From Marasmius tenuissimus (lineage: Eukaryota; Basidiomycota; Agaricomycetes; Agaricales; Marasmiaceae): 64,000 bases of DNA. This document shows, piece by piece, positions 1 through 64,000 of this stretch (position 1 is the stretch's first letter; every line of letters begins with the position of its first letter). The position numbers and the translations under genes were made by a program. The notes under the pieces were generated by a model. The model was not told where the DNA came from and ran no database searches. It saw only the letters and a list, made by a program, of their open reading frames with translations. The stretch lies in NCBI GenBank assembly GCA_029532415.1, contig JAQOTA010000064.1, forward strand, positions 558,001-622,000. The letters run 5' to 3'.

Positions 1-60
1 CGCTTTCTTGACAGCCTCATTCGCGTGAGTCGTTTGGGAGCTGGGAAAAGCTTGAGATGG

Positions 61-1190
61 TAGATATGAACAAGCCGAAATTGGTCTTACCGCGTCGTCC
101 GCGCAGACGACGGTGTAGGTTTCGCAGGAGTGACCTTACGATCTTCTTGCTCGGACTGTTTCTTTGGTTTGTTGGACGTGGCAACAACCCTATCCGTTGT
201 TTGAGTACTCCAACGACAAGTCAGACAATATGTACAAGTGATTCAAGGTATTCACTCTTACCGTCGAGCTGGGGTACTGACCTATTTCAATCAATTCGGA
301 TGGGGTTTCCCGTGTGACCGAAAAATTTTCAGGCGTGAATTCGGATGGCAGGTCGGTGACCGGTGACACCAGCGGAAATTTCGTATGGAACTGTAAGGGA
401 CTCGGCAGGCCGAAGGAGAATCATGGCGGCTAACAGCCGCCACCGGTCAGAATTCGCAGAATACACCAGATTCAGGCCCAAAAATGGCAGAAAGTCCGAT
501 TCCCTGGCTTTGTGGGCCGCCCGAGATCTTGTCACATTTGGGAACATTTCGGATGACCCCCCTGTGACCTAGTGACCATCCGAAAAAAATTCGGATACTG
601 AGGGGTGTGTGACGTGTGACATCCGAATTGATTGAAATAGGTCAGTAGGCTTTTGACCGAGATTTACCCCAGCGGCCTTCGTTCCGAGAGATTTCTGTTC
701 CACTATTTTCGGTTTTGTTTGTGGGCTAGACGCGACGAGCACCTTTTCAGATATTGAATATGAAGATTAGGAAACCAGGTTTACCGCGTTGTCCTCGCAG
801 GAGACGGGGTGGGTTTCGGGAGAGTAGCATTACAATCTTTCAGTTGGGGCTGTTTGTTGGGTCTGTTTGGCGTGATGGTAGCCCTACCCATTGTCTGAGT
901 ACTGAAGGGACAGGTCAAATGACGTGTACAAGTGACTCAAAGGATCAGTTCTTACCCTCGAGCTGTGGCAGGCGTTTTTTCGACATTCACCCCAGCGGCC
1001 TTTGTTCCGAGAGATTCCTGTTCCACTATTTTCGGTCTTGTTCGTGTCCTAGACGCGACGACCGCCTTTCCTTGTGTCTCAAGTCTTCTCAAATATTTGA
1101 AAAACCGAATGTCACTTGTGGGCCAGAAAGATAGACTTACCGTGTCGGGCGCACTGGGGTATCATCACGAGAGTATTCCCTAAGACCATA
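61..1190. repeat. Degenerate tandem repeat of about 310 bp (X-Y-X-Y-X order)
   Basis: Two segment types alternate. Segment X (about 82-276 and 779-973) runs from 'taccgcgt' to 'tcgagctg' and keeps recognisable similarity throughout, including 'gtacaagtga' and 'tttgagtac/tctgagtac'. Segment Y (about 668-741 and 981-1064) starts at 'ccccagcggcct' and ends near 'agacgcgacga', with the shared string 'gttccgagagat'. A third X start may lie near 1135 ('acttaccgtgtcggg'). The two X copies also give parallel short reading frames rich in Arg, but I see no codon-level evidence that these are genes. The copies are old, with clear base differences. The first X-Y junction is split by the MITE at 277-645. 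Confidence 0.7.
277..645. mobile_element. MITE, 369 bp, with 26-bp perfect terminal inverted repeats and TA duplication
   Basis: The left end (277-302, starting CTGACCTATTTCAATC) is the exact reverse complement of the right end (620-645, ending GAAATAGGTCAG). TA precedes the left end (275-276) and follows the right end (646-647), as expected for Tc1/mariner-type insertion. The neighbouring repeat unit gives an empty site: 'gagctgtggcaggcg' near 968 matches the sequence formed by joining 'gagctgggg' to 'taggctttt' across the element. The interior has no transposase frame, so it is non-autonomous. Subterminal copies of 'ttcggatgg' and 'catccgaa' recur inside. Confidence 0.9.
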
Positions 1191-1234
1191 CGACGAGTAT
1201 AGAACACACATACCTCGTTCTTCCGTGTGGGCCA

Positions 1235-3390
1235 TCACATGATCCACAGGTAAATCCACGAGTAAGGGGTCGATGGGGACGCGGGCTGAGAAGTCACAGA
1301 GCAAGATTCGTTGTCCTCCCGTTCCTCCAAACCCCGGTGCTGATCCGAGTCTTCCAAGCCTTCAACGTTGTCCATGTTCTCTAGCTCCACAATCTTTCGA
1401 GCATGAGGATCACCTGAACCAAAAAACAAATTATGCTTGACAAATAAAAGAGAGTGGACGGTACGTACCCCATATCAATTCTAGATACCCATGATCTCGG
1501 GCGTATTGTTTCCCATTAACATCGTAATCTTTGGTGCACAAGTAAGTCTCAACCAGGCTATACTCATCATCAATCCAATCTGATCCCAGCCATGTCTCGA
1601 CCTCCAGCTCAGGTATACCAGACTGTTTCCAATTCTTCTTTGGAATGACGGTCTTTCCTTTTGGGTCCCATGACCAGTAGAAGGGCGGGTCAGGAAGGGG
1701 ATGCGGTATACAGTACATCCCGTCGATGTACTCAACGTGGAGGGGGGGGACAAAGAGGTACGCCGGTGCACAACAGGATGTGAGACTACGTGAGAAGTTG
1801 CCAAGAACAGAAAATCCAACTTCGTCAATAAAATCTTGAGACAAAGATCAGAAAAACGTGAAGACAATGAGATTGAGGATCTGTGGAGCACATACATGTC
1901 AAAATGTCGCTATCCTTTTCAGACTGGCAAAGGTATGCAGCGCGGAGTCGGATTCGGTCCTCCAATGGAAGGCGCAACGAGAAGTATAGGTTGAGTTGGG
2001 TGTTGTGGGTATTGTGGAATTGAAAGTCGACGCGTAAAGGGAGTAGTGGGATCAGAAGAGGAAGAGATGAACAGAACACACACACACCTTTCTCGGAATA
2101 ATCAACATTGATGTTGTGACCGCGATTCTCAAAACACCACTCAGGGCGTGGAGTGGAAGGGAACTGGGCAAGAATTTCACCTCCCCAGTCCACGACGGCT
2201 CCGAATGTCAATTGGCTGTGGCTTATATAATCTGACAGGTCTCCTCCCGATGTTTCTCCCAATGATGCAATCAGGTACACGAAGTCACCGAAAGCGGTTT
2301 CAAAGTAAGTGGTGATCTCGTCGACATCGAGTTCGGGAAGTGGGGTTAGTGCACAGTAGTAGTCTTCATCTGGCTGTTCAATGGAGGCAGAAGCATCGTA
2401 GTTCCAAGACCGTGTTTTGAGGTTGAATGTCCAATCCACCCACTCCGACGAAACCTGTTGTGCTATTTTTAGCTCGTCAAGACTCGGGTTGGCCAACTCA
2501 CCGGAATACCCAGCGATTTGTCGGCACAGAGCGCGGAAATTGCAACTTCCTGAAGGCACTTTCAGGGATGTTTGGATGCAGTTTGAAATACTTACTTTTG
2601 TATACCATAGGTATTGAAATACAAGTTCCTCTGTCCGGAAATACCGATCGGTAAACTCGTCTCCATTGACTAAATCTAGGTCCCTCAAGATGTGAGCCCC
2701 GAGTACCAGCCCAGTCACAAGAGGCTTCGCACCGTCATGCAAGATGAATGTCGGCACCTCCGCCGTCATCAATCCCAACATCTGAACGACTCGCAGCGTC
2801 CTAGGCTTGCCATCTGAGGTGACCAGCCTACCTGAACCAACTGGAGTCTTACCTGTGGGCTGAAAAAGCCTTATAGAACTCTGCCCACAACTAAAGCACT
2901 GGATATCATTCTAATGCTCAATGACTAGTCAAGATTGCACTCACCAGACGTGTAGTCTCCTTATCCTTCGTAACTTTTGGCTCGAAACTCATCACCGTAA
3001 CCGTGTAGTTGTGTGGGTAAAGTGTGGCAGTGTGAAACTTCTTCACTACCGCGACTCTTGTTCCTCCACTGTTCTGAGATAATCTGTTGTTTATCAGGAG
3101 CTCGCTCTCCCTGATCACCACCTCCATCTCCCGCGACCAGGTTTGCTCTCGAAGTAGAACATCGCTCTCAAAAATCTCCCTATACCGTTTCTGTCTCGGC
3201 TGAAAACCGGATGTTGCGAGTTGATTCATGATTCAAAGTGTATGGTACGTACCATGACTCGATTCTCATCTTCCTCCCGGCAGGTCGTACAACTGATGTA
3301 GTTTTGATGAACATCGCCTTCGACATTGTGGAAGCTACTCCCGGGACCGATTTGTGTATTCTTGGCACCTGCGAAGAACATAGAAGACAT
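1235..3390 (-). CDS. Five-exon gene of unknown function, 633 residues, member of a local family
   Basis: I do not recognise a named domain. Exons by splice signals and frame: 3390-3253, 3199-2945, 2859-1896, 1834-1469 and 1413-1235. The sum is 1902 nt, exactly 634 codons with stop. Introns are 53, 85, 61 and 55 bp with GTACGT, GTGAGT, GTATGT and GTACGT donors and AG acceptors. The start MSSMFFAGAK is followed by the polar stretch IGPGSSFHNVEGDVHQNY. The middle is acidic and aromatic; the C-terminal third has FYWSWDPKGK and LIWG at an exon junction. Two decayed paralogues at 34.0-35.8 kb share the phase-1 intron before 'IDEVGF' and the LIWG splice point, which supports the model. In the relative at 34.7 kb an extra intron lies near the place where this copy reads through 'SEKGVCVF', so a fifth intron has either been lost here or is missed. 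No signal peptide or membrane helix is evident. Confidence 0.72.
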
Positions 3391-5799
3391 AGTTGAGTGA
3401 TGGAGGCAAGGGGGGTGGGGGAAGGAAGCTCGAGAAACACCTCAGCGTCGTCCGTATATATGACGATGTGCTCTCACAGCCTCATCTCCCTGTTTCGAGG
3501 GTGACGGGCCAGTTGAGCGTCTACATTCATTGCATGACAACCGGGAACCATACCCTCAATCAATTTGTGGCCTCTTTCTCACAGACGTTGTATTGGGCGA
3601 AGCGTGGATATGATTGGTAAGCGCTTGAGCACAAAGAAGGATCATCGGAATTCTGATCGCGCTGAATACAGCGTCTGCGTCAATACAAGACCCAAAGGAG
3701 GATTTAGGAGTGCAATTCACTCGCTGCTGTTCAGCTCCAGCTTTGTATTGAGCGGAGTCTTTTTCTACCAAGCCATTTTGATATGTATCCCCATATTAAG
3801 AAATATCACTGTGTACTCGTGAGAAGGTGAGATAAATATCAAAACCGACCAAAGGAACGATCGGATGCGGGTACCCATAGGCTAGACAGAAGGCTAGCGC
3901 TGCTGAAAACATATGACACAAAGTCAATCAGGTCCTGGATTCCAATATGCATTGAACAGTCTGGAGAAGGGATCAACTCTATACCCTATCAACGCCGGTA
4001 ATAATGTGCTTTATGCGAGTAAAGAGGTACAAAACGGGCATTCGAGAGATATGCCACTTCATTCCTACCCGAAGTATCTCAAAAGACAACACGCTCTGTT
4101 AAATCGCGCATACCAGCAGCTTTAGACTTGGTATCAAAACCCCCCACCATGAGATCAAGTTATGGGCCAGATCCATTGAGAAGGAATCAAAGTCCTCGAG
4201 TTGTGATTCAACAAAGATGGTGGGGGAAGAAAACACTTGAGGAATGTCGACGATGAATCGGTCGAGGGGCCAGAAAAGTTATAAAGCACGCTTTGACCAT
4301 ATTGCACGCACTTTTGTTATAGACCACTAATTAACACTGGATTATCGCGATTCGTCGAGTGACCAAGAAAACCGTTCTGTTTGTGAGTAGCCATAAGTTG
4401 AGATAACACTAAAACCACGCTCAGTTAAGCACGACGTGCTAAAGCAGTACCTCTCGGGATTATGTTGCTTGACGAGTATCGAGAGAGTGGCTACATAAAC
4501 AGGTGCGTAGCCTATTTGAATAAAGAAAGAATTACCCGCAGGGTGGAGCTAGGATTGTAACGAGCAACGGGGTTTTTACTTTTCTCGGAATACGATTGTG
4601 GCTAGGAGAAATGATCTTTCTCAATCGTCCTCGTCCCAAGCCTCATCCGTGTTGCTCGCTACTAAACAAACCGCGGGGTAAGTAACTTTAATCGATATAG
4701 AAGCCAAGACCGGAACGAAATGAGGGGAAATGAGGTTGGGTGGGCAACGCGCAAACCTAGAATATATGATTTACACGATTATTCCGGCGTTGAATCATCA
4801 GGACCTCGATACCTAAAGTCAAAAGAATCAGCGAATCCGAGGTTCCATATCCAACCACCCAATGTGAGAGCACATTTGGTTTTGTCTCATTGAGACTGGA
4901 CCACCGAGCCGCGTCGACATCCTCTGGAATTTGTATGCCATTCGTCGAGATGCGAAATTCTGTCCTTCCTGGTGATCCAAGCTACATGTTCTGAGAGTTC
5001 GGCGTGATGCACAAGTTGCGGACACAGTACACACTGGTCTGTGTGGTGACCAATACACATACTTGATTTTGGATTTGACATACATAGAACAATCGTGGTT
5101 GAGGGCCTACGAAGAAACGGCAAGGATCTAGTGAAGCGCCCATTCGTTGCGCCGCTGTACAACGGACCTTCGTTCTCACCTGTGATACAGGTAACTTTTC
5201 CAAAGCAGGTCCATTACTTCCAGTAACCCAATGAGTTGTTGGAGATCGTCGAAAAGATTTTCGGAACGGAAAATAGTTGTAGGTTTGCAAATACGAGTTA
5301 AGGGTTCGAAACACTATGATAGTTGTTAAGGACACGCATTGAGCAAGTGGGCGATTTGGAGTACTCTACGGTTCCGGAGAACTTGATTGGCCCAGAGTTT
5401 GGAGCCCAAAGTTCCTCACTCGGACTACCTTCTTGCTGTCCTCGCCCAGACCAAAATCTCTGAGCAATGTATTGAGGGTACGCCCTAATCGAACATTGAT
5501 TTCGCCAAAGGTAGTGAATTGAACTAGAAAATATGTACATTTACGGTATCTATCTAGGATCCTTCAATGTGATTACGCCAGATAGGATCGTCTCCCTCCA
5601 CACAAAGTACGCACTCGGCATGACGGTGTACTCGCATTTCCTCATGATATCTGCAAATATGAATGCTTATCGATATGGGAAAGCTGAGAGTCATCAAGAA
5701 AATGTACGTACTACGCGTACCGACAATCAGACTGACTGCAGAGCGTCTCCTGGCGAGAAAAGGGATCATCCGGCCTCGAAAGCAATCACCCAGCTAGGT
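3391..5799. other. Intergenic stretch with no supportable gene
   Basis: Only short overlapping frames on both strands (all under about 120 codons) with no recognisable motif or consistent splice pattern. I see no LTR, terminal inverted repeat or RNA gene. The stretch just upstream of 3390 is presumably the promoter of the minus-strand gene. Confidence 0.5.
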
Positions 5800-5801
5800 A
5801 T

Positions 5802-7115
5802 TCAGGCTATGAGGTACATACGCCCAGCTTGCGAGGCTGGTAATACCTGGCCAAGGATCTTGTAAGCTGAAGCGAACAAAAGCGATCGGAGAGACCTATA
5901 CATACCCCTTAGTCCGTTGGTATCCAGCGGGTCGTATGAGTTCATAGGTCGACTGACCTGGTTCTGTTCGTCCGATGCGTATTTTTTAGAGATCCTTGAT
6001 AAGTGGGGCTGGGTATATGAGCTGAATGGTCGGATGATATGACAGGGAAAACCCACTGACTTGTGCAATGAGGATCTGCATGGCGAACAAGCGTAAATCT
6101 CCGTTTCGTTCACGCCTGAGGCGTAACTTCACACATTGAACGGGATCAATGATACATTGGTGTCTCATGGGCGGCAAGGGAGGAAGCACCCTTAAAGGGT
6201 AAGGAGCCTTCTTGCTTCTGGTCGGCCGTGATGAGAGGAGCTTGCAAGTAACAACCTAGTAACGGAGCATATAAGAATGAATTCAAGAAAAACCAAAAAA
6301 AGACGCACCTTCAATCTATTCTCAACCATACCGGTGCCGTCTCTATGGTGTGTTCTCTCCTCTAAACGACGACTTGCGATCAATGTAGACGAAATTTTTA
6401 ATTGGCTATCACGAGTCCTATATAAGCAGAAGATGAGATGATCAGTGATGTGCAGGAACAGAAAGGACGACATACCTGGAGAGCCGGAAGGCATGCCCGT
6501 GTTCTCCCATTATTCTCAATCAAAGACAGTGCACAGAGCGCCTGGGTGCGGGGTATTTGAGAACCGTAGTGATGGTGGAAGGCATGCATGGACGCACTCG
6601 TGCTGGAGGGCTACCCGGTTACAGATGCGGTCGATGGTGTGTTTGAAATACCTGAGAGCGCCATGTGCCGAGTGGATTTGAGATCTCAGGCCGTCTTCTC
6701 AAGATGCTGTGGATTGTACTCACATTGGCGTTTTCTCTACCGCGCCAAGAGGAACAATATAAATGGTCAGCACTGCGAGGAAGCAGCATAGAGAAAGGAG
6801 ACGTACAGATCGGGTTCTCTCTGACGATGCAACACCTCAAGGCCTTGCATACGACTGGCCCAGCGAGTCAAAAGTTATCTGAACATCAAAGACGATCATA
6901 ATGGCGTTTATCAGCCTCCATCTGTTGGATCCCAACCTTCCAAATTCTCTTCCTTTATCGACATGTTTCCGACGCTTTCTATTCGAGGTACCAATGGGGC
7001 GAAGGGATGGGATGATGGTGGTTGAAGAACAGGTTTGAGCAGAGTTTGAAAAGGCTGCCTCGAGGCACAAGGTTATCTCGTAAATCGAAGCACTTGTCTT
7101 GACACATACCCTCAT
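5802..7115 (-). CDS. Possible multi-exon gene, unresolved
   Basis: Several minus-strand blocks stay open between plausible splice sites. One runs from about 6440 to 6306 after an acceptor ending in TATATAG. The next starts near 6247 after a GTGCGT...ACTAG intron and reads through PPLPPMRHQC to about 6057, ending at a GTCAGT donor. Short blocks at about 5960-5800 include SYDPLDTNGL. I cannot fix a start, a full chain or any domain, and one candidate junction gives an immediate stop. It may be a decayed gene or chance. Confidence 0.22.
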
Positions 7116-7424
7116 TAAAAACCGACTCCTCGGGGTTTCAAGGTAAGTCTCTCCAATGGTGAATTGGCCTCAGTAGTAGAGGTCTCCTGTTTGTGTTGAG
7201 ATGGTGCTGGAAGCTGGAGGAATCCGATGGACCACGGTTGGCGTCGTGAAGGTAAGTACATAAGTCTAATCATCTTGTCTTACTAATCATCAACACGACT
7301 CAACCCCTCTATACTGCTCTATGCTTCTGGTGATACTCTCGTAATGAAGAGATGCGTGGAAAATCAACCGTAAATCCCCCTCCAATATTCTGATGACCCG
7401 CATTTGGTCCCCTACTGATGATTG

Positions 7425-7715
7425 TTAGAATCGGGATAGGCCATTTATCTGAGGAGGAGCACTCCCGAATTGCAGGTATGAGTTGCAGTACATCACAATC
7501 AGAGGGCGAGCCGGGTCACCGCAAGTTAGCAGTCTATTGTCGACATTTTGAGCCATAGGGAGAGTGGTCAAGGGTTCATATTGATTATTTCCTTTCAGGG
7601 CCTCCACCATTTGCACAGTGAAGATAGTGTCCGGGGAAACAACGATGTGAGTGGATGATAATTCTGGTAAGCCAAGCCAAGTATCTTGTGGCCGAAACCC
7701 TTGAGAAACTTTCAT
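7425..7715 (-). CDS. Hypothetical 96-codon open frame, possibly one exon
   Basis: The frame has balanced composition and looks protein-like (for example THIVVSPDTIFTVQMVEAL and LIVMYCNSYLQFG), unlike the short Arg- or Ser-rich chance frames around it. No neighbouring exon could be joined with confidence and no domain is recognised. It lies on the opposite strand to the decayed membrane-protein gene that follows. Confidence 0.3.
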   Translation of the reverse strand: MKVSQGFRPQDTWLGLPELSSTHIVVSPDTIFTVQMVEALKGNNQYEPLTTLPMAQNVDNRLLTCGDPARPLIVMYCNSYLQFGSAPPQINGLSRF

Positions 7716-8039
7716 ATACTTGGAAAGTGCCGAGTTTGATTATCTTTCGGTTAAAAGAAAGGAAAACCCCAAATTGGTCGGAGAGACGCTCATGCCTTGA
7801 AGTGGCTCTCCAGAAAGGAAACCACAGTATGAATCAGAAGAACATGTCTTCCATTCTGGACCCCTTGGTGTAGCCGTACCACCTGTTTTGTACTCAGCGA
7901 TGACAACACGAAGATTCAGTGCTAAATCATCAAATCATGGGATCGAGAGACATGGAACACGGGGCGCACGCTTTGTCATCGCAAATAAACGACAACTTAT
8001 AAGTGTTCTTGACTCTGTCTTTACGCGGGTATGGTACTG

Positions 8040-9517
8040 TGAGACGTCAAGGCCATCATAGTACAAGCTGTATGATAGGCAAGTATAGCTCAGTAAAGCC
8101 GACTGAAGCAAGAGTGAAACCAGGCTCAGCTGTTCCTCTACGGTCAGTACACTGGGTTATTCCTGATAAAACAGACGGCTTCTTAGCCTGCTTTCCTCAT
8201 TCCAGGAAGCAATACCGTACTTTTTCTCATCGGGATCTGACTATTGTTGCGCCGGAGCCGCCGTCATGCCGTAACCTTCCATATTGTATTGACTAGTGTT
8301 TTGTTCTCGCTTGCGACCATAGTAGCAGTGACCTTGACCGTACAAACAAGCGCCATGATGGGGCAATGGGACATGGTCAATATATCTGCATGCAGGTACA
8401 AAAATGCATCCTCAGTTCTCTGCCTACAGCTCAGACACCCCTTTTAATATCTGAGCAGTTCCATTGTCTATGTGGCATTACAGCTTGTTGAGTAAGTGAG
8501 GAGAGAACTCAAAGTTCAGACAGGCTAACGTCATCATAGCCTCATTGCGCTTGTCATCTTGGTGGGTTATATCTTCTCTTGGATGGTTCGACGGTGCTGA
8601 ACTCTATCAAGGTCTACCGTTGCTACCATATTTGCAACCATCGTGCCAAATTTATTGTTGCGCCAGTGTTCTTTATCATCGTGGAGACTGGTAAATGAAG
8701 TTTGACTACCCTTGGACTTGTTTGATGGCCAACACCAAAACACAGGATCTTATTTTACCGGGCTCAAATCTATGACCAAATCTTCGTGGGCCGCCAATGC
8801 GTCAAACCTTCCCAAAATTTTCTTGGTCACCTTCTCCATCCCTTGGTTTGCACAATCATCGCCAATCTGTTGCTTACCTCGACGATTGGTGCAGAATTTC
8901 AGGAAATTCACTTTCTCTAGCTGACCATAAATCCTCCAGCCATCAAAATTTGGTTGACCGTGTGTAAGCTTGACACGGCGTCCGGCTGTCCATCTTACAA
9001 TCATGTTATCGCCATATTATGAGTGGTGAATAGAAATTAAGTAAAGTTGTTCACTGACCTTCCGATTGTGCAGGGTTGAGTCTGGGTTTCTTTTGATCAT
9101 TGTTTGGGCAATCTTTACTGGTCTGTTGCTTGATAACAATGCCCATGGTGGCAAATGGGCCACCGCTGTTTCTGTAATGGGTGCCATACTGCCCCAGATG
9201 GCGGTAAGCTCTTTTTCACAGTTGAATCTGAGCCCTCTGAGTATGTATCACTACAGGCACTTGTACCCCTCTTGATCATTATCCGAATTGGGCTTGGACA
9301 TTCATTTGAGGAAGAACGGTCCCGTACCATGGCCACAAATAGTGGTACATTGAATGTTGGAGGGCGCTGCTGCCCCCCTCAAACCAGCAGTCATCTGTCA
9401 ACTGCTCGATCCTCAGAAGAGAATGCTGTGATGGACATCTCCCTACAACACTTTCGGCATTCCCATGATGAGGAAAGTGTCGGTGGCAATAAGCCAGAAG
9501 GGTTGTCAGCACTATAA
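8040..9517 (+). pseudogene. Decayed multi-exon gene for a multi-pass membrane protein
   Basis: Successive plus-strand blocks read as hydrophobic segments separated by small introns. The block near 8290-8395 includes FSLATIVAVTLTVQTSAMM. The block ending at 8692 includes VYRCYHICNHRAKFIVAPVF before a GTAAAT donor. Near 8760-8890 is CTIIANLLLTSTIGAEF. At 9074-9203 is LLIIVWAIFTGLLLDNNAHG up to a GTAAGC donor; the last exon (about 9256-9517) starts ALVPLLIIIRIGLGHSFEEE and ends in a polar tail. Order and spacing of helices, and the short conserved (R/K)-x-Y-R-C-Y step, resemble the many seven-helix-like hypothetical membrane proteins of agaricomycetes. Frame breaks between blocks (stops near 8450 and 9020) suggest a pseudogene. 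Substrate or ligand unknown. Confidence 0.45.
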
Positions 9518-11529
9518 ATCAAATATCTGTGGCTTGCAGATAGCCTTATGGAACTATAGTGATCAATGACCAAACCCCTCACCTATGATAATGACTGTAA
9601 TGCTCAAAAGACGTACAGGAAATCCTGCTAATGCTGGTTGAGTTTAGAACAGCCATATGTGTTTCTATAGCGCCCTGAGGGTTGGTACATTGCCGATAGC
9701 CGCCGACTATTTTATCAAACCACTCCTATAATTCTACCAACGATGACACGGTCTGGGCGTACCTGGCATCGCTTGTAATACAGAACCAGAGAGGGATCAA
9801 CAACTAAGTTTCATTGTTTCTATTTTCCCGTTGTGTCTCTCTTCCACCAGTTACAACTCGTGGCCTCCCCATTTTTTCACACGTGTCACCCCTCGGTAGT
9901 CAGGATTATTCAGTGATGGTACCAGCTAGCTGCTAAGGACACTACATCTAACATCACTTCCCAAATGAAAGCCAATAAGCCTGTAGGAAACTACTGTAAG
10001 TCAGCTCAAACACCGCCATAGTATCCATGCCTGGAATGTATCTCGCTATAAGTAACTTGAAGTTGAGCAATACGGAGCATCACCTTCCAGTGTGAATTCA
10101 AATTGCTTGGGAGTATCCGAAACCAAACACATCCTCCAGGACGTTCTGAGGGTGCAGCAGATACTCCACCCCTGATTATGATGGAATCTGACCATTTCTG
10201 ATAAATGGGAGTAGGGAGCTTCCCTTACTGTTATGGATCCTACAGGGCACATTGAGCCACAGAGCACGGCTATACATATGTAGACCTTAACATGAGAAAC
10301 TGAACCATGTAGGCTATCTTGACTCCTTCCCCATTGCAATTTTTACCATCCTTCTCCATGGCTCTTGATTCAAGGGTGTTTGTATCAGTGGTCTTCGCCA
10401 CCTCAGTAATAAGTGAGATCTGATGGCGACTTAGGCTGCTGGCGCAAAACCGCCATGGCCTCAAATGATGTCATGCAGCACGGCCACAGCCGTGATCAGC
10501 ATTGCACAGTCTCCCCAAGAAGCCCCGCAAAAAATGGGTTTTCCAGCTCATAGATTCTCATAGATCGCAATGTCAATGACGGTATTCAATACATGCCTGC
10601 CATAGTCATTGAATTCGGTAACAGGTATACTCAAAATCAAATCTAAGTTGCTTTGACCGGAATTTCGGAGATATTGGAAATTCCTTTCTTCTTTATCAAT
10701 GAGTTCCACCAATAGTACAACATAGTTCTAAATAAATAACCTTGCCTCATTCAGAGTTGAGAGACCTGAACTGGAGGTCGGCGCAAGTGTTGCAGAGGAA
10801 AAGGTTGAGCTTGTCTCTTCGGTGGTCAAAGCCATGGGGCAAGTCAAAGCCGAGCAGCAGAGTCATCAACTTAAATACAAACACGTTCGTTTCCCGTGTT
10901 ATTCTTTCACGCACCACCATGACAATAACAAGCCTAAACGGAAATTTGTTCCCTTTCTCGTCCTTTTCTAATGTCTTGTGGCCAAAGACAATTTGAGTTC
11001 CTGTAGTCCCTGAGCAGGTTTTACGTGGGGTGGGCATTGAGATATCAAACATGTCAGGGTTTCTGAGAAATGAGCACTGGGTCAATGATAGGTACGTGCC
11101 TCCTCTACCTTTATACTTCTGTACTAATTTATGCTTGCGTGTAGGCTTGAACGAACAACTACACCTTTTGTGAAAAGGATGGCACACCCGGGAGAGATGT
11201 GATATATGGTGAATCTATTCAGGAAGGGAACGGTATGGTTGAAGAAGTGGGAGGGGGTGACACCACTCTCCATTCAGCATTCAGGTACCGAAAACTCTTC
11301 CAAACCACCTCAAAGCTCTTCAAACTCTCCTCAAACACCTCTTAATCCACCTCAATCCACCTTCAAGTGATTAGTGGCCAAAATGCCTCCCGAAGACGCC
11401 GATCTCCCCATCCTTTGCCTAACATTTACTTTCTATACACGATAACTCGAGCGTGTGTCATTCAGTTACCAAGTGGCTGTAATAACGATTACATCGCCCT
11501 CGAGTTATTTTTCAAGCTGGTCGAGATAA
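9518..11529. other. Stretch with one weak minus-strand ORF, otherwise empty
   Basis: The only frame of note is minus strand 11187-10747 (146 codons), which includes FDISMPTPRKTCSGTTGTQI but has no recognised domain and no clear start. The rest has no supported coding, RNA or repeat feature. The short reiterated string around 11285-11365 (cctcaaa, ccacctcaa, ccacctt) is low complexity. The D retroelement remnant begins abruptly at about 11530. Confidence 0.35.
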
Positions 11530-12145
11530 CCATCAACCATGGATCAGATCTGAGAAGAAGCTGCTTCATCCCTAAAACGTGCAGCAGAAACCATGAAACA
11601 CTTCTATGATTTAAACCGGTCTGAATCTAGGGAATATGAAGAAGGTGACCAAGTCTATGTTGAGGCCACAAACATATCCAGTAAATGTCCGGCCAAGAAA
11701 CTTGATAACAAACGACATGGTCCTTTCAAAGTGTTGAAAAATATTGGTCCTTCATTGTACAAACTTGAACTTCTAAATACTTGGAAGATACATCCAGTCT
11801 TCAATGAAGCTCTCCTTACTCTGTACCATCCTCCCGAATTCCCCTCACAAGAGAAACCTTCTCCCCCCCCTCCTATCAAAGCAGATGGCGGGAAAGAATA
11901 TGAAGTTGAAGAGATTGTAGATAGTCAACTGAATGATAAAGGAAAGATAGAATACTATGTCAGTTGGAAGGGTTATCTAGTTGAGGAAAATACTTGGGAA
12001 CCCATAAGTAATTTAAAGAATGCAAAAGAAGCGATTGCGGACTTTCATAGAATGAATCCTACGGCTCCAAAGCCAAAGAACTTTCGATATTTAGTTATGT
12101 ACACATTACTATATCCTACCTCTCAAATAACAGGAAAACGATCCT
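11530..12145 (+). pseudogene. Element D, left part: 3' end of gypsy pol (integrase C-terminus plus chromodomain)
   Basis: Plus-strand remnant of a Ty3/gypsy chromovirus. The integrase linker (ASSLKRAAETMKHFYD) and GPY/F-type module (KRHGPFKVLKNIGPSLYKLE) are followed by a chromodomain with EYEVEEIVDSQL, EYYVSWKGY and ENTWEPISNLKNA. The frame has a TGA at 11551-11553 where Arg is expected. The apparent stop at 12151 lies in inserted element C. Skipping C (12146-32652) and one copy of its target duplication, the frame continues from 32658 as S-H-H-E-D-V-I-L-R-G-G-N-V-M, a typical gypsy pol C-terminus that runs into the polypurine tract. The 5' part of D (LTR, gag, protease, RT) is absent, so D was truncated before or after C inserted. 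Confidence 0.85.
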
Positions 12146-12510
12146 TGTCATGAAGTGCTGAGCGTCTAGCAGAGACGGCAGAGGCAGAGAGCGGTGGTAG
12201 CAGGCTTGGAGAGGAGCAGCGGGCTTGACTCAGACAGAAATACGGCAGAAACTGGTCCCAACGACAAGTTAGATCTATTGTAGAGAAGGAAAGCAAAGGA
12301 GACTGTACTACTCACCTGGTCCCAACGACAAGAGGTCAAGATGAGGGACCAGGTGAATTCTAGCTAGCTTATATACCTATCCTACAGTCAGAGCTGGAGT
12401 CAGAGTGGCTACCTATGAGTCGTGTATGAGTAAGTATGAGTCAAGGATGAATAAGGAATGAGTCAATATGAGATAATGGAATGGCTGCGCGATGTGGGTT
12501 AAGGCTGCGC
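12146..12510 (-). repeat. Element C 3' LTR, truncated
   Basis: Matches 17936-18160 joined to 32393-32532, including 'gtgctgagcgtct', 'gctagcttatatacc' and 'gtgggttaaggctgcgc'. It ends abruptly inside the LTR and overlaps the truncated end of the pol frame (stop at 12499-12501 lies in LTR sequence). Confidence 0.88.
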
Positions 12511-15500
12511 GTTCTTTAGGTTCAGTGCTGGTTCCCATGTGCTTCGGTGGTCTCCTTTCCACTTGACTCTATACTCCAACCAGTGCCACCTGTACTGACT
12601 GTCAACAATTTCGTCCACCTCATACTCTGGTTTGTCCTCGCCCTTGATCTCGATTGGCCCTGGGGGTTCAGGTAGTGGACCATTAATCAGGTTGCCTTTG
12701 TAGGGGTAGAGTTTGTCGACATGGAAGATGGCGTGGTGTTGTCCCAGCTCTTCTGGCAAATCCAACCGATAGTCCAAACCTCCCACTTCCTGTACCATCT
12801 CAAAGGGGCGCAGGCTCTGATTGCCCAATTTCTCGGTCGACAGTTTCAGGTTGAAGTCCAATCCATCCAGCCAAACAAAGTCCCCAACCTTGAACTGGTG
12901 TGCCTTCTTCTTTCCTCGCTCGTATCCCTCCTCCTGGTGTCGCTTCGTCAAGTGTAGAGCTGCCCTTGCATCCCAGCGTACTTCCCGCAGAATGTTGATG
13001 CGGTTTTCAACTCCTGGAATTCCGGATCATCGTCCCACTGGGATATTGAAAAGGGGCAAGTACCCATATAGGAGTTCGAAGGGGGATAAATGGTGGGCCG
13101 AGTGTGTGCGGGAGTTGAGTACAAATTCTGCGAGTGGAAGATGTTTGGACCAATCGTCTTGTCGGTAGTTCGTATACAACCTCAGGTACTTCTCCACCTC
13201 CTGGTTCACTCTTTCTGTCTGTCCATTGGCCTGGGGGTGGTATCCTGAGGTGAAGCTACCCTCGATCCCTAGTCGTTTTAGTAGTGCTCTGGTGAGCTTG
13301 GCGTGAAACTGAGGGCCTTGATCAGATATGAAATGCAGGGGTAGTCCATGTAGTTGGAATATTTTGGTAGTAGAGGTCTGCTATCCCTTCGGTGGTGATG
13401 GTAGTGGTGCAAGGGATGGTGTGGACCTGTTTCGTGAAGAGATCAGTGCAGACCAGGATGGCATTGTAGCCGTGAGAGTCTGGTAGTTGAGTGATCAGGT
13501 CGACTCCGACTTCCTCCCATGGACCATCCGGTACTTCGAGGGGTTGCGTAACAGCCCACAGGTGTCAGTGCAGCTTTTTGCATGCACAGGAATCACATTC
13601 TTCCACGTATTTCTCCACAAACGAGCGCATGGTTGGCCACCAGAAGTGGGTGTCTACCAGGTTGAGCATGCCATGGAGTCCAGGATGTTCTGTGGTTGGG
13701 TCGTCATGACACTGTCGTACTACCTCCCTTCACAGCTCCTCATCTGGGGGTACATATACTCGCCCTCTGTGGTATACCAGTCCATCGTTCTCCTCAGCTA
13801 GTCCGTTTACCGATCACGACGGCCCATTCTTCTTCAACTGCCAGAGTCCTTCCAATACTTCCGCTTCTCTAACAGAGGCTTCCCTGATCCGATTTTCGAG
13901 TGGGTTGACCAATGCTGTGGCTGCAATTTGTACAAAGAGTTCTGGTCTGAAAACCACTTGTTGGCGATTGTCCTCATTATCTGAGACCTGATGTGCTGTC
14001 ATACAAGAGAGGGGGTCGGCTAGTGTGTTGGTTTTGCCAGGGCAATGACCGAGTTGGAAGTGGAAACGGGACAGATAAAGTGCCCAGTGAGCCTGTCGGC
14101 AACTTAGGTTTTGAGCGTTCTTCCAGAACTCCAAATTTGAATGGTCAGTCAGGATCTCAAATGGCTGAGGTTGTCTTTCCAGGAAGTATCACCAATCCTT
14201 CAGGGCGTCGATGATGGCCAGCATTTCCCGGTCCCATATCTCATAATTTCTCTCTGCTGGCTGCATGGATGCTGATTGAAATGCAACTGGGTGCCATAAG
14301 CCGTCTTCTAATTTCTGGGATAGCACTCCTCCTGTAGCAAATCCAGCGGCATCGACTTCAATGTGTGTTGGCCGGTCTGGGTCCCAAAGAGTTAGGATTG
14401 GAGCAGTGGTGAAGGCTGTTCGAAGTTTGTCAAAGGCTGCTTGTTGCTGGGTTTCCCAGTTGAAGGAGACATGCTTCCATGTGAGGTCGTTCAGTGGTCG
14501 TGCCGTTTTTGCAAAATCCTTAATGAAACGTTGGTAGAAGTTGGCGAATCCCAAAAAGCCCCAGACATCGCGCAGGTTTCGAGGAGTTGCCCATTCCCGT
14601 ACAGCTTTGACTTTAGCTGGGTCCATGCGTGCTTGGCCTTCACTGATCAGGAGTCCCAGGTACTCGATTTCCTGTTGTTCAAATTGGCATTTCTCTGGTT
14701 GTAAGTAGAGGTCGCGTTTCTGGAGTTGTGACAAGACCTCCTTGACTAGGATCTGATGCTCCTCTTGCGTGCTGGTGAAGATGAGGATGTCGTCCAGGTA
14801 CACAGTGACCTTTCCTAGGGCGATGAGATCGGCAAATATAGAATTCATGAGGGATTGGAATGTAGCAGGTGAGTTAGTGAGTCCGAAGAACATCACTCTT
14901 GGTTCAAAAAGTCCCCTATTGGTTGCAAAGGCGGCCTTCCATTCATCTCCTTCCTTAATCTGTATGTTGTTGTATCCCCATCGTACATCGAATTTTGTGA
15001 AATACTTTGCACCCTGGAGTCGGTTGACGATATCTGTGACCAGGGGGAGTGGGTAACAGTTTTTGATAGTGTACTCGTTAAGTTTTCAATAGTCCTGCAC
15101 GGATCTGAGTTCTCCATCCTTCTTCTTCACAAAGAAAACAGGTGATGCAAGAGGTGATTTCGAGGGTTGGATGTAGCCCTTTCATTGGTTCTCCTCCAGG
15201 AACTTGTCCAGTTCTTGTTGTTCGTTGAGTGACATAGGGTAGACCTTTGTTTTCATGGTCTGTGGTGATCCTGGTGTGAGTTTGATAGCATGATCCCATG
15301 GCTTGTGAGCTGGAAGCCGCTCAGATTCCTGCTCAGAAAAGACTTTAGCGTATTCCCGATATGATTCAGGTACCATCACCATCTCATCGAATGACTGTTT
15401 TGGCTTTTCCTTGTTGGTTTCTTCGGCAATCTGTTGAGAATACGTGTACCCTGCTACAACCCATACCTCGTTGTGACAGTTCTCCAAGATTCCTTTTTTG

Positions 15501-16154
15501 ACTAAAGATCTGCGTGCAGCCCAGTTGGCCATGATATGATGGAGTGGCATTGTATCTTCAGGCTCCACCAGGGGCATTTTGATAATGGATGCATGGATGG
15601 TTTCAAAGGGGTCGTCGATAGATTCAAGAATAGCCTCACTGAGTGGTGGATTACCTGTTCTTGCCCATTTCTCTTTGTCCTCCACTTCTTCTCTCTGCAC
15701 TCCTCGTTTTGGGACTGAAAGCTGTCCCCCTTTCCAGTTGATCTGAGGATTGGTTTTCTGAAGCCAGGGTAGTCCTAATATAACATGTTCTCCTCTTAGA
15801 TCCATGAATAAAGTCCGTTCATGTCTCAGTGTCCTCCACTACCAGACCTAGACGAGCGTAGTGTGTGATGCTTCCAGCCTGGTTTAGTGTTCCATTGATG
15901 TTGTGAACTCAAATCGGGTGTTGGAGAGGGAAGGTGGTGATGTGATTGGTTGCGACAAAGGATTTTCAAAGAAATAATGCGGTGGCCCTGCTATCGATCA
16001 TGGCTGTTGTTTCAGTCTGGCGATGCTTTTCTTTCAGTGTGACTCGTATGTGGAAGTGAGGTGAGAGAGTGTCTATTTCGCGAATGGAGTCATACGAGGA
16101 GGAAGCATAGACTGAAGCTGGTGAGGGTGTCTTTGTCACGGCGAAGGCGGACAC
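12499..16154 (-). pseudogene. Element C pol: protease, RT, RNase H, integrase, chromodomain (decayed)
   Basis: Protease (about 16154-15966) carries MIDSRATALFL where the aspartic protease signature D-S-G-A is expected, so the active-site glycine is lost. RT (about 15805-14189) has [30 protein letters not shown] and the catalytic YLDDILIF. RNase H has IEVDAAGFATGGVLSQ. Integrase fragments include LPLAEFVLNSRTHSAHHLSP (13209-13027). A GPY/F-type module is followed by chromodomain EYEVDEIVDSQY, then the frame is truncated. Stops TGA at 15182-15184, 15086-15088, 14189-14191 and 13814-13816 each replace an expected Arg (for example KDW-R-YFLE). Frameshifts separate further blocks between 13.8 and 13.2 kb. 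Not functional as it stands. Confidence 0.88.
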
Positions 16155-16171
16155 CCTACTTAAAAATCCTT

Positions 16172-17830
16172 TTACATGAGTTGTTGGAGAATAGTGTTCT
16201 GTTGGGCTAGGGCTTGTTGAAGGGCAGCGATTTGGGCAACGGCATCCATGTTGGGGGTGGAAGAGGGAGTGGCAGAGATTTGGGCAGTAGGGGCCATTGG
16301 CAGCGGTGAGTACAAAGGTGTAGGTGTCGGTTCATCCGGGAAGAGAGTGAAAGGGGTGGCTGAAATCTGTTGGCGTCGAATTCCTCCTCCAGGTGCTCTC
16401 CCTAGGTACTTATCTTGGCATACATTGGACCTGTGTCCAGGATGTGCGCAGTAGTTGCATTTATCCTGTCCATGGTTCCCATTAGCCTTGGTATGATCAC
16501 TTGCCCCGCATCTGTAACACTTTCCCCGCATTGCTTTCACAAAGTCCTCCCTAGTGTGTCCATTTCCTGTGAGGATGTTGGAACGATTCGTGCTAATAGT
16601 AGTGACAGTTGTTTCTACCTGTCTCTTGGCCACTAATCCTTCTTCCTGCAGGGACCTCCCTGCTTTGCAAGCTCGCGTTTCTAGTTCAGTGAGATTGGCG
16701 GGTTCTCCTTGGGACAATTCCATCATCACCAGTAATCGTTTAAGGTCCACGTTCAGACCCTTGCGGTATCGGATTCGAAGATCTGCAGCTGATAGTCCTG
16801 TCTTCATCGCGGCCTCCTTGAATTCCTGACTGTAGAGAGTTGCAGTCTTGTTCCCCTGTTTAAGGTTGGTAAGAATTTCGATGGCATCCGCCTTTTCATT
16901 GGCTGCCCCAAACCGGACTTTGAAGGATTCCTCGAACTGAGCCCATCTTCCTCCAAAAGGGAACTGATCGGCAGGGAGCTCTCCCAGGGCTACCTTGTTG
17001 GCCTGTATCAGGTAGTAGGCTGCCCAAGCTCCTGCCTTCCCTTCACAGAAGGACAGAGCAGACTGAATTGTCTTCCGCTCGTCCAATTGATCTTTCTCTG
17101 TTGGGTGCTGGAGAACCTTCTCTTGTATAGCCCAGTTCTTGAACATGGGTAGGAATCGAGCCACATCCCAGGTTTCCCCTTTGAAGTTACTGGGTTTGGC
17201 AATGATCCTTCCTGCTTCTTTATTGGATTGGAAGGCTTCCTTGATGGCGTCTAGCTGTGCTTGGGTTTCTTTCTGGGATTTCACCATTGCCTTCAGGACT
17301 TTGTCCAGCGTGGCTTGGCTTGCAGTAGTGGATGTAGACATGTTGGTGGTATCAGATTCTGAAGTATGGGTAGATGTGGTGGATGCGGTGGGTGAAGAAG
17401 CTCTGTGTGCAGCAGTGGAAGATGGTCTGGTGTTGGTTGGGGTCTGGACTACAGCAAAAGTGGCTTCTGAGGCAACAAATGCTGGGATCTCGGTACAGGC
17501 AATCAGTGTATCAAGAGGACTAGGAGTGACGGGATTGGCAATGGTAGGTGGACTGTCGGGTTTTTCTGATGGGCCTACTACTGTGAGGCGTGCAAGTGAA
17601 GTTGCAAGTTCTGAAGTGGAGACTGGTGGCAACGGAGGTGTCGGTTCTTGTTCAGGGGTTGATACACGAGGAGCAGGGATAGGATTAAGTACTTCGTCGT
17701 TTTCGAAGGAAAAAGTCTCGGGGATCAAATTCTCTGGGGTAGCGTTCGGGTAAGGTTGGTCTTTACACTTGTACCAGCTGGTTTGTTTGGGATTTCTCTG
17801 GTTCCAAAATAAGGAAGTATTGGGGTCCAC
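16172..17830 (-). CDS. Element C gag, 552 residues, two zinc knuckles
   Basis: Intact minus-strand frame. The N-terminal third is Pro/Thr/Ser-rich; the middle has the retrotransposon Gag helical domain (for example DVARFLPMFKNWAIQEK and AWAAYYLIQANKVALGELP). The C-terminal part has two zinc knuckle-like modules, CYRCGASDHTK and CNYCAHPGHRSNVC. It packages element RNA in the virus-like particle. The start MDPNTS is the first ATG after the 5' LTR, about 105 bp from the LTR edge at 17936. Pol lies downstream in a separate frame. The extent of the plus-strand frame at 17139-17753 is a shadow of this gene. Confidence 0.85.
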   Translation of the reverse strand: MDPNTSLFWNQRNPKQTSWYKCKDQPYPNATPENLIPETFSFENDEVLNPIPAPRVSTPEQEPTPPLPPVSTSELATSLARLTVVGPSEKPDSPPTIANPVTPSPLDTLIACTEIPAFVASEATFAVVQTPTNTRPSSTAAHRASSPTASTTSTHTSESDTTNMSTSTTASQATLDKVLKAMVKSQKETQAQLDAIKEAFQSNKEAGRIIAKPSNFKGETWDVARFLPMFKNWAIQEKVLQHPTEKDQLDERKTIQSALSFCEGKAGAWAAYYLIQANKVALGELPADQFPFGGRWAQFEESFKVRFGAANEKADAIEILTNLKQGNKTATLYSQEFKEAAMKTGLSAADLRIRYRKGLNVDLKRLLVMMELSQGEPANLTELETRACKAGRSLQEEGLVAKRQVETTVTTISTNRSNILTGNGHTREDFVKAMRGKCYRCGASDHTKANGNHGQDKCNYCAHPGHRSNVCQDKYLGRAPGGGIRRQQISATPFTLFPDEPTPTPLYSPLPMAPTAQISATPSSTPNMDAVAQIAALQQALAQQNTILQQLM

Positions 17831-18160
17831 TCCGTGTGGTCGTTGATAACAGTCTCATGCAGGAGCTGTTGCAAACTTGCAAGGACAACCTTCCTTTCGG
17901 CAAGGCTGTCAGTACAATAAAGGATCTTGACCTAATGTCACAAAGTGCTGAGCGTCTATCAGAGACGGCAGAGGCAGAGAGCGGTGGTAGCAGGCTTGGA
18001 GAGGAGCAGCGGGCTCGACTCAGACAGAAATACGGCAGAAACTGGTCCCAACGACAAGTTAGATCTATTGTAGAGAAGGAAAGCGAAGGAGACTGTACTA
18101 CTCAGCTGGTCCCAACAACAAGAGGTCAAGATGAGGAACCAGGTGAAGACTAGCTAGCTT

Positions 18161-18475
18161 TGTTGAATCCGTAGACCATTATTAGATCCTGGTATATCCG
18201 AAGTCCCAGTTCATACTTCTCGCCATTGTATTATGCCGGACAATGCATTCGCTATTGTTCCATTTGTCTATTGTTCACTATGCTCATATGTACAAATTGT
18301 CGTCCTTATATGGTAGCTCTATTGTATCTTCATGTATATAAGCTCGTAGTTCTCTACCTGAATCAACAGTGTGCTTGAGCTTCTATGTCTCACCTCTACC
18401 TCTCTAAACTCCTCTCTGATAAGTAGTAGTGTAGCCATGTTGTAGTCCTCTGCGCTAGGCATCATGCCGGCTCAT
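18161..18475 (+). repeat. Element B 5' LTR (all but the last two bases)
   Basis: Matches 32071-32385. Element A inserted two bases before its end; the missing 'ca' is at 27785-27786 after the duplicated CTCAT. Confidence 0.93.
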
Positions 18476-18930
18476 TGTTGAACATGATGGATATCATGTG
18501 ATACATATTGACGTGTTGTTTACGCGTCACACTATTTATAGAGTTACGCCTCTAGGAACACTTGCGCTCTCATGCAAGAATGTATCTACGTAGTTATTGC
18601 TTCACAAATGACACTGTAGATATCTACTACGTATTAGTTACATCAAGTATGATGCTCATAGTCCAAAGTGCGAGGCACAACGGATGAAAGACTCATTAGT
18701 ATTGGCTAAATACCTACTTCTAGTAGTAGTTTCATGGTATTGTAATTACTCTTACATGTACAGAAACTTGTGTATAAAAGCTGGTATTCCAAGGCCTTAA
18801 GCCTTAGGACAATCTACACGATTATCACCTCTTCTCAAGCATCTCAAGTCTACAAGAACACTCTGTGTATTACCCATGTGAGGTTTACTTCGTTATACCC
18901 ACTGTGCACTTTAAATATGCTGGCTCAACA
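18476..18930 (+). repeat. Element A 5' LTR
   Basis: 455 bp, pair of 27325-27779. Contains 'gtgtataaaagc', a likely TATA box, about 160 bp from the 3' end. Confidence 0.96.
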
Positions 18931-18944
18931 GGTTATGGGCCCCG
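18931..18944 (+). other. Element A primer-binding site (initiator tRNA-Met half-molecule type)
   Basis: GGTTATGGGCCCCG directly after the LTR, identical to that of element B although the LTRs are unrelated. Confidence 0.75.
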
Positions 18945-19930
18945 CAAGCGGTGGTCAGGTTGATGTTATGATTGGAGTAGCTAATACTTTCCATGTGTTG
19001 CCACCATCCTAGCGGACAACCTGTAACCTACATGGGTTAAGGAAGTCTCTAGCGATGTCAAAGGCTTGTCATTGACAATTGTCTGGTGTCGGGATCAGGG
19101 TTCTTCGTCCCTTATATCCATCCACTCACATCCCTGTACAAGTTGCATGTCGCACGAACGCATGTACATACTGTCTTGGCTTCATCTTCTTCAGCATGAA
19201 CCTATCCGTTTTTACGGCTCTGTTCCTCTGCTGACAACCTGGATTAGGCTTTGGCCGTCTATTGCCACTGTCTGATACCGATGAAAGTCTAATGGTTGGC
19301 GGTGGTCCTCGGCAGAGGCACCGTTCAGGGGGTTTATGGGACTGTGCTTCTAAACCAGTTCACCATGATTCCTGAAGGCTGAAACATGCCAGGGAAATTT
19401 GATTTCCCTTACAACTAGGACTTTGTATGATACTACTTTTACAGTATCACACAGCCATTTTTAGTATGTACAGGGACTCCCCTCACGTCTGCCTTTCTCA
19501 TCCACGCTATTGTTAGATCTCGTTCCAGTCTCTAGTAGTTCACTCATTCGTCATATGCTCAAGGCATCTTCGGACATAGTAACCATACGGAGTAATGGGG
19601 GATCTAGTAATAACTTTCTCAAGGCACGACGTTTAAAATTTGCTAGTCTGGGATTGAGACCAGATAGCGTGATGGACACCAGACACACATTTTGGAAGGT
19701 TACTGTAAGACCCTTCTCAAGCGGGCAGGGCTACGTAACCAGATTAACTACCTGCACTTACCTGCACAGTGGATTTTCCCATAGCTTGCTTGACACATAC
19801 AGCCTGTTAAAAGTCCTAGACATTTTGACGCATGTCTCGGTGTGCATCAAACCCTATTTTCTTTTATGGGTTGTCTTCCAGTGGAAGACTTTATCAATTG
19901 ACACTACTCTTAGCGTCACCCTTCTAATAT

Positions 19931-22900
19931 TTGAAGAGTATGCTCACGGGACTTTTGGCAGACCTCAATATGTCTAACCAATCAGGCTCTTCTATACATT
20001 TACCACAATCACCAGGGGTCTTTTCAGAACCCTCAGCAATGCTGGTCAAAAACGCATTGGAACACACCTTTAGTGTGGTTGTGGGGAATGCAGTAGAAGT
20101 ATATACTATGGATCCAATTCATTCGCTTGTATCAGAGAGTAGTTTTCCGACTGGGTCGGGAGGCATTAATTTAATTCCAGTTTTGTTAGATGATGGTTCG
20201 AACTTTGAAGAGTGGTACCAATTAATCAAAGGCTTTCTATTCTCACATGGAATTCCGACCATGGTAGAAGAAACAGCGCCAGAACAATCAAATCCAGCTA
20301 CAGATGCTGAAAATACTGCGCTGAGAGAATGGACAGCCAAACAAGATAAAATAATCGGAATTATTATGATGCTAACAAAGCGTATTCATAAACCACATAT
20401 TGATAGAACTTCAGTTCCGAACACTCTGGCAAAATTTAGAGAAATCTTTGGAACTCAATCTTCTTCTCAGTTGCTCAATTTATATACGCAACTCCATAAC
20501 GTCCAATTCTTTGACAACATAAACCCAGTTCCTGGTATAAACTTTATGTTGATGAATAAACAAGAACTTGCTACACTGGGTGTAACAATTTCGGACGAGC
20601 TGTTTTGCCTTATGGTTACAGCTAAATTACCGGAGAAGCGTTGGCAACTCTTCAAGCAGCATGTTACTCGCATGAAGAAAGAAGAATTGAAACCAACAGA
20701 TATTATTGCTGGAATCAGTAATGAATGGAATAGAAGAAGTGGAAACTCTGTACCTCCTGCTTATGCTGCGCATAATGCCAAAATATCTGGCATTAATAGA
20801 TATCAATCCGCTCCCAATTGGTCTGGTCAATCAAATCGTCCTGGTAACAAATCTGGTGGTTCTTTGAACCAAAAGAAAAATAATAATAAAAACCAGAACC
20901 AGAACAACCAGAATCAAAGTGGGAAATCGTCTTCTAAAAAGAAGAAAGGCAGAAAGAAGCAGAAAGGCAAAGGAAGACAGAAAAGTACTCAAGAAGGGGG
21001 GCAAAAATCACATGCAGCGGTAGTTGAACCTCTTGAGGAACTTTCATCTCCTGAAATTCGTACAAATGCAGTTAAAAAGTTGACAAGTTCAACTTTTGAA
21101 CGTGAAATGGCTGGTCCTAAACACATTCATATGTCCTATCATTATCCAACTGGTAGTACAACTGCACCGAATCCATTCCAAAACACGTATGATTTACAAC
21201 TTGCACGCCTAGAAGAGAGAATCGCTGCCAATAGAGAAGGACGCCCAGAGCGTTTTATTTCTGTTGCTGAATGGAATGCTAGTCAAACTGCTCAAATAGA
21301 TGAACAAGTTCAACAAATTGATGAGGCAATTGCTTCATCAGCTTCCACAGCAAACAAAGAACAAGAATATGACAGCGATGGTGATCCTATGCCAACTCTG
21401 GTTGGGGTCTCTTCCTCAGAAAATGAATCTGAGAACTCTTATGGCGTTAGATCACATAGTGAAGAACATATCAATTTCACTATGCCTCATAGACAGGCAA
21501 GTCCTGAGACAATTCCGTCTGCGGATAGAATTGAGGAAGGACAGAATGTCGAAGAGGAACCTACAGATGTAAACATACAGAATGAAGAATGGCCTCCTCA
21601 TAATGTATTTGTAGAATATGATCCTTGGGCCACACGTCTTTTACCAAGAGATGATCCTGATCAAATATCCAAGTTTATGCCTGAGAATTATAACTCAGAC
21701 AATAAACCAACTCTTAATCCCACTAATAGAAAAATACAATGGCGGTTCCTAGAGAACTACCTATGGGATACTAAGGGTGTTACGGATGAAATTAGGATTC
21801 CTTGACCTCACCCAGAAATATTTAATGGGGTGAGACTTGCGCCACCTAAAGCTCCACGCTTCTATGATATAGAAGATACATGGAGAAATGATGATTGCAA
21901 AAGAGATGTGATGGCCAATACTCGAAAATACATGATAAAGAAACAATCAGATCATAAACTTTGGATCTGGACTCTTATCAGAACTACAAATCGAATTGTA
22001 ATGTACCCTATTCGAAGAGATGCAGTTCATAATCTCACTCCAAGACATGCACTCTTTGAATTGGATTTGCATGAACCAACTCTACATGTAGAATCAGTAG
22101 AGGATCAAGGTTTCTTCAGTGACCACGATTATCGAAGCTGGAACGTTCAACATCTTTCTAGGTCATTACTGATATCAATAATCAAAATTGGATCAGTACT
22201 GTCGATGATTACATTGACATATATGGCGGTGTTAAAAACCAAAGAAAGACAATCTTACAAGTATTTCGCAAGTCAAAATACTTAAGGGAAGAAAATCTTC
22301 CTATAAACGTTCTTAATCCGATTTTTTGGGATTCACTGGTTAAACTAGAATTGGAAGGGAAGTGGTTGGATGGAACGATTAATACTCTTCCTTACTCTCA
22401 TTTCAGAGCACAAGCATTTATCCGTAGACACCAAACATGGCGTCTTGTGCCGAGAATTTATTTGAGAGAAGCCATTAATGAAAATATGATCTTATATAAA
22501 TGGATGAACAACGAAAGTATCGATGTTCCCATGTCTTGTGCTGATGTACCACGAAGAACATCACAGGAAAATGAAACTCCAATTTATTATCCTGAAGACT
22601 TTATGGTACTAGCAGAAGCTAATGCACTTGAAAGATCAATCCAGGACTATGAATTTTGTAGTCGTTATCCTGGAAACTATATTCAAATGGCTGAAGAGCA
22701 AAATCGTTCATATTCACCACCTTTTCCTACATATGCATCTATCAACAGACCCGCTACTACTCCACCTGTACTTGAACACACCCTGGGACGACCTTCACTT
22801 TCACCACCGGATTCGCCCGGATTTTTTTATGGAGTCCAATCCCTAGAGGAAGACTATATTGATGTACCCAATCGTCCAAGTACTACTATTCTGACCCCTC

Positions 22901-23133
22901 CTATTTCTGAACCGGAAGAAAGCAGTATGCTAGATCCGGAAGAACAACCTGAGGTTGATCCTTGGGTAATGTCGGAAAATGATCCCAGAAATCCGCAATT
23001 TGAAAATTACGGACCTGGAGTCAATAATAGTATGGACATTGAAATCAATAGACTTCCTGAATGTCAGCAACTAGATCCAGTGCAACAACAAATCGCAACT
23101 GGAACTAGCATTGGCATGCACAAGTGCAAATAA
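19931..23133 (+). pseudogene. Element A gag and long N-terminal polyprotein region
   Basis: Frame opens at 19931 (alternative start MSNQSGSS at 19970). A copia Gag-like region (for example FEEWYQLIKGFLFSHGI and LFKQHVTRMKKEELKP) is followed by a basic tract (KKKKGRKKQKGKGRQK) in place of a zinc knuckle and a long acidic region. TGA at 21803-21805 interrupts where Arg fits; a frameshift near 22165 shifts the frame, after which it stays open to 23133. The 22.2-23.1 kb part is Pro/Glu/Ser-rich and longer than in typical copia elements. I could not find the protease D-S-G-A motif. The next frame starts by overlap at 23124, so either a second frameshift or a programmed one joins them. Confidence 0.75.
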
Positions 23134-26100
23134 CAGGATATGGTACTGTCTATATTCGACATACCAATAGTGCAGGGGTGACACAAGTCACCAAGTTATT
23201 TCCAGTGATGTATAATCCAGACAGCCCACATCGTTTAATCTCTGCTGGAAAATTCAGAAGTATAGGATACTATACTGTTCTGGATTCTCCAGAGACTTCG
23301 ATCCGGAGCAAGAAAGATAATTCTCTTCTCATGAGCTTTTATCCAAGCTATGGAGAAGATAATTTGCGATGGATGAATGCAAAGATTCTTGTGGGAGAAG
23401 CTTCCTTCACATCAATCGCATCTTTCTCAATTCAGGATTCCAAACTTTGGCATAGATGAATGGGACATATAAATTCCAAAGTCTTAGAGAAACTAGACGA
23501 TAATGTTAAAGGGTTTCCAAAGAGATTGGCTATCTCTAAGGAAGATAAACCTTGTCGCGGTTGTGCGAAAGGCAAAATGGTTGCAAAACCATACCCTTCT
23601 TCTTCAAAACGTGCAAAGGAGCCTCTAGAATTAGTTCATGGTGATTTGATTGAATTTCCTACTCGCTCTTATTATCAAAACGAATATGCATTGACTTTAT
23701 TTGATGATGCAACTTCGTATGGATGGGTATATCCAATCCGTAAAAAGAGTGATACAGATCTAAAACTACGCAATTGGCTTGCTCTTGTAGAGCGCCAGAC
23801 TAATAAAAAGGTCAAACGCGTACACTTTGATCGAGGAGGAGAATTCTTTTCAAATGAACAGTGGGCCTGGTACAACTCTCTTGGAATTTTTCCTAATAGA
23901 GGTTCGCCCAATGTACATGAACAGAATGGACGAGCTGAAAGATTTAATCGTACTGTGCGAGGAAAATCTGAAGCTATGCGATTTCAGGCGTGTGCACCTG
24001 AAAATTGGTGGGAATTTGCAATTCTCACAGCAGTCCATATCTATAATAGAACTCCTATACATTCAAGGAAGTATAAAACACCAGTTGAATTGTTTGAAAG
24101 AAAGAAACTGGATGTCTCATATTTTAAGACATTTGGTTGCGGTGCCTATGTTAGGATCGTGCGGATCGGATAGGGATAAGATAAGATATGGAGTTTTATA
24201 TGCTGTCGGGTAGGTGGATAGGAAAGAGATATGATGAAGGAGTGTGGGAGCAACGGATCTAGAGCAGACAGTAGCTGAAGGTTTCACCAACAGCACCATG
24301 AACTGAGCTGTCCTTCTACTAGACTAAGAGGACAAGTTGCGAGAGAGAAGGAAAGACATTAGAGTCATGATGGGGATTGACCCAGATTGAAACCTGGTTG
24401 AAACCTGGTTGATTTCGAGTCTTCAGATACAGGATAGAAGTATAGAGCTTATATAGGGTTATAGAAAATGAATGAATTGTAAGTGAGTCAAGTGCGGGAA
24501 AGGTTGATGTATCATATGGAGGTCAAACGCGGGGAGGAATGTACTGGAAGGGAAATGAACCAGAAATGAATATGTGCGTGATGGAATGAAGGTATGAATA
24601 GAATAAGTGAGTGTGGGAATATCTTGGAAGTCGGAGATAAGTAAGTCAGAACAAGTCAGGATGAAAGGTGAAAGAGTCCCAGAAGTGGAGGCGGAAGTGG
24701 TGGAGGTTCCGGGGATGGACTTGGTGTAAGAGACTGAAGTGTGGAAGTGAAGGTTGAGTGCCGGGGATGGAATAGTGTTGGAATGGACTAGAATAATAGC
24801 CCGGAAGTACCCGGAATGGGTCTGGAGGTGATGTGACTAGCCAAGTGTGATGTGACTAGGTGAGATAGACCAGGGTAAGATGCATGGATGTAACAGCCTA
24901 TGCGTACCTACCGAAACGTAAAAATAAGCTTTCTCCGCATTCAGAAGCAATGATATTCATTGGATATGAAAGCGGATCAAAAGCTTATCAGTTCTTTTGT
25001 ACAACAAACAATTCAGTGTACATTACTCCACAAGCAGTTTTTGATGAAAACTGGTTTCCTAAATGTCAAAAGGAATTGCCCGGATCCATAGAGTTTGATA
25101 AAACCGACAAACCTGTCCGGTCTATACCCTTTCCATCATACCCATACGATGGCCATGAGGATCATAATAATGATAATGATTCATTTGATCCACCACCTCC
25201 ACCAGATACTCATGATGACAATCATGAGCATGGGGGAGATCCTCCCATGGATCCGAACCAGGATGATAAAAGCGATGATGTGCACGACAGTTATCATCCA
25301 CCTACTGATGGACCCGGTTCACCAAAAGGATCCGGTATTAATCCTAATCAGTATGGTCCAGATCCACAGTCTGCTGGTCCTTCAGGAGCAACGAATCCTT
25401 TTAGTTTTCGTCAAGATGATTATGATGAGTGGCAAAATATACAAAATCAGCCACCAGCTCCTAGAAGGAATCCACCAAGAACCAGACTTCCACCCGTTCG
25501 ACCATTTAATGTCTATGGAAACAGGCATCCTGTAGAAATTGAGCGCGATATTGATTCTGAAGCACGCTGGAGAAGTCAGATAAATCCAACAAATGAACCT
25601 GAAACAATACCAGTAAGGGTTCCTGATCCAGTCACTCCTATGGAAACAGATGAAGATATGCGCGACCTTGCTCAGGAAGGGGGAGTAAATTACCTGGTTT
25701 ATTTGCTGAATAACGGTCATCAACTATATGGTCTTCAAGCCAGTAGTTATGATGATGTTCGTGAATGGACATATAAACAAGTCCAGAAACGTCCTAAAGA
25801 TGAACGACCATCTTGGGAATCAGCATGCAGACTGGAATTACAATCACTGAAAGATCGAAACGTCTTTGATGTGGTTACATTACCCAAAGGCCGAAAAGCG
25901 GTTAAATCTCGCTGGGTATTTGATATCAAGTCTGATGGTCGTAAAAAGGCAAGACTTGTTGTGAAAGGATTTTCGCAAAAACAAGGGATAGACTATAACG
26001 AGTTGTTCTCTCCTGTAGTACGATTTGAAACCGTACGACTTCCATTGGCACTAGCAGCACTTGAAGATTGGGAGATCTCTGCGCTAGATGTTAAAACAGC

Positions 26101-27289
26101 ATTTCTGTATGGTGCCTTAGATGAGGAGATATACATGGAACAGCCTGAAGGCTTCGTTGAGGACTCCAGCAAGGTTTGGAGGTTACACAAAGCATTATAT
26201 GGATTAAAACAGGCATCTTGAGCCTGGTGGCGTCAATGTACTGAATCCATGAAACATCTAGGATTCAAACGATGCTTATCCAATGCTGACGTATATGTCT
26301 TCAACAAAAATGGCAATATGGTTATTGCTGTAGTTTATGTTGATGATGCCTTGTTTATGGGTCCAGATCGCAACCTAGTCAATAGACTGAAAAGCGATTT
26401 CATGAAAATCTGGGAATGCCGAGACTTGGGCGAGCCTACAGAATTCTTACGAATGCGAATTACTCGTAATTGGAAGAACCGCACATTGATCCTTGATCAG
26501 CGGGACTATCTTGATAAGATAATTCGTAAATTCGGAGTTCTGAACGCCAAAACGGCATATACGCCATTGCCTGATGGCTATAATCCTACCCAAAACCAAG
26601 GGAAGGTTAATCCCGAGATTAGGCAAAGATTCCAATCAGTGATAGGATCATTGCTTTATCTGGCACTTGGAACACGTCCAGATATTTCTTTTGCTGTAAT
26701 CAAAATGTCACAGTACGGTGCGAATCCTAGTGAGGAACACCTACAGAAGGCTTTATACATCATGAAATATTTAGTTCACACTGCAAAGTATGAACTTATT
26801 TATGATGGAAAATCAAATCATGGATTGATTGCCTTTGCTGACTCTGATTGGGCAACTGATAAAGATGATCGTAAATCACAGACTGGATATATCATAAAGC
26901 TTGCCGATGCACCAGTTTGTTGGGTTTCTCAGAAACAAAAGACTGTTGCATTATCATCCACAGAAGCAGAGTATATGGCTCTCTCTGACTGTACACGTCA
27001 GGCATGTTGGATGAAGTCGTTATTGAACGAATTAAACTTTCCCATTAAATCAATACCATGTGTCAGCGACAATCAAGGTGCTATCTTCCTCAGCAGCAAT
27101 GAAGCTACTGATAAAAGGACGAAACACATTGATAATCGGGATCATTTTATTAGGGGAGCAGTCGAAGAAAACAAAGTTAAAATATACTTTGTCGAAACTG
27201 CTAAACAACCTGCAGACCTTCTTACAAAGAATCTTGGCAGAACAAAGTTTGAATTGTTCAGGCAATCTTTAGGATTAACTTTTCACTGA
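23124..27289 (+). pseudogene. Element A pol: integrase, RT, RNase H, interrupted by LTR E
   Basis: Pre-integrase region and zinc module LWHR(stop)MGHIN...CRGCAKGKM; TGA at 23457-23459 replaces the second Arg of the usual W-H-R-R-M-G-H. Integrase core has HGDLIEF, LFDDATSYGW, HFDRGGEF and EQNGRAERFNRT. Element E splits the frame at FGCGAY (24148) and it resumes at 24901 as [47 protein letters not shown], then TGA at 26219-26221 where Arg precedes AWWRQ, then YVDDALFMG. RNase H: ADSDWATD, SSTEAEYMALSDC; ends ADLLTKNLGR. Order integrase before RT defines Ty1/copia. Catalytic residues of all three enzymes are visible. Confidence 0.92.
24149..24895 (+). mobile_element. Element E: solo LTR, 747 bp
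   Basis: Starts TGTTAGGATCG and ends GATGTAACA (TGTTA/TAACA inverted ends). Target duplication GCCTA at 24144-24148 and 24896-24900; removing one copy restores the integrase frame of element A. It encodes nothing, so it is best read as a solo LTR left by LTR-LTR recombination. The start has 'gggataagataagat', two GATA-type sites. A truncated relative lies at 33808-34046. Confidence 0.88.
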
Positions 27290-27324
27290 GTATAATCTTA
27301 CATGATGAACTTAGTGAGGAGGAG

Positions 27325-27779
27325 TGTTGAACATGATGGATATCATGTGATACATATTGACGTGTTGTTTACGCGTCACACTATTTATAGAGTTACGCCT
27401 CTAGGAACACTTGCGCTCTCATGCAAGAATGTATCTACGTAGTTATTGCTTCACAAATGACACTGTAGATATCTACTACGTATTAGTTACATCAAGTATG
27501 ATGCTCATAGTCCAAAGTGCGAGGCACAACGGATGAAAGACTCATTAGTATTGGCTAAATACCTACTTCTAGTAGTAGTTTCATGGTATTGTAATTACTC
27601 TTACATGTACAGAAACTTGTGTATAAAAGCTGGTATTCCAAGGCCTTAAGCCTTAGGACAATCTACACGATTATCACCTCTTCTCAAGCATCTCAAGTCT
27701 ACAAGAACACTCTGTGTATTACCCATGTGAGGTTTACTTCGTTATACCCACTGTGCACTTTAACTATGCTGGCTCAACA
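27325..27779 (+). repeat. Element A 3' LTR
   Basis: 455 bp, one visible difference from the 5' LTR. Confidence 0.96.
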
Positions 27780-27786
27780 CTCATCA

Positions 27787-27800
27787 GGTTATGGGCCCCG
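27787..27800 (+). other. Element B primer-binding site (initiator tRNA-Met half-molecule type)
   Basis: GGTTATGGGCCCCG begins directly after the LTR. Its complement CGGGGCCCATAACC matches the anticodon arm of initiator tRNA-Met (loop with CAU), the site used by Drosophila copia, whose primer is a cleaved tRNA half. Confidence 0.75.
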
Positions 27801-28083
27801 GTTAGCCTGACTACAATAACGAGTGCCCCTAGGCTGCTGTTAGTGACGAGTGCCCCTAGGCCGCTATCATCGGCTAGCTAGGCTAGACCTGCATGTTGCC
27901 ATCAACTTCTTCATTGAGTGATCGATCTATAGCATTGATGTACATCCTTCAACGACATCGGATCTCAAGGATCCAATGCTCCTCGTTGAGCATAGCGCCC
28001 TTTATGGCTGCTCCCTGTGTTGATTAGACGCATGCTGATGCTGTCTTTTCTAGATCCAACATCAAACCTAACATCTTACTACC

Positions 28084-31000
28084 ATGTTCGACGTTAAGAA
28101 ATTCTTCTCTGGTCGCTTCGACGGCACTGGTTTCCGCCAGACCTACCATGGCAAAATGGAAGCTGTTACCAAGGCTCAAGGCCTTTATTGTCACCTTACT
28201 GGTGCAGCTAAGAAGCCAACGTACCCTCTGGGGGAGATCATTCCGACCATTATGGTCACTCCTTCTCCCGGTGCGGCAGCTACACCTGCAGTTGCACCTG
28301 CTGATTCCAACAAGAAACCTGATTGGGCAGACCCTACTGAAGCCCAGATCACAGCGTATAACACCGTGCTGGAAGCATGGGAGGAGAAAGACCTCCAGCT
28401 GATGGGTATCATTCAATTGACCTCTACGAAGGAAGTCTTTGTACCTCTTAAGAACATGGATGCTGCCAAAGCCTGGTCCACCATCGTCACCACCTACGGC
28501 GAACCAACCTTGTCTGCCATCTATGGCGACTTCATCAAACTGGTGTCCTTCTGACTTACCACTAGCCATCCCCAGGCTGGCATTGCCAAGTTCAAACATT
28601 ACATTGAACGTCTTGCCGAGGTCGGGGTTGAACTCCCCGAGTTGATCAAAGCCCTCCTTCTCATTGCAGCTATTCCTCCTGAATGGGACGCCACTTCCTC
28701 CAAATCCCTTCATGATTTTGATAGGGACCCTGAGAGCTCCAGTGCCCTCACCGTCGCCGACGTTCATGAAGCCATCATGATCGAATATGGGCGCCAGAAC
28801 CCTCAGCTTGCCAACCGCCTCTCCGCGGTCAAGCGTGCTGGCAACCACGAGCCATTATTTGGTCAGCAGCAGTGTCCGCAGCAGCAACGTCAGCAGTGTG
28901 GACAGCAGCAGCGTGGCCAACAGCGTCAACCACAGCAGCAGCAGCAACATCCTTCTTCGAACCAGAACAATGGTAAGAAGAAGAAGCAGCAGCAGTGTGG
29001 TACCCACGGTGGTATCAACCAGCACCAGGGTCCCGGCCACGCCGGCGGTAACAACGGTGGTAACAATCAGTCACATGGTCACTCCCATCTGGCATCTTAT
29101 GCATCTATTTTAGCTTCCCCTGCTTCTATCCGTCCTTATTCCTCGATCACTGACCGCAGGGAACGTATTGTGTTGAACGCGGTCAACAACTCCTTGCGTG
29201 CTGAGATTGCCAGCGCCCCTCCTGTTCGCGCTATGGGATCACCACCCCCAGCTCACTTCACCAGTCACTGGAACAAGTCCTGTGATAGCACTGTCCCTCA
29301 GTCAGCTGTCAAGAAGAACCTGGCTGCTATGCAGTCCTTCACCGGCTTCAAGCCGTCTCAGTCAGTATTTGATGATGTCCGTGGAGCACATTCCCTTGCT
29401 GACAGACTTGGTGCCCCCAAGATGGTGCAGTATCTCAAACCCTTCAAACAGATCATCACATCTGCCACCAATCATTCGCTCCAGGACCGTATTGAACAGC
29501 CACGTGCATCCTCGTCCAAGTGCCTTTTGGAGGATGATGAGGGATATGAGGGAGCCGGATCTCCTTCTTCTACTTCTTCTAAACACTCTTGTAGCTCTGA
29601 TCCTGATGAAGATGTAGAGATGGATTGGGGATCTGACGATGGTATGGAAGAAATGACCTCTCTATTCGGTAATGATGTTGACAACGATATTGCCGAAGCT
29701 GCAGGGGTTGAGGACGTCCCAGATGACGTCTCTCTTGGATCTTTCCATGATGACAGGCAAGTTCCATACCTTGACCTGCTTTCCCAAGCTGATGCAAACC
29801 TACAGCGCTGCTCTCAACTAGTTGGTATCAGTAATGCGTGCGGTAGTCGTAGTGATCTGGAATCACTTGTATATTATTGTCATGCAATCAGTTCCCACTT
29901 CGTGGGGTGTACACAATGTAAGGGAAAGAAAAGTGTGAACATCGCACAGGGTTGGCTCCTTGATTCTGGTGCCTCCTCTCATTTCACGAATGACTTGAAT
30001 GATTTTGCTGAATATGAATTGCTTGATGGTCCTATCGTAAATACTGCGAATAAGGGCAACCCTATACAGATCAAGGGTAAAGGCACAGTCTTCATTAAGC
30101 ATAACGTTGAAGGACATGACGGGATACTTACTGAGCGCGTTTCGCGTCTCTATCCTGTCTATTACATACCTCAATTGGACATACGTCTACTATCAATGGG
30201 AGAGTTCCTTCAAGATGGTCTATCAATTCGTGGAAACGCGAAAAAGTTAGCCTTCTACTCATCACAGCGATGACAGTCGCTTGTTTCCTACCCTCATATG
30301 CCTGGTCAAACCATTCATTGGGTACACTCGCGGAAAGCATCTGCTGAGGTTCTAATGGCCAAGTCGGTTGTTTACAACGTCAACTACGATATTGAGCACA
30401 GACACTTTGGGCATCCATCAGATAAAGCTCTGAACAAAGCTCGGAAACATACACAAGGTTTCCCACTTGACCTTAAAATGCCTACCAAGAAGACACCTCT
30501 GTGTCGTGGTCGTGCTGAAGGCAAGATGCATGAGAAATCGTTCCCCAACTCCACCACTAGAGCTTCTAAACCATTTGAACGTATACATTCGGATTTGAAG
30601 TCATACCCGGCTGAATCGTATCACCAGTACAAGTGCTACATCTCTTTTCTTGATGACTGCACATCTTACGTTTGGACCTTTAAGCTCAAGACAAAAGACG
30701 CGGCAGTACCCGCTTTGAGGGACTTCCTTACTATGGTCAAGATGCAATTCAATGCTGTTGTCAAGACCTGGATGTCCGATGAAGGGGGAGAGTACAAAGG
30801 AGATAAGTTTGATGCAGTACTGAAAGAGTATGGGATCCAAAGCGATCAAAGCATACCGTATACACCACAACAAAATGGTCGTGCTGAACGATTCAACAGG
30901 ACTATTCATGAGAAATCCAAAGCTCTTCGCTTTGAAGCTTGCATGCCTCAGTCCTGGTGGGAATTCTGCCATGTGCACGCCGTCCACCTCTACAATCGCA

Positions 31001-32029
31001 CTCCTGTGCAACAATTGAGCTGGCAAACTCCGTTTGAAATGCTTTACGGCGAAGCACCTGATGTTTCACATCTCCGAGTTATGGTTTGTGCAGCCTGTGT
31101 CTTCATAACTGAAGATCGCAGGAAGAATAAGCTTGCTCCTTGTAGCAAGCTGATGACCTTCATCGGCTACCAAGACAGGATGAAAGGCTTCCTGTTCATG
31201 CAAAGTAACAATTCCGTATTCAAAGGTAGCACTGCACTGTTCAATGAGACACTGTATTCTAAGTGTCCTGATGCCACAAAAGGTGCTCCAACGCCCTTAC
31301 CTGCTGGCTATGTGCCAACTCCCAACAATGGTCCAGTCAATCCTGCCATTCACTCCAAATTCCAGTCTGTGATTGGGTCGCTTCTGTATACTATGCTGGG
31401 CACACGTCCTGATATTGCATATGCAGTTACAAGGCTTTCCCACTTCTCTTTTAATCCAACGAAGGAACACCTCAATAAAGCACTTTACATCTGCTGCTAT
31501 CTAGCTGGCACATCAGATTATTCACTTGTCTACGATGGTGACTCTGATGGAGGTCTTCTTGTGTTCACAGACTCGGATTGGGCTGCTGATCCCATCAAAC
31601 GCCGTTCGATTACTGGCTACTTCTTCAAGTTAGCAGGCGGCATGTTCTCGTGGCAATCACACACCCAGAAGACTGTAGCACTTTCTTCCACTGAAGCTGA
31701 GTATATGGCACTGTCAGATTGCAGCCATCAAGCTTCCTGGATAAGATTGCTACTCTCTGAACTTGGAATTGACTTAGGTCCTATTCCAATCTGCGGAGAC
31801 AATCAGGGCTCTATCTTTATTGCATCTAATCCGGTTCAAGAACGCCAAACCAAGCACATCAATATTCGATATCATTATATTTGATTGTGTGTTGAAGATG
31901 GCAAAGTCAAATTGTTCTTCATTGCAGGAGTCTATAATCCTGCAGATATGTTCACGAAGAATCTCGGTCATGAGAAGTTCTTACGGTTCAGAGATCACCT
32001 TGGACCTGAATTCTATTCGTCCACTTGAT
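28084..32029 (+). pseudogene. Element B gag-pol: Gag, protease, integrase, RNase H; RT absent
   Basis: One frame runs from MFDVKKFFSGRFDG (28084) to the stop at about 32027, broken only by TGA at 28552, 30271 and 31882, each where Arg fits (for example YHYI-R-LC). Gag is copia-like and then Gln/His-rich (about 28860-29060) with no zinc knuckle. Protease shows LLDSGASSHF. Integrase has H-H but CRGRAEGKM in place of CxxC, so one zinc ligand is lost. Its catalytic core keeps HSDLK, LDDCTSY, MSDEGGEY and QQNGRAERFNR. After FNETLYSKCPD (about 31267) the frame jumps to PTPLPAGYVPTPNN and RNase H (DSDWAAD, SSTEAEYMAL). The whole RT, including YVDD, is missing. Confidence 0.88.
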
Positions 32030-32070
32030 TCGCTCAGATGCGCTTTTCAGCTGCACTTAGCGTGGGGGTG

Positions 32071-32387
32071 TGTTGAATCCGTGGACCATTATTAGATCCT
32101 GGTATATCCGAAGTCCCAGTTCATACTTCTCGCCATTGTATTATGCCGGACAATGCATTCGCTATTGTTCCATTTGTCTATTGTTCACTATGCTCATATG
32201 TACAAATTGTTGTACTTATATGGTAACTCTATTGTATCTTCATGTATATAAGCTCGTAGTTCTCTACCTGAATCAACAGTGTGCTTGAGCTTCTATGTCT
32301 CGCCTCTACCTCTCTAAACTCCTCTCTGGTAAGTAGTAGTGTAACCATGTTGTAGTCCTCTGCACTAGGCGTCATGCCGGCTCATCA
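32071..32387 (+). repeat. Element B 3' LTR
   Basis: 317 bp, TG...CA, pair of the 5' LTR. Contains 'tgtatataagctcg', a likely TATA element. Confidence 0.93.
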
Positions 32388-32657
32388 AGCTTATATACCT
32401 ATCCTACGGTCAGAGCTGGAGTCGGAGTGGCTACCTATGAGTCGTGTATGAGTAAGTATGAGTCAAGGATGAATAAGGAATGAGTCGATATGAGATAATG
32501 GGATGGCTGCACGATGTGGGTTAAGGCTGCGCAATGGTAGGTTAAGAAAGGGACTTGTGAGAAATAAGGATGTATAGTAAGTGACTGTGAGAAAAGAACA
32601 TGTGATAATCATGTGAGCAAATGGTGGAGGGAAAAGTGGCGTCTTCATGACAATCTT

Positions 32658-33600
32658 CTCATCACGAAGACGTGATCCTTAGGGGGGGTAATGTCATGAA
32701 TTCCCTCCTATCTTATCTTTTCTCCTTATCTTATCATTTTCCATCTTATCTATATCTTATCCCTCACATGACTCATATCTTATCATATAGACACATGGTA
32801 GATACATGAAGGGACCCACATGCTGTAGACACATGTTGGTCCTGTTTCAGATACTGTTTCTGTCACAATCAGTATTTTTTATCAAACAAGGGACGTACCA
32901 CAGTCCCAGCCACGCGTGGCTTAAGCTGCGTGTGAGACTATTCCCACGTCAAACCACCCCAATTCAAATTCTCATCAGACCCATAACCCTGACTTACCGA
33001 CTATCTAATCTGCAGGGCAAGATATCACGAACCTGGATATCTCTTCTCGGAAATCCACAACAACCGGATGCCCATCAATATTTCCGGACTGCACAAGCAC
33101 TGCTCAACAATATAACCGCCCAAGGGGAATGCTATGCCACACAATTCAGATATCAGCGCCTGCCAGCGCCCAGACCCAGCACTTGTCAAAATGACTGCGC
33201 AATTACTGCGCATCTCATTATTGTACAATGTATTTCACGTATTTACGCAGTACAGTAGTAGTAGATACCGTATAAATAGTGTAGGAGAGGTCTCATACAA
33301 CTTGACCTCTTTATTCGACTTAACCACCCCAAAACTCGACTGCTAGATACAGATTCTTGCTGAATCAAACCCAATTGCTGCTTGACAAGACTTGTGAGAG
33401 ATCTGAGAACTACTAAAGTGTGACTTTAAGCGACCATTAAGGTACTATAAGCGTCTACGTAGACTAAGGAACTCAAGTAAGAACTTACTAAGTAATCAGA
33501 ACAAACCCAAGTGTTCTCGTTGGAGAAACCATCTTGCTAAAGTCAGCCCTCTGTGAAACGTGAGTTACTGAAAGATAAACGGATTGTGTCAGTTTCACAA
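32658..33600 (+). mobile_element. Element D, right part: pol end, polypurine tract and 3' LTR
   Basis: 32658-32678 carries the last pol codons. The tract 'cttagggggggtaa' (32678-32691) is the polypurine tract, immediately followed by the LTR start TGTCATGAATTCCC at 32692. A TATAAAT box near 33270 suits an LTR promoter. The 3' boundary is not certain: one candidate is '...gtttcaca' near 33600. Because the 5' LTR is missing there is no partner copy or target duplication to fix it. The start of the LTR holds a cluster of six CTTATC motifs (see separate entry). Confidence 0.65.
32707..32790. promoter_or_regulatory. Cluster of six GATA-type motifs in the D LTR
   Basis: CTTATC (reverse complement GATAAG) occurs six times in about 80 bp at the start of the LTR. 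WGATAR is the known target of fungal GATA factors, such as those for nitrogen and iron regulation. A role as upstream activating sites of the LTR promoter is an inference from density and position only. Confidence 0.4.
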
Positions 33601-33807
33601 TGTCATACCTTGATGTCATACCTCACCGTAGACACACACCATAGTCCTCTCAGTAGTATATAAGAAGTAGATACTCTGCATGTATTCCCCAGTCTTGAGC
33701 TGGTTTATTCTCACCAGTATAGAGTTCTCTTATCTTTGCCTTGTTCCCTCTTGTCTGAAAGCTTAGTGCGACGCGTCACCAGGTCAGATCTGGTGATTGC
33801 TGATAAA
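33601..33807 (+). repeat. LTR-like fragment or distal part of the D LTR
   Basis: The stretch begins 'atgtcatacc', repeated 13 bp later, contains its own TATATAAG near 33657 and ends at 'gacgcgtcacc' followed by 'aggtcagatctgg', which resembles a retroelement primer-binding region. It could be the end of the D LTR (then about 1.09 kb) or a second truncated LTR. The sequence alone does not settle this. Confidence 0.35.
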
Positions 33808-34046
33808 GATGGAAAGAGTCCTGGAAGTGGAGGCAGAAGTGGCAGAGGTTCCAGGGATGGACTTGGTGTGAGAGACTGAACCACGGAAGTGAAGGTTGAG
33901 TGCCGGGGATGGAATAGTGCTGGAATGGACTTGAACAAAAGCCCAGAAATACCTGGAAATACTTGGAATGGGTCCGGAGGTGATGTGACTAGCCAAGTGT
34001 GATGTGACTAGGTGAGATAGACCAGGGTAAGATGCATGGATGTAAC
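33808..34046 (+). repeat. 5'-truncated copy of LTR E
   Basis: About 240 bp match the last third of LTR E (24665-24895) with scattered differences, including 'tgatgtgactagcc', 'gtgatgtgactagg' and the terminal 'gcatggatgtaaca'. It abuts the decayed gene copy at 34047 inside what is an intron in the intact relative. Confidence 0.85.
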
Positions 34047-34640
34047 ATGATACCATTCTCCAGATTTTGTTGATGATATTGGATTTTCCATTGCTGGCAA
34101 CTTCTCACACGATATCAAAACATGTCCCACACCCCCTTACCTCTTTGTCCCCCCCCTCCACATCAAGTACATTGATGGGATGTACTGTATACCCCATCCT
34201 CTTCCCGAATCTCCATTCTACTGGTCATGGGACCCAGAAGGAAAGACCGTGATTCTAATGAAGGATTGGAAACAGTTTGGAATACCTAAGCTGGAAATCA
34301 AGACGCAGGTTGGATCATGTTAGTTATTCTCGGTATATCAATCAGTTGTGAGCCACTTGCACACCAAGAACTATGCTTTCAATTGGTGTCAGTATGCTCA
34401 TGATCATGAGTATCCCGAGTTGATATGGGGTACGTACCATCCACTCTCTTTGGTTTGTCAAGGATAGCTTAGCTTTTGGTTCAGGTTACCTTCATGCTCG
34501 AATGATCGTGGAGTGCACTTCTATTTCTCAGTCCGCATACCTGTCATCTCCCTTACTCGTAAATCTACCTGTGGAACACGCCATGGAGCACACGGGAGAA
34601 CGCGGCATATGTGCTCTATACCCGTAGCAAGCCCTCACTA
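34047..34640 (+). pseudogene. Decayed paralogue of the 1235-3390 gene (C-terminal part)
   Basis: Begins inside the intron that precedes exon 4 of the intact gene, with the acceptor 'ctccag' kept. It reads DFVDDIGFSIAGNFSHD and then YIDGMYCIPHPLPESPFYW, parallel to the intact copy. A stop follows 'TQVGSC' near 34321. The LIWG splice junction (donor GTACGTACC at about 34428, acceptor 'ggttcag' near 34486) is preserved, followed by HARMIVE matching HARKIVE. Everything upstream is missing, cut off by the LTR E fragment. Confidence 0.85.
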
Positions 34641-34679
34641 ACATTTTGAGCTCGACTTATAGACCATTGTCATAAAGGG

Positions 34680-35788
34680 AACGCGGAGAATTACTTGGAT
34701 GTTGACAATCAGTTCAGTTTTATCTTGCGACTCACATTGCCACCAATAACATCTGGGTATAGTGAATGGTTGTACTCTCTTGCGACATTGGCAGAGACAG
34801 ACGAGTCAGAGAACCTGTCATACCATGGGTGGTTGGGATTTGGGACAGTTATCAACTGCTGGGAATCTGCAGTTCTTGCTCACTTCCCGTCCACTGTATC
34901 CCCCGAGTGGCAGGTTCAGAGTCGTAGTAACAACATCATTGCAACTTAATCCAAGACAGGTATGTTCATTTATCCTACGTCTTAGCCTTATCTGATCAAA
35001 TTAGTCTCTTCACGTATTGATCTTCGATCCCGCAGCTTCCACGATACCTGATTGAATCTCTACTTCTCACTAGGTTTTCCTTTGAAGGTCCGCAATTAAC
35101 TCAGAGTCGCTTATCTGAGTCAGTCATACTCAGATGCGGATTCTTGCACATGTGAGCTGCCTTTGCCGTCCATTTTCACCTTTATCGTCACATCCCACTC
35201 ATATATATCTTTAGATCTTATTGACGAATTCGGATTCTCTATTACAGAGAGCCTTCTCCACATTGCACCTCTCGCACCGTCTTATCTTTCTGTTTTGCCT
35301 CTCTGTCCTCAATCCATTGACGGAGCATACTCTATACGTTATCCCCTTCACAAGCCACTTTTCTACTGGTCGTCTGACCCGGAAGGAAAAGTAGTGATTC
35401 CAGAGGAAGACTGGGGGAAGTATGGAATACTTGAAATGGAGTTGACGACTTATATCGGATCGTACTGGGACATGGAGGATTATCATTCAGTTGGAAGTTA
35501 CTTGTGTGAGAAAGGTTACGAGTCGGATGGGAAGTGATACGCTCGGGAAAATGGGTATCCTGAGCTTGTTCAAGGTGCGTGCTACTCACTTCATATTGTA
35601 AGAGTAGATCAACTGGTTGGGATGGCCGCTGTTCATGCTACCTGAGTAGGAGGCGCATAGACTCTCGCTTGAAAAGTCAAGCTTGTCAAATTGAACCGGC
35701 GTTGGAACCGACCTCTCCCCACGACAACATCCCTCACCTTAAGTGCTCATCTGCAGCCAGCATTGCAGAGAGTATGCCCTGGCCATAG
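34680..35788 (+). pseudogene. Second decayed paralogue of the 1235-3390 gene
   Basis: Matches the intact protein from about its middle: YLDVDNQFSF, EWLYSLATLAET and VLAHFPSTVSPEW correspond to ELDVDEITTY, DFVYLIASLGET and ILAQFPSTPRPEW. Stops occur in NIIAT(stop)SKTG, FHDT(stop)LNLYFSL and VRN(stop)LRVAYL, and again after GYESDGK (35535-35537). The phase-1 intron before LIDEFGF (donor GTGAGC near 35151, acceptor TTTAG near 35214) is in the same place as in the intact gene. The tail to 35788 is open but has diverged. Confidence 0.85.
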
Positions 35789-38734
35789 GTTCAAACCCTC
35801 GCTCGTCGAGTAAAACCTGGAACAACTAATGGCCGAACAAAAAAAGATAGTGATTTTAGGCGGTGAATATGGAGTTTGAAAGGCTAGCGCCTCGAGCTTT
35901 ATCGTCGAAATCCGTTATTGCCCGGTAAGGATGTTAAATTGGGACATACACCATGGTATGTCATAGCCGCAGAAGATCAGAGTTGTTTCGGTGGTTGTTC
36001 CGGTGAGGGAACGCATCAACCGGCCAAGGGAGGTGACTAGTGTAGTCTTGAGAGGTGTAGGTCCGGGCTCAAATGTAGCCCTCTCATAATTGTGATAGAA
36101 CTTGGAGGCAACGAGAAGCGTAGGGTTAGCCTACGGCAAGTTGATAGACAAGCCTCATTGACATATAATCAAGACAAACATTCCTTCGGATGCCTTCACT
36201 GATCAGTGATTGATAAACTCAGCCACTAAGGACATTCTATCATCGATCAGAGTATCAATTATCTCTGAGGAGAGCCTCGAGGAAGGCCAAGTTGGGCTTC
36301 TTCGGTTGACTTGGAAGAGAAGGAAGGCCGTGGCAATTCAGTTACGAGATAGCCTGAGCCTCGTGCCTCGAGGTGGCCCTTTTCGGACTCCGCTCGAACC
36401 TGCTTGCAGACCACCATCATCTTGTCTCCCTGCCTCGTCGAGGTCTCTTTATTGTCCCGATACCTCGATCCTGCGAATTGGCATCTTTCAATGGCTGGTC
36501 GATTGTGGATTAGAAGATTAGAGACCTAGAAAGTGGAGGTGCGTGTTTACGATCTCATTATTGCGACAACAAAATACTTATCAAGAGGGATTGGAAAGCG
36601 TTCTCGTCGCCTTTGTTGCTCGGATAACATGCAACTCAATGAGCCTCTGATATGATATGCCACGTCATTGGTGACAATAAGTAGGTACGTCTTTTTGCTC
36701 GATGTTGTTTCCTCGCGGCACTGACTCGACCATACCCAGAGACAACACCGACACGGGTGGGGTCAACAAACCCCGCCAAAGACGGTCAAAAATCTCAAAC
36801 ACATCTGTGCCATCACCGGCGACCATATCAGTGGCATATGTGATGGGCAGTTCTCCAGTACTGCTGTTCAGGCCTACCAACATCATGATTGTTCTCATGT
36901 CCTTTTGATCCAGGCGCTCAAGTACGCTTGATGATGAGAGAGGAAGCACGCTGATACACCTTTTATCCTCCGGGTATGCTGTTGTCTTCCTCAATCAATT
37001 ATTATCTGACATGCTGCTTGCACAAGGTTTTTAAGCCATACGCCCAAAAATCTTATCAAAGCTCACATACTTTCTCTTGAAGGGGAAGATCTAGGGCCAG
37101 TTTTATTGGGCTAGTGCGTGTTTTCTCACCCTATTTCATGTTTCCATCCTCATCTACTCCATCACTAGGCGTCTCCAGAGTCCATAGCCCCCCATCACCA
37201 TAGTCGCAAAAAGTGGAAGAGAACCCCACCCCGCTCATTCCCTCCTTGGTACTAAAACACCCTCGAGGCGTTATCTTAGGCCATGACGGATGCACGATGG
37301 CGTACCTCCAACTCCCGCTTGTATGGTTTGGGTTCCCTTGAGAACCACTCCAGTACAAGTAACCCACCGTGGATGCCGTGAAATCGGGATATTGAAAAAA
37401 GGCCAGTTCGGTGAAGGTCTTGAGGTGGCCGGCGAGTGGTGTGCAATAGAACTGGAATATCTCGTACTCGAGTTCCAGTACGTTATCCCAATTTCTTTCT
37501 GTAACAGATACTTACATTACATGGGAAGAAGCCACTTTGTACCTTGCAGAAGGTCTCAGCCATGGTTGCTCCTACTGTTGGCCTCGACCTTTCGGTGGAT
37601 GTGCTCATGGTGTGTCACTTACTCGACATCGTATCATATTCTCGTACTAATCTTTGCTCGAAGCTCGCTGAGTTGGTGATAGACTTGCTGGAGAACTGAA
37701 AGATGTGCCTGAGCATGATATATTTGGGCTTCCACACTCTCAGGTACGTTGTACTGCCTACATAATCTGTCTTGGATACTGATATCAGATGCGTATATTC
37801 CGACGGACCGGCGACATTTGTGTCAGTTAGATGCTGGCCACCTACGTTCTTAACTACCGACATCCGAGTCGGGGAAACGAGATATATTTTGTCCCGCAAT
37901 GGAGATGATGGACCCCCCGAGTTGGAGACGCGATGCGTCGGAGCTTATGCTTCGACCGGGCCTTCAGGTACGTGATTTTGACTTTGTGATTCATCATTGT
38001 CGCTGAAAGACGGATCACATGGATTATTGTAACTTAGTCGACGATGGCCTCCACCGTAAACTCAACGAAGTCAGTGTAGTCTCGGTAGAGGTACCACCTT
38101 TCATTGGGTAACCGGCTGTACCGTCTTCTGCGCTGCTTCAGGTACGTGGTGCACTCATTCGCGTTTTCCCTGTGCTAATTCCTGATGTTCAGCAACACAG
38201 ATGAATCATACACCTAATTGGTTATCATGCTAGCCTTCGGGAGGATATTGATATAGTGAGGTCATCATGCCCCTCTCCTTAGGCTAGCACTTACGCTGCA
38301 TTGTTCCTACCAGAATAAATCGAGAGCATGCATCCGTCTCGGACTGGTAAGTCAGGGTTCGGAGTAGTATTGTTCGAACGATGGTCTCCGATCTGCTGTA
38401 CATATATAATTTTCTATCTAAACTGATACAGACTGCTCGGTTATGCATTCTTCGTGCTCTCTTGGCTCATCTGTACCCGCCTTATCGAGGTGATGACAGG
38501 TGATTACTAGTAATCTACGCCAATTGTTGGCACGTTTGGGCGGACCTTCGCGCTGAACTCGCAGCTAAAGCTAGACCGCTTGGTGACAAGCTCGAACTCT
38601 AAGATGGAGTCTCAACGCTCCCCTTTGCTGCCAGTGCAACTCTAACTAGCATATGATTATGTCCCGAGTCTACAGTAAAATGCATCACTAGGAAAAAGAT
38701 ACCACGTTGGATGCATTTTCGAAACTCGAAAATA
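35789..38734. other. Low-coding stretch with a few exon-like minus-strand blocks
   Basis: Minus-strand 36994-36665 (109 codons, with TIMMLVGLNSSTGELPITYA) and 37367-37131 (GSWRYAIVHPSWPKITPRG) look protein-like. A plus-strand block about 37790-37965 (ATFVSVRCWPPTFLTTDIRV) is flanked by a 'tatcag' acceptor and a GTACGT donor. I could not connect any of these into a gene or recognise a domain. No repeat structure is evident; the CMC element F begins at 38738. Confidence 0.3.
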
Positions 38735-39065
38735 GAACACAGCACAAGACCACAGATTGTCCGACGCGGATAATCTGAGAAAAATCCTTGATGTTCAGGA
38801 GAATACTGTCCGATTACTCATGAAATACAACGTCGGATATTTTTTCCGTATTTGTTCACTTTCCGTCACATTATGTTCTGAATACATGTATGATATCGTC
38901 TTATTTTCATCAAATTATCCAGCCTCTGAACGCAATACCATGGGTGCTGCCCCAGGCTCCCCTCCCGGTTCGTTGGCTTTTGGCTTTTGTACTGCAGATT
39001 TGGGCGGGTTTAGAGAGTAGAAAATAGAATGCGATTAAGGTTATTTAATTAAGTAAGTGACAGCG

Positions 39066-40777
39066 ATGCTGTCAGAGGCTCTGGACGACGTCGAACGTGA
39101 CCACACCATTTCTGGCTCGCGTCGGATGCCCCAACCAATCCAGCACCCCATATTCAATTTTCCACCACCCAGCCCCGAAAAGCCTCCATCACCGCCTCCC
39201 TCCCTCTCACCTCAATCTGCAATAGACCCAGTACTGCTCCAGCAATCTCAAACAATGTCGCAGGCCAGACCAGCAGACATGTCGAAGGCGGCCATGATCG
39301 CGGAGATGAACAATGCAAAAGAACGCATCGGGTCTTTCGAAGAAGAGGTTGAAGTGCTGAAAGCTGCTCGTGTGACGAGTAAGAAGCGCGAGGACAACAT
39401 TGAAGAGAAACTTGCTGCTGTTCTGGCTAGGATTGACGAGTTAGAGGCAAAAGAATTGCAAAATGTAGACGAGGACACATATGAGGCAGATGAAGAAACG
39501 GAACAGGCAGCCAACACTGAAATGGCCAGCAAGACGGAGTCGAAATCCAACGTGTACAAGGTCAGTAATGATTCAATGACAGATACTGGGGCCAGTACTT
39601 ACCTCGTTGACCCACAAGCAACTCATTCGCACCTGTATCAACGAGATGATGGGGATTCCTCCAGGCACAAAGGATATCCCGCCGTACCCCGAGGATGAAT
39701 CGGACTGGCCAGTGAATTCCCACATGAAGGAGCCCCTCCTACGTTTCCAGTGGGACCAGCGATACAATGTCGAGCCTAATTGGACAAACATTCAGAGAAT
39801 CGAACGATACATCAAAGAGAAGGGTGCCTACCATGATCCAGCTGCTGCAAAAGCCATTGAGACAGTTGTATCGAAGGACTGCACTGATCGAATCCGGCTG
39901 CGCTTTTCAGAAATGGCGAAGGAATTCAAGGGGAAGAAGAAGCAGGCGGGCAAAGATGCAGGTCGAGGCCAAGTCGAGAATGAGGGTGGTGACGCGGCCG
40001 AGGGTGATGTTGAGATTGTTGAGGAGGCAGCGAACACTGGTCGTCTGTCTGGGTCGAAGCGGCAAACCCGTCAGAAGGCAGTAAGTCTCTTGTTCCGTTC
40101 TTCAGCTTGCTACCACTTACCACTTGACTAGAAATGCGACGTCCGAAGACGCAAGCGTGATTCCCTCCCGGAAGGGCACCCCGACCGTAATCCCAAGTAT
40201 GACCCGGCAATGGTCTATACACTGATGTCTGTCGATGAGGATAACCCCGAAAATAAAGTTTCATATATTTCGCGGCGACCGGGCTGGCGTTCTGATGAAG
40301 TGAGTGAGATGTGTGCTCGAATTGGAACAGCTACATACCTCGATGTTGCAGCTTCAAGGTCTTTACGACCGGCTAGATGCCGTGAAGGACCCCAAGTCCG
40401 GAACAAAGTATACTCCTCGTATACGTGGTGAGCCGATCGAGGAACCTATCAAGAGAGCGGTCAAGCTGGAGATGCGAGCACGGATGTGGATGGTAGATCA
40501 AACATGGTTGGCGAAGCCGGAAAACAAGCAATATGACGAGCCTCAGCGGATCGCAATTAGTGGGAAGTTGTGGGGGGACAAAGAGGATCCAGAAGACCTC
40601 ATCAAAAAGGAGGAGGATGTCAAAGCTGTGAAGGAGGAGAAGATGAGGGAAGAGAAGAAGCGTGGACAAGGAAGTGGTGAGGGAGGGAGAGCAAGGAAGC
40701 GAAGCCGCAGTGCGACTGTGAGTGGTACCGCCCAGACCCAGGGTGCAGGTGGGAACACAGGAGGCGATGAATGGTAA
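39066..40777 (+). CDS. Element F companion protein, 516 residues, coiled coil
   Basis: Four exons: 39066-39560, 39619-40080, 40132-40299 and 40352-40777 (1551 nt in all), joined by 51-58 bp introns (GTCAGT, GTAAGT and GTGAGT donors). The N-terminus is Pro/Ser-rich (FNFPPPSPEKPPSPPPSLS), then an Ala/Glu/Lys-rich coiled coil (about residues 75-140). A conserved-looking middle has WPVNSHMKEPLLRFQWDQ and a basic patch KGKKKQAGK. The last exon has RAVKLEMRARMWMVDQTW and a basic tail KKRGQGSGEGGRARKRSRS. Function unknown; position in a two-gene transposon suggests a transposition accessory, like TnpA in CACTA elements, but I see no sequence link to TnpA. The start could lie in an upstream exon; 39066 is the first ATG after a 'gtgacag' acceptor. 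Confidence 0.72.
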
Positions 40778-40793
40778 AGGGTTGATTCGCGTT

Positions 40794-43700
40794 TTACTCG
40801 TCTTCATCATCATCTTCGAATACCTCAGGCTCGCATGTATCCTGTAGCAAAACATATCAGTCTCCTGTAATTTCTTGTAACAACACTTACATGGTCATAG
40901 GAAACCGTAATCCAAAGATCCTTGTGTACAAAATTTGAACGAACTGGAATGAGTGCAACGGGGGCTTCAATAGCAGAGGCAGGAATGATGACTAGCGCCC
41001 CAAACTTATGAGCATACGACACGTTGATACCTAGGGTATCGGCACTAAAGATCTGCATGTCAACAGTGCAAAAACCGTATAGAAAACCACGTACTAGAGA
41101 TCCCAGGGCATTGTGGGTATTCTGTCATCCGAAACCAGAGGGCGTACTGCCAGACATACATGTGGAGGTTTAGTTGTTCCTGGTATCTTGACCATCATGC
41201 AGTACTCGATGCGAACTGGCTCACGGTGTCCTCCAGTCAGCGAGATGAGAGCGAAGCTATCAGCCTGAGTTCGCAGGTTTGACGAGCATCCATATCGAAG
41301 GCCGTTCTTGCGAATGAATGGGAGAAAATGTGTTGAGTTCTTGGCGACAAGAGGGCGTCCTGGTTGCATGGTGAATTCGGGGATCAGAGATAAATCGGGC
41401 CAGAGTTGCTGAAGATATGTAAGGAGGGTGTTGTAGAGGCATCCACTCGGGTCTTTTTCGTGAACATTTTGAGGTTTCTTGGCAAACCGCTTAGGGAGTT
41501 TAACGGAATCTGATACCAATTGTAAGTAAATGAACTCAAAAGCGACAGGTACTGACCAGTTTCTGCCTCGCTCCGGAAGATATTTAGCTGTGTCATCATG
41601 GCTCCCCGTTCTCTACCCTCACTCTTAATGATCCGGTCAATCAGTTTGCGCTCCAAGTCGTGAGCATCAGCAGGGAGAGAGAGAAGGAGCTTGTAGATCA
41701 GGTGCGTCTGAACCCAGTTCCGAAGGAGGGTAAGCTCCATACGTCCCTTGTCCTTTCCGTTATTCTTGACCTTTTCGAGCATTCCATTGAATCGTTCAAA
41801 GGCAAAAAGCCACCATCCATACAATGGGCCAAAGCGCTTGATCATCTCCGCGAAGTGCTGCGAGAGATGATGGTTGATAACGAGAGGGATACCCAGCCGC
41901 AGACAGGCACGACAATATTGAAGCATGAAGTCTTGTGCAGCACGAGCTTGACGCATTGAGATGTACCGAGTTGAGAAGAGCCTAACGCTAGTGCACAGGA
42001 GGAGACAAGCCGCATAGAGGGAGTATCGTTTGCGAGAGAACTTTGTCTTGATCTTCTCGTTGGGAGAGACTGGAGGCTCAGTGTCAGGGATGACATCGCC
42101 GGCTTGACGCCACGCAACCCAGAGTACGACAGGCGCAACTGCAATGAAGCGCCGCCATTCGTCAGCTTTGGCTAACGATTGGTTGTCTCCGAGCTATAAC
42201 TAAGTCAGCACACGAAGAATAGGGGGGTATGTAGCTCACATTTCGTGGCAGCCGTGTGATGTGAGACGGCCATAGAATCGAGTTAATACAGTCTTGAAAT
42301 CGTTGTTTTGCCGAGTCAGGACCCCCGAAACCAGAGAACATGTGTGCAGCGACTAGGACTGAAGTAAAGAAATGAGCAATGATCCCGAGAAATACGCAAT
42401 GCATGAAATCAAGAGCGGTTTTTCTACGAGGGGACCAGTTTGGCAGTAGATTCATTGTGGACCAACGAATTCCATAGTTTTTCAGGATCCACTTTTGTCG
42501 CGCTGGTGGCGCACCGGACGAACGGAAAGCATGAAAAAGCATTTCATCATCGTCCCTGAGAGGCAGGCCATCCATAAAATCATCAGTGCTGATCAAAAAG
42601 TCAGCATGATAATACGTACCAACTGAATAAGACTGAATGTTGTTGATATTGGGCATCACGACAGGGCAATATGGGCAAGGGTGAAGGTCAGCAGAATGTC
42701 CAGCCTGACCAGAAACACGTCGGGCAGCAGGGGTATCACAGTTTGTGCACATGTAGTCACCATATATGTCCTCCCGCTCATCTTGACCGTAGATGTCCAT
42801 TTCAATGCCTGAAAGAGAGTTAGAACATCACAGATAGAAAAATGATTGAGATCTTTGAGCACTCACCATTCTTCAGAATCTGCATCTCCTTGACCGACGG
42901 CTCCAGGAGGTGATTGAGCTGCTCGGGCGTAGGCTCCGATGGGCCAGGCATAATGCATGGGCAAATCACGTTCACCTGGTGAAACCGTTCACTGATGTCG
43001 AGATCGTTAATGGTTATATAGATAGGCCCTGTAGAATGGGGGCGGTTTTTGAAGATACCGAACCTGGAATCGCAGTCAGTCAAGACTCATGGAAACGAAA
43101 CAAAAAGACTGACCAATCTGTATTGAATGTCAAATGAAGCCCATACTGATGACTCGTGAGCTTGGTCGGTTCTGGTAGTTGCGGGGGGCCACTATCGCGA
43201 ACTGTCCCTCGATCCCCTACCTCTCTTATCACCCTCGTGTACTGTTGATCCCAGTCGTCGCCATCCGACATGTCCCGCATGACATAGTCAGGATCATCGT
43301 TCCTCCCGGACTGGTGCTGACGGCTATCTCGTATCTTTGCGGCAAAGCCCGGACGCAAGAAGAATCGGCGTAGAGTGTCAATGATAGATGTATGAGGGAT
43401 GAGAAGGCGAGGCGCTCGTTTCCGTTCGCCTTTCTTGTTTCGAGTTTCGTCATAAATCACTCCATTACATTCGGGCTCTTTGCATGCAGGAGATTCAAGC
43501 TTCTCAACCTCATGCGGCGTGTGATGTTTCCAGCAGGTCGGGCAAGCGAAGTACTGGATTATTGCCGAATCAGCGTCAATCCCGAGTCTTCATTTTGCAC
43601 TCTCGAGAGTACGGACAGGTCGAGGAACCTCTGGGAGTCTGCCGGCAATGAACAGGGAATCGAGCTGGGAGTTGAGACCATTCTCCGCTTGCACAATGCT

Positions 43701-44320
43701 CAATCCGCTGTAAACATTCGACATGGCAGCGTGGAGGTATGCCAACCGAACCTCTGGCTTCTCTTCAAATGCGAGTCGTTGATAAGTATCTTCAGATGTT
43801 GCCGGGAGTTCAACATCTGGATCTCGAGCCGGTTCAAAGGCTGTATCTTGACGTCCAGCAGGCAGGTGGTCTTCTCGGGGAGGTAACTCATCTTCCTGAT
43901 CTTCGTCTTCCCGAGAATCATCTTCCTGATCTGGCAATCCAGGTACTTCTATTTGGTTTGCATGATCTTCAGCCTGTGGTGGGGTATCTGTATGTTGTCA
44001 GTATGGATTTGTTGAAGAGTTGCCGGCCTCGCACCATTGTAATCATCCCAATCATCCCAGTCAGCACTAGACCCAAATTCCCCACCAACATTCACATCCA
44101 CATCTCCGAGTATATCTCTTAATTCATGTACTCCTTCCTCTTGTATCGTCTCGGGACCGGAATGTACTTCAACTTGCGGCAAGTTCTCCTTCTCTCGACT
44201 GTCGCCGTGCTTCTTTCGATGATCCCGAATAACTCTTTTGGTTTGATACTCGAATCCTTGCGCATTACGAGCGCATCGGGTACAATAGCAGGGTTCTCGT
44301 CGCGTTGCAGTGGATGCCAT
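40794..44320 (-). pseudogene. Element F transposase (Plavaka-like), one nonsense codon
   Basis: Eight exons: 44320-44035, 43987-43114, 43063-42867, 42808-42240, 42193-41557, 41509-41095, 41044-40891 and 40841-40794; 3180 nt, 1060 codons. The N-terminus has a Cys/His module CYCTRCARNAQGF...RDHRKKH. A second zinc-type module is YFACPTCWKHHTP...SPACKEPECNG. The core has ITINDLDIS, IMPGPSEPTPEQLNHLLEPS, ALDFMHCVFLGI (a likely catalytic Asp) and GPLYGWWLFAFERFNGMLEK. It would cut and rejoin the terminal repeats in the nucleus. TGA at 43590-43592 (codon 228) interrupts SAK(stop)RLGID, where CGA is likely ancestral. All introns are otherwise canonical. I rejected splicing across this codon because the following residues are coding-like. 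Confidence 0.8.
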
Positions 44321-44578
44321 GGATGGGTGTATAGGATAGTGACTGTGCAGGGTGACGTCGTATTGGTTGATCAAGGGTTTGAGAGCGCTGTACAGTTGAG
44401 ATGTCAGAAATTATTATCTAAGTCATGATTCTCAGGCTCTCGAGGCTCTCATATTTTATGAGCGAAGAATATCCATGGTGAGTAATTCAAAGCCATGATA
44501 TTGTATGAGTAACATAAGAAATCTCTGAGATATACAACATTACCCGCGCCTGATAATTTCGCGTCTTGTGCTGTGGAA

Positions 44579-46791
44579 TCAACAGTCTAAATATATGATT
44601 TTGCAGATATTCAAGCAAAATTCAAAATTTGCAATTGATTACGCCAACTTTTTGCTGCATTTTTGCTATAGCAAGTATTTAGAATGTTTTTTTGCATTTT
44701 TGGGTTGGGCAAAAGGCATATAACATGATAGTTTTAACCTAGTGATGAAGAAAAGTAGCTCGGGGTATGGTAGTAGTGACTCGTAAGGACCGGGATCCCA
44801 AAATTCACGGATATCAAGTATATGGCGATGAAAAGGGGGTTTTTTGGTAGCGGAGAAGCTAACAAATCTGATTTCGATTGAACTCGTCTTAATCTTTGGC
44901 GAGACTAGAATCAAATGCCACCTTAAGCTCGAGGTTTAATGGAGCTGACCTCGTTTGGTCCTTATCATGAACGCGTCTTGTAAGGCGACTGGCCTGAGGG
45001 CGGAAATTTTGTTTGCCTGCCATTCTCTTGCTGTCAAGTCCATTTTACACTTCAACTTCTATCATCATGTTCCCCGCTGCTCACAGCGTACTTAATGAGA
45101 CTCTCAGGTAGCTCACTCAGCTTCTGTCTCCCGCTGGCGGTCATACCTGTGTACATCATAACCGAACGAGATCTCGAGCAAGACCGACAAATGTCGTAAG
45201 ATCTCGGGAGCGGGCTAAAAATGGTTCGCGGGGATGGGAAGTATGGGGAAGCTCAGACTACGTGACAAGTTTAGAGAGATCGAACGGTCTGGAGGTACGC
45301 TCATCAAGAAACTCCATGCGTTATTCATGATCTGAATCCTTCCTACCGCCTGCAGTATTTATCGGTGTGTTTGCCACGCAAAAAGATGGCATCCAGCGTC
45401 AAAATTGTGGCGAGCGCTACCACCGTCTAGGGACCTCTTTTCATAACAAAATCAATGGGGCATCTAGTCTGCCCGATATGAAGCGATTGGTGTTTTATTC
45501 AAGGTGAAGTATCCCGATAATATCTCTTGCAATCATTTTCTGATGGTCTGCTTTAATCCGTGTAGATCTTGCAGCCACACTTACAGAATGAAAGTTTTCT
45601 TTAGTCGCCCAAATGTGATGTCCCGAGTGCTCTTAATCAAAACGAACATAAAAAATCATAGAGCAAAGGGGCCCGATTTTTATCTCGAACGTCGGGTGCA
45701 GAATTGGCCGGTAAAAGCTCCCGCCGGGAGCCTGGTCAGTTCATCCTCTTTACTTTTGATCCAACCCAGTACGGCATATCACCCAGACCAAGTTGTCTAG
45801 ATGCTTTTAGGATCCCTCGGTTTCCCTATTAAGTGGTATTTCTCATGCTGGGTTTCATTCCTGCAGGCTGTGGCGTCTCCTCCGCCTCTATAACTGCGTA
45901 CTACAGCCTATTCCGATGGGTTCAGAAGGGTTTCACCCGTGACACTTTGGCCAGAAGTACCTTGCCCAATTCATCAATTCAAATCAAAACCGACTACCAT
46001 TACAGTATGATACCGGCGTAGTTGTGGGTATGAGCCTCAGCATCTAGTGTCCCATATCACAGCTAGAAATGAGGTTCAATATGTTTATTTCCGGTACTTT
46101 GCACAACACTAATTCATTCCCCTAACCCCGCCGGCTCGGCTTCTGTTGGCCGCTGTCTCGAGTGGCTGGGGGCTTTCTTCTCCCATTCCCAAGACGACAA
46201 AACCTCTCTCTATGAACTATTTTGTAAGTCTCTATATCGGCGCAGATGTTTTATTCATTAGCACCGGCACTGATGGCTCAATATAAACAGGACTTTACCT
46301 TGAGAGCTCCTCCCCCACAATTCACGTTACGAGCATGGGATCACAAAACATATATCGGGATGTATCAGGGGCGATTCCCCCACATCCTAACGTTCTGCTG
46401 AACAATGAACGTGAACGATCATTCAAATATGTCGAGATGTTCAATCGGAGAACAAGGTTTTCTGCGCATACTTCCATTCTAACCGATCCTTTGAGCGATT
46501 CTGCTCCAACATCACGTTTTCTGTGAGTAATCAGTCGCCCGCCGTGATGTCCGACTTGTCACATTTCACTCTTTCAGCAGTGTACCGTCAGAGTCTTCGC
46601 TCGGAACCTCAATCGACACAGAACATTGAATAGGCGCTTGACTTTGGGATTTGATGTGCAGTAATTACTTCACATACATTGAGCTCTTTCAATCACGCTT
46701 CTATTAGGGCCTGATCGAGGATCAACGGGTCGACCGGGGCATGGAGATGAGGGTCGAGGGTCGAAAGCGTGTGTTCCAATCTATTAAACCT
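44579..46791 (+). other. Interval between elements F and G, with fragments of a plus-strand gene
   Basis: Possible exons: about 45360-45503 (GVFATQKDGIQRQNCGERYH and INGASSLPDMKR) after a GTACGC...CTGCAG intron, then 46335-46524 (RSFKYVEMFNRRTRFSA) joined through a GTGAGT...TTTCAG intron to about 46580-46631 (VPSESSLGTSIDTEH, stop). The exons between are not resolved and no domain is recognised. The 44.6-45.0 kb part is AT-rich with 'tttttgcatttttg'-type runs and holds nothing I can name. Confidence 0.3.
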
Positions 46792-46794
46792 TCT

Positions 46795-46854
46795 CACGGC
46801 AGAAAGGGACATTAATAACGGGTCGTTATTCTTGTTCGGAGTCTTTCAGAATCA
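46795..46854 (+). repeat. Element G left terminal inverted repeat
   Basis: 60 bp starting CACGGCAGAAAGGGAC, the inverse of 63482-63541 with nine mismatches. Confidence 0.9.
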
Positions 46855-47386
46855 GCAGTAAAACAACAAACTTAGATACTTGATAGGATACATTGGGTTT
46901 CGCAATAGCAGATTTCAAACATGATATGCATAGATTCGGGAAGAGAATAAGACTGAAAGACACGGATAGCGATACCCCGAGTTTCACGAGCGTAGAAACA
47001 TACGAAAATTTCTTCCATTTCGGGGAGAGCTTCACGCCCAATTATAAGGGCCGTGTCTAGTTGCCTGATATTCCTATAGAAACGCCGGAAATACAAACAA
47101 CTGATACCATTCAAGAAAGCTACGATTTCCTACAACGTTTCTGGCCTCCCGTTACCTTTCCTGAAACCGTAGGTTTCAGTTCTCCGAGCACCACACCTCC
47201 GCGTGAGCAGCTTGCCGCTTGGTGCATCAACGCCATCGCGCCATACTGCGCCTGGCGGCTGCTGCGCCGACGCATATCTCACTGTTACTCAGAAAGTCCC
47301 GAGGGCCCAGCTTGCCCTTCGAAGTACAAATAAGCCCAATGGAGTCAATTGAAGCTGCGATAAACTCACCGGAAGAGTCCGTTGTC

Positions 47387-50293
47387 TTACTTTCTTTCTC
47401 CGATGGCCTGGCTTGCTCTTTGTACAAAAGTGAGCTGGACACGGTAGAGAGGAGTATTAGCTGAGAGCTCACCAGATGGACCGGTAGTTTCCTTCTCCGA
47501 GTCTGAGTCCTGGCAAAGACCTGCTAAATAGGGTATATCGGACTCCTTTGCACCGAGCTCCTCCTTCGCAAGTGGATCCAGATGTCGCAAGTACCGACGA
47601 TGATAACAGCACTCCGGCAGGCTACGCGGGACGGCTTCTGGAGGTCGATCGGTGACTTTCTCGCTTCGACGGCGAATTCTGCGGGCGTGAACAGCAGTGT
47701 TAGCCTGTTGGTTTCTCTTCCTCATCTCAGAATCCAGGTCTCCCATGAGGTTGCTGACAATCCGGCGCCTGAAGCAAGGAACCGTGATGATGCGTGGGAG
47801 GTCAACGTCGTCCCTGTCGGTGTCCTCACTTGACTGACCGTCGGCACCTAAACCTTCGTTGATGGTTTGAACGGCCTTCCACTTGATCCGTTCGACCTCA
47901 CCCAACAACGAGTCCCTGAGAATCTCTTGCAGCCCGGTCTTCCGTGAGTCGTATTTCTGGCAAAAAGGAAATGAGACAAGATTGATTGTGTGAAGCAAGA
48001 AACTCACGTCGTGCCTCCACTTGTTCTGCTTCCGCATATGACCCAAAGTATACTCCTGGCGTCTCGCACGAGAGGTGGCCTCTTGAGCTGTCTCGAGCCT
48101 CTCTCCAGACTGATGAACCCGAATTCGCATTGTTTTCCATGAGTTTTGAGCCTGAGTGACGCTGATCCAAAGGCAGGCAATGATCCTCTCTGGCATCATC
48201 TCTGATTCTCCTGCTTCCTTCAACTCGGCCTGAACGTCCTTGACCATATCCTGGAGAACATGCTTGTTCCAAAGACATGTTCTCCAAGTGTCTCCGAAGT
48301 ATAGCCGGTGTCGCAGTTCACCCTTACGCTTCTGCAGTGGATCCTGTGCAGTCTCGTCGTCAACTGGCTCGTAGCTATGGAACTTGCTGAGTTTCTCCAT
48401 CTTGGTCAGTTCGAGAAAGGTGCTCCGAAGAATGCTCTGTAAGTCTGTATGAGCTGATTTCTGTAGAACATTTGTGCCGACTTACCCTGACATTGCTCTC
48501 CTCATCGCTGCCCATACTACCAAACACCGCTTGGGCCAACTTCTTGTCGCTTGCAGGAGTACCCGGCTTCGAAGGCCTCTCATGTCTCTTCCTCTTGGGC
48601 GTTGCGGAACTACGACGACCGGAGGGAGTGGGAGAGGTACCCGGAGAGCTCGAACTGCTCTGGGAAGAGGAGGACGTCTGGGCTTTGACTAGTTCCGCCG
48701 TCATGACCTTGACAGCCTCGCACATGGCCTGCTGCACGGTTTGGGTAATCAACGATGGGATGTCTGGGTCACCATCCCCTTCATTGTCGGCGTCAGCCAT
48801 GGAGGTATCCTCGTTGGTAGACGGTGAAGTGGGTTTGCGTTTGGAGGTGGCTGCTGGCTGCTTTGCCTTACGGCGAAGCATGCGGATTTCGGATTCTCGT
48901 TCATCCTAAGCCAGGGGTTTCAGCAACAGGTACGGTCCCGTTAATTAACTGACGTACCCGTTCCCGAACCGCTTCATCTCGCTCTGAGCGCTGTACTTGA
49001 TTGTTGATGATAGTTCACTAAACAACATAGGGCTACGAACCAGTTTCTCGAGTTCCTGAGAAGAATATGAGATGAGGTATACAAGAATGAACGAAGAATG
49101 CGACATACACTCCGAGTATCGTTGGCGTGAGTATTGTTGGTTCGAACTCTTTCTTCCTCCTGCAAAAGAGACATGAATCGTCATGCGACTGGGCCGGTGA
49201 GTACTCACCATCTTCTTGAGCGTCTCTTTACACCTCTGAAGGTCAAGCGCCATGTCAGTTGCCTACAAGGTGAAGTGAGTATTGAGAAAATACCATAAAC
49301 GGCAAGACACGCACCTGTTTTTTGATCTCAGTGGAGTCTTTCTGTAGTTGTGAGTGCTCCGCTTGTAAAGTGTTCCAAGCCCTGATGGCTTCGTCCCTCT
49401 CAGACGACTATAAACCCGTCAGAATACCACAGGAAAGAATGAACTAGGACGGGGCTCACTAGGTTATTAACCTGTTAGGAACTGTTAGTGAGAATGAATG
49501 AGGAGACTCGCTGCAATAGAAGACTCACAGTCCGATTCACGCCATCTTCCGCGATAGCATCGTCGACCTCGTTTTCCTCGCGCTGCTCTTCAAATCTAGT
49601 AAGCTATCAACTCGCGTTAGAGAGCTAGTGACCAAGGATCATGGCATGGCGTACGAGAGCGTTAAATTCATCTCGAAGTGACATCGAGTCCTGCTGGCTT
49701 CAATTCAGAAGATCTTGCAGAGCGAGGTTTTTTTCCACCAGCTCTCGATAAACCTTCATAGATGTCAGAACCCAGTCGTGAAGTGCCAGGAGTGGTAGCG
49801 TACACCAGTGGTCATGTCCACCTGAGGGACAGCGGGGGTGGCGAGAGAGGACTTGAGATTTTTAAGTTGTTCCTCAATTTGTAGGTAGCCTTGCTCGACC
49901 TGATACTTCTGCTGCTCGAGAGCGCGGCTTTTGTCACGTTCCTAAAGACGGCTTAGACAAAGATCGAGCAAAAAGATCATGGCCATACCGCCTCAAGTTC
50001 GTCTTCAATACTCCTCCTCTTTCCACGTTCCTAGGCTACAGGTCAGAGAGTAAAAACAACGAACCATGAGAATGGCTCACCTCGTCAAACTTTTGCTGGG
50101 AAGGATTCGTTACCGCCCGGAATTTGTCTGGTCTCTGGCCGTGGCGACAACGCCCCGGATGTGAGCTAGCATTGTGAGGTTCTGATGGCGAGCGTGAGCA
50201 TGAGCGTCGGCCCAGGTTGGAGCGAGAAGAACCAGCTTCTAGGTCCTGCTGAGAGGTGGTGACCTGGGATCTCCATGACATGATATTCATCAT
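47387..50293 (-). pseudogene. Element G coiled-coil protein, many small exons, one nonsense codon
   Basis: Starts MMNIMSWRSQ at 50293. A chain of tiny exons with 45-55 bp introns follows, each nearly pure coiled coil (ERGKRRSIEDELEA, ALEQQKYQVEQGYLQIEEQL, LVEKNLALQDLLN, RDEAIRAWNTLQAEHSQL, LQRCKETLKKM). A larger exon (about 48905-48486) has a Ser-rich and basic region TPKRKRHERPSKPG. The final exons (48436-48008 and 47956-47387) are basic and charged (RHRLYFGDTWRTCLWNKHVL). The intron 47957-48007 is 51 nt and in frame. A TGA at 49700-49702 interrupts LLN(stop)SQQDS, where CGA is likely ancestral. Exon boundaries between 50.0 and 48.9 kb are tentative. By position and composition it parallels the companion gene of element F, but I see no clear alignment. 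Confidence 0.6.
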
Positions 50294-51684
50294 GTTGTCG
50301 CTGGGGAGTCGTTACAAATCGTTGGAGAAAATGAGCGTTTGGGTATCTGGCCTGCAGGAGAGTACAATAGAAAAGAAGTGGGGATTAGTCGATGATTGCG
50401 GACGAACAGTCTAAATATCAAACCTTGAACAGTCAACTGGATGACGGTGTGGTAGGACGCCCTGCGCCTTCACTCTTTCTCTCCTATCTGTTCACTTTCT
50501 CTCTTCATACATGTTTCACCATATCAACACACTCGATCCTCTCTCACTTCCCTTTCCTTCACTTTGATACAAAACACTCCTTACTGTCTTTTTCTCACAT
50601 GTTTCACTAATTTCCTATCTATCCCTAATTCCCTATCCCTCACACACGTATCATTCATCCCTAATCCTCCTACACCCTCCTGAGACCTATCTGTCTACTT
50701 CATACACCTTCCACACCCATACATGTTTCATTCAAACACCCCTCTACGTTTTATTTTCTTTTCAATTTCTCACTTCCATTTTTCTTACCCGCTTTCACCT
50801 TCGTTTCCGATTAACAGAACCTCCTATCCCGATGTCCGCTCCACCCCTTCCTGCACCGTCCGCCCAACGGTTGAGAGGCCTAGCCCACCTCCTGCATGGA
50901 TCGAAACGCCAGGTGTCAAGCCGACTAACGGAGAGGGGACTATGTTATCGATTTGGGGCCTGCGAGGCTCACGACACGTTTCATATATTAATTATTTTGT
51001 TGTTTCAGCGGTTTGTATAAACACTGGACCTAGTCCAGGACAATAGTATTCGATTTTTCCCCATATCTTGTCTCGCTGTCTCTCCGTTACTGTACGGATC
51101 GTACTCTAAGTCTACCGTGACTACTATCTCATCTCCTCCTCTCTCGTTCCTCATCTCAGCCTTACCAACGACCATTTACGTCTCAACGGTGAACCAGCCA
51201 TTCCTCCATCAACGGCTGATAGGATCCCTTCGTAAAAAGACAAAAAGGCCAGCGTAAAGTCAATCAAAAGGCGTAAAAGTGTATCAAAAGGTTAATAATC
51301 ACAATAGACAGCGTGGATCGAAAGGTTGATAGACAATAGATAGCGTTGACAGGGGTTTGACGCTTCAACGTGGGTCCTTGCCCCTTGTCTCGACACGCGA
51401 CGTGCGAACACCAGACACATGATTCTCTGGACAATTCGCATCTTTGAGGTTGCTCCGAGGTTCATATGCCCAGGTAGTAATATTTCTACGAAAACAAAAA
51501 AAGGTGATGTACTATGAGATTGTATCGTATGGGCTTGTAAGTAGTATCATGGGATCGTATTCAATCTATGTGTATCAGTTTAGGTATCTTTGTCCGTCTC
51601 TGCTGGAACCGCGCAAGCAATGGAGTGATGCTGTATATTGAGCGATAGTCAGGAGAAGGTTCAATGCGTCGCGCAAGTGAAAAC
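50294..51684. other. Gene-free spacer in element G with a pyrimidine-rich plus strand
   Basis: Between two minus-strand genes. From about 50460 to 50830 the plus strand is strongly C/T-rich (ctctcctatc, ctctctcacttcccttt), so the template upstream of the coiled-coil gene is purine-rich on its sense strand. From 51240 to 51360 there are reiterated 'caaaaggcg', 'caaaaggtt' and 'agacaatagatagcg' motifs. No reading frame is convincing. Confidence 0.45.
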
Positions 51685-52129
51685 TTACATTCGGCCAATG
51701 TTACGGGCCTTACGAGCATCATCTCCCTGCAAGTTCACGACTGCGCCTGTGTTCCCCTTGGCGATCCTCAAGATTAAAAGATCTCCGTTGATCCCTAGGT
51801 GCTGGTTCACTGGCAATCCGCGATGTCGCTGGAAATATATCCGAAACCTCACGCCGCGATAAACGATGTCAATATCGTGGATGTAAGGCTGGACGGCGGT
51901 GTCCGTGAATCGGTGTTCAATGAGTGGAGTGCGTGCTGCCGTTCGTGATTTGGAGCCGGAAGATGAAACAACCGAGACTCGAACGGTGCCAGGAGATTGG
52001 GCGACTGGAATTCTGTATCCTCGGACACAGAAGAAAGCATTGGCCTGGGGGAAATTGTAAGCGATCTCAAAAAGCGATAGGAGTGGCCTCAAGACTTACG
52101 TTGGGGAAGTTGCGTGGTGTTCGTGGCAT
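51685..52129 (-). CDS. Element G small protein, 129 residues
   Basis: Two exons, 52129-52100 and 52044-51685 (390 nt), joined by a 55-bp intron (GTAAGT...CCCCAG). The protein starts MPRTPRNFPN and continues FFCVRGYRIPVAQSPGTVRV, has a segment VYRGVRFRIYFQRHRGLPVN and ends LLILRIAKGNTGAVVNLQGD plus a basic tail. No named domain, signal or membrane helix. The start is chosen because only this ATG is in frame through the splice; an upstream ATG at 52157, made by a 28-bp tandem duplication, is out of frame. A family role in the transposon is inferred from location alone. Confidence 0.6.
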
Positions 52130-52156
52130 TGGGGAAGTTGCGTGGTGTTCGTGGCA
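52101..52156. repeat. Perfect 28-bp tandem duplication at the start of the small G gene
   Basis: Two identical copies of a unit starting ttggggaagttgcgtgg (52101-52128 and 52129-52156). Each carries an in-unit ATG on the minus strand. As 28 is not a multiple of three, the new upstream ATG is out of frame. Confidence 0.95.
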
Positions 52157-52192
52157 TTGTAAGCGGTAGGTCAAACGAGTGGATTGGGTTCG

Positions 52193-53026
52193 TCAGAAAT
52201 TCGTGAGGATGAGACAGCCGGCTGTCACTTTGGGAGGGAAGAGGATACACGATCGAGCACTGTCTTTAAACCCAGTGCCTCCGACAGAATGATGGCTCCA
52301 TATGGAGCTTCGCAACAATAGAATCTGGCCTGGGTATTCGGACGAAATGAAAGACAAAACGTTCTTATTGTGATAGGCAGGCATGGTCATCTGATCACTT
52401 GAAAAATTTGGTACACTCAGGCTTGTGCATCCCTGGCTTCGTTCCTGCGAATCCTTGCGCTCCTTGTGTTCTTCACGCTTTTCAGCTGCTCGCAAATGAC
52501 AAACTTCGCACCCCAGTCGTTCTGATGGTTTTGCAACTCTTTGAAGGTTTTTGTAAGCTAGAAAACAATGAGCCGGGGTCATACTGGAGAACAGATCAAA
52601 CGGTACCTTGTCTACAGCTTTTTGACGCGCGTCAGGGTCCTGTTCACCCAGAGACAGTTCGTCGTTCAGGTCTGCTCTAATTATATCCTTGGCTTTTGTC
52701 TGAACAATTGTGAGCATGATTTCCGGGCTTTGAATGATATTACCTACCCTCATGGACGCTACAACAGGCATTCCCCATCCTGAGCTGGCTAGTGAAAACT
52801 CCAGTGGCTGGCATATTAGCACCGGATCAGCGGTACGAGTGGGCCCCGCCTCTCTATCCTTATCTTCAGGTAGCGGTGCCAAGGGCGACGTTGGGCACGA
52901 TGTGAGGTCCGAGTCAGGTTGCGTGGTCGTCTCATTTGTGGCAGCGGCGGAGGATTGTGCTGAAGTAGACGCAGTGGGTGCTGCTCGACGCAGGGAGACT
53001 CGAATAGGAGGTGGAGTAGGTGAGCG
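52193..53026 (-). CDS. Element G helical protein of unknown function, start unresolved
   Basis: The minus frame is open from 53026 (after a TGA at 53027-53029) to the stop at 52193. Up to 277 codons are available, but no good ATG lies near the 5' end, so an upstream exon or a mutated start is likely; the first in-frame Met is in WGMPVVASMR. The N-terminal part is Ser/Thr/Ala-rich (TASTSAQSSAAATNETTT). The middle is charged and helical (AKDIIRADLNDELSLGEQDP) with MTPAHCFLAYKNLQRVA. No domain recognised. It is the first gene of the minus block and faces the WD40 gene across about 350 bp. Confidence 0.45.
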   Translation of the reverse strand, partial: RSPTPPPIRVSLRRAAPTASTSAQSSAAATNETTTQPDSDLTSCPTSPLAPLPEDKDREAGPTRTADPVLICQPLEFSLASSGWGMPVVASMRVGNIIQSPEIMLTIVQTKAKDIIRADLNDELSLGEQDPDARQKAVDKVPFDLFSSMTPAHCFLAYKNLQRVAKPSERLGCEVCHLRAAEKREEHKERKDSQERSQGCTSLSVPNFSSDQMTMPAYHNKNVLSFISSEYPGQILLLRSSIWSHHSVGGTGFKDSARSCILFPPKVTAGCLILTNF

Positions 53027-53377
53027 TCAACGCATTGTTGGATGCGGGTATGGACGTGGACGTGGCTTTTGCAGTAGATCCTCGTGCAGCGCAATCTTAC
53101 GTCGGGGTGCTGGGAGGTACATGGTCGCAAAAAGAGGAATTACTTTCGGGCGGCGAGCAGCTTTCGGAAAAGAGAAGTTGTGATCCTGAATCAAGTGGAA
53201 GCTGGGTGCTTTATGGGGAATGAAAGAAGGACTTCCTATTGTGGATCACGGGGCCAAATACAACGACTTTTGTTCTCTTGACGCCGAAGTATTACCAGTT
53301 GCTATGAGTTTCAAAACAATAGGCCTATTCTTTATAATGAACAAGGAGATTGAAGCTTCGACGAAAACGAACTCACC
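53027..53377. promoter_or_regulatory. Divergent intergenic interval of element G
   Basis: Separates the minus block from the plus block. No long frame continues across it. It is the only place where a shared promoter for the two gene sets could lie. 'tattctttataatga' at 53327-53341 is a TATA-like string about 40 bp before the WD40 start. Function is inferred. Confidence 0.35.
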
Positions 53378-54914
53378 ATGTCCCCATCGACCACTCTCTC
53401 CGAAACAAGCGAAAATGGCCTGTACAACTTACGCCTTCTACTTTCCGGACATTCCGGCGCTGTCGCCTGTGTAGCTGCTCATCCTGATGGGACGTTCGTC
53501 GCCACTGGAGGTAAGGGAGTTGATGTATGGTCTTATTTAGGATTAACGTCTATGCAGGGGAAGAAGGGACTAGAATATGGGACCTTAGAACGGGCCTCTT
53601 GGTCAACAGTCCCACCGGAGCCGGAGATCGCGGGATAACAACAGCAGTGGTTTTTATCACCAAGAGAGACGGTGCGGACGATGCAATCGCGTTCGGGACA
53701 GATGACGGTTACCTGTGTATATGGAAGAGGGGGAGCGATGAGAAAGAAGTGGGTGCATCATAGAGCAGATCAACTCAATGATACTGACGATGTACAGTTC
53801 GAAGAGATCTTCTCAAGCCGCCTCACGGGAGGCCAAGATGGGCAAGAGATATCCGCTATGGCCTTTGATGCCAGTTCAAGTCAACTGGCGGTGGTTCACC
53901 GGGCTTCTGTGGTCCACAGATTCTTCGTTGACGCAGCTATGATACCTCATAGCATGAAAAGTTGCGGCATCCCACACCACTGGCCTCAAGCCGTCGCATT
54001 CGGACAGACGGGCGTGAAAGGGATCGAAATATGGTCTTTTGGGCGCGAAGATGGCGAGATGTAAGTCATGAATTCGCAACAGTCGAAGATAGCACACACC
54101 TATTTCGTTGCAGACATATAATGGACGAGAGTGGGAGTATAATAAAGACCTGGCCAACGGCATCTGTAATGTGAGTGATTTGTTGGCTCATACTTCGGAT
54201 CCTACTCACCTCGCTTCCAGTGGCCACGCTGTATTGAGTGTCCGCGACGATACGATTGTGTTGGATGATATAACCCAGGGTGTGGCCCTCTACAAGCTCA
54301 CAGGCAGAAGCCGAATCAAGACCTTCCCTGTTCTGATTCAGAAAAAGCACAGGAGTCGCAACGTTGCTTTCCACGATGGTGGTAGTAGCGTCCTGAGTGG
54401 TAGTGACCATGGTATCGTCTACATTTTCGACAGGCGAACGGGTGATATCACCGACACCATCGATATCGGGGTCAAAGACTGGGTACAGTCAATTACGGTG
54501 AGCACTCGAACAAGCGCAAAACAAACGGTAAAACTCACGCCATTTCCAGTCAATCGTGATTGACGGATCGCCGTCGATCGTCGTCGGACGAACAGGAGAG
54601 AACATTGGTCGCACAAAGCTCCAGGTATGGACGAAAAGGTCTCCAAAGAATCCAACGGAATCATCAGAGCCGATCAAGCGAGTAGCTACTATCTTCGAAA
54701 GAGGACGGTGGATCCTCTGCACTATGCTGGCGGTGCTTTTCATCCTACAGAACGTTCTGGTGAGTTCTAAATCTCGGAACTGTTTCAATTGATGCACTAA
54801 GATACTGGATAGGATCTCCCAATCCGTAGGTGGCTCAAGAGGGTGTTCCGGTCGATGATAGCCCCTCATCTGGACAGAGAGGACGACGAGAACTCTAGTT
54901 ATGATTATCTGTAA
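53378..54914 (+). CDS. Element G WD40-repeat protein with C-terminal membrane helix, 410 residues
   Basis: Seven exons: 53378-53510, 53558-53748, 53798-54060, 54114-54170, 54221-54497, 54550-54759 and 54813-54914; 1233 nt, 411 codons, with introns of 47-53 bp and canonical ends. WD40 blades show LSGHSGAVACVAAHPDGTFV, then GEEGTRIWDLRTG, DDGYLCIWKRG, GIEIWSFGRE, DHGIVYIFDRRTG and TKLQVWTKR. Near residues 361-377 is a hydrophobic helix WILCTMLAVLFILQNVL followed by a 33-residue basic then acidic tail, which fits a tail-anchored protein. WD40 propellers are binding scaffolds; the partner is unknown. The frame is fully open, so it is the most intact gene of the element along with the 129-residue one. 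Confidence 0.85.
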
Positions 54915-55697
54915 ATGCCATGAGCAATTGGCCGTTACCCGTTTTAAAAACATACCACTTGTTTTTTCGTCTTTTGAATGTACGGCCACTACTGAGGATC
55001 TTCAGCTTCATTCTGGGGTCTACGATGACCTAGCATATCGAGAGTCAGTATAATCATATCGATGCGACGTGAGGGACCCTGCGCTATCGTTGGGAATGCC
55101 TTCACGCCCCCATGCCGTCAGCACTGAGCGTGAGGTCCTCTGTGCTTGGCTTAACTTTTCTTTTCTTTCAAGGCTCTAGTCTCTCAATGGTACTTCGTTA
55201 TTGTAATCAAATTTATCTACTTTACTGACATTTCTCGATACTCACATCATTGAGTAGCCCATTGCTGGCGGCGATGATGAACGTCGGGTTGAAGGGGTGG
55301 CAGGCTGTGCTGTTGAGTCGCACGGTTCAGTTGTGCCGGCGAACTTGGGGAGGAAGCAGCACATGACTGGTCTATGTACCAGTCATGTGCTGCTTCCTCC
55401 CCAAGTTCCAGCGAGTAACGCTGCCGCCTTGGAGACGCCTGCACAGCTTTATGCTTGACGCGGTACCACCACCATCAACGCTCTACGGTACGTCTACATA
55501 CTACCTGAACCATGCCAATACCTTGCTGTAAATAATAGTAACGTATACTAGCAATAACATATCAAGGATTATTACGAGGACATTGGTTCAGGATTCAATG
55601 GCAGTCCAAAATGAACTTCTAGCTATTCTGTGTTGAATCTTTGAGGGATCGACGCTAACAGCGTTTTCTATTGTCTTTTAGGAACAAAAAGGCTAGA
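54915..55697. other. Spacer between WD40 and Spt5-like genes, containing a long hairpin
   Basis: Intergenic, with no convincing coding frame. Holds the perfect 31-bp inverted repeat at 55341-55408 (separate entry). Presumably contains the WD40 terminator and the Spt5-like promoter. Confidence 0.6.
55341..55408. repeat. Perfect 31-bp inverted repeat with 6-bp loop
   Basis: Arms 55341-55371 (gaacttggggaggaagcagc...) and 55378-55408 (...gctgcttcctccccaagttc) are exact reverse complements around the loop 'ctatgt'. The pairing ends sharply at both outer edges. If transcribed it would form a stable stem long enough for small-RNA processing; that is inference. Confidence 0.95.
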
Positions 55698-58494
55698 ATG
55701 TCCACCGTGAATGCTGTAGCGTCTACGAGCCAGCCTTCTCGAACTACTCGTCAAAGGAATCCCGATGCGTTGCGATTTTTGGACTTGGAGGCAGAGATAG
55801 ATCGTGACGATGAAGACAACGATGGAGACAACGATGGCGGGAGTTTAGGTTCGTACTCGCAATCCTCTACTTGTGGCCTTGACTCATGTATTCGGTCTTC
55901 TAGCTGGTTTTTTGGTCGATGATCACCATGAAGAGTACGGAACTCGATTCTCTCATCAAGCAATCAATTCACGACTGCAGCAGGAAGACCTAACTGGGGA
56001 CAATGCAAGACGCAGTCACCAGGGAAACGTATCGAGGGACCATGCAACAAACCGAGGATATCAAGATAACAACAACGCCGTCCTCGATCATATTACACCC
56101 CCGAAACTCTGGCTAGTTCACTGTAAGGTACCGGTTCTGGTTCATATCCTATCTCTGTACTCACAAGTTTGTTCTCTAGGCCGGAAAAGAGTTTGATGTC
56201 GCTCACTAGGCTATCGCCCATGCGGTAATCAAGAAAAGTGTGGCCATCACTTCCCTCCACTATCGCAAGGATGGAGACGGTGCTCTCTATTTGGATACAG
56301 AAGACCCCCTCGCAGCTGCCAGGATCTTGAGCAAATGCGCCTTCATCCAGCACCATCGAGATAGTCCGTACGACAGGGTTGACATGCATCAACTAGCAAG
56401 TCCCACCGAATCCAGGCTCTCACTCCAGCTCCCTCCTGACGATCATCCCCTCGTGGTTGGGGCTTGGGTGCGTCTCTCGAATCCGAAGTTCAGGAAACCA
56501 AAGCCAAAGTCCACCCAAATGCTGCCTTCCGACCCCCACGACCACGTCCCAATAATCCCCATTCAAAAGCGATCTTATTATCATGGTGCTCTCGGGCTTG
56601 TGCTCGACGATCTGGGGAATGACGAGTTTACCATCCTCCTAGTCCCTCGAATCGACATTGCCCTTCTCAACGCTGGTTTCTCCATCTCAGAGAACCTGAA
56701 ACAGGGTTCAATCGACTACAAGCTCGGTAGTCAGATCGCACTGGCCCCCGCATTCCTTGGCCCCGATTGTAAGAAGATCGTCGACAAGTTGTCCGCGCAG
56801 GGTTCATGCTTTGAGAGTGGCCTCCGACTCGAAACAGTCGGGAAAGAGCGTTTGGTTCCAATTATGAATCCGCCGGCGTACATGGAGATGAGACTCTTCG
56901 AGACAAGCAACCATCCTGGGGTCAGGAAATATTTCCCGCCCGTGTTGGAATGGGTCTTTGGAACAGGTGAAATGGTGGTAGACATGATAGGAGGGCATCG
57001 GGGGGTTATCAGCTCAGTGATGAAACATGGGGTAGAGGTCGAGGTTTCGCTTTCGGAGGGGGTGAAAGAGCTCCGAGCTTTTGGATGGGCTATACGCAAA
57101 ATATTCGACGCCGGGCAATATGTACGCCATGAAAGCAGCTCAGAGGGTTGGGTTGTTGGGAATGACGGTGAGCGTGTTTGTTTTTGGCAGGGGGGCGAGG
57201 TGAGATTCACCCTTCCAATTCTATATACCTGCTGACAGGTGTCTAGAGTTCTATACCGTACGCTGCGCACCGAAACTCCTTAAGACGAGTTGAGCCGTCT
57301 TTCTCTGGAGTGACTGCCCTAACGCAGCGGCACGAAAGTATGCTTATGGAGTCACTTAGGCTGTCGAACAAGTCGCAGGACCAGATTACAAGGACTCTAG
57401 CGGTGTTGAGCCAAAAGGTTGGCTACGACCCGCAACTGTTGACCCCCCACCAGCTGGATCAGAGTATACGCTCCACCAACATGTACCACAATCCGTGGAA
57501 ACACTGGAGTGTTTGGGTCTTCAAGGGAATGCACCGAGGCCGCTATCACGTTCTCGATTTGGTCGTTTCGAAGGACACGAAAAGCGGGTTGAAATTACAG
57601 GTTAGAACAGACATTGTGAACGCCTCGAGAACGGTTATGGTTGATTATGATCATGTTGTTGACGCAGAGTAGGTGACCCCATTCATTCTCACAGCTGTCT
57701 ATTAACGCGCTATACACGTCAGTTTGCTACTCCCACTTCACATTCTGCATCCACTGCCGCCGACTCTTGCACCTCCTCCGGGCTATATTCATCCCGGTCT
57801 CGATACATTGAAGAGGCACCGCATGCAAATCGACTTCCTTCAAGAGGAAGAAGGGACTGTGAAACGTGCTGCCACCCCACCCCCAGAACCTGCCACCCCA
57901 CCACCAGAACCTGCCTCCACCGAGCCAGGCCCATGGGCTCCCGAAGCCGAGCAACCTAGTCTCATGGTTCCCGCCCCAAGTTTAGCAGACGACTGGTGGA
58001 GGTCGACTCATCCGAGCCACCACCAGTTCTATGAATTGGATGGTCTGAGCGTAGACCAAGTCCAATTTCAAGTCAAACTCGAAGGTGTCGTTCCGGAATT
58101 TAAGAACAAGGCTTACACGCACAACGCCAAATCGTCGAAATGGTTCTCCGTCTACTTTCGGCAGGGTAGCGGGAAGCGTATGCTAGCGATGGAATGGAAT
58201 CATATCAAGGCTTGTGTACCACGCGCGATGGTCATCTACCCTCAGCACCCCAACAAAAAAACCAACCTCCCGTTCATTGTTCTTCGTGGCGAGCTCAAGG
58301 GTTCTGTGGTGACAAAGGTGGCTGGGGTAGGGATGGACTTGTTTGTCCTGCCAGTCATTGCCTCGACCGGGATCGTAGATAACGGTCGGGAACCGTTCAA
58401 GGTCGCCGGTGAGGACTGCTGTGTTATCAGACTACAGGACAGTGCTCATAACATATGGCGTCAGTTCAAGTATACACCTATGCCCAGTACTTAG
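55698..58494 (+). pseudogene. Element G Spt5-like protein (NGN and KOW-like motifs), one nonsense codon
   Basis: Five exons: 55698-55848, 55904-56127, 56180-57199, 57247-57668 and 57723-58494; 2589 nt, 863 codons. The N-terminus is acidic (EIDRDDEDNDGDNDGG), as in Spt5. An NGN-like segment starts at PPKLWLVHCKAGKEFDVAH (about residue 118). KOW-like motifs lie near residues 219 (GAWVRL...YYHGALGLVLDD...LVPRI), 389 (VDMIGGHRGVISSV), 556 (FKGMHRGRYHVLDL) and 792 (VLRGELKGSVVTKV). A Pro-rich linker (TPPPEPATPPPEP) precedes the last one. Spt5 itself clamps RNA polymerase II during elongation; this copy is diverged and its role is unknown. TAG at 56207-56209 (codon 135) replaces a likely CAG. Apart from that the frame is open. 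Confidence 0.7.
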
Positions 58495-58938
58495 AAACGC
58501 GTATATAATGCCACGTATCTTGTCTCCTTTAAACGCACCTACCTACCATCGACTTGTATCGATTATTGTACTTTATTGTATACATATGATTTCTCGATAC
58601 GACGTTGGCGTGTTATTGTCTCAGTTGCTAAGGGTGAGGTATTACTAATGACTAGGGCAGAACAGGACAGACAATCGGGGCAGAGAGATGAAATAAACAA
58701 AGCGAACTTCAAAGGGCTCGCAGTTGGTGAGTACTGAGTCTCTTCCAGAATCCCAGAACACTGACCGAGATCTCGCTTAGGAACCCCTCGATGAAAAACA
58801 AGGGCGGGAGGCGTCGGCGTTGTTATTGTTTCGAGGTTCTGGTGGGTGACAGGACATTTGTCCCAATTTGGGGAGGCTTTTTTGTACTCACTCTGTACTT
58901 ATAGTGGCCTCTCATCCCGCGTAACAAACCCAACCACG

Positions 58939-61900
58939 ATGATATCTTCTCTGCTTAGCTCACTACAAACATTGAACCTAACGCGAGATGACGCCTCAGA
59001 GAGGGCCCCTTCTCCTGCGTCGACTTCTCAGGTGGGTTTCAAATTCTACGCCTACAAACCGGTTGACTGACGTGCAGACGAACCTATAGAAAACAGAGAC
59101 AAGTTCCACCTACAGCTTAAGGGCTAGGATGGAAGATTTGGACCTCAACGACGACATTTCGCTCCCCGGTTCCTTCGAGTCTTTCATAGTGAGCATCACA
59201 AGCTTATTGTTGATGTAGACCCAACTAATCCGGTGGCTTTATAGAGCCCTGTAGCCTCGCGGCAACCCAGAAGGGCTGTCCCTCCTCAAGCATCCTACCC
59301 TGTGCGTTAGTTGCCACCCCGTTACGTGGATCCAACTGACTTATCTTGATCAGCTTCACGAGTCGGACTTGGCCCTTGAAACATTCCTTACCGCAGCAAC
59401 TTTGACATCGACCGAGAATATGCCGAGCCACCACCATAAGCTGTTCTCATCATCCGCCGAATTCCACCGCACTGCTAGCGAGGGCTTACCGGAGAAGCTA
59501 CACGACTTAACGATTCACGATGTAGTACAAAGCGTCGAGCGTGTCGTCAAGGACACGTACCAGAAAGCCTTTCGCCCAAGTGACCGATTTGGACGACTCT
59601 CGGTCCATGGATTCGAGCAGGCCAAAGCCCCATCACCCTCTATGTCTCATGATGCCACCCCAAAGCCCCCAAAGTATGAACTTGACGAGGTTCGGCAGAT
59701 GGAGCTGCTTTCTCAACAAATTGAGGAACACCATCGTCGAGTTCTCGACAAGAATCTTGGCCGACAAACTCAGGTTGAACAGTGCCGGGTACTGGATGAA
59801 GCACTCGCCTTTGCGAAGAAGGGGTGGACTCTGGTAGGGGAAAGTGTAGAGCGCCAGAAGGAAAGGGAGCAGAAAGCTGCGAAGAGAGAGAGGATCAAGG
59901 GAGTTTCTAGCCCTCAGGGCTCATCCCCTCCAATAGGCAAGCTGCAGGAGGGTCGAGAACGGGTCAGGGAACGAATTCGGAGCCTACAGGCCAAGGTCGC
60001 CGTACTGTATGCGTCAAAGCCAACACCTGTTGATGCAGGTAAGTATGAACGCTTGGCTTGATATTCTTCAAGAGCTCACTCTCCCGTAGATTATCTTTAC
60101 GACCCACCCATTGAACAGCGCCATGAGATTCACCAGGTCATGATCATCCTTGCCGTCGTCTGCAACATGGTCATTGGCTTGTCAACGACTCAATGCGATT
60201 TCATCATCGGCATGGCGTTGATCTTAGTGAAGATGGCCATGTCAGCTGGCAGACCTCTCGATACCGTTGGTGAACTGGAGCAAGACAAAGTGAAGTCGGC
60301 CATGCCGAAGTCTCTCAGAGAAGCCTTACGTGACTTCGATATTGATGGTCGCTTTCAACTCTTCGCAGCTTGTCCACGCTGCCACTACACGAACCCCTCT
60401 CTATCATTCGATTCCGACTTTCCCGAATTCCCTGAAACATGCTCCAACGAAATCGTCAGTGATGTCGAAACCCGAAGATGCGATGAGCCTCTTCTACAGT
60501 GCCGTCGTGACAACTCTACCCAGCCCATCAAGCCCTACCTTGTCGGATCCTTCAAGGACTATTTAGCTCGATGCGTTGCGGACCCAACCTATCTCTCCCA
60601 ATCCCTCACAACACTTTGTGAAGCCCACAAAGCTCATTAGGGCGGCATGGAACCTGACGGCGTTCGGAATGTCTTCGAGGCCGAGTTTTTCAAGGACTTT
60701 CGTGGTCCCGATGGACGCTTGTTCTCAGACTGTGAGGACAAGATCCGCCTCGCCTTTTCTCTTAATATGGACTTCTTTCGTCCTCATGGTATGCGTGTTC
60801 GTGGAAATCAGGATTCCATCGGTATCATCTCCTCCGCCAACCTTGCTCTCAGCCCAGCTATCAGGTACCTTCCGGAATATATGTTTATCGGCGGTATAGT
60901 TCCCGGTCCAAAGCAGCCATCTCACGAAGAGACCGACCACTACGTCCGGCCCATCATAGAACAGTTCGCCGAGGCATGGCGACCAGGTATCAGGTTGTCC
61001 CGAACAGCTGATCCAGCCTCAGTGGGCAAGGGTGCACTCGTAGAATGCGCCGTCCTTGTGGCAGTCAACGACCTTCCTGCGGCTCGAAGTCTTGCCGGAA
61101 TGCAGGGCCATACCTCCATGAAGTTCCTTTGCTCTGTCTGTAAGGCTAGCGGCAAAGAGCAGATCTTCTGTGTTGATCATAGTCGTTGGGAGCGGCGGGA
61201 CTGTGCAGAGCTACGTCGAATGGCTGGATTATGGAGGGACTCTCGTTCATACGTCAAGAGAGAGAGGATATACGAAACGTATGGGGTTCGCTGGTCTTCG
61301 ATGTGGCTGCTAGAGTACTGGGATCCAACACGGATGCTCGTGATCGACAGTATGCATTGCATTCTGGAAGGTCTCGTTCACTACCACTGTCACCATGTCT
61401 TGCGGCTTGATGCAGCTCAGCCGAAGCTGAGCCCGGAAGGCTTGGCATATGTGTTTGATTGGCCATGGATTCCGTATGACGACCCTTCAGTCCCTGGTCT
61501 ATACAAGGTGCCGCCGAACCATGTTTCAAATGTCTACAAGGTCCATGAGATTCTATCCCTAGCGCTAGAGGGAGAGAAGTCCCTCACATTGCGTCAGGTT
61601 TGGCGACGGTTGGACCGCCAGACCACCCTCGATGCTCTACGATTTGTGGTGTTCAGCCTCGAGATTTCGGATAAACTTTACGTGCGGGAGGAGGTCTCCC
61701 AACAGTATTTGGCCGAGATCAAGCCAAAGAAGTCCAAGCGCGGCGGGGATGATGCTCCTGTTAGGTTTCCGGTTGGGCGACCTGCTACGATGAAGGCTCA
61801 GTATATCGCATTACTTATTAACTGGGTAAGTCTTGAATCTATCCTTTCTCATTTCCCCGAAGCTGACTTCATCTCCAGCGTCTGAACCGGGATTTTAAGT

Positions 61901-63039
61901 CTCAGGCTGACCTCATCCCGACTAGTACTCCAGAAACCCTCAACTACATTCAACGCGTCATCAAGGACACAGTCGTTCCATCTTGGGTCAACTCGGTGCC
62001 CAAGAATTACGGAGAAGCTAAGGCTGGGACACTTAAGGCCGACGAATGGAGGACTTTAAGTAGCATCTACCTTCCTATCGCTCTCGTTACCCTTTGGGGT
62101 GACTCCAACGGTGCCGCACCCCCATCAGATTCTTCGGACGAAGGTCTACTTTTCAAGGCTCTTGATCACACTATGGCCCTTTTCCAAGCGACCATCATTG
62201 CCTGCCGGTATACGATGACTCCCTCGCGCGCTCGAGCATACAGAGACTACCTCTCCCGCTGGGTCACGGATCTTCGAAGACTCTACCCGTTCACTCGGGA
62301 AGGCCGAGGTAGACCCAACATACACACCGCTAGCCACTTGTATGATTTCCTGTTGCTCTTTGGGCCTGTCATCTCTTGGTGGTGTTTCCCTTTCGAGAGA
62401 TTGATTGGTGCTCTGCAGAAGGTCAATACCAACGAGCGTGTAGGAGGTAAGAGCTTCCATGCCGCATGCTCGAAATTCCGTCTGACACTATTCTTCTTAG
62501 GTGTACTCGAACGTACTCTGTTCATGTCACAAGCTCGTACTGCAAATCTTCGACGTTGGCTTCGGCGGCCAGACTGTCCCGAGGTCATCAAAGAAGTTGA
62601 ACAGTTATTCGACAAATCATTCATTCCCGCAAACACCACCGAACAACTCCCAGAAATCACCGAGATGAAGAGTGCCCAACGGGCGTATGTCCATCACGAT
62701 GGCGTCAAGTTCTCCCCAAAGTCAACTCACGCCGGCAATTCGACTATCATCTATCGACCATCACCAACATCTAGGCCAGTCGCAGGTCAAATCGAGCTCA
62801 TCGAGAATGTAAAGACCATTAATGGCCCTGGCGTCCGTCTCCATGTCCGACGCCATATGCCCTTACCCGGAATGAGCTACGATCCGTTTCGCAGATATCC
62901 ACATTTTCATGCCACTACGTACTCTTCCCGTATGAGCCCCACCCTCGATGAGATTGACATAGAGGATATCATTTCGCATGCAGCTCGTTTTGACTTCTCA
63001 GGAGAACGTTGTGTATATGTAAACTTGTCTAGGGATTGA
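58939..63039 (+). pseudogene. Element G transposase (Plavaka-like), 1,258 codons, one nonsense codon
   Basis: Seven exons: 58939-59031, 59090-59188, 59245-59301, 59354-60038, 60090-61825, 61879-62446 and 62501-63039; 3777 nt, 1259 codons with stop. The N-terminal 300 residues are acidic and coiled (QIEEHHRRVLDKNLGRQTQV). A zinc-type Cys pair is FAACPRCHYTNPS. The core has VFEAEFFKDFRGPDG, RVRGNQDSIGIISSANLAL, GGIVPGPKQPSHEETDHYV, LCSVCKASGK and the likely catalytic MLVIDSMHCILEG, then ASHLYDFLLLFGPVISWW and FPFERLIGALQKVNT. These match the F transposase block by block. TAG at 60638-60640 (codon 495) replaces a likely CAG just before MEPDGVRNVF. The 54-nt intron at 62447-62500 is in frame and could be overlooked. 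Confidence 0.82.
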
Positions 63040-63481
63040 AATGGGTGAGGGTCATTTTTGGAGGCAGGTGGCAGTACGCGTAATGGGGTGATAGCGGGAC
63101 GGGCGTTAACGCGGCCAGCGGCAAGTCGTTCACGCAGGGGCATCGTGCCAGAAGCGATGAAACCGTACGTTTCTTGAAAGGTATCGGGAGCTCAGAAATG
63201 TGCTAGGAAACCTCAGATTTCGCAGGCGGCATCAGTAGTGTGGATTTCACACGGCTCTGGAGACGTATCAGGTAGCTCGAAACAGTAAATTCCCTTGGCC
63301 CCGAAACCGATCCGGAAAGGGAAAGTATCGCTTTGTTTTTCTATGTTTTTGAAGGCCAGAGTATCAGTGCCTGTCTCTTTTAGCGCTATAGCGTTCGCGA
63401 ATCGCTACACATCATGTAGAAAATACGGAATCATGAAATTTAATTATTCCTGATACTTATCTGGTTTTGGTATTCTACGTA

Positions 63482-63541
63482 TGATTCTGTAAGGTTCTGA
63501 GCAAGAATAACGACCCGGTATTAATGTCCCTTTCCGGAGTG
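63482..63541 (-). repeat. Element G right terminal inverted repeat
   Basis: Read on the minus strand it starts CACTCCGGAAAGGGAC. Followed by TCT target duplication at 63542-63544. Confidence 0.9.
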
Positions 63542-63544
63542 TCT

Positions 63545-64000
63545 ATCCACAGGAATGATGGTTTCATTCAACGTGTTATCCACACGACAGGAAAACGACA
63601 GAGGGAACTCTTGCATCTGTGCTCACTGTTTGAAATCTCTCTGGTATGTAATTTCACACGGAAGCAAGCGAAGCCAAATGCTCATTAGATGTTCTCTTTA
63701 GCATGACTTGACAATTTGTTTAATCCCTCATTTGTCAGTCCAACAAACGATCCGGAAGGAGAAAGTGTCCGATCATGGGTATGGGTGACGTTCACGGGTG
63801 CTATAGGACGCCACGCATAAGCAACGAGGCTAAGAAACGGACGGTCACATATACGTTCGACGTCGAGGCTTTTCCAGTCATTCCTTTCCCCTCTTACCCC
63901 CGTTCCCCGACCATGACCACTAGCTTCTTCTTGGGTGCCAGGAATATGAGAATCGGTCGCAATAGTACATTCCAATGTGTCGAAGGCGACTATCATCACA
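63545..64000. other. Right flank of element G
   Basis: A minus-strand frame of 104 codons (63999-63685) runs off the window edge and has no recognised motif. 'gatccggaaggagaaagtgtccg' at about 63750 resembles 'gatccggaaagggaaagtatcg' at about 63309 inside G, a short repeat of unknown meaning. No other feature seen. Confidence 0.35.

Follow-up and report, generated by a model that had tools for sequence, protein, structure and literature searches.

Cut-and-paste transposons are usually pictured with one or two genes. For EnSpm elements, one or two open reading frames (ORFs) are given as usual in PMC6431247, which also cites Kojima 2013 for EnSpm families of 16-20 kb with 4-5 ORFs in the red alga Chondrus crispus. 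Among fungi, active CMC elements have been described in Cryptococcus (PMC12810828), and the largest element in an M. oreades transposon library is about 42 kb (PMC9674265). According to Kojima 2025 (PMC12730594), PlavakaA elements end in TGT..ACA and PlavakaB elements in CATCA..TGATG, while CAC..GTG ends with a 3-bp duplication are consistent with EnSpm; some fungal EnSpm transposases nevertheless resemble those of Plavaka. Target duplications are 8 bp for Zisupton (PMC12730594) and 4-8 bp for KDZ1-3 (PMC12810828). Giant cargo elements of another kind, the Starships, have already been published from the basidiomycete Tremella fuciformis (PMC13066641).

Structure of the element

We analyzed a window of 64,000 nt (the whole stretch of DNA under study, from contig JAQOTA010000064.1 of Marasmius tenuissimus) and, within it, a 16.7-kb element at 46795..63541. 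The initial annotation had described a single large transposon with terminal inverted repeats (TIRs), a 3-bp duplication and six divergent genes, and both the ends and our gene models support this description. On rechecking, its coordinates, the tip identity and the TCT duplication proved exact. The features, in window positions, are:

46792..46794, no strand, target duplication TCT, left copy
46795..47234, no strand, left TIR, starting CAC; its outer 60 bp match the right end at 51/60
47387..50293, minus strand, coiled-coil/helical gene; many small introns, model of about 720 aa, no stop in the model
51561..52129, minus strand, small gene (earlier given as a 129-aa protein); 135 aa in the script-made model
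52193..53197, minus strand, 277-aa gene, degraded; no start assigned
53198..53377, no strand, divergent interval separating the 277-aa gene from the WD40 gene; left boundary approximate
53378..54915, plus strand, WD40 gene; 7 exons, 410 aa, no stop
55341..55408, no strand, perfect inverted repeat of 31 nt with a 6-nt loop, between the WD40 and Spt5-like genes
55698..58494, plus strand, gene labelled Spt5-like earlier; in-frame TAG at 56207-56209
58939..63039, plus strand, EnSpm/CACTA-type transposase; 7 exons, hand model
63102..63541, no strand, right TIR, ending GTG
63542..63544, no strand, target duplication TCT, right copy

The models agree with the mirror gene order noted earlier, as the left three genes are all on the minus strand and the right three all on the plus strand, diverging between about 53198 and 53377. 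The WD40 model matches the annotated M. tenuissimus protein PM082_019711 without a difference over 410 aa, and the protein carries a hydrophobic segment at its C terminus. Three of the six genes contain in-frame stops. In addition to the TAG in the Spt5-like gene, which an alternative splice path could avoid, the 277-aa gene has a TGA at 53027-53029 (minus strand) and the transposase a TAG at 60638-60640. The latter is codon 495 of 1258 and lies upstream of the conserved core; in the alignment, relatives read through this position.

The TIRs proved longer than first claimed, extending over about 433 bp (46802-47234 against 63534-63102; 65.7% identity over 437 columns; E 4.6e-23 in a comparison inside the element). 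Searching the right 440 bp against the 71-Mb genome, an approach blind to short matches, recovered solely the two ends of this element; a further copy with long ends on both sides was thus not detected. With the left 120 bp as query, short elements appeared as well: three 163-bp MITEs that were absent from the matches of the right-end search. Two of these are 94% and 96% identical to the copy on contig C61 (C19, C32, C39 and C61 are contig labels within this same genome). Their tips are about 90% identical to those of the element over about 40 bp, and 3-bp duplications flank two of the three (GTT and ATG), the flanks of the C19 copy being without one. A search for further copies of the ends, as proposed in the initial annotation, therefore yielded short MITEs with the same tips in this genome, but not a second long copy.

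The other check proposed there, a search for empty sites, succeeded within this one strain. A query built from both flanks (200 bp each) around a single TCT gave 14 scored matches in the genome. Two were the flanks of the element itself, and the remaining 12, 72-76% identical, all lay on the element's contig. Ten of these 12 spanned the junction. All three of the spanning matches that we inspected (121 bases each) were continuous through the junction without an insertion, contained a single target triplet (TCG, TCG and TTG), and aligned better to flanks with one TCT than to flanks with two or none. These empty sites are paralogous repeats at about 73% identity on the same contig, not alleles.

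The Spt5-like segment

The name given to the gene at 55698..58494 was not confirmed. No NGN or KOW family matched at E up to 1 in the 341-aa piece scanned against Pfam (the stretch before the stop lay outside the scan). A single-sequence search of the PDB with the protein returned just one unrelated match (E 0.97), and a profile search returned none at E up to 10. The resemblance to Spt5 is thus one seen by eye alone, and we use "Spt5-like" as a label. The gene is a distant relative (32-42% identity) of a gene family that is amplified in the same genome and whose members are highly identical to each other.

A less likely reading is that the region combines two elements, side by side or one inside the other, and that the Spt5-like segment (about 55000-58500) inserted separately. 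Consistent with this, no Spt5-like match was among those listed at C39, the second locus described below, and nothing Spt5-like lies between the joined parts of a fused Mycena protein, as far as that protein was covered. Also in its favor, the members of the related family are highly identical to each other, and none of the listed transposase matches lies closer than 20 kb to any of its 10 other loci. Against it, none of the 25 longest of the 33 repeat pairs in the window is an inverted repeat bounding the segment, and the identity of our gene to the family members is low. A separate insertion of this segment would be compatible with our main explanation for the rest of the element.

Accessory genes at related loci

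The next-best transposase in the genome lies on C39 and is 52% identical over query positions 2-405; its 682-aa frame had no Pfam match at E up to 0.1. Relatives of several of the other genes adjoin it: one of the helical gene (28% and 34% over two stretches; 25% overall), one of the 129-aa gene (731865-732167; 40% over 100 aa, with one in-frame TGA) and one of the WD40 gene (53% over 121 aa). A 277-like frame near 730464-731445 gives a weak match (39% over 44 aa; E 1e-4 in a single comparison). In the models, the internal exons of the WD40 gene are equal at both loci (191, 263, 57 and 210 bp), while the fifth may differ by one codon. With respect to the transposase, the accessory gene block at C39 is inverted.

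Within 721001-743000, TIRs could not be established for C39. In a blastn self-comparison of this interval, no inverted repeat was credible. Ungapped, the right tip matched best at 740940-740984 (28/45; next best 22), where a right end would be expected. Local alignments scored 17 and 19 on the right side, not above the shuffle maxima of 21 (200 shuffles); one on the left side scored 23, against a maximum of 22 (60 shuffles).

A partial copy, C32:529318-532274, matches window 52184-55129 over 2.95 kb at 88.6% identity and contains the 277-aa and WD40 genes only. Its changes look like methylation-type decay: C>T and G>A make up 176 of the 255 substitutions, and CpG dinucleotides fall from 174 to 61. 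A WD40 exon query had only three matches in the genome, each within such a locus or copied from one, and revealed no separate host WD40 gene.

The WD40 gene at C39 has a 393-aa gene to its left, for which we found 47 matches in the genome. Thirteen of 33 transposase matches have a 393-aa-gene match within 12 kb, where about 0.5 would be expected by chance, although both lists include fragments and near-identical duplicates, making independent events fewer than 13. Multi-gene elements of the EnSpm/CACTA superfamily may thus be common in this genome.

Links in other fungi were read from protein records, tags and contig sizes alone. Trimmed to 722 aa, the helical model shares 78% identity over 99% with PQX77_003024 of Marasmius sp. 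AFHP31, whose tag is two away from that of a WD40 relative, PQX77_003026, each on a 19,002-bp contig; no row named AFHP31 was among the 119 transposase relatives listed (8000 candidates scored). In Tetrapyrgos nigripes, WD40 protein D9758_016104 and transposase D9758_016105 (49% identical to that of the element) have neighboring tags, each on an 87,511-bp contig. Two fused proteins join such genes: P0078 of Mycena rosella combines WD40 (31% over 321 aa) and transposase (35%) parts related to those of the element, and P0152 of T. nigripes combines a WD40 part (43%) with a relative of the 393-aa gene (56%).

We considered whether a small CACTA element, consisting of the transposase and helical genes, captured an unrelated block, in which case the WD40, 129-aa and 277-aa genes would travel as passenger cargo. 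The C32 copy, which carries the 277-aa and WD40 genes alone with no transposase match reported there, fits this explanation, as does the inversion of the block at C39. The linkage across species is also thin, since the T. nigripes pair is the sole match in contig size between the 51 WD40 and 119 transposase rows listed, to which one fused model can be added. However, the block adjoins a 52%-identical transposase at C39, WD40 occurs near a transposase in two other genera, and the WD40 query points to no host source, so that we regard passenger cargo as unlikely. Because they recur beside the C39 transposase, and WD40 recurs elsewhere, at least three of the extra genes (helical, 129-aa and WD40) look like accessory genes of a transposon lineage, with functions that are predicted. 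The earlier description of the extra genes as cargo or accessory is thus partly borne out: three of the five clearly recur near the C39 transposase and a fourth weakly, while "cargo" is only partly right.

Transposase and superfamily

The downstream piece of the transposase matched a single Pfam family, PF02992 (Transposase_21; E 9.6e-10; 38.4 bits against a cut-off of 28.6). The upstream piece matched none, and PF18759 (Plavaka), which we take to be present in the Pfam library copy used, did not match at E up to 0.1. Precomputed PF02992 labels occur on 84 of the 119 listed relatives. In the transposase alignment we picked by eye a C(2)C motif and candidate D, D and E positions, a placement that is tentative.

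The initial annotation had called the element Plavaka-like. Judged from the ends and the Pfam domain, EnSpm/CACTA fits better: the termini are CAC..GTG within inverted repeats, neither TGT..ACA nor CATCA..TGATG, the duplication is 3 bp and the transposase has the Transposase_21 (tnp2) domain. What an autonomous EnSpm/CACTA element would have, an uninterrupted transposase, is lost here through the TAG. A Plavaka element with unusual ends is very improbable: Plavaka and EnSpm do share one wider clade (PMC12730594), two of the 119 listed relatives bear a precomputed PF18759 label and Plavaka-B duplications may also be 3 bp, but CAC..GTG ends fit EnSpm according to that paper, the domain found is PF02992 rather than PF18759, and the Plavaka-B ends belong to the adjoining element F instead.

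Element F (38683-44747) has CATCA..TGATG ends of Plavaka-B type, 28/40 identical; a clear target duplication was not seen. As some fungal EnSpm transposases resemble those of Plavaka (PMC12730594), the earlier comparison of motifs with element F was not unreasonable.

Discussion

We conclude, with a probability of roughly 0.85, that the locus is a large cut-and-paste EnSpm/CACTA (CMC) transposon with putative helper genes, and that the present copy is now probably non-autonomous, since its transposase frame is cut before the catalytic core.

A model that accommodates these data is that the DDE transposase would pair and cut the ends and insert the element with a 3-bp stagger. The helical coiled-coil protein may assist it, perhaps as an end-binding partner like TnpA, an analogy that comes from plant En/Spm. 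The membrane-anchored WD40 and 129-aa proteins, and perhaps the 277-aa protein, would be element-encoded helpers, and the Spt5-like gene may have entered the lineage of this copy later. A bolder extension is that Marasmius, Tetrapyrgos and Mycena share a conserved multi-protein transposition cassette in which the tail-anchored WD40 protein works in transposition, for example as a nuclear-envelope tether; we find this rather doubtful.

Should a lineage indeed have retained several accessory genes across deep divergence, the machinery of some eukaryotic CACTA elements would be larger than the usual picture allows. The helical, 129-aa and WD40 set, including a membrane-anchored WD40 protein, provides concrete genes for testing. 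The window also illustrates a risk of mis-filing, as Plavaka-B-type and EnSpm-type ends occur on elements 2 kb apart.

This gene set is not described in the available text of PMC6431247, PMC9674265, PMC8290104 or PMC12810828, and we found no description of it in the parts available to us of the open-access literature on Plavaka, CACTA/EnSpm and giant transposons. Among known systems, Starships depend on a tyrosine recombinase captain, whereas the transposase here is of another kind, and the KDZ group (Zisupton, Kyakuja, Dileera) makes duplications of 4-8 bp, against 3 bp here. PlavakaA and PlavakaB are likewise fungal, with a transposase of a related clade and duplications of 2-3 bp, but differ in their ends and Pfam model. 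TET-carrying fungal EnSpm elements (PMC12730594) also have an accessory gene, but no TET/JBP family was among the Pfam matches of the pieces scanned here. Fungal EnSpm/CACTA (CMC) elements share the CAC..GTG ends, the 3-bp duplication and the Transposase_21 core, and the present element differs in its 16.7-kb length and in the five genes that it carries besides the transposase. In size and ORF number, the features by which we liken them, rather than gene content, it resembles the EnSpm families of C. crispus; large multi-ORF EnSpm elements are thus already known, from a red alga.

Relatives of the transposon's genes elsewhere in the genome

Copies of the Spt5-like gene family at loci L043, L045-L048, L050, L054 and L057 are about 85-99% alike in their matching pieces, which reach 3.7 kb and take in flanking DNA. 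This similarity points to a recent amplification of the family in the genome. The gene beside the WD40 relative at the second locus is also repeated, and 13 of the 33 transposase matches have a match to it at most 12 kb away.

L073:1621-2802, gene for a 393-aa protein, 47 matches in the genome

On the contig carrying the transposon, G000:C32:529318-532274 is a copy of the 277-aa/WD40 gene pair (88.6% identity) in which CpG is strongly depleted. By eye, a Copia-like frame follows it. The transposon's own flanks are part of a repeat found at 12 places on this contig, to which its scored matches are confined.

Other features in the window

38683-44747, element F, ends CATCA..TGATG, Plavaka-B type
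55341-55408, perfect inverted repeat, 31 nt, loop 6 nt
1193-1841 and 34057-34625, inverted repeat pair, 76-80%, about 32 kb apart

Within element F, six-frame pieces gave no strong Pfam match, nor could a clear target duplication be made out. One of its minus-strand frames weakly matches our transposase (38% over 45 aa), and one on the plus strand appears helical on visual inspection. The widely separated repeat pair is possibly a further element.
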